Shown here: positions 1 to 22,122 of the stretch, piece after piece
How the letters are laid out: the number at the start of each line of letters is the position of its first letter
Position numbering within the stretch: position 1 is the stretch's first letter
IMG/VR virus record: IMGVR_UViG_3300027784_000510
Span: 1-22,122 of that record
Reading direction: 5' to 3' (one strand)
Length of the DNA stretch: 22,122 nucleotides
Source of the DNA: a virus
Position numbers and translations under genes: made by a program
Notes under the pieces: generated by a model
What the model saw: only the letters and a program-made list of their open reading frames with translations
The model's database searches: none
What the model was told of the DNA's origin: nothing

Positions 1-24
1 CAGTGGCGATCTCCGACGGACTCA

Positions 25-816
25 TCAGGCGTCCCACTGCACGTTGAGCCGTCGCAGGACGGTCCAGAGCGGGTTGGCAATGCTGACATCGTGACTCCCC
101 GCGAAGCCCAGCAGGCAGGGATGGCCGTTCTCACTGCGCAGCACGCTCCCACTGTCGCCTGGCTGGAGCATGGGTGAGGTCAGCACCTGCTCGGTGAAGG
201 TCACGACACCAAGACTGCCCATGTCCACGTCGACCGTGGCCCCACGCGCGTAGACCTCGCCCTCCATCTCTCCCGAGGTGCGTCCACGCCCGTTGAGCGA
301 CCAGCCAGTCCGTGCGGTGGTTGGGTGCATGTAGTCAGGCTCTGGGTCAGGCTCACTCTCCAAGTACACCAGAGCCGCGTCTACGAGCATCTCCTGGAAC
401 GGGACGATGGGCTCGTAGCGCGACAAGTAGCCGATGCGCTCTCCCTCACCATCCGCAGGGCCAGGAGAGACGATCTCACCCAACGGGGCTGCGTTGCCAC
501 CAGCAGCCACATGCTGGTTGGTCAGGGCATACAGAGTCCCGTCGTCCTCGTCGGTCACGAAGCCACCGAGCGTGCCTGTGGCGGACTCGTCCCCGATGGA
601 GTCACCGGGCTTCAGCAGGGCCTTGGGACGCCCTACCTCCCACACCTGCGTGGGCACACCGTCGATCTCGTTGATGTAGGCCAGGTCGTCGGTGTCGGCG
701 TCCTTGTCCACGAGGATGTAGACCACGCCATCCCCGCCTGCGAGACCGACGATGTGCTCGCTGGTCCTCAGGAGGTACTTGCCCGTGCGTGCTGCTCGCT
801 CCTCTGCTTCCCCCAT
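25..816 (-). CDS. Trypsin-like serine protease (chymotrypsin fold)
   Basis: 263 aa. The pattern fits a chymotrypsin-fold peptidase: GTLGGFV near residue 81 followed by LTNQHVAA gives the catalytic His102, VDAALVYLE gives the likely Asp146, and QPGDSGSVL gives the nucleophile Ser222 in a canonical GDSG motif. No signal peptide or membrane segment is visible, so it should act in the cytoplasm or in the particle. A purine-rich ribosome site (GGAGAGGG) lies 7-10 bases before the ATG. It follows the terminase small subunit gene and a short zinc-finger gene whose end overlaps its start by 49 bases. A role in virion maturation or in cleaving a host protein is only inference. The family call is strong; the substrate is unknown. 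Confidence 0.75.
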   Translation of the reverse strand: MGEAEERAARTGKYLLRTSEHIVGLAGGDGVVYILVDKDADTDDLAYINEIDGVPTQVWEVGRPKALLKPGDSIGDESATGTLGGFVTDEDDGTLYALTNQHVAAGGNAAPLGEIVSPGPADGEGERIGYLSRYEPIVPFQEMLVDAALVYLESEPDPEPDYMHPTTARTGWSLNGRGRTSGEMEGEVYARGATVDVDMGSLGVVTFTEQVLTSPMLQPGDSGSVLRSENGHPCLLGFAGSHDVSIANPLWTVLRRLNVQWDA

Positions 817-944
817 GATCTATCCCTCTCCATCGCGCATGTTGCCGGTGGTATGCAGTAGCGCCGCCGTGGCCCTCGTGTGCGCTGGGAGACCCAGGCA
901 CCGCACCACTCACAGCGCGCCCGTTTGACTCGCCGCTTCCTCAC
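768..944 (-). CDS. Small Cys-rich putative zinc-finger protein
   Basis: 58 aa from a GTG start that overlaps the terminase small subunit stop as GTGA, a typical translational-coupling arrangement. The N-terminus is very basic (VRKRRVKRAR) and is followed by CEWCG, then RRRYC 14 residues later and one more Cys, which looks like a short zinc-binding knuckle. The last 16 codons overlap the start of the protease gene, a long overlap that lowers confidence in the C-terminus. Small CxxCG...RRYC proteins are common in actinobacterial phages. Nucleic-acid binding is inferred from the basic and Cys pattern only. Confidence 0.5.
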   Translation of the reverse strand: MRKRRVKRARCEWCGAWVSQRTRGPRRRYCIPPATCAMERDRSWGKQRSEQHARASTS

Positions 945-1441
945 ACGCTCTGCTCCTCCACTGCCTGGCGCATCTGCTCGCGCACCTGCCGAAGTTGCTC
1001 GATGTAGTCCGACTGGCTGCCGCCGATGAAGATGGCGGTCTGGTTCACGTCCCCGCCGCGTGCATCCTGTTGGGTGTCCAGGCCGAGGTACTGGGCGCGA
1101 CGCTCCATGATCTTCAGGATCCGATCGATGGCACGAAGATCGCCCTCCTTGGCCCGACGCCATGCCACGGTCTGGAGAGCATCCAGGCGAGCCAACTCCA
1201 TCGAGACGACCTTCTCCACGTCCTGGGTGGTGTACTTGCCCTCCAGGACGCGAGCCACTGCGCTCTCAGCGCCCTTGGCGTTGCGGTATCCCAACTTGAC
1301 CGCAATCTCGTCGTAGGGCACTCCCGCCTTGCGCAACTCGAACGCCATGGCCGCCCGCTGATTGGGCGTTGCCTTCTTCGGATCCTCTGGGATCTGGAAG
1401 GGATCCTCTGGATGGAGTTCAGTCGTCTCGATCTCGGTCAT
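941..1441 (-). CDS. terS: Terminase small subunit-like DNA-binding protein
   Basis: 166 aa. Residues 25-60 form a helix-turn-helix-like segment (RAAMAFELRKAGVPYDEIA, then KLGYRN). The middle, MELARLDALQTVAWRRAKEG followed by RAIDRILKIMERRAQYLGLD, is the helical region seen in many actinophage small terminase subunits. The C-terminus is a Gln/Glu-rich helix (YIEQLRQVREQMRQAVEEQ) that could mediate oligomerisation. Small terminases recognise packaging DNA and hand it to the large ATPase subunit, which would lie beyond the left edge of the window. It is unusual to find it on the same strand as the replication genes and directly downstream of them. The alternative is a generic HTH regulator. Confidence 0.65.
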   Translation of the reverse strand: MTEIETTELHPEDPFQIPEDPKKATPNQRAAMAFELRKAGVPYDEIAVKLGYRNAKGAESAVARVLEGKYTTQDVEKVVSMELARLDALQTVAWRRAKEGDLRAIDRILKIMERRAQYLGLDTQQDARGGDVNQTAIFIGGSQSDYIEQLRQVREQMRQAVEEQSV

Positions 1442-1507
1442 GTCCCTGTGTCCAGGCGTCGTCTTCGGTGACTCAAGTGGCTACACCCCACACACTACAA
1501 GATGAGA

Positions 1508-1888
1508 TCAATCAGGTCGCTCACCCCAGAGCCTTCGGCCCTCCTCCGTATCGAAGATGTGCCACAAGGCAGCAGTAACCAGTCCGTGTGGCGGGACATT
1601 GACTTCATCAGAGCGAATGGCCTTCTCCCCGATCTCAGCCAGTCGGTCAATCCACTGCTCCTGGGCTGTCATGTCAGGGTCATCGTCAGGATCAGGAACA
1701 AGACGAACCATCCTGATCTGTGAGGCGTTCGTGATCACTGTGCCATTGCTGGTTGCAAGATGGACGCTGTTATTGCCCTTCACGAAGTCATGAAGCGACT
1801 GGACAGCAGACTCCCAACCATCGATGTCGTGCTTGTTCGATCTGATGACCCTGCCATCGACCAACTCCATCTGGATCTGTGCTCGCAT
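1508..1888 (-). CDS. Hypothetical protein
   Basis: 126 aa, function not recognised. The N-terminal half (QMELVDGRVIRSNKHDID and on to TNASQIRMVRLVPD) alternates hydrophobic residues like a small beta-rich domain. An acidic linker, PDPDDDPDM, precedes a helical C-terminal part with QWIDRLAEIGEKAIRSD. A clear GAGGAG ribosome site precedes the ATG. The gene appears to have its own promoter and leader hairpin just upstream (1909-1967), so it may be expressed separately from the genes to its right. There are 66 bases between its stop and the terminase start with nothing recognisable in them. Confidence 0.6.
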   Translation of the reverse strand: MRAQIQMELVDGRVIRSNKHDIDGWESAVQSLHDFVKGNNSVHLATSNGTVITNASQIRMVRLVPDPDDDPDMTAQEQWIDRLAEIGEKAIRSDEVNVPPHGLVTAALWHIFDTEEGRRLWGERPD

Positions 1889-1908
1889 GTCGTCTCCTCA
1901 CACAAGAA

Positions 1909-1967
1909 GACGGCACCCCTCTGGCGAGAGATGCCGTCCTCGGCGGATCGTATGTGTCCCTATTGTA
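1909..1967 (-). promoter_or_regulatory. Candidate promoter -10 and leader hairpin
   Basis: On the minus strand a GTGGGG-TACAAT box lies at 1962-1967 plus flanking bases. It resembles the GTGTGG-TATAMT element of the plus-strand promoters, but no good -35 is present. A hairpin follows within the expected leader: GACGGCA (1932-1938) pairs with TGCCGTC (1909-1915) around a 16-base loop, then TTCTTG, then the ribosome site of the next gene. The hairpin could be a weak terminator or attenuator, or a 5' stabiliser. Confidence 0.4.
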
Positions 1968-2229
1968 CCCCACGATGCTCTTGCAACTCACGCTGACGCT
2001 GAGGATCTCGTGGCTGCCAACTCCTCGGGCTCTCCCATCGCCCACCCACATGGTTGAGCATCTCCCTCACAGAGTCCTTGGTGAGTCGACCCGACAGCGC
2101 GTGACGTGACTCCTGGAGACCGCGATCCAGAGGAGAGGTCTCAGCCCGCTTCATGCGATCGCGGACTTCGCGCGGGACTCTTCCTCTCCCCAGCCTCCTG
2201 GGCGACTTCTTGGTGAGATCCAGCGGCAT
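1960..2229 (-). CDS. Small basic hypothetical protein
   Basis: 89 aa, function not recognised. It is strongly basic and Arg-rich (KKSPRRLGRGRVPREVRDR), with a middle helix SGRLTKDSVREMLNHVGG and a polar tail rich in Gln and Arg. GGAG lies about 6 bases before the ATG. It sits behind a candidate promoter and a stable leader hairpin. The composition suggests nucleic-acid binding, but no domain is identifiable and a false gene cannot be fully excluded. The end of the frame overlaps the -10 element of the following gene. Confidence 0.45.
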   Translation of the reverse strand: MPLDLTKKSPRRLGRGRVPREVRDRMKRAETSPLDRGLQESRHALSGRLTKDSVREMLNHVGGRWESPRSWQPRDPQRQRELQEHRGVQ

Positions 2230-2257
2230 GGCTACTCCAGTCCCCTAAACGCGCGAA

Positions 2258-2357
2258 GCCCCGCCACCTATATGGGAGAAGGGTGACGGGGCCTTGAGGT
2301 CTGGGAACCTCATCGCGCTGCATAACTCAACATACACGGGCTGGTGGTACGTGTAAA
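2258..2357 (-). promoter_or_regulatory. Candidate promoter plus leader hairpin
   Basis: On the minus strand TTTACA (2352-2357) and TATGTT (2329-2334) are 17 bases apart, a moderate sigma-70-like promoter. About 30 bases into the predicted transcript, GCCCCGUCACC pairs with GGUGGCGGGGC (2258-2292) over 11 pairs. One pair is a U-G wobble that would be a C-A mismatch in plus-strand RNA, so the hairpin is built for the minus-strand transcript. The rest of the gap between WhiB (ends 2406) and the next gene (2229) shows nothing else. Confidence 0.4.
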
Positions 2358-2405
2358 CCCGACATCTGTTCGATCTATCCCTAGATATTGACCAGTCGTC
2401 CATGT

Positions 2406-2720
2406 CTACTCACCGACCATCATCCTTCGCTCACTTGGCGTAGTCCCACCCCATATCCCATGACGCTCATCGAACTCCAAGGCATGGTCCAGACACTGCT
2501 GCTTGACTGGACACTGCGCACAGATGGCCTTTGCCTCACGAACTTCAGTGACCGTCAGCGTGGGCCTATGACGCTTGAGCCCTTCTCGCTCTTCATGACC
2601 AAAGAAGACCTCTTTGGGGTGATCAGCACACGCAGCATCGTCATGCCATGAAGGCTCTTCAGCCCATTGAAGGAACTCGGCCAGCGAGGCGACCTGCTCG
2701 GGCTTGTACTCCGCGACCAT
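2406..2720 (-). CDS. whiB: WhiB-family iron-sulfur transcription factor
   Basis: 104 aa. The four cluster-binding cysteines are in place: Cys31 (DDAACAD), then Cys67, Cys70 and Cys76 (CAQCPVKQQC). The G(I)WGG turn follows at residues 88-92, with a short basic tail at ERR. WhiB proteins are actinobacterial [4Fe-4S] regulators that bind the primary sigma factor, and phage copies are known to interfere with host WhiB control of division. The chosen ATG gives a normal WhiB length and lies inside the 3' end of the resolvase gene, a 62-base overlap. Longer in-frame starts would add a low-complexity extension with no family support. No convincing ribosome site precedes the chosen start. Confidence 0.85.
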   Translation of the reverse strand: MVAEYKPEQVASLAEFLQWAEEPSWHDDAACADHPKEVFFGHEEREGLKRHRPTLTVTEVREAKAICAQCPVKQQCLDHALEFDERHGIWGGTTPSERRMMVGE

Positions 2721-3183
2721 AAAGCGCGATGCAGGCCGCGTCGATGAGGTCGATGTCTCCGTCGCAGGACTCGGCAAGCCGTGGGTATTCCCGCTCAAGC
2801 CACTCACGGCACTCATCCTTGCTTGCGTTCCCAGACCCAACGGTCTCCTTCTTCCATGCCGTGTTGGAGATGGAGTACACGCTTGTGATTCCAGACTCTA
2901 CCGCAGAGGCAAGGACGACCCCGTGAACCTGGGCTTGGAGGATGCCGCCACGGCGGTTGCGACCGATGACAGGCTCCTCGACATAGACCACTGGGTCTTG
3001 GTACTGATCACGAATCATGCCGAAGAAGTTGGTCATATGCCACCACATCTCGTGGCACGCCTTCGGCCTACTCATGTCTTGCGGAACTTGGTGCGTCGCA
3101 AGGAAGTTGTTGGATGGCGAGTTCACCACGCTGGCGACCTTGCGGGATGCAGGATCAACGCCAACGACTACCCCAAGCCCCAT
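2659..3183 (-). CDS. ruvC: RuvC-like Holliday-junction resolvase
   Basis: 174 aa, the normal RuvC size. The RNase H-like acidic residues are in the expected order: VVGVDPASRK (Asp10) on the first strand, VVYVEEP (Glu69/70) on the fourth strand, and DGDIDLIDAACIALYG (Asp145/Asp148) on the last helix. KDECREWLE near residue 122 matches the RuvC region preceding the final acidic pair. It would cut four-way junctions or branched replication intermediates before packaging. GGAGG lies 4 bases before the ATG. Its 3' end overlaps the WhiB gene. Confidence 0.75.
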   Translation of the reverse strand: MGLGVVVGVDPASRKVASVVNSPSNNFLATHQVPQDMSRPKACHEMWWHMTNFFGMIRDQYQDPVVYVEEPVIGRNRRGGILQAQVHGVVLASAVESGITSVYSISNTAWKKETVGSGNASKDECREWLEREYPRLAESCDGDIDLIDAACIALYGRGVQARAGRLAGRVPSMG

Positions 3184-3245
3184 ACAACCTCCTGCCAGTC
3201 ACCGAGCATCAGTGAGGCAAGGCTACACGACCCAGCAAGACCTCC

Positions 3246-3602
3246 TCACCGTGTTCTGCGCAACTTGAGCGCTCTGTAGTGCTGAGGCGTGACCATGACA
3301 TCTGCATCGTTGCCTGCTGTGGTTCTCCGCTTCTTCCCACTGCGCAGCAGATGACCGTCGCGCTTCAGCATAGAGACCGCCGAAGAATAGGTCTGATGCG
3401 CCCAGGCAAAGTGAAGCCCGACCTCTTCTGCTGTTGCTCCGTAGTGACCGCGCGAGTCGATGAAGTCCCAGACCTTGCGCCTGCGCGTGCCGACCTTGGG
3501 CAAGGCGTCTCGCATCATCTGGTGGCTGGTCGACGGCAAGCCCTTCCCGACGTAGTAGTCGTCAACGTCGACTCGCTTGGGGCGACGGATCTTCCTCACC
3601 AT
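3246..3602 (-). CDS. Winged-helix DNA-binding protein
   Basis: 118 aa. Residues 35-95 read as a winged helix: RRRKVWDFIDSRGHYGATAE, then EVGLHFAWAHQTYSSAVSML, then KRDGHLLRSGKKR as the wing. This resembles small phage HTH proteins that sense or bind DNA ends. The N-terminus MVRKIRRPKRV belongs to a short basic leader shared by several unrelated proteins in this operon. The ATG lies inside the end of the WGR gene (ATGGTGA), so the two should be translationally coupled. Confidence 0.6.
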   Translation of the reverse strand: MVRKIRRPKRVDVDDYYVGKGLPSTSHQMMRDALPKVGTRRRKVWDFIDSRGHYGATAEEVGLHFAWAHQTYSSAVSMLKRDGHLLRSGKKRRTTAGNDADVMVTPQHYRALKLRRTR

Positions 3603-3943
3603 GCGAAGAGCGCCTCTTGCTCATGTGGGACGCGAACTTCTTCTCGGGACCTTACCGTCGGGTTGCGTCTACAAGCAGAGAGGGCTCTCAGCAGTGCGTG
3701 CTGGTCCCACCCATTTGTTGTGATCTGTCCACTCCAGACCGTCGAGTAGCCCTTCTTCTGCTTGCTCATGATCCTCTTACGGGCATCGTGGGTCGACACT
3801 GATTGAGCCTGACCTCTGGACCCAATGCGACCCCAGACGACCATGGCCCGATAGTCACGTTGATGGATGAAGACGGCGTAGAACTTACTACTACTTCCGA
3901 ATCTGCTCTCCATGTAGACGGCATAAGTGTCGAACGCCATCAT
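3596..3943 (-). CDS. WGR-domain protein
   Basis: 115 aa. Residues 8-70 show the WGR pattern: an N-terminal strand pair (AVYMESRFGSSSKFYAVFI), the signature VVWGRIGSRGQAQ, and a helix with ARKRIMSKQKKGYS. WGR domains bind DNA breaks in PARPs and occur alone in phages and bacteria. The remainder is basic with no recognised domain. I chose the ATG that overlaps the preceding stop (ATGATGG) because GGAG lies just upstream; a second ATG follows immediately. A nucleic-acid-binding role next to repair-type genes is inference. Confidence 0.7.
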   Translation of the reverse strand: MMAFDTYAVYMESRFGSSSKFYAVFIHQRDYRAMVVWGRIGSRGQAQSVSTHDARKRIMSKQKKGYSTVWSGQITTNGWDQHALLRALSACRRNPTVRSREEVRVPHEQEALFAW

Positions 3944-4368
3944 CCACTCCAATCGAGACCAGCCTCTTGAGCCTCCATGTCGAACTCCAAGCGCGCTTGA
4001 GTCAGACGACGAGAGCCCAACTCCTGAGCGCGCTTGGCGACCTCGATGAAGTCGCGCAACTCACCAGTGCGGAAGCGATAGTACTGAGAGCCCTTGAACA
4101 CTCCACCTTCTCGCTCAGCCTGGTGGATCAGGGCATGGACCTCCATGGCTCTGGAGTAGTAGGCGTTGGCGATCTCCATCAGGGTCAGGTCCCCTGCCTC
4201 AACTGGCGGTGGCGTGCGCCCAAGGAGCACATCCCAGTACCCCTCGATCTCGTCCTTGAGGTCCTCCACATCCGGCAGGCCCATGCCGACCTGGATGTCG
4301 CGGATGCTCTTGGCCGCAGGGAGCGGATGACTGGGGATCTGCTGTGGTCTACGGATCTGCCTGGCCAT
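3940..4368 (-). CDS. Hypothetical helical protein with basic N-terminal leader
   Basis: 142 aa, function not recognised. It starts MARQIRRPQQI, one of the shared basic leaders of this operon. Next comes a segment with DIQVGMGLPDVEDLKDEIEG and a long helical region from about residue 60 to 135 (LTLMEIANAYYSRAMEVHAL, RTGELRDFIEVAKRAQELGS, RLTQARLEFDMEAQ). AGGTG precedes the ATG. The stop overlaps the WGR start. Structure prediction would probably give a helical bundle. Confidence 0.6.
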   Translation of the reverse strand: MARQIRRPQQIPSHPLPAAKSIRDIQVGMGLPDVEDLKDEIEGYWDVLLGRTPPPVEAGDLTLMEIANAYYSRAMEVHALIHQAEREGGVFKGSQYYRFRTGELRDFIEVAKRAQELGSRRLTQARLEFDMEAQEAGLDWSG

Positions 4369-4371
4369 GGC

Positions 4372-4737
4372 TCACCTCATCCCGAGTTCGGCTTGGCGCT
4401 CTCGGACCAACTCCTCGGTGTACTCCTCCTGGTACAGCCGCTCGTAGACATCCGGGTACATCTCACCCAGCCGAGACAAGGCTCGCTGCCGCGCCTTGTG
4501 GTAGCGACGACGGTGTGGGTCCTGTGAGCGCCCACTCACCCGGCGACTGCGCTCCCTGGAGTTGCGACAGTCCTTGCAGCGCGTCTCCAGGGGCTGCTCC
4601 TTGCCCCGGCTGTGGAAGTAGTCCCTGGTCCATGGGAACTCACGACGACACCCAGAGCACTCGCGCCAGAGCACACCGTTCACTTCGTGACGCTCCGGCG
4701 GTTTCAGCGGAACAGTCCGACGCTTACGGGAGGCCAT
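4372..4737 (-). CDS. Zinc-ribbon protein
   Basis: 121 aa from the ATG that overlaps the NADAR stop by 14 bases. A zinc site is visible as CSGCRREFP near residue 27 and CKDCRN near residue 54, separated by an aromatic/basic stretch (WTRDYFHSRGKEQPLETR). This arrangement is common in small phage proteins related to HNH or recombination-associated zinc ribbons, but no His-Asn-His residues follow. The C-terminal half is an Arg/Glu-rich helix (RRRYHKARQRALSRLGEMYP). Nucleic-acid binding is likely; the specific function is unknown. Confidence 0.6.
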   Translation of the reverse strand: MASRKRRTVPLKPPERHEVNGVLWRECSGCRREFPWTRDYFHSRGKEQPLETRCKDCRNSRERSRRVSGRSQDPHRRRYHKARQRALSRLGEMYPDVYERLYQEEYTEELVRERQAELGMR

Positions 4738-5224
4738 GGCTCTCCACCATGAGTCGGTTGCGAGTCTCCATGAGGATGACACCGAGCCAGTTCAGCCCGT
4801 CGCCCTCGTACACGCCCCAGAAGCGGTCTTCCCATGTGTTGCCCTCGACCAAGAGCGCAGGAGCAGTCTCCAGCAGTTGTTGGCCAAGTTCGGGGTTGCC
4901 GAAGAACTTCTGCTGCACGAGATCACGCATGATGTCGATCTTGACCTCCTCCCAGTCAGGACGAAGCCGAACGCCTCTCCCCGTCATCTTGGCCTCCCCA
5001 GGACTGGACGCCTGGCAGATCTCACGGATGTACTTCGGAGAGGTCGACTTGGCTGCCTGGAAGGCGTGCTCGACAGTGGCGCACTCCTGTCTACGAGACA
5101 GGTTGGTCTTGAACAGATGGCGATCATCCAGCACAACTGGGCTGGGGTGGAAGTTCGACAGGAAGTCGTACTCGGTCCCATCGAAGAAGTCGATCACTGG
5201 CAGATCCTGGCTCAGTCTCATCAT
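4724..5224 (-). CDS. NADAR-domain protein (YbiA-like ADP-ribose glycosidase family)
   Basis: 166 aa, a single NADAR domain of typical length. Signature segments appear in order: FFDGTEYDFLSNFHPSPV, ATVEHAFQAAKSTSP, MTGRGVRLRPDW, KIDIMRDLVQQKF, and NTWEDRFWGVYEGDGLNWLG. NADAR enzymes cleave N-glycosidic bonds of ADP-ribose derivatives, and family members are reported to remove ADP-ribose from guanine in DNA. A phage copy could therefore counter host DNA ADP-ribosylation defence or act in NAD metabolism; this is inference. The ATG overlaps the nuclease stop (ATGATGA). Confidence 0.85.
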   Translation of the reverse strand: MMRLSQDLPVIDFFDGTEYDFLSNFHPSPVVLDDRHLFKTNLSRRQECATVEHAFQAAKSTSPKYIREICQASSPGEAKMTGRGVRLRPDWEEVKIDIMRDLVQQKFFGNPELGQQLLETAPALLVEGNTWEDRFWGVYEGDGLNWLGVILMETRNRLMVESHGLP

Positions 5225-6054
5225 CGCTTCTTCCTGATCTTCCGCTGCTCTCGTGGCCAGTCGTAGGTCGACAGGCAGGCATGGGCGAAGGGGCACGTCT
5301 TGAACGGACCCTGCCGCTTCTTGCACTCGTCGAGCACAGGCGGCAACTCCTCGTTCAGCACGTACCCCTGCAAGTCGTGGATCTCGGCCTCGACCTCCTT
5401 CATCAACTTCGGGTCTGGCCTGACCACGAACTCCTTCCACTCCTGTGTGTCCTTGTTCTCATAGCACAGACTCCACACATCGATATCGGGCCTGGCAACG
5501 AAGTAGGCGTGGATCTGAAGCAGGTGAGCGATGTCCGGCCCCTGGTCAAGGACGAATCGGTACTTGTGGGAGTTGGCACCCTTGAGTTCCCAGCCGAACT
5601 TCGCGTCCCGGATCATGCCAAGCCGGTCGGCCAACTCAGGCGGGATGGTCCCGATCCCGTCGATGGTCCCGGTCAGCCAGAGTTGGTCGTACTTCTGGAA
5701 GACCTCAACGTCATCGAGGATGCCCGCTTCCAGGAGCCACATCTGCCAGCGCATGTGCCGGAAGGTCCCGTCATGGAAGATGGCGTGTAGGTCTGCGTTC
5801 AGCGGGCTGACTGGCTTCACGTCAGTGAACCAGAACACCTGCTGCCTGCGACACGCTCCTCTGGATGACGCGGAGAACGTCATCGTCCGATCTCGTTGTG
5901 GCGTGCCCAACTCGGCCTGGAGCACCCGGTCTATGGTCTCCTGGCTCGGCTCGATGTTGCCGTTGCGCGACAGCCACTCGTCAAGGCGAGGTGTGACGAG
6001 CAGATCGGAGTCGCTCGCTGACCTCGCCTGGCTGAGGATCCTCTTGAGGCTCAC
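5221..6054 (-). CDS. Cas4/RecB-like PD-(D/E)XK exonuclease with iron-sulfur cysteines
   Basis: 277 aa. The nuclease core is visible as LTGTIDGIG (Asp132), GWELKGAN (Glu156, Lys158) and LLQIHAYF (Gln180). Cys68 in the N-terminal part plus Cys244, Cys254 and Cys260 (CKKRQGPFKTCPFAHAC) give the four-cysteine pattern that holds an Fe-S cluster in Cas4 and AddB proteins. The family degrades single-stranded DNA ends and takes part in recombination or end processing. No cas genes or repeat array are near, so this is a stand-alone phage nuclease. The start is GTG, overlapping the preceding stop as GTGA. Confidence 0.85.
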   Translation of the reverse strand: MSLKRILSQARSASDSDLLVTPRLDEWLSRNGNIEPSQETIDRVLQAELGTPQRDRTMTFSASSRGACRRQQVFWFTDVKPVSPLNADLHAIFHDGTFRHMRWQMWLLEAGILDDVEVFQKYDQLWLTGTIDGIGTIPPELADRLGMIRDAKFGWELKGANSHKYRFVLDQGPDIAHLLQIHAYFVARPDIDVWSLCYENKDTQEWKEFVVRPDPKLMKEVEAEIHDLQGYVLNEELPPVLDECKKRQGPFKTCPFAHACLSTYDWPREQRKIRKKR

Positions 6055-6251
6055 TCGAATCGCTCCAGATACTCGGGGTCGTAGTCAGACCAGTCATCGA
6101 TCACTGGGTCCATCCACTGTCGACACTTGATACAAACCCAGTTGGGAGAGACGAGGCTCTTGTCGAAGGGCTCTAGCGCGATGATGTCTCTCTCGAAGTG
6201 CAGGCACTTCGACCAGTGACGCCACACCGCGTCCTGGCTGACCTCAATCAT
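6051..6251 (-). CDS. Small hypothetical protein with paired cysteines
   Basis: 66 aa, function not recognised. It contains WSKCLHFERD near residue 15 and WVCIKCRQWMDP near residue 40, so a C...CxxC zinc site is possible. The tail is acidic (DDWSDYDPEYLERFE). I chose the ATG after GGAAG; upstream in-frame sequence is the coding region of the previous gene in another frame. Its stop is coupled to the GTG of the nuclease, and its start overlaps the end of the preceding gene. Confidence 0.5.
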   Translation of the reverse strand: MIEVSQDAVWRHWSKCLHFERDIIALEPFDKSLVSPNWVCIKCRQWMDPVIDDWSDYDPEYLERFE

Positions 6252-6414
6252 CCGGGCTTCCAGGGCACGGCGTCCCCTTGGCCACAGACCAGTGCTGTAG
6301 ACAAACCGAACACCCAGGACCGTTGATGGCATCTGGCTGCCCCAGTTGCATGGACTGACCTGACTCCTCACTCTGCCTGATCTGGTGTTCGGTGAGGAAC
6401 CACGTCCCGGTCAA
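6244..6414 (-). CDS. Small hypothetical protein, TTG start
   Basis: 56 aa starting at a TTG that overlaps the HNH stop as TTGA, the same coupling seen throughout the operon. It contains GPGCSVCLQHW and a later Cys in GTPCPGS, a possible small zinc site. The N-terminus TGTWFLTEHQIRQSEES looks like a strand and helix. The weak start and small size limit confidence. The junctions at both ends are tight, which is the main evidence that the frame is real. Confidence 0.4.
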   Translation of the reverse strand: MTGTWFLTEHQIRQSEESGQSMQLGQPDAINGPGCSVCLQHWSVAKGTPCPGSPDD

Positions 6415-6755
6415 GATCCACTGGTGGTCCCGTACTTCTCCAGGAGGTACTGATCCTGCCCCGAGTAGATCGGTCGGTCGATCAGACGATCCCATGTCAC
6501 GCTCCCATCGATCAGCATCCCACCCTCGTATGCCAAGGACCCTACCGAGGCCCTGTGACACTCAGAGCAGAGATGAATGAGGTGGTAGGTCTCACCAACG
6601 CGGTCAAGGTTGCGTCCTCCCCTGCCCTTGGTGAGGAGGTGGTGGATCTCAGTCGCAGGAGCAGCACATCGCTGCCACTGAAGACGCACCTTGATCTCGG
6701 CCTCGCACCTACCACCAGACCGCTGTTGGATCTTCCTCCGAAGTTCCGGTGTCAT
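6411..6755 (-). CDS. HNH endonuclease
   Basis: 114 aa. The beta-beta-alpha-metal fold signature is present: TEIHHLLTKGRGGRNL supplies the HH pair, and HLIHLCSECHRA supplies the last His with a structural CxxC. Upstream cysteines (GRCEAEIKVRLQWQRC) complete a zinc pair. I chose the ATG (MTPELRRKIQQ) because AAGGGAG lies 3 bases upstream; this start lies 47 bases inside the previous gene. HNH proteins next to phage terminases aid packaging, whereas this one is among replication genes and could equally be a free-standing homing-type nuclease. Confidence 0.8.
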   Translation of the reverse strand: MTPELRRKIQQRSGGRCEAEIKVRLQWQRCAAPATEIHHLLTKGRGGRNLDRVGETYHLIHLCSECHRASVGSLAYEGGMLIDGSVTWDRLIDRPIYSGQDQYLLEKYGTTSGS

Positions 6756-6948
6756 GATCTCCCTTCGCTGAGCGAAGGCCGTACTTGCCAAGACACTCCC
6801 AGCCACAGAAGTGCCACGGTCCTGGGTCCTGATCGAGCGTGAACAAGTTGCTCATGCGCTCGACCTCCAGCCAATCAACGCCAAGGCTGGTCTGCTCGAC
6901 CTCCCTGACCTGACGACCACAGTGATCGCACTGAACAAGACTATTCAT
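6709..6948 (-). CDS. Small zinc-finger-like protein
   Basis: 79 aa, function not recognised. CDHCGRQV at residues 7-14 and FCGWECLGKYG near residue 47 form a CxxC...CxxxC zinc site like those of small phage treble-clef proteins. The ATG overlaps the methyltransferase stop (ATGAATAG). The last 15 codons overlap the HNH start, so the exact C-terminus is less certain than the zinc domain. Confidence 0.6.
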   Translation of the reverse strand: MNSLVQCDHCGRQVREVEQTSLGVDWLEVERMSNLFTLDQDPGPWHFCGWECLGKYGLRSAKGDHDTGTSEEDPTAVWW

Positions 6949-7651
6949 GGCTTCTCAACCTTTGGCGGATCAGATCGCAGTAGTTAGAGTCTATTTCTAC
7001 TCCTACTGCTTTCCTTCCTTCTAACAGAGCAGCAACCAAAGTTGATCCGCTACCCGCGAATGGGTCGAACACCACTTCATCGAACTGTGATGATGCTTCG
7101 ATCATCACGCGCATGAGATTGACAGGCTTCTCATTCGGGTGACTGAACGAACCACGACCATTGTTCTGCTTAGGAACTCGCAAGACAGAAGAACGACGCA
7201 GCCTAACAGCGCCTGCTCCGACGTTGGCATGTGACTTGTAAGGCGAGTACATGCCAAAGGTGATCGTCTCGTGACCAGGCGACCAAGGGTAGTCAGCCCT
7301 TCCACCCGCGCTGAGCCTTTCCTTGTCCCAAACCAACTGAACAGTTGGGCACACTGTCAGTTCGCTGACTACATCAGGACCGAACACGTAGAAGTGGCGA
7401 TTGATCTTTAGAGACCGAAGACTATGCTTGATGGCGTCCTGAACCCACTCATTGTCTTCATCTCCAGCAATAGGTGCGTGGCGACCGCGACTCTTGTGCC
7501 CAATGCCATAAGGAGGATCAGTCAAGAGCAAATCGAACGCACCCCGAGAGACGGGTAACTCTCGGCAATCTCCTTGGTACAAGGTGACTGATTCGCTCTC
7601 GTAGACGACTCTTGTGCCAGACACAGATCGCTTCTTGATACGCCTTGTCAT
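6941..7651 (-). CDS. DNA methyltransferase (DPPY type, N4/N6)
   Basis: 236 aa. The catalytic motif DPPYG is at residues 45-49. HPNEKP at 171-176 precedes the AdoMet-binding FDPFAGSGST (F198-T204). This order, catalytic motif first, is the beta group of amino-methyltransferases that act on adenine N6 or cytosine N4. No restriction endonuclease partner is adjacent, so it is an orphan phage enzyme, likely modifying its own DNA against host restriction; this role is inferred. The ATG overlaps the polymerase stop (ATGA). The N-terminus MTRRIKKRS is another copy of the shared basic leader. Confidence 0.92.
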   Translation of the reverse strand: MTRRIKKRSVSGTRVVYESESVTLYQGDCRELPVSRGAFDLLLTDPPYGIGHKSRGRHAPIAGDEDNEWVQDAIKHSLRSLKINRHFYVFGPDVVSELTVCPTVQLVWDKERLSAGGRADYPWSPGHETITFGMYSPYKSHANVGAGAVRLRRSSVLRVPKQNNGRGSFSHPNEKPVNLMRVMIEASSQFDEVVFDPFAGSGSTLVAALLEGRKAVGVEIDSNYCDLIRQRLRSHE

Positions 7652-10374
7652 GTCTTGTTGACCCCCAAGGAGCGTAGGGCTCCGCCGTCCTGCAACTTCT
7701 CCAGCACGCCCTTGAGCGTGCCATCTCGGTGCCAGTCCTTGCCGCCATTCACAGCACGGGCGTCGCAGCGGTTGATGAGGTCCTCCATGGACTCGAACGG
7801 AGCCTTGGAGGAGATCTCGCGCGCTGCCTTCTCGCCTACGCCCTTGATGGACAGCAGCCCCTTGCGCACTGCCTGCTTCTCACGGTCCAGAGTCCATGAG
7901 AACCCAGAGACGTTCACGTCGGGCCGCAGCATCCTGATGCCCATCTCCCTGACAGCAGCGACGTAGTGCTTCTCCTTCTGCGTCCCTGCCCAGACCTCCA
8001 GCAGGGCCGCTGCGTACTCAAGCGGGTAGTGGGTCTTGAGGTAGGCCATGCGATAGGCCGTCAGCCCGTAGCCCGTGGCATGGGCTCGGTTGAACCCATA
8101 CTCAGCGAAACCCTCGATGGCCTGCCAGGCGAACTGGATGTCACTGTCTGACCACCCAGCATCCTTGGCAAGGTCGAGGAACTGACGCTCGTAGCGATGG
8201 ATCACCTCACCTGCGTCACCGATGTTCTTGTTGCTGGCCTTGACTGCCTTGAGAAAGTCAGTCAACTCCTCGGGCGAGAATCCCAAGTCGCGCAGGATCG
8301 ACACCACCTGCTCCTGGAACACCGGCAGACCATGGGTCTCGGAGAGGTTCCGCTCCAGGATCTGATGCCGCTGAGGAGGGGCCTCCCATTTAGCACGACG
8401 GTTGATGTAGGAGTCCTTTACGCCCGTGCTCATCGTGGCGGGCCGGTACAGCGCGAGCGCGACAACGATGTCCTCGATGGACTTCACCTTCATCTCGCGA
8501 CAGCCCTTCTGCATGGCATGTCCCTCCAACTGGAACAGGCCAACCGTGTCACCACGACGCAATGCCTTGAAGGTCTCCTTGTCCTTCGATGGGATCCAGT
8601 CAAGAGGCTCGTGAACAGATCCACCGATCAACTCAATCACTCGCCGCATGAGCGTGAGCGTCTTGAGACCCAGTACGTCCAACTTCACGAGCCCGAGGTC
8701 CTCGACATCATCCATCTCATACTGCGTGACCGTGGTCTCAGATGACGGGATGAGCATCGTGGGGACAAGACGACTGAACTCCTCTGCTGTGGAGGTCACA
8801 ACAAGACCGGCAGCGTGCGTCCCTGTCGACTTCTTCACCTCTCGACTCGACAAGGCAAGGAGTTGACCTCTTGTGTCCTCGTCGAGGTCGTAGATGCTCT
8901 CGATGTGGTCGACATCGAGACCCTGCTTCCGCATCTTGGTGATGAACGACACCAGCAGCGACCCTCGACCCACCTGCGTCCCAGTGTGGGTGATGGAGTA
9001 CGTGGCGTAGGTGCCGATCTGGCAGACGTTGAACCGACTCCGCAGCCATTCGATCAGGTCGTCTCGGCGCGTGTCCTCCACATCGAGATCGATGTCAGGT
9101 GGCTTGGTCCGGTCCTTGGATAGGAACCGCTCATAGCGCAGGTTCCACTTGAGCGGATCCAACTGCGTGATGCCGAGCAGGTAGCAGATCAGCGACCCGC
9201 TGGCGCTCCCGCGAGTCTGGAAGAAGACACCATGGTCGTTGCACCAGTCGCAGACCTCTTTGACCAGCAGGAGGTATGAGGCCATTCGAGTGACCTCAAC
9301 AACATCCAACTCCTCATCTAGCCGTGACTCGTACTTGTCAGAGTCAAGGCCAAGCCCTGACAAGCGCTGAGCGCAGTAGTCAGCCAGTTCATCCTCAGCG
9401 TCTCCAGCCGTCACTGCCGGGACGTTGTAGTGATAATGCTCCAACTCCGGGATCTGGAGGGTGTGCTTGGACAACAGATCGGTCAGACCCTCGATGCCCT
9501 TGCGCCAGATCAACTCCGGGTAGTGAGACCGTATCCAGTCCTCATCTGCCAGATGGAAGGAGTCCCCTGGGAACACCGCATCATCGAGGTCATCCCCGTA
9601 GGCCACGAGTTGCTTCAGTGTCTCGTGGTAGGGCTTCTCATCCTCGTGGCAGTAGTGCGCGTCCTGGGTGATGACACACGGAAGCCCTGTCTCATCCGCC
9701 AACTTCGCCATGTAGGCCACGAGGGCATCGTCATGAAGACCATCGTGCTCAATCGAGTGATGCTGGAGTTCGACATAGAGGTGCGGGAACCACTTGGCGA
9801 GGCTCTGGACGTACCACTTGGCTTGGTCGTAGTTCCCTGATGCCATCGCCTGCTGGACGATCCCGAAGAAGCAGCCAGTCGTTGCCGCGATGCCGTCAGT
9901 CCAACCGCGCTCAGCCCACTCAGCGAAGTCTGAGAACTCAACATGCGGCTTGTGATAGAAGCGCTCGCGCGTGAACGACTTGCTGCTCAGACGTACAAGT
10001 GCCTGGTATCCCTCGGTGGTGAAGGGCACCAGGCACATATGGAACCTCGGGATCTTCTCTCCTTGCGGTCGCTTCGCCTTCAACTGATCCATGCTCGGCG
10101 TGACATACGCCTCGACCCCAGGAAAGGGAGCGATCCCTGCCTTCCTTGCTGCTTTGTAGAGTTGGACTGCTCCACCCATGTTCCCATGATCAGTCAGGGC
10201 AAGCGCAGGCTGACCATGCTCTACAGCAGTCTTGACCATCTGGCTCACTGGTGAGAGCGCATCGTTGACCGAGTAATGGCTGTGCGCATGGAGATGCCAG
10301 AACTTCCCCGGTTGTGATCGACGCCTCACCTTGATGGATCGCCCGCGAGACTCAGGCCGCTTGATCCTCCTCAT
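7648..10374 (-). CDS. dnaE: DNA polymerase III alpha subunit-like replicative polymerase (DnaE) with PHP domain
   Basis: 908 aa. The N-terminal PHP domain (residues about 24-245) keeps what look like all metal ligands: LHAHSHYS, ALTDHGN, PGVEAY, RFHMCLV, TTGCFFG and TQDAHY. The palm carries PDIDLD at 426-431 and a third acidic position in KLDVLGLK. A helix-hairpin-helix (LLSIKGVGEKAAREI) lies near the C-terminus. Cellular DnaE is around 1,150 aa; this one lacks the C-terminal OB and clamp-loader-binding parts, as phage versions do. GGAGAG precedes the ATG, which lies inside the upstream membrane-protein gene. It starts MRRIKRPES, the shared leader. Confidence 0.95.
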   Translation of the reverse strand: MRRIKRPESRGRSIKVRRRSQPGKFWHLHAHSHYSVNDALSPVSQMVKTAVEHGQPALALTDHGNMGGAVQLYKAARKAGIAPFPGVEAYVTPSMDQLKAKRPQGEKIPRFHMCLVPFTTEGYQALVRLSSKSFTRERFYHKPHVEFSDFAEWAERGWTDGIAATTGCFFGIVQQAMASGNYDQAKWYVQSLAKWFPHLYVELQHHSIEHDGLHDDALVAYMAKLADETGLPCVITQDAHYCHEDEKPYHETLKQLVAYGDDLDDAVFPGDSFHLADEDWIRSHYPELIWRKGIEGLTDLLSKHTLQIPELEHYHYNVPAVTAGDAEDELADYCAQRLSGLGLDSDKYESRLDEELDVVEVTRMASYLLLVKEVCDWCNDHGVFFQTRGSASGSLICYLLGITQLDPLKWNLRYERFLSKDRTKPPDIDLDVEDTRRDDLIEWLRSRFNVCQIGTYATYSITHTGTQVGRGSLLVSFITKMRKQGLDVDHIESIYDLDEDTRGQLLALSSREVKKSTGTHAAGLVVTSTAEEFSRLVPTMLIPSSETTVTQYEMDDVEDLGLVKLDVLGLKTLTLMRRVIELIGGSVHEPLDWIPSKDKETFKALRRGDTVGLFQLEGHAMQKGCREMKVKSIEDIVVALALYRPATMSTGVKDSYINRRAKWEAPPQRHQILERNLSETHGLPVFQEQVVSILRDLGFSPEELTDFLKAVKASNKNIGDAGEVIHRYERQFLDLAKDAGWSDSDIQFAWQAIEGFAEYGFNRAHATGYGLTAYRMAYLKTHYPLEYAAALLEVWAGTQKEKHYVAAVREMGIRMLRPDVNVSGFSWTLDREKQAVRKGLLSIKGVGEKAAREISSKAPFESMEDLINRCDARAVNGGKDWHRDGTLKGVLEKLQDGGALRSLGVNKT

Positions 10375-10600
10375 TGAACTCTCCGCTGTTGATCCGGTGC
10401 CTCATGGTGTTCGCTGCGCCTACCAGAACGAAGTAGCCCAAGACGCTCAGCACACCCATGACGAACAGCAACCATACAAAGAGCCTCGATTCGACCCACC
10501 CCATGCCGACCAGAGAGAGCGAGATCAAGGCAACGACCAAGAAGACATTGGAGTACCAGAGCCAGCCCTTCCTCAACTCCTCCGCTTCACTGGTCGTCAT
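10352..10600 (-). CDS. Small membrane protein, two transmembrane helices
   Basis: 82 aa. Two hydrophobic spans are visible, WLWYSNVFLVVALISLSLVG and RLFVWLLFVMGVLSVLGYFV. The short charged N-terminus (TTSEAEELRKG) and acidic tail (GEFNEEDQAA) flank them. The function is unknown; phage two-helix proteins can act in membrane anchoring, superinfection exclusion or lysis. It is co-translated with the polymerase gene, whose start it overlaps, and its own start lies 14 bases inside the preceding small gene. Confidence 0.65.
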   Translation of the reverse strand: MTTSEAEELRKGWLWYSNVFLVVALISLSLVGMGWVESRLFVWLLFVMGVLSVLGYFVLVGAANTMRHRINSGEFNEEDQAA

Positions 10601-10715
10601 CGATACTCCGACGGAAGTACTCGTCGATCAACTCCTCATTCGTCTTCGTCGTGTTGATCTCGTAGCCCTGATTGACAAGGAAGGTCAAGAACGAGATGAG
10701 GATCCTTCGCTGCAC
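10587..10715 (-). CDS. Small hypothetical protein, GTG start
   Basis: 42 aa. A strong GGAGG lies 4 bases before the GTG. The protein is VQRRILISFLTFLVNQGYEI followed by an acidic helical tail (NEELIDEYFRRSIDDDQ). The N-terminal half is hydrophobic enough to be a membrane-surface helix. Its stop overlaps the next gene by 14 bases. No family is recognised; the ribosome site and the junction are the evidence for it. Confidence 0.55.
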   Translation of the reverse strand: MQRRILISFLTFLVNQGYEINTTKTNEELIDEYFRRSIDDDQ

Positions 10716-10740
10716 GTCGCCTCCATTCGTCAGCAGCAAA

Positions 10741-10768
10741 GGCGGGGGCCGGTTACCCGACCCCCGCC
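10741..10768 (-). terminator. Terminator-like hairpin after the SSB gene
   Basis: On the minus strand GGCGGGGG pairs with CCCCCGCC around a 12-base loop, followed by TTTGCTG. It begins 10 bases after the SSB stop. The U-run is short, so termination may be partial and would lower polymerase expression relative to SSB. Confidence 0.65.
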
Positions 10769-10777
10769 AGACGAGCC

Positions 10778-11602
10778 TCAGTCCGAGGCGGCGTCGAAGA
10801 TGGCATCGACCATCTGCTGCTTGTTCCAGTTGGTCTTGAGCGTCACCCCGATCTCATCAGCCAGTGCCTTGAGTTCAGAGCGGCTCATCTTCAGCGCCTC
10901 TTCCTCGGTCAGGTACTCGTCGTCAGACTCACCCTCTTCGGCAGTGCCCGACGACTCAGAAGGGAGGGAGTCGTCCTCAGTGTCGAGGTCATCGTCATCG
11001 TCCTCTTGGACTGACGACGTGCTCCCACCATCCAGGGTCTTGCCAGATGACTTGGGCTTGTCGTCATCGTCATCCAGACCGAAGGCATCCTGGAACTGCT
11101 GGAGCAAGACCTCCTCGTGGTCGATGCTCTCGTAGCGAGAGAGATCCATGTCCTGCGGTGCTTCCGGGGTCACGTCATACGACGTGTCCAGGCCCTTGCC
11201 CATGCGGTGAAGGGTGTAGTCGCGATCAGTGATGGTGTTGCCGTAGCGCTCGTACCGCGCAACGAGTCGGTTGGCGAGATCGAGCGGCAACTTCAGCGGC
11301 ACGACCTGGCCCTGATCGGTGTCCAGAGCCGAGGCGAGGAACCGACGGCTCGCCCGCTGCGTCTTATCACTGTCGGAGTTGCAACCAGGGCAGTCATCCC
11401 CAATGCAGGGGAAGAAGTTGACCTCCGGGCTGTAGTGCTCACGGTACGAGTACCAGTCCTCTGGCTCCTCAACGAAGCGAACGGTGAGGTCCTCACCCTG
11501 CTTCAGGTTGCGGATCCACGTCCGGTTGCCAGACGACTTCTCCATCTCCTTCTTGAGTCGGTCTACCGAACCGGACTTGCCTCCCTTGATGCTGAGGCCC
11601 AT
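10778..11602 (-). CDS. gp32-like single-stranded DNA-binding protein with acidic linker
   Basis: 274 aa. The N-terminal domain has RTWIRNLKQGEDLTVRFVEE, then a zinc-like cluster FFPCIGDDCPGCN (Cys66, Cys71, Cys74). It resembles the T4 gp32-type SSB found in actinophages, which coats single-stranded DNA at the fork. Residues about 175-225 are a low-complexity Asp/Glu/Ser linker. The C-terminus (LTEEEALKMSRSELKALADE, then IGVTLKTNWNKQQMVDAIF) looks like a SAP/HeH-type helical domain, an unusual addition where an SSB normally ends in an acidic tip. AAGGAGG directly precedes the ATG, suggesting high expression. Confidence 0.75.
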   Translation of the reverse strand: MGLSIKGGKSGSVDRLKKEMEKSSGNRTWIRNLKQGEDLTVRFVEEPEDWYSYREHYSPEVNFFPCIGDDCPGCNSDSDKTQRASRRFLASALDTDQGQVVPLKLPLDLANRLVARYERYGNTITDRDYTLHRMGKGLDTSYDVTPEAPQDMDLSRYESIDHEEVLLQQFQDAFGLDDDDDKPKSSGKTLDGGSTSSVQEDDDDDLDTEDDSLPSESSGTAEEGESDDEYLTEEEALKMSRSELKALADEIGVTLKTNWNKQQMVDAIFDAASD

Positions 11603-11785
11603 CTACTCCTCCTTGCTCAGATGCCGTTGGATGCGCGTAGCGCGGTCAAGGCTGATGAGGAGATCCATGCGCCCCCTCTTCCAACCGGACCTGAATCCGG
11701 CAAGGAACAGGGCGATGCTGGCTCCCACGACGAGTACGAGTACCTGATCCTCCTTCCTACTCTGACTGCTGCTCGATGCGCTCAT
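11603..11785 (-). CDS. Small single-pass membrane protein
   Basis: 60 aa. After a Ser-rich N-terminus (MSASSSSQSRKED) comes one hydrophobic span, QVLVLVVGASIALFLAGF, then a basic segment RSGWKRGRMD. That arrangement suggests the C-terminus faces the cytoplasm. GGAGG lies 9 bases before the ATG, which is 29 bases inside the previous gene. The function is unknown. Confidence 0.5.
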   Translation of the reverse strand: MSASSSSQSRKEDQVLVLVVGASIALFLAGFRSGWKRGRMDLLISLDRATRIQRHLSKEE

Positions 11786-12011
11786 CGAGACCGTCCTCCA
11801 CGAACTGAGCGACTCGGCGCACCGCATCACCAGTGGACTCTCCCTCGCGAACCTGGGAGGTGGTGCCGAACTTGATCCACGCCTTCTGCCCAGGCTGAGG
11901 CTGGATCTCCAGGGTGATGCCGTACTCGATGAAGTCCCCTGGCTCGACCGCCTCGGGTCTGTCAGCGGCCTTCTTCATGGGGACACGCTTCTTGATGGAC
12001 TTCTCAGCCAT
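11757..12011 (-). CDS. Hypothetical protein
   Basis: 84 aa, function not recognised. It has a basic N-terminus (MAEKSIKKRVPMKKAADR), a likely beta-rich middle (FIEYGITLEIQPQPGQKAWI, KFGTTSQVREGE) and a C-terminal helix (DAVRRVAQFVEDGLDERIEQ). Small phage proteins of this layout usually sit next to SSB and primase. The ATG overlaps the end of the HTH gene (GGATGGCTGA). Confidence 0.6.
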   Translation of the reverse strand: MAEKSIKKRVPMKKAADRPEAVEPGDFIEYGITLEIQPQPGQKAWIKFGTTSQVREGESTGDAVRRVAQFVEDGLDERIEQQSE

Positions 12012-12402
12012 CCGATTCGTACTCCTCTCGTGTCATCACGCGATGTCGCTTCGCGAGGTGATCCTGCAACTCTTGGACATCGTCTGGTGTGTAGAGACGG
12101 ACCACCGTCTTGCCAAACGGCGCGACGTATGACGGTGCCTTGAGATCCGGGTCCTTCGCGAACTTCCTGATCGTGTTGGGGCTCAGGCCAAGTAGATCGG
12201 CCACCTCCTGCGTGGTCTTGTAGTCCTTGCCGAGCGACCGGACGTACTCGATCACAGGAGAGGTGCGACCCTTCTTCCCACGACGCTCCTGGGTCACCTT
12301 CTTCCTCCTCTGACGCGGCTTCTTGTTGGGACGTACACCCCTCAGATCACCGTAGATGGCGTCTACGGCTGCCTTGAGTTCGCGGTCGCTCGGGTCTATC
12401 AC
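12004..12402 (-). CDS. MerR-like helix-turn-helix DNA-binding protein
   Basis: 132 aa from a GTG that overlaps the upstream stop (GTGA). The first 50 residues are basic and disordered (PNKKPRQRRKKVTQERRGKK). Residues about 60-115 form a MerR/excisionase-type winged HTH: YKTTQEVADLLGLSPNTIRK, FAKDPDLKAPSYVAPFGKTV, RLYTPDDVQELQDHL. The YTPDDV strand-helix following the wing is typical of this family. It could be a regulator of the early operon or an excisionase-like accessory factor; no integrase is in the window, which favours regulation. Confidence 0.75.
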   Translation of the reverse strand: MIDPSDRELKAAVDAIYGDLRGVRPNKKPRQRRKKVTQERRGKKGRTSPVIEYVRSLGKDYKTTQEVADLLGLSPNTIRKFAKDPDLKAPSYVAPFGKTVVRLYTPDDVQELQDHLAKRHRVMTREEYESDG

Positions 12403-12542
12403 GAAGACGCAGCCACTCTGACGAGACTCATGGTCATCGAGACCTCTGGCGTCGCCATATCAGCCACAAAGAACACGACCGCGACCCACATGACGGCACG
12501 CCAAGGAGCGCGCTTCACTTCGTCACGATCTGGCTGACGCAT
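12399..12542 (-). CDS. Small single-pass membrane protein
   Basis: 47 aa. The ATG overlaps the preceding stop as TAATG, with AAGG about 9 bases upstream. The N-terminus is charged (MRQPDRDEVKRAPWR), followed by one hydrophobic span AVMWVAVVFFVADMA and a short tail. It ends in a GTGA overlap with the MerR-like gene, so both junctions show coupling. It is too short for family assignment. Confidence 0.5.
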   Translation of the reverse strand: MRQPDRDEVKRAPWRAVMWVAVVFFVADMATPEVSMTMSLVRVAASS

Positions 12543-12976
12543 TACTCGCCCTTGCGCTTCTGGGCCTTGTTGAACCGAACGTCCACGTACTCAGTCACAC
12601 TCTCATCAGTGCATTGGGCGACGATGTTGGGATCCAACTCACCCAACTGGACCGCCGCCTCGACCTTCGCCATGTCCAGTTGCGGACTGGTCAACTTGTC
12701 GAACTGCTTTGCTCCGATGGCCTTCTTCAGCCGCTCGGGGTCGATCTTGGAGTTGTCTCGCTCACGGATACTGGCCACTGCATCGTGGTCCTCAGTCCAA
12801 GGCACACGATGCTTGCTCTTGCCAGCGTCCTTCAGTCCGTTCAGCAGCGCGCTAGAGGTCTCCTGACGCTCTTCCTTCAGGGCGTCGGACTGCGTCTTGA
12901 TGCGCGCCATCGACGAGACCAGTTCATCCAACATCTCGCTCGTCTCTGGTGCAGCCTTCTTCAGTCTCCGTGCCAT
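12542..12976 (-). CDS. Hypothetical charged helical protein
   Basis: 144 aa, function not recognised. Residues 10-50 are predicted coiled coil (ETSEMLDELVSSMARIKTQS, DALKEERQETSSALLNGLKD). They are followed by PWTEDHDAVASIRERDNSKI and the repeated helical segments PERLKKAIGAKQFDKLTSPQ and LDMAKVEAAVQLGELDP. It begins MARRLKKAAPE, a divergent copy of the operon's basic leader. I chose the ATG after GGGAG rather than an upstream in-frame start. It is first behind its own promoter and leader hairpin. Confidence 0.65.
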   Translation of the reverse strand: MARRLKKAAPETSEMLDELVSSMARIKTQSDALKEERQETSSALLNGLKDAGKSKHRVPWTEDHDAVASIRERDNSKIDPERLKKAIGAKQFDKLTSPQLDMAKVEAAVQLGELDPNIVAQCTDESVTEYVDVRFNKAQKRKGE

Positions 12977-13002
12977 ATCGCTTCTCCCTTCGACATGCAA
13001 AT

Positions 13003-13088
13003 GCCCGGCTCGCTGAGAGGCGAACCGGGCGACATACGTATCCCTGCTTCATTCCAGTGAGTATACCAGACCCCGCATACGTCATCAA
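13003..13088 (-). promoter_or_regulatory. Promoter and leader hairpin
   Basis: On the minus strand TTGATG (13083-13088) and TATACT (13060-13065) are 17 bases apart, and GTCTGG sits directly before the -10 as in the plus-strand promoters. About 20 bases into the transcript GCCCGGUUCGC pairs with GCGAGCCGGGC (13003-13030), with a U-G wobble that works only in minus-strand RNA. The ribosome site GGGAG follows. The -35 overlaps the primase stop. Confidence 0.6.
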
Positions 13089-13996
13089 GTATGCAGAGAC
13101 GCCTCCTCAATGACCTCACGCCGACGTTGCGGGTCGAGGTCTGCAATGTCCTTTCCCTCCGACGAGGGCCACTCAGCGACACGGATCATCGCTGCGCCAA
13201 GATCGGCAGGACGACGACCCTTGTTGGGCTCGCCATGGAGGATGCGGTGAACGGCCTTCTGTCCAGGAGGATCCTGATCAAAGGCGATGGTGATCGTGAC
13301 AGGATCCAAGATCCGCAGCAGTCGTTGCTGGACCGCGCTGAGTCGGTCAGAGTACGCAGCGAGTGCTGGGATGCCCTCCTGCCAAAGCAGTGTGGCGTCC
13401 ACAGCGCCCTCTGTGATCACGACATGGCTGCACCCTTCCCTGACCCGATCGTAGGCGTAGAGACAGGCGCTCACGTCCGTATGAGCCGGGTAGTGGTACT
13501 TGGGTGTCGCGTTGTCCAGCCGACGCCGCGTCACGTCGTACAAGTCACCTGAAGGCGCTCGAAGCGGGATCGTGACTGCCTCGACGGGAGGATCATCCCA
13601 TCGAGGCTGGAACGTCGGGTCATAGCCCAGTTGGAACTCACTGATCGTGTCCTCAGTGAACCCACGCCCAAGCCAGTAAGGGTGTGGCGCTCCAAGGAAC
13701 TGATCCAACCATCGCTCAGGCTTGGTCTGAGGCTGACGATCGAGACGATCGACTTCCTTGAGCAGCGACTCGATCAGATCATCAGTGCTCTCATCTTCGA
13801 CCTGCACGCCCTCAAGGAGATCCAGAGCACGCCCTCCCGATCCACAGGAGTAGCAGATCCACAGTCCCTTTCGGACGTTGATGGCAGCCGAGGGGTTGCG
13901 GTCCTCGTGATCGGGATCCGGGCAACGAACAAGGAACTCATCACCGATCTGTTGAGCAACCTCGAACCGCTCCCGGATCGCATCAGCCAATCGCAT
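13085..13996 (-). CDS. DnaG-like DNA primase
   Basis: 303 aa. The zinc-binding part is near the N-terminus: RCPDPDHEDRNPSA (Cys25, His30) and WICYSCGSGG (Cys48, Cys51). The TOPRIM catalytic core follows with VVITEGAVDATLLW (catalytic Glu) and ITIAFDQDPPGQKA (DxD metal site). It makes RNA primers for the phage fork and would work with the helicase encoded two genes upstream. It is compact, about half the size of cellular DnaG, with no helicase-interaction domain visible. The ATG overlaps the zinc-ribbon gene stop (TGATG). Confidence 0.88.
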   Translation of the reverse strand: MRLADAIRERFEVAQQIGDEFLVRCPDPDHEDRNPSAAINVRKGLWICYSCGSGGRALDLLEGVQVEDESTDDLIESLLKEVDRLDRQPQTKPERWLDQFLGAPHPYWLGRGFTEDTISEFQLGYDPTFQPRWDDPPVEAVTIPLRAPSGDLYDVTRRRLDNATPKYHYPAHTDVSACLYAYDRVREGCSHVVITEGAVDATLLWQEGIPALAAYSDRLSAVQQRLLRILDPVTITIAFDQDPPGQKAVHRILHGEPNKGRRPADLGAAMIRVAEWPSSEGKDIADLDPQRRREVIEEASLHT

Positions 13997-14157
13997 CAGA
14001 TCAAGGACAACTGCTTCTCGTCCTGCTCGTAGACCTCCTGAAGCCGTCCCGCAGTGGTGACCATCGCGCACGACATGCAGAAGACGCTGGTCCGGTCGAC
14101 CTCCACCACCGGCTCGTCAGGGGTCAGGCTCTTCCCGCAAGCACCGTTGCAGCGCAT
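13996..14157 (-). CDS. Small zinc-ribbon protein
   Basis: 53 aa. Two Cys pairs, MRCNGACGKSL at the N-terminus and VFCMSCAM near residue 27, are spaced like a zinc ribbon, followed by a helix (GRLQEVYEQDEKQLSLI). GGAGGGAG precedes the ATG. It sits between helicase and primase genes and is coupled to the primase, so a replication-accessory role is a reasonable guess but unproven. Confidence 0.6.
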   Translation of the reverse strand: MRCNGACGKSLTPDEPVVEVDRTSVFCMSCAMVTTAGRLQEVYEQDEKQLSLI

Positions 14158-14171
14158 GAGATTCTCCCTCC

Positions 14172-15443
14172 TCACTCTGGATCTTCTTCCATCGCCGCCT
14201 CTGCCTGAAGCGACATGGCCTCTTCGTAGGACACCTCGTTGAAGCGTCCCTCGTCCGGGTCGAAGTCAGCATAGAACACGATGTCATCAGTCCCCGATCG
14301 GTTCTTCGCCAGAAGCAGTTGGCGAGCCTTGTTCGAGAACTTGCGCATCGTCACAACCACATCAGCGTCCTGGCCGATGGAGTCACTCTGAGCCAACTTG
14401 TCGACGCCTGGGGGCTTCTTGCCTCCCTCTCCCAGGCGATTGATCTGTGCTGCTGCGACGATCGGCGTGTGATGAGTCAGCGCCACCTCCTTGCACTCGG
14501 CACTCAACTTGGCCACGCCCTGCCACTCGTCGCTCTCCTTCTGCATCAGCGTGATGTAGTCCACGAACACGATGTCAGGCTCAAGTCGCTCGATGATCGA
14601 GGAGAGCGTGTAAGGGTTCACGCGACCACGCGATGGGTCCAGAACGTAGAACTCGCCGTCCACCCGCTTGGGCAGATCGGCGAGGAATCCTCGGTAGTAG
14701 TTGAGATCCAGGTTGACACCGCTCATCAGTTCTCTGTTCTTGAGCGAGTACCCGAACCTGTTTGCCAGCATCGTATGAAGTCGGAAGGTGATCTGGGCCT
14801 TGGTCTGCTCCAGGGAGACGAAGACTGCCCGTTTCCCGCTGACCACTGCCTCAGTGGCCATCTTCGTGAGCATCCACGTCTTGCCCACGCCCAGCCGGGC
14901 TGCGGTGATCCACAGATCCCCTGGTTGAACTCCTCCAGTGCGGTCGTTGACGGTGGCAAAGCCAGTGTCTACTCCGGCCAAGCCATTGCTGTTGGCTGCC
15001 TCAACCCTTCGAGCCGCTTCCTGGAACACCTCGCTCGTGTCAGACAGGACGTTGGTGTTGCGAGCCGACTCCGGGTCCTGGACGCCGTGGATGGTGGACT
15101 TCATCTTGGCCAGGGCGTCCTCCGGCCTGTTGGCCGCCAGGAGGTTCGTTGCATCCTTCACTGACTGTGCCAAGCAGTGTCGAAGGTGGTTGTTGGACAC
15201 AGCCTCTGCTGCGTACTCCACGTCAGTGGTCTTCAGCAAGGGGAAGTCAGGGAACTGAGACCTGAAGGATGGCTTGTCTGGAGTCTTGCCATGCTTGGTG
15301 TGGAACTCTTGTATCCATTCCCACACCTGTCGATGAGCATGGAACTGCTCACCATCGAGTCCGTAGTCTCCAGGAGTCGATAGATCCCCTGTTTGAAGCA
15401 CAGAGGAGATCAACAGCACCTCTGGGTGTGCCCGCTCGTTCAT
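14172..15443 (-). CDS. dnaB: Replicative DNA helicase, DnaB/RecA-like
   Basis: 423 aa. The N-terminal helical domain (to about 145) is followed by the RecA-like motor: Walker A ARLGVGKT at 182-189, VFVSLEQTK with the catalytic-type Glu, Walker B EPDIVFVDYITLMQ, and the H3/H4 segment IVAAAQINRLGEGG. LTKMATEAVV and RLHTMLANRFG match DnaB-family spacing. It unwinds DNA ahead of the DnaE-like polymerase. The ATG (MNERAHPEVLL) is chosen for the GGGGAGA about 6 bases upstream; an upstream in-frame extension rich in Arg and Ser is not supported. First gene of the minus-strand arm. Confidence 0.93.
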   Translation of the reverse strand: MNERAHPEVLLISSVLQTGDLSTPGDYGLDGEQFHAHRQVWEWIQEFHTKHGKTPDKPSFRSQFPDFPLLKTTDVEYAAEAVSNNHLRHCLAQSVKDATNLLAANRPEDALAKMKSTIHGVQDPESARNTNVLSDTSEVFQEAARRVEAANSNGLAGVDTGFATVNDRTGGVQPGDLWITAARLGVGKTWMLTKMATEAVVSGKRAVFVSLEQTKAQITFRLHTMLANRFGYSLKNRELMSGVNLDLNYYRGFLADLPKRVDGEFYVLDPSRGRVNPYTLSSIIERLEPDIVFVDYITLMQKESDEWQGVAKLSAECKEVALTHHTPIVAAAQINRLGEGGKKPPGVDKLAQSDSIGQDADVVVTMRKFSNKARQLLLAKNRSGTDDIVFYADFDPDEGRFNEVSYEEAMSLQAEAAMEEDPE

Positions 15444-15619
15444 TGGCGTCTCCCCTCGCCTCGATGCAGCGCGGCCACTAGGTCTACCACAGCCCCTGGC
15501 CTCGACGCCAGACTCTCTCTGGCTAGAGACTCTCCGAATGACTCGCTTACCTTCTCTGGACATACAGAGTCCTTACATCCACGATCCTGGTACATAGATG
15601 TTCATGTAACTGCATTAGT

Positions 15620-15830
15620 CATGAAGAGGTAGTTGATCTCTCTTCATGTATCTCTAATAGATCTATACATGAATAAGGACCATGGTCTTGTATAACCATG
15701 GTCCTCTACCTCTCTACTACCTCTCCTGGCCTACGGAGTAGGGGATGCCTATGTAGGCGTCCCTAGGGACCGCTGCGCGCGCACGCGCGCGCGAGGGCCT
15801 CATGCTCGATCCTGAGGACTTGTGAGCATG
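15620..15830. repeat. Cluster of six dyads in an AT-rich divergent gap (candidate origin or operator region)
   Basis: Dyads in order: CATGAAGAG/CTCTTCATG (15620-15648); CATGTAT/ATACATG (15645-15671); GGACCATGGT/ACCATGGTCC (15677-15704, each arm itself near-palindromic); GGGATGCCTA/TAGGCGTCCC (15742-15763, one wobble); CCCTAGGG (15761-15768); CATGCTC/GAGCATG (15801-15830). A pyrimidine-rich CTCTAC/CTACCTCT tract (about 15703-15727) and an alternating CG tract (about 15773-15795) lie between them. The first part is clearly AT-richer than its surroundings. No gene is credible in the whole gap between 15444 and 15940. Confidence 0.55.
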
Positions 15831-15855
15831 GGCATAGGTCGGTCAAGGAGTGGGT

Positions 15856-15884
15856 AGTATAGCGCGCGAGGGTGGTCGACGCAA
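15856..15884 (-). promoter_or_regulatory. Candidate promoter of the minus-strand replication arm
   Basis: On the minus strand TTGCGT (15879-15884) and TATACT (15856-15861) are separated by exactly 17 bases. Transcription would cross the dyad cluster and give a leader of about 400 bases before the helicase gene, long enough for RNA-level control. The -35 is only partly consensus. Confidence 0.45.
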
Positions 15885-15940
15885 GTCGATGAGCGATGTA
15901 GACTCCACGATGGCGGCCGAAGACCATCGAGGAGCCTAGA

Positions 15941-16207
15941 GTGAGCGTCTACACAGAGCCTGTCTGGGAGGAACCGCCCATGCACGCGCGCCAACGCGGC
16001 TACGAGGACGTGCTGAGGCCGCTCATGGACAAGCCTGAGCATTGGGCGCGCATCGGGGAGTACGCCTCGTCTGACAGCGCCTACCAAGCCGCTCGCAACC
16101 TTCGTCAGCGCAAGTACCGCGTTCCTGCTCCCGATCACGAGTGGGAGTTTGTCCACTTTGGGCAGTTCGTCTGGGCTTGCTACTACGGCGAGGTTGACAG
16201 GGACTGA
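15941..16207 (+). CDS. Hypothetical protein
   Basis: 88 aa from a GTG with GAGGAG 6 bases upstream. The middle, DKPEHWARIGEYASSDSAYQ followed by AARNLRQRKYRVPAPDHEWE, resembles small phage proteins with a helix-turn-helix-like substrate or DNA contact region, but I cannot name a family. The end is aromatic (FVHFGQFVWACYYGEVDRD). A weak hairpin CGATGG/CCATCG lies in its leader (15908-15929). It is the first gene of the plus-strand arm, and its last codons contain the -35 of the next promoter. Confidence 0.65.
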   Translation: MSVYTEPVWEEPPMHARQRGYEDVLRPLMDKPEHWARIGEYASSDSAYQAARNLRQRKYRVPAPDHEWEFVHFGQFVWACYYGEVDRD

Positions 16208-16221
16208 ATGTGTGGTATAAT
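16194..16221 (+). promoter_or_regulatory. Promoter P1
   Basis: TTGACA at 16194-16199 and TATAAT at 16216-16221, both perfect sigma-70 consensus, with 16 bases between them. GTGTGG sits immediately before the -10. The predicted transcript starts near 16228 and runs through two hairpins, GTGA/TCAC with inner GGC/GCC (about 16230-16250) and CCAGATTT/AAATCTGG (16255-16288), before reaching P2. Confidence 0.85.
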
Positions 16222-16307
16222 GGGGGTAAGTGAAGGCGAGAAGCCCTCACAACACCAGATTTCTCAACTTTCTTTCGGGCAAATCTGGACATACCACCAC
16301 ACCAGAC

Positions 16308-16336
16308 TTGACAAACCCTCATGTGTGTGGTATAAT
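16308..16336 (+). promoter_or_regulatory. Promoter P2
   Basis: TTGACA at 16308-16313 and TATAAT at 16331-16336 with a 17-base spacer ending in GTGTGG. This is a near-ideal strong promoter. An inverted copy of part of the motif (ATACCACCACA, 16291-16301) lies just upstream and could form a dyad with the -10 flank. It drives a long stretch without a credible gene. Confidence 0.88.
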
Positions 16337-16633
16337 ATAGGTTAGAAAGATGGAGATAGGAAAGGTTCTCCATCCCCTCCCGCTCCGGTAAATCGAGTCA
16401 CTGCCCCACCCGGTAGCACTCGGCAAGATCTGGAGCCAGTGGCGAGATCGAGCACCACTCAAGATCTCTACCCTGAGAGGGCGTCAGAGACTCACCCGCT
16501 CATCGACAACACCAACGGGTAGGCCCCTGAAATGGGTCGAGGGTGAAAGGCCCTCGTAATCTAAGAGGAGCACCTCGTACCGAACGCCGATCACGGCAAC
16601 AGAGGTCACGCGACCCGGATAACGCTTGGATCG

Positions 16634-16709
16634 CATCGAAGGAAGAGTCCGAAACGCTCGCAAGATGAGCGTCACTGGGTGAGACCCCCAGTCTGATGAG
16701 GCTTCGATG
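16634..16709 (+). ncRNA. Type II hammerhead ribozyme R0
   Basis: All core elements are present: GAAA (16651-16654); stem III ACGCTC/GAGCGT with loop GCAAGAT; GUC with predicted cleavage after 16673; stem I ACTGGG/CCCAGT (16674-16692); CUGAUGA (16693-16699). Stem II is CC/GG next to the core, then an unpaired GAAGAGT on one side, then CATCGAAG/CTTCGATG (8 pairs). It lies inside the long noncoding RNA, not before a gene, and has no sequestering hairpin. Confidence 0.85.
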
Positions 16710-17200
16710 AAGGCATCGACAGAGACTGCACGGCAGTTGGGGCGATGCTGGAGAGCGCTTCATATGAGACCAGGAGAGCCACGAGCCTGAAGCAAGTGAC
16801 AGTGGCTTAGGTCTGTGACCAGATTGCGCTGCATAGACCGAAGATAAACTCAGAACCCTTCGCCGCGTGGGGTGCGGCGAAACATCAAGTCAAAGTCCCC
16901 CACCGCAGCGCCATACGGATGACACCAGTCAGGAAGAACCGTCACTCGCGCTGCACCCTCTCACAAGATCGGCCTGGTGGCCACGCTATCCAAACCCTAG
17001 TGAAGCGTGAGAGTAGAACCTACCGGTCTTGCTCCTGAGACGCTGATGGCAATCCGGTCGAGCCATTTGTACTCCACACGGCGGTGGAGACCGGCACAGG
17101 AACCGAGAGGGCAACAGACTTTGCGCTGATGGCAGCCCAATGGGCGTACACCGCCAGCCATTTGCACCGGGAAGGGCGTCCCGGACCAGCGCACCACCTG

Positions 17201-17218
17201 ACCCGCCTTCTGGCGGGT
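17201..17218 (+). terminator. Terminator-like hairpin ending the noncoding RNA
   Basis: ACCCGCC and GGCGGGT pair around TTCT, followed by CTTGTTGG. The hairpin is stable but its U-run is imperfect. It lies 11 bases before the first ribozyme of the gene array. I see no other promoter before that array, so read-through must feed the downstream genes if P1 and P2 are their source. Confidence 0.6.
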
Positions 17219-17229
17219 CTTGTTGGTAT

Positions 17230-17283
17230 CTGGATGCAGAAACGCTACGGCGTCGCGGCACAGCCGCCTGATGACGCATCCAG
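17230..17283 (+). ncRNA. Type II hammerhead ribozyme R1
   Basis: Stem II CTGGATGC/GCATCCAG (8 pairs); GAAA 17239-17242; stem III ACGC/GCGT capped by a UACG tetraloop; GUC with cleavage after 17254; stem I GCGGC/GCCGC with loop ACA; CUGAUGA 17268-17274. The base pair next to the core (10.1-11.1) is C-A instead of the usual G-C. CUGAUG can alternatively pair with CAUCAG at 17286-17291, and a second CUGACGAG copy (17294-17301) follows before the ribosome site. Confidence 0.9.
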
Positions 17284-17316
17284 CGCATCAGCACTGACGA
17301 GTCCACAGGAGATGCC

Positions 17317-17472
17317 ATGAACAAGCAGCAGATCATCAACTTCGCCAAGACCACCGGCAAGAGCGCTGTGCAGAGTGCTGCCGCCGCTGTCGCAGTGGCA
17401 ACCGCCCAGCAGTTGCTCAACGGCCGGACGGTCAACGGGAAGAAGATCGTGCTCTTCACGGCCAACCGTTGA
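17317..17472 (+). CDS. Small hypothetical protein, first cistron of the ribozyme array
   Basis: 51 aa with AGGAG 5 bases before the ATG. The sequence has a basic N-terminal helix (NKQQIINFAKTTGKSAVQ), an Ala/Val-rich helix (SAAAAVAVATAQQLLNG) and a short basic strand (RTVNGKKIVLFTANR). The Ala-rich part is amphipathic to weakly hydrophobic. No family is recognised. The gene is bounded by hammerheads R1 and R2; its stop codon overlaps the first base pairs of R2 stem II. Confidence 0.7.
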   Translation: MNKQQIINFAKTTGKSAVQSAAAAVAVATAQQLLNGRTVNGKKIVLFTANR

Positions 17473-17528
17473 GGACGAAACGCCCCTCACGGGGCGTCGT
17501 CGGCTAACAGCCGGCCTGATGAGTCCTT
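17471..17528 (+). ncRNA. Type II hammerhead ribozyme R2
   Basis: Stem II GAGGAC/GTCCTT with a canonical G-C next to the core; GAAA 17477-17480; stem III ACGCCCC/GGGGCGT, loop TCAC; GUC with cleavage after 17498; stem I GTCGGC/GCCGGC, loop TAACA; CUGAUGA 17516-17522. Stem II begins inside the TGA stop of the preceding gene. The alternative hairpin CUGAUGA/UCAUCAG (17516-17534) has 7 perfect pairs and a 5-base loop. The second core copy seen in other units has decayed here. Confidence 0.95.
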
Positions 17529-17556
17529 CATCAGCACCAGTACCAAGGAGACCCCA

Positions 17557-17709
17557 ATGCTCTACAACAAGATCCTCCCGCATGTCGGGCACAGGATCGA
17601 AGCCGTCACTTACGGTGCCGACGAAATCGGGCCGATCAATGCCGCGATCGAGTGCCACGACTGCCACGAGATAATCGTTGATGAAGACAGGGGCGATGAC
17701 AGGTACTAG
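17557..17709 (+). CDS. Small hypothetical protein
   Basis: 50 aa with AAGGAG 6 bases before the ATG. It contains HVGHRIEAVTYGADEIGPIN and then AAIECHDCHEIIVDEDRG. The CHDCH segment, together with the earlier HVGH, could bind one metal ion, but this is speculative. The tail is acidic with a final RY. It ends in TAG, whose last G is the first base of R3 stem II. Confidence 0.65.
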   Translation: MLYNKILPHVGHRIEAVTYGADEIGPINAAIECHDCHEIIVDEDRGDDRY

Positions 17710-17767
17710 GACACAGAAACCCGGCATCAGGCCGGGTCACGGGCAAAGCCCGTCTGATGACGTGTCC
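17709..17767 (+). ncRNA. Type II hammerhead ribozyme R3
   Basis: Stem II GGACAC/GTGTCC with a C-A pair next to the core; GAAA 17716-17719; stem III ACCCGGC/GCCGGGT, loop ATCAG; GUC with cleavage after 17738; stem I ACGGGC/GCCCGT, loop AAA; CUGAUGA 17754-17760. CUGAUG can pair instead with CAUCAG (17772-17777). A second CUGACGAG follows at 17780-17787, 5 bases before the AGGAG ribosome site. Confidence 0.93.
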
Positions 17768-17802
17768 AGCGCATCAGCACTGACGAGCCTACAGGAGAGA
17801 TC

Positions 17803-18063
17803 ATGTTCGAGACTATCGGGATCATGGCCCTCAACTACGGCAAGCAGGTGGCGACGCACCCGGCTACGCGAGCCGCTGTCTGCGCCGCGCACACCGCCCT
17901 GGTCGGTGCGGTCACGTACCAGAACGCTACGGAAGCCTACCGCAGCGGGAAGGAGACCGGACACGCGATGAAGGGTCTGGTGTCGCACGCGCGATCCAGC
18001 CTCAGCAAGAGTCAGGACACCACTTTCATTGCCGGTAGTGACGGCGTGAGCCAGGTCGCATGA
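17803..18063 (+). CDS. Small hypothetical Ala-rich helical protein
   Basis: 86 aa with AGGAG 5 bases before the ATG. It is mostly helical: FETIGIMALNYGKQVATHPA, TRAAVCAAHTALVGAVTYQN, ATEAYRSGKETGHAMKGLVS, then a Ser-rich tail. The central helix is Ala-rich and weakly hydrophobic, similar in style to other cistrons of this array. The family is not recognised. The stop lies 6 bases before R4 stem II. Confidence 0.7.
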   Translation: MFETIGIMALNYGKQVATHPATRAAVCAAHTALVGAVTYQNATEAYRSGKETGHAMKGLVSHARSSLSKSQDTTFIAGSDGVSQVA

Positions 18064-18069
18064 CACCAA

Positions 18070-18130
18070 GGGCGAAACGCCCCGCAACCAGCGGGGCGTC
18101 TGACCGCTGGAAGGCGGCACTGACGAGCCC
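18070..18130 (+). ncRNA. Type II hammerhead ribozyme R4 (no lock hairpin)
   Basis: Stem II GGGC/GCCC, 4 pairs with canonical G-C at the core; GAAA 18074-18077; stem III ACGCCCCGC/GCGGGGCGT, loop AACCA; GUC with cleavage after 18100; stem I TG/CA plus CCGC/GCGG with one bulged A; CUGACGA 18120-18126. This unit has a single core copy: the segment that carries the alternative hairpin in other units is absent, so it should be unregulated by that mechanism. Confidence 0.88.
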
Positions 18131-18148
18131 CAAAGCACAGGAGAAGGC

Positions 18149-18433
18149 ATGAGGATCATCTGCCCAAACTGCGGGCCAGTCTACGGAAGAGTCAACTTGT
18201 TCATCCATTTTGATGTGACCATTAGCAACGAAGGAGTCGAGAGAATACCAGAGGATGCGATATTTGAGTTCCCATCCATGATTCGCTTCGCGTGCGGTGA
18301 ATGTCACAACCTTTCGATGGAAGAGGAAGACAGGTCCGTCGACGAGCCTGAGCAACTACGGAACAGAGTCTTTGACATGCTTCTAAGAGACTTTGAGGAA
18401 GTTCGTCACAACACACTTGTCGAAGGACAATAA
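18149..18433 (+). CDS. Small zinc-ribbon hypothetical protein
   Basis: 94 aa with AGGAG 5 bases before the ATG. Two Cys pairs, IICPNCGPVYG at residues 3-13 and FACGECHNLSM near residue 48, form a zinc ribbon split by a beta-rich insert (RVNLFIHFDVTISNEGVERI). The C-terminal part is an acidic helix (EPEQLRNRVFDMLLRDFEEV). Metal binding is likely. It is notably lower in GC than its neighbours, suggesting a different origin. The stop TAA touches R5 stem II. Confidence 0.7.
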   Translation: MRIICPNCGPVYGRVNLFIHFDVTISNEGVERIPEDAIFEFPSMIRFACGECHNLSMEEEDRSVDEPEQLRNRVFDMLLRDFEEVRHNTLVEGQ

Positions 18434-18492
18434 GGAACCAGAAACGCCGCAGCCAGCGGCGTCGCCGGAACAGACCGGCCTGACGAGGTTCC
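18434..18492 (+). ncRNA. Type II hammerhead ribozyme R5
   Basis: Stem II GGAACC/GGTTCC, 6 pairs, with an extra unpaired A before GAAA (18441-18444); stem III ACGCCGC/GCGGCGT, loop AGCCA; GUC with cleavage after 18463; stem I GCCGG/CCGGC, loop AACAGA; CUGACGA 18480-18486. The lock partner is CGUCAG (18496-18501). Both sides differ from the CUGAUG/CAUCAG version and still pair. The second core copy is degenerate (CTCCGAG). Confidence 0.92.
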
Positions 18493-18521
18493 GCCCGTCA
18501 GCACTCCGAGAAGGAGACACC

Positions 18522-18656
18522 ATGTCTGACTATGTGTTCATCATCAATGGCGACCCGGAGCAACACGAGTTCCGATCCGAGGTCATTGCGACTCGCGTCG
18601 CGATCTCGATGGGCAAGTCCCAAGAGGACGTGACTCTGGTCGCCCGACAGCCATGA
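18522..18656 (+). CDS. Small hypothetical protein
   Basis: 44 aa with AAGGAG 6 bases before the ATG. The frame is open further upstream but that part is the ribozyme, so this start is preferred. The protein reads as a strand pair and helix: SDYVFIINGDPEQHEFRSEV, IATRVAISMGKSQEDVTLVA. It may be a tiny alpha/beta unit that binds a partner. No family is recognised. Its stop lies 3 bases before R6 stem II. Confidence 0.68.
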   Translation: MSDYVFIINGDPEQHEFRSEVIATRVAISMGKSQEDVTLVARQP

Positions 18657-18659
18657 CGC

Positions 18660-18718
18660 GGACACAGAAACGGGGCAGCCAGCCCCGTCATGGGCACAGC
18701 CCATCTGATGACGTGTCC
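18660..18718 (+). ncRNA. Type II hammerhead ribozyme R6
   Basis: Stem II GGACAC/GTGTCC with a C-A pair next to the core; GAAA 18667-18670; stem III ACGGGGC/GCCCCGT, loop AGCCA; GUC with cleavage after 18689; stem I ATGGGC/GCCCAT, loop ACA; CUGAUGA 18705-18711. The alternative hairpin is one of the three longest in the array: CUGAUGAC/GUCAUCAG, 8 perfect pairs (18705-18727), with the stem II strand GTGTCC as its hexaloop. A second CUGACGAG lies at 18729-18736. Confidence 0.95.
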
Positions 18719-18755
18719 GTCATCAGTACTGACGAGTCTTTGACAGGAGCATCAA

Positions 18756-19016
18756 ATGCCCGACATCGACGACATCGATCAGCCAGACACTGCCCTAAGC
18801 GGAGTGAAGTTTGTCTACTGCATGTCCCACATGCGTGGGCACCCCGTAGGGGTCTGCACCGTACCGATCAGGAACAAGATCCCTCTCTGGGCTTCAACTA
18901 TCGATGAAGCCGCTATAGAGATACGAGATCGCAACTTCCCTGATCTTTCTGGTGAGACACGACGTGGTGCCAACATCGACTGGAGCATAAGCGGAGGCAT
19001 ACAAGTTCGCCGCTAG
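18756..19016 (+). CDS. Small hypothetical protein
   Basis: 86 aa with AGGAG 6 bases before the ATG. After an acidic N-terminus (MPDIDDIDQPDTALSG) it appears beta-rich: VKFVYCMSHMRGHPVGVCTV, PIRNKIPLWASTIDEAAIEI, then NIDWSISGGIQVRR. The YCMSHMRGH segment has Cys and His residues that might bind a metal. The function is unknown. The last G of its TAG stop is the first base of R7 stem II. Confidence 0.68.
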   Translation: MPDIDDIDQPDTALSGVKFVYCMSHMRGHPVGVCTVPIRNKIPLWASTIDEAAIEIRDRNFPDLSGETRRGANIDWSISGGIQVRR

Positions 19017-19073
19017 GAGCCAGAAACGCCCCGCACGGGGCGTCGCGGGCAGAGCCCGCCTGACGACGGCTCC
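19016..19073 (+). ncRNA. Type II hammerhead ribozyme R7
   Basis: Stem II GGAGCC/GGCTCC with a C-A pair next to the core; GAAA 19023-19026; stem III ACGCCCC/GGGGCGT, loop GCAC; GUC with cleavage after 19044; stem I GCGGGC/GCCCGC, loop AGA; CUGACGA 19060-19066. The lock hairpin CUGACGAC/GUUGUCAG (19060-19081) keeps 8 pairs through a G-U, with GGCTCC as hexaloop. A second CUGACGAG lies at 19084-19091. Confidence 0.95.
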
Positions 19074-19107
19074 GTTGTCAGCACTGACGAGTCCCAAGGA
19101 GAAGATC

Positions 19108-19461
19108 ATGGCGCATCTCGGTGAACCGATCTACCCAGATGTCGAATGGGTGTGGAACGAGGTTTGCGGGATGGGCTGGTGGCAGTCCAAGGACATCAGG
19201 GATGAGTACAGGTGGCTTGAAGAGCAGGTGGCTAATCAGCCATCAGATGGCATCAAGGGAAGGTACATCTCATTCCCGGTTGCTGACGGCAAGGCCGTCT
19301 ACTACGTCGAGAAACTTCGGCCACTCACTCTTCGCCCTGTAATGTTCGGTGACTGCTACCAGATTCCAGACGCACACATCCGTGGCCTCACCCGCTCTGA
19401 CATCGAGGAGATGGTGGAGCGCGAGAAGCGAATCCAAGAGATCTTTAGCCGTAAGGCTTGA
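19108..19461 (+). CDS. Hypothetical protein, largest of the array
   Basis: 117 aa with AAGGAG 6 bases before the ATG; an upstream in-frame ATG falls in the ribozyme region and is rejected. The protein has a Trp-rich first part (DVEWVWNEVCGMGWWQSKDI, RDEYRWLEEQ), a probable beta middle (RYISFPVADGKAVYYVEKLR) and a helical C-terminus (SDIEEMVEREKRIQEIFSRK). No family is recognised. Its TGA stop overlaps R8 stem II. Confidence 0.7.
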   Translation: MAHLGEPIYPDVEWVWNEVCGMGWWQSKDIRDEYRWLEEQVANQPSDGIKGRYISFPVADGKAVYYVEKLRPLTLRPVMFGDCYQIPDAHIRGLTRSDIEEMVEREKRIQEIFSRKA

Positions 19462-19520
19462 GGACGAAACCGGGGCAGCCAGCCCCGGTCGTCGCCTAGA
19501 TAGGCGGCCTGACGAGTCCT
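19460..19520 (+). ncRNA. Type II hammerhead ribozyme R8 (no lock hairpin)
   Basis: Stem II AGGAC/GTCCT with canonical G-C at the core; GAAA 19466-19469; stem III ACCGGGGC/GCCCCGGT, loop AGCCA; GUC with cleavage after 19490; stem I GTCGCCT/AGGCGGC, loop AGAT; CUGACGA 19509-19515. The ribosome site AAGGAG comes only 2 bases after stem II, so this is the minimal unit: one core copy and no alternative hairpin. Confidence 0.95.
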
Positions 19521-19532
19521 GAAGGAGCAAGC

Positions 19533-19757
19533 ATGAACAACCTCGACTGGCACCTGCGCTACAACTTCTACCCGCCGCTTGGTTGGCTTCGGCCGTTCGC
19601 TGAGCGAGCCATCGAGATGGCGGCACAAGGCGTCACTCATCACCCGGTTCGCCTAGAGAGCGGACATGGCCTGGCCGACAACGCAGGTCGGGAGATCACC
19701 GCGCAGGAACTGATCGACGAACTCAGACTGCTTGACCATGTAGACTTGACAGACTAA
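19533..19757 (+). CDS. Small hypothetical protein
   Basis: 74 aa with AAGGAG 5 bases before the ATG. It starts with an aromatic segment (NNLDWHLRYNFYPPLGWLRP) followed by FAERAIEMAAQGVTHHPVRL and a helical acidic end (GREITAQELIDELRLLDHVD). The HH pair may be incidental. No family is recognised. The -35 of promoter P3 overlaps its last codons, so the next cistron has an independent transcript. Confidence 0.68.
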   Translation: MNNLDWHLRYNFYPPLGWLRPFAERAIEMAAQGVTHHPVRLESGHGLADNAGREITAQELIDELRLLDHVDLTD

Positions 19758-19774
19758 GTAGAGTGTGGTATACT
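19746..19774 (+). promoter_or_regulatory. Promoter P3
   Basis: TTGACA (19746-19751), 17 bases ending in GTGTGG, then TATACT (19769-19774). The -10 lies in a dyad, GTGGTA-TACT-TACCAC (19764-19779), a possible operator. The predicted start near 19781-19783 puts ribozyme R9 at the very 5' end of this transcript. Confidence 0.85.
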
Positions 19775-19786
19775 TACCACCACTTC

Positions 19787-19852
19787 GGACGCAGAAACGC
19801 CTGCCCAGTCACAGGCAGGCGTCGCCGGAACCGACCGGCCTGATGAGCGTCC
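19787..19852 (+). ncRNA. Type II hammerhead ribozyme R9
   Basis: Stem II GGACGC/GCGTCC, 6 pairs, with an extra A before GAAA (19794-19797); stem III ACGC plus CTGCC/GGCAG plus GCGT, loop CAGTCACA; GUC with cleavage after 19823; stem I GCCGG/CCGGC, loop AACCGA; CUGAUGA 19840-19846. The lock hairpin CUGAUGAG/CUCAUCAG (19840-19860) has 8 perfect pairs with loop CGTCC. A second CUGACGAG is at 19863-19870, followed directly by TCC and the AGGAGG ribosome site. Confidence 0.95.
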
Positions 19853-19886
19853 CTCATCAGCACTGACGAGTCCAGGAGGTAGCACG

Positions 19887-20123
19887 ATGACCGCGATCTC
19901 CACCATGACCAACACGGTCAAGACCTTCAACAACAGCACCACCGGTCAGGTGACGCTGGCGACCGGGAAGGCGCTTGGCTGGACCCTCCTCGCCATCAAG
20001 GCGAACAGCGAGGCCAGCGCGAACTTCCTGACGGCCGCGACCAAGATCGACGCTGCGCTGAAGGCCAAGACCGATCAGGTCAGGGAGAAGTGGCACACCC
20101 GCACCACTGAGACCGCTGCCTAG
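19887..20123 (+). CDS. Small hypothetical helical protein
   Basis: 78 aa with AGGAGG 7 bases before the ATG. It is Thr/Ala-rich: TAISTMTNTVKTFNNSTTGQ, VTLATGKALGWTLLAIKANS, EASANFLTAATKIDAALKAK, ending TRTTETAA. The middle is a weakly hydrophobic helix similar in character to the first and third cistrons, but without clear identity. Last gene preceded by a ribozyme; it is followed at 25 bases by the next gene with no ribozyme between. Confidence 0.7.
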   Translation: MTAISTMTNTVKTFNNSTTGQVTLATGKALGWTLLAIKANSEASANFLTAATKIDAALKAKTDQVREKWHTRTTETAA

Positions 20124-20147
20124 CCCCGCATCGAGTCAGGAGCCACG

Positions 20148-20435
20148 ATGGCCAAGACTTGTCCCCAGTGTGGGGAAGCCAATGCGGTGACCACGGCCAA
20201 AGAAGAGGCCGCTGGACACGGACGAAACTTGAAGCCAGTCCTCAAGCGAGGGATCAAGATCCTCAAGCGAGGGATCGAGGTTGGCGTTGTCAACGCAGCC
20301 GCCGCCTCAGCCTCCGAGGTCTTGAACTACTACCTCGAAACCAGAGGGCTCAACTCCAAGAGAGTCTCAGTGTCCATCACGCCGAACACTGACCGTGGCG
20401 CACCACCTGGCAACCCCATGCACGGACGGATCTGA
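20148..20435 (+). CDS. Zinc-ribbon hypothetical protein with internal 7-residue repeat
   Basis: 95 aa with AGGAG before the ATG. The N-terminus MAKTCPQCGEAN carries a single CxxC; no second pair is visible, so zinc binding may need a dimer. A 21-base tandem repeat at 20241-20282 encodes LKRGIKI-LKRGIEV, followed by an Ala-rich helix (GVVNAAAASASEVLNYYLET) and a polar tail. The family is not recognised. It ends just before a strong terminator-like hairpin. Confidence 0.68.
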   Translation: MAKTCPQCGEANAVTTAKEEAAGHGRNLKPVLKRGIKILKRGIEVGVVNAAAASASEVLNYYLETRGLNSKRVSVSITPNTDRGAPPGNPMHGRI

Positions 20436-20441
20436 CCCGTG

Positions 20442-20463
20442 GCCCCGCACTTCGGTGCGGGGC
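20442..20463 (+). terminator. Terminator-like hairpin ending the array
   Basis: GCCCCGCAC and GTGCGGGGC form a perfect 9-pair stem capped by a UUCG tetraloop, followed by TTCGGC. It is very stable but has almost no U-run. It lies 6 bases after the stop and separates the array from promoter P4. Confidence 0.7.
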
Positions 20464-20483
20464 TTCGGCATGTCTGGACCCAC

Positions 20484-20513
20484 TTGTGCAAGTAGACTAA
20501 GGTGTGGTATACT
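20484..20513 (+). promoter_or_regulatory. Promoter P4
   Basis: TATACT at 20508-20513 is preceded directly by GTGTGG, as in P1-P3. The -35 is weaker: TTGTGC at 20484-20489 with an 18-base spacer. The predicted start near 20520 gives a leader that immediately meets a terminator-like hairpin. Confidence 0.7.
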
Positions 20514-20540
20514 TGTCGTTGTGGGAAAACTCGTGTCATC

Positions 20541-20574
20541 AAGCCCCGTTGTCGAACCATGACAGCGGGGCTTT
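20541..20574 (+). terminator. Leader terminator or attenuator before the zinc-finger gene
   Basis: AAGCCCCGTTGTC (20541-20553) pairs with GACAGCGGGGCTT (20561-20573), 13 pairs with one U-G, loop GAACCAT, followed by TTTCG. Placed about 20-50 bases after the predicted P4 start, it would yield a short RNA of roughly 55 bases when it works, and the downstream mRNA only on read-through. Confidence 0.6.
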
Positions 20575-20592
20575 CGTATGACTGGAGACAGG

Positions 20593-21618
20593 ATGGTAGA
20601 GAGCGCTGAGGATCAGGCTCACATCAACCGAATCAAAGGCGCTGCCAAGAGCGCCTACAACGAAGCGCTGCGCGTCATTGACGGTTCGCCACAGCACGTC
20701 GGGAGACTTGGTCGTGGCTACATCATCACTGGATCCGTGAGCCAGTTCATTCGCAAGGGAACTGAGCGCGTCACTGGAGCCAAGCCAGACAAGTCCACCA
20801 TAGAGTACGCGCGCAAGTTCTTGCGCTTATCGAAGAACATGGTGGCGATTCAGAGGGTGGACCTCTACACCTTCAAGATCTTCGTCAGTGATGACTGGCG
20901 AGACCCAGCAATCATGCCCCTGGTCTATCAACGCTCTAATCAATCAGAGGATTGGTACGAGCGCTCGCTTAGTCCCGAGGAAGCAGGCGAGTATCAACCG
21001 ATCGAAGAGGTGTCGATCAAGAAGTTGCCATTTCTTTGCCAGTATTGCTCTTACGGAGCAGAGACACGCGAGATGCTGGAGGCTCACATGACAGAGCATG
21101 GAGGAGAGAAGCAGTACACCTGCAAGCACTGTGGAGAGCAGTTCGACAGTATGCAGCGGCTTGGCGGTCACATGACTGGCTACCACAGCAAGAAGAAGGG
21201 AGAGCAAACATACATGCCTAAGAAGAACAAGCCGCCTCGACACACGATCAAGCCAGACATCCCTGAGTTGGAGTGGAAGGCCACAGCGCAGTGGGACGAG
21301 AACAGAGAGCGCTACGTGTGTCCGAACTGTGATCGTGACTTCCGTACATGGAATGCGCTGGCTCGTCACAAGGAGTGGCACGTCAACGCCTGGGCCAGGG
21401 AGATCGTCAGCAAGCCCACTACAGAGGTGAGCACGCTCTCTGACGATCAACTCCTTGAGGAGTTGAAGGGTCGGATGGGGAACAAGGATCAAGAGAAGGA
21501 GTTGGCGACGCTCAAGGAGCGGCACGAGTTCATTCGGTCCATCGTCAAAGACGTGAACGAAGGCAAGATCGCGCCGCTGAAGGCGCTATCCGATATCGAG
21601 ACGGCTCTGGACCTGTGA
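20593..21618 (+). CDS. Protein with three C2H2 zinc fingers
   Basis: 341 aa. I chose the second in-frame ATG because GGAGA lies just upstream; the first lies directly behind the terminator hairpin with no ribosome site. Three classical fingers are visible: Cys149/Cys152/His165/His169, Cys177/Cys180/His193/His198 and Cys243/Cys246/His259/His263, each with 12 residues between the pairs. GGEKQY joins the first two, like the TGEKPY linker of eukaryotic tandem fingers. Residues 10-110 are an unrecognised basic domain (IKGAAKSAYNEALRVID, RKFLRLSKNMVAIQRVDLYT). The C-terminus is a charged coiled coil (DQEKELATLKERHEFIRSIV). Sequence-specific nucleic-acid binding is likely. Confidence 0.85.
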   Translation: MVESAEDQAHINRIKGAAKSAYNEALRVIDGSPQHVGRLGRGYIITGSVSQFIRKGTERVTGAKPDKSTIEYARKFLRLSKNMVAIQRVDLYTFKIFVSDDWRDPAIMPLVYQRSNQSEDWYERSLSPEEAGEYQPIEEVSIKKLPFLCQYCSYGAETREMLEAHMTEHGGEKQYTCKHCGEQFDSMQRLGGHMTGYHSKKKGEQTYMPKKNKPPRHTIKPDIPELEWKATAQWDENRERYVCPNCDRDFRTWNALARHKEWHVNAWAREIVSKPTTEVSTLSDDQLLEELKGRMGNKDQEKELATLKERHEFIRSIVKDVNEGKIAPLKALSDIETALDL

Positions 21619-21625
21619 GGTGGCC

Positions 21626-21793
21626 ATGGCACACGTACTCATCGTTGCGATCATCACGTTCGCGCTGTTGTTTGGCGGCATGATGGTCCTGGGCGTGCTT
21701 GTGGCGTACCCATGGATCCTCATCCCCATCATCGGCATCTACCTTTGGAAGAAGGGAGAGGTGAGGTCATGGCTTTCTACTCGGACGACGTAG
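21626..21793 (+). CDS. Small membrane protein, two hydrophobic segments
   Basis: 55 aa starting 7 bases after the zinc-finger stop, with GAGGTG before the ATG. HVLIVAIITFALLFGGMMVL followed by GVLVAYPWILIPIIGIYLW forms two adjacent membrane spans with Gly and Pro between, then a basic tail (KKGEVRSWLSTRTT). It overlaps the next gene by 25 bases. Holin-like size and shape, but there is no lysis context. Confidence 0.6.
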   Translation: MAHVLIVAIITFALLFGGMMVLGVLVAYPWILIPIIGIYLWKKGEVRSWLSTRTT

Positions 21794-21966
21794 AGCGCCT
21801 TCGTGAGATTGCGCGCAAACACCGCTCTCTGGGGCTCACTATGACGCCCGCATTTCGGGCCAAGGAAGATGCAGACTTCCTTGAGGAGATCGCAGACAAG
21901 ATCCTCAAGGACATCGCCGAGCCCAGTCAGTTTCCTTGGCCTAGCACACCACCGGAGGATCCATGA
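21769..21966 (+). CDS. Small hypothetical protein
   Basis: 65 aa from the ATG after GGGAGAGGTGAGG; the longer frame upstream overlaps the membrane gene and is not used. It contains DDVERLREIARKHRSLGLTM and FRAKEDADFLEEIADKILKD, two charged helices, and a Pro-rich tail. The stop overlaps the next start as ATGA. The function is unknown. Confidence 0.6.
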   Translation: MAFYSDDVERLREIARKHRSLGLTMTPAFRAKEDADFLEEIADKILKDIAEPSQFPWPSTPPEDP

Positions 21967-22122
21967 GTGACATCGAACAGATCTTGGATGACCAGATCAA
22001 TCAAATCGAGTCCCAGGTCTCGCAACCCCCAGAAGAGGACCACGCCTGGGAAGAGGGTGGTCTGCCTGTCATTGATGAACTCGATCAAGAGACCGTTACA
22101 GAGATGTGGCAGACCACGGCTG
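21963..22122 (+). CDS. Hypothetical protein, truncated by the window edge
   Basis: At least 53 aa, open to the right end. It begins MSDIEQILDDQINQIESQV and continues acidic (EEDHAWEEGG, VIDELDQETVTEMW), probably helical at the start. It starts in an ATGA overlap with the preceding gene. There is not enough sequence to name it. Confidence 0.55.
   Translation, partial: MSDIEQILDDQINQIESQVSQPPEEDHAWEEGGLPVIDELDQETVTEMWQTTA

Follow-up and report, generated by a model that had tools for sequence, protein, structure and literature searches.

What a hammerhead ribozyme in front of almost every gene would do to a phage message is the question raised by this locus, and the role of bacterial and phage hammerheads has been a standing question since their discovery. 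The window analysed here is the whole 22,122-nucleotide stretch, positions 1 to 22,122 of IMG/VR virus record IMGVR_UViG_3300027784_000510. The original prediction described nine canonical type II units (R1-R9), each preceding one small gene and together dicing one transcript into single-gene RNAs. A descriptor scan (GAAA, stem III of at least 4 pairs, UH, stem I of at least 4 pairs, CUGANGA and stem II) reproduced all nine cut sites, from 17254 to 19823, exactly, but the count was wrong: a unit further upstream, R0, had been overlooked. All ten type II units lie on the + strand, and the scan of the - strand across the whole window returned no hammerhead unit.

R0, 16647 to 16703, + strand: predicted cut after 16673; descriptor; covariance model E 3e-11; outer stem II pairs imperfect
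R1, 17230 to 17283, + strand: predicted cut after 17254; A-insert, C-A at 10.1-11.1; descriptor
R2, 17471 to 17528, + strand: predicted cut after 17498; canonical; descriptor; model E 1.9e-18; Rfam Hammerhead_II 29.4 bits
R3, 17709 to 17767, + strand: predicted cut after 17738; A-insert, C-A at 10.1-11.1; descriptor; Rfam 21.9 bits, below gathering
R4, 18070 to 18130, + strand: predicted cut after 18100; canonical; descriptor; model E 1.6e-14; Rfam 34.2 bits
R5, 18434 to 18492, + strand: predicted cut after 18463; A-insert, bulged A; descriptor; model E 8.7e-9
R6, 18658 to 18720, + strand: predicted cut after 18689; A-insert, C-A; descriptor; model E 2.1e-7
R7, 19016 to 19073, + strand: predicted cut after 19044; A-insert, C-A; descriptor; model E 9.2e-10
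R8, 19461 to 19520, + strand: predicted cut after 19490; canonical; descriptor; model E 3.4e-14
R9, 19787 to 19852, + strand: predicted cut after 19823; A-insert, bulged A; directly 3' of a promoter; descriptor; model E 2.2e-6

Sixty dinucleotide shuffles, scanned on both strands, gave two descriptor matches and none with a stem II of at least 3 pairs. A covariance model trained on 50 units from other phages, with the window sequence excluded, recovered eight of the ten units (R0, R2 and R4-R9; E 2e-18 to 2e-6). R1 had no model match at E<=1 and was identified by the descriptor, as was R3, where the model gave a weak match (E 0.013) in a different register; a second hammerhead hinted at there was discarded, as it lacks GAAA. 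An Infernal search with a type II model was the check proposed originally; Rfam Hammerhead_II (RF02276) matched R2-R5 and R7 only, at 20.9-34.2 bits, so that even the best unit, R4, stayed below the gathering score of 37 bits.

The core letters CUGANGA and GAAA are intact and the cleavage triplet is GUC, an NUH triplet, in all ten units; stems I and III are loop-closed, stem II is open, and all three stems pair. The units are not uniformly canonical, as had been claimed. The pair beside the core, 10.1-11.1, is standard in R0, R2, R4 and R8 and departs from the type II form elsewhere, with a C-A mismatch in R1, R3, R6 and R7 and a bulged A before GAAA, adjoining this pair, in R5 and R9. Because of this mismatch or bulge, these six units, which carry an additional A 5' of GAAA (A-insert class), were filed as a variant rather than as plain type II and are candidate ribozymes, while R2, R4 and R8 have the textbook form. 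Most type II hammerheads contain a pseudoknot between loop I and the 3' tail; by inspection, a pairing of loop I UGG with tail CCA is possible in R4 and none is evident in the other units.

Nine genes of 44-117 codons, each with a Shine-Dalgarno sequence, come after R1-R9, as predicted, and the predicted unit-to-unit spacing of 226-446 nt across R1-R9 was likewise reproduced; R0 and R1 are 581 nt apart. Phage replication genes lie near the array. Searches against PHROG and Pfam gave no match above cut-off for any of the nine products.

Gene 1, 17317 to 17472, + strand: 51 aa, no family match
Gene 2, 17557 to 17709, + strand: 50 aa, no family match
Gene 3, 17803 to 18063, + strand: 86 aa, no family match
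Gene 4, 18149 to 18433, + strand: 94 aa, weak zinc-ribbon N-terminus, below cut-off
Gene 5, 18522 to 18656, + strand: 44 aa, no family match
Gene 6, 18756 to 19016, + strand: 86 aa, no family match
Gene 7, 19108 to 19461, + strand: 117 aa, no family match
Gene 8, 19533 to 19757, + strand: 74 aa, no family match
Gene 9, 19887 to 20123, + strand: 78 aa, no family match
Sigma-70-like promoter, 16194 to 16221, + strand: TTGACA-16-TATAAT, upstream of R0
Sigma-70-like promoter, 16308 to 16336, + strand: TTGACA-17-TATAAT, upstream of R0
Sigma-70-like promoter, 19746 to 19774, + strand: TTGACA-17-TATACT, ending ~12 nt 5' of R9
Terminator-like hairpin with weak T run, 17200 to 17219, + strand: 5' of R1

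Given ribozymes ahead of nearly all genes of a small-gene operon, a single long transcript probably dices itself into mRNAs of one gene each. The placement is shared: 222 of 271 distinct units (82%), a set that includes the ten of the window, have a stop codon on their upstream side and an ATG on their downstream side, compared with 14% of random positions. Arrays are common: several IMG/VR phage contigs carry 9-11 units, and cultured Streptomyces phages have 7-12, which are unannotated. Arrays that match or exceed that of the window occur on many phage contigs as well as in cultured Streptomyces phages. Since such phages can be grown and sequenced, mRNA dicing is directly testable.

A helicase-based search for close relatives of this phage returned none, and a polymerase-based search returned two relatives at 45-49% identity in which units were not found; the polymerase relatives GMA6 and L389 had no covariance-model match and L388 had no descriptor match. 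For the A-insert class, a loose pattern gave chance matches only and a stricter one gave none. The sequence CAGCACTGACGAGYCC, tried as a marker of relatives, occurred on 14 viral contigs, and no hammerhead was found on any of these.

A second element was overlooked by the original prediction. A NUCAG sequence further 3' is complementary to CUGAN of the core strand, and pairing of the two would form an anti-core hairpin that is mutually exclusive with the active core. It occurs in seven of the ten window units (shuffle P ~2e-7) and is absent from R0, R4 and R8.

R1 anti-core hairpin, 17268 to 17291, + strand: CUGAUG (17268-17273) with CAUCAG (17286-17291); U-A at N7
R2 anti-core hairpin, 17516 to 17534, + strand: CUGAUGAG with UUCAUCAG; 8 pairs, one G-U
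R3 anti-core hairpin, 17754 to 17777, + strand: CUGAUG with CAUCAG
R5 anti-core hairpin, 18480 to 18501, + strand: CUGACG with CGUCAG; C-G at N7
R6 anti-core hairpin, 18705 to 18726, + strand: CUGAUGACG with CGUCAUCAG; 9 pairs
R7 anti-core hairpin, 19060 to 19081, + strand: CUGACGACG with CGUUGUCAG; 9 pairs, one G-U; C-G at N7
R9 anti-core hairpin, 19840 to 19860, + strand: CUGAUGAG with CUCAUCAG; 8 pairs

The same complementarity was observed in more than 100 units of other phages. A sizeable share of the many phages that use such ribozymes have the hairpin, and most arrays of other phages are without it. N7 is the sole free base of the core strand in CUGAN. It formed a Watson-Crick pair with its partner in 107 of 111 cases (55 expected), with a mutual information of 0.85 bits compared with at most 0.22 bits at control positions, and 17 of 18 disjoint near-neighbour pairs differing at N7 were compensated. 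Among 80 units collected regardless of their tail, 11 had a complementary NUCAG where 1.7 were expected. The hairpin appears to be a new element of phage type II hammerheads. Folding gave it a probability of 0.96 in the 3' cleavage product and, under the nearest-neighbour model, of 0.87 in the uncut precursor versus 0.09 for stem II, so that cleavage has to prevail by its kinetics or with the help of tertiary contacts.

From these elements we infer cleavage in vivo, an order of folding, and effects on stability and expression. We consider it likely that the hammerheads punctuate an operon of small genes, dicing its transcript into monocistronic mRNAs, and that the hairpin then consumes the core and locks the cut. 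Each unit would fold during transcription and cut at the junction of its stem III hairpin with its stem I hairpin, freeing mostly single-gene mRNAs that end 3' in a stem III hairpin and begin with a 5'-OH and a stem I hairpin. In the seven units concerned, NUCAG would next pair with CUGAN of the spent core, placing a second hairpin right behind stem I that would block religation and cap the new 5' end. A structured leader would remain 5' of the ribosome site, and the expression of each gene would become independent of its neighbours and of the promoter used, as in the synthetic insulator RiboJ; the position of R9 directly behind its own promoter may be cited here. The idea that type II is used exclusively because both ends get capped is weakened by L053, where 11 type I units occur alongside 4 of type II. 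Counting against the reading as a whole are the mismatch or bulge in six units, the sub-gathering Rfam scores, the lack of the hairpin in R0, R4, R8 and most arrays of other phages, the polymerase relatives in which units were not found, and the predicted advantage of the hairpin before cutting.

That same advantage would suit a timer or regulatory off-switch in place of a post-cleavage lock. The commonest position of the stop codon coincides with the 5' strand of stem II (-6 or -7 relative to GAAA in 113 of 271 units), so stem II would be covered by a ribosome terminating on the upstream gene, letting the anti-core hairpin form and the transcript stay uncut; cleavage would then report the speed of translation or transcription. 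NUCAG is transcribed only once the whole ribozyme is out, which can be read in favour of a switch; however, the ribozyme is by then complete, which favours cutting first. No ligand-like domain is evident, and R4, R8 and most arrays of other phages lack the hairpin. We regard an off-switch as unlikely, and disassembly of the core probably follows cleavage. For many phage type II hammerheads, we lean towards the covarying CUGANG/YNUCAG hairpin being a one-way switch, either a post-cleavage lock and cap or a pre-cleavage timer. The hairpin offers a precise mutable element, a single base pair, for deciding between lock and timer.

The units might also be mainly modular joints, their conserved CUGANGAGUCC and GAAAC blocks allowing cassettes to be shuffled by homologous recombination, with cleavage secondary. 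In two phages that otherwise differ, a 53-nt hammerhead stretch is indeed 87% alike, and five leftover 3' half copies, CUGACGAGYC, which had also been overlooked, follow R1, R3, R6, R7 and R9 and could be fossils of earlier joints.

Half copy CUGACGAGUCC, 17294 to 17304, + strand: between the R1 anti-core hairpin and the ribosome site
Half copy CUGACGAGCC, 17780 to 17789, + strand: after R3
Half copy CUGACGAGUC, 18729 to 18738, + strand: after R6
Half copy CUGACGAGUCC, 19084 to 19094, + strand: after R7
Half copy CUGACGAGUCC, 19863 to 19873, + strand: after R9

For genes 1, 3 and 7, the copy in front matches the following unit's stem II (GUCC/GGAC, GCCU/GGGC and GUCC/GGAC). The extra copies were rejected as alternative 3' halves of their own units, since they would put G-A or A-A at 1.1-2.1 and their stem II fails to match. 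As decoys trapping the anti-core strand they pair well in R7 only, and an A-C clash in the R1, R3, R6 and R9 copies leaves no covariation for that reading. The stems covary instead of conserving sequence, which points to selection on folding and not on sequence identity; we hold the joint reading to be very unlikely. Finally, the hairpin pairs could be terminators, RNase processing hairpins or degenerate, inactive hammerheads, as the A-insert units deviate beside the core and ribozyme activity is a prediction. We hold this to be extremely unlikely: the core letters are intact and all three stems pair in every unit, and no T run follows any unit, the site at 17200-17219 being the only terminator-like one on the + strand, so that the units were discarded as terminators.

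The anatomy is still best read as type II hammerheads before each gene with single-gene dicing, and comparison supports this part of the original prediction, although not its novelty. The original prediction took hammerheads to be known singly in bacteria and phages, which is wrong, and a one-per-gene operon to be undescribed. Perreault et al. 2011 (PMC3088659) already describe clustered prophage hammerheads flanking individual genes, such as the triple at Agrobacterium tumefaciens ardA, and propose processing to operon or single-gene length; three tandem arrangements cleaved in vitro and one in vivo, which favours dicing. The window resembles these clusters in its ten same-strand (+) units among phage genes and in the type II architecture common in bacteria. 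It differs in that their detailed tandem example, which was tested, has three units, whereas the window lines up ten, of which nine immediately precede one small gene apiece. The anti-core hairpin is not mentioned in the text consulted, and the A-insert class would fail the filter of that paper, which rejected candidates when the pair adjoining the core was mismatched or bulged. The same paper reports HHphage of haloviruses HF1 and HF2, which likewise lies just 5' of an early lytic-virus gene, where the 5' end of a transcript maps close to the cleavage site, but is a single unit with a core variant.

RF02276 shares GAAA, stem III, GUC, stem I, CUGANGA and an open stem II with the window units and fits R4 best, where the loop I-3' tail contact can form; it differs from the six units with an extra A and long stem II. 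The cultured phages Paedore, Puginator and Yara have unannotated units that separate successive small genes within a single operon, as in the window, but the anti-core hairpin is absent from their listed units and the A-insert class was not seen. If our reading is true, phages own natural, self-inactivating gene insulators akin to RiboJ and deploy them in arrays, a supply of natural parts for engineering. RiboJ, a hammerhead with a downstream hairpin that normalises the leader (PMC8794103, PMC7536230), resembles the layout predicted for the window: the hammerhead cleaves itself and removes the upstream leader, and a hairpin comes next, 5' of the ribosome site. The source of RiboJ is a plant-virus satellite RNA, and its hairpin is a separate appended element, whereas the hairpin of the window is made from the ribozyme core itself.

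The window is an IMG/VR phage fragment of 22,122 bases, with replication proteins including DnaE, a primase and a DnaB-like helicase on the - strand and an operon of very small genes on the + strand. Every small gene has a good Shine-Dalgarno sequence. Since the nearest DnaE proteins (about 42%) are those of actinophages, among them Gordonia phage GMA6, the host is likely actinobacterial by inference. Two promoters were found ahead of the small-gene operon:

16194-16221, + strand, perfect sigma-70-like promoter
16308-16336, + strand, perfect sigma-70-like promoter

A descriptor scan revealed ten type II hammerhead units on the + strand of the window and none on the - strand. Nine of them (R1-R9) were positioned exactly as in the original prediction, while R0, with a cut predicted after 16673, was additional. 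Chance matches amounted to two in 60 two-strand shuffles and to none with a three-pair stem II. A covariance model of 50 units from other phages, including no window sequence, recovered eight of the ten units (E 2e-18 to 2e-6); R1 and R3 are supported by the descriptor scan. Rfam's own model matched R2-R5 and R7, all under the gathering score.

Stem II is textbook and lies directly against GAAA in R2 (GGAC/GUCC), R4 (GGGC/GCCC) and R8 (GGAC/GUCC); R0 is akin to these, with weaker outer pairs. In R1, R3, R5, R6, R7 and R9, stem II comprises six to eight pairs followed by an extra A before GAAA, which stands opposite the C after CUGANGA in R1, R3, R6 and R7 and is bulged in R5 and R9. Given that pairing is preserved while the stem letters vary across the six units, this A-insert class looks maintained rather than decayed. 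Perreault et al. discarded matches mispaired next to the core unless activity was shown (PMC3088659), and since that filter rejects mispairs at this very place, we regard the A-insert units as candidate ribozymes. For the C-A subclass, a strict pattern had no match in IMG/VR; units like R5 and R9 fall outside that pattern.

Past the 3' strand of stem II, seven units (R1, R2, R3, R5, R6, R7 and R9) carry a complement of the core strand CUGANGA, giving a potential anti-core hairpin with pairings CUGAUG/CAUCAG and CUGACG/CGUCAG; the longest, of nine pairs, belong to R6 and R7. At least six such pairs occur in 7 of the 10 units (shuffle probability about 2e-7). Hairpin and active ribozyme draw on one set of bases, and only one of the two can form at a time.

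In other phages, a type II search allowing any base at N7 (the free base of CUGANGA) and any base before UCAG returned at least 120 stretches, and stem confirmation and duplicate removal left at least 111 units with fixed spacing in 98 contigs. The N7-partner pairs of the 111 listed units were U-A (52), C-G (55), U-G (3) and U-U (1), compared to 55 Watson-Crick pairs expected under independence; this test is free of stem-selection bias, with related contigs counted separately. Among the matches listed, mutual information reached 0.85 bits versus at most 0.22 at seven control positions, and removal of look-alikes left 86 Watson-Crick pairs in 90 units. A change at N7 was compensated in 17 of 18 disjoint pairs of similar units differing there. 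Stem II also covaries in these units. Together, the two covariations suggest selection on each of the two competing folds. Percentages of stem pairing are inflated where units were chosen by their stems.

Complementary NUCAG was present in 11/80 units retrieved without regard to the tail (1.7 expected). In a tail-blind GGCC-stem scan, 42 of 120 stretches, among the matches listed, were already in the anti-core set; a count of 53/128 takes in some loci initially retrieved by tail. Judging by these sequences, the hairpin is not private to the window phage. When the pair between G8 and the final pyrimidine of stem II is counted in, it reads CUGANG/YNUCAG and encloses a four-base loop. Bacterial genomes gave only seven loci with a somewhat narrower pattern, which argues for mainly a viral-contig feature.

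Among the matches listed from phage DNA and the window, 222 of 271 distinct units have a stop codon on their upstream side and an ATG on their downstream side, compared to 14% of random positions. In this set, the commonest place for the stop codon is six or seven bases ahead of GAAA, where it overlaps stem II; the ATG follows at a median of 37 bases past the start of the CUGANGA strand.

Arrays recur in other phage sequences: stretches of L030 and L315 hold nine units each (the model matches their full contigs 10 and 11 times, respectively), and the contigs of L037, L159 and L024 hold nine, six and five. Named phages also carry units, none of them marked by an annotated feature in the tables examined.

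Hammerhead units in named phages
Streptomyces phage Paedore (L402, NC_054671), cultured: 12 hammerhead model matches
Streptomyces phage Yara (L302, MH019215), cultured: 8 hammerhead model matches
Streptomyces phage Puginator (L401, PP978857), cultured: 7 hammerhead model matches
Dulem virus 39: three units
Halovirus HRTV-19: one unit

L053 (IMGVR_UViG_3300031999_000054) interleaves 11 type I hammerheads with four type II at 100-6023, i.e., 15 units in about 6 kb; the type I units have an open stem I (CCCA/UGGG), mostly with a stop codon directly before. GMA6 and the polymerase relative L389 gave no match to the hammerhead model and L388 no unit in the descriptor scan; hence the nearest relatives found do not share the array. 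A hammerhead-containing stretch of 53 nt is 87% identical between L147 and Yara (record 54849-54901), two phages with hardly any other DNA in common over the region compared. This likeness hints that units may be transferred as modules between phages.

Several further features of the window were observed. Five extra copies of CUGACGAGYC, the hammerhead 3' half, start at 17294, 17780, 18729, 19084 and 19863, each past an anti-core hairpin and ahead of a ribosome site. For genes 1, 3 and 7, the copy preceding the gene could form a stem II together with the canonical unit that lies at the far end of that gene (GUCC/GGAC, GCCU/GGGC and GUCC/GGAC, respectively); the copies may be fossil or functional. 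About 900 bases past the two strong promoters (16340-17230) contain no convincing gene. They hold R0, a terminator-like hairpin and two similar CGCTGATGGCA...GCCATTTG stretches, with predicted structure at 16980-17235 (z -1.9), and are possibly a noncoding RNA. C2H2 zinc fingers, uncommon in phages, occur in a 346-aa protein (20578-21618, + strand; PF13894 3.7e-11, PF00096 2e-9) without a relative in the phage collection. A NADAR domain protein (PF08719, 4.8e-27; 4724-5440, - strand) lies close to a WGR domain protein (PF05406; 3596-3952, - strand), a possible sign of NAD or ADP-ribose handling and perhaps of counter-defence. A lone CUGAUGAGUCC at the contig edge (18-28, - strand), with no GAAA half seen, is probably due to chance.

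In the type II architecture, the predicted cut falls between two closed hairpins, so that stem III would form the end of the upstream mRNA and stem I the start of the downstream one. R9 starts about a dozen bases past the -10 box of a promoter and would therefore trim primary and read-through transcripts alike. In a nearest-neighbour model, which leaves out tertiary contacts, the anti-core hairpin has a mean probability of 0.96 in the 3' product and already prevails in the uncut precursor (0.87 vs 0.09 for stem II). The main rival explanation is that the hairpin acts as a timer or translation-gated switch. Considering that the model ignores tertiary contacts and that all ribozyme strands would be transcribed ahead of NUCAG, the simplest order would be predicted cleavage first and anti-core locking afterwards.

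The original prediction held that hammerheads of bacteria and phages were known only singly, which is incorrect: a 2011 study described tandem units on either side of single phage genes, put forward the idea of dicing and gave cleavage data (PMC3088659). In open-access full text, where a missing description is not proof of absence, we found no account of the anti-core hairpin, the A-insert class or the arrays of the cultured phages above. RiboJ, which joins a hammerhead to a hairpin, normalises leaders (PMC8794103, PMC7536230). The window units would resemble it in their hammerhead-and-hairpin outcome but differ in that their hairpin would be formed from the spent core.
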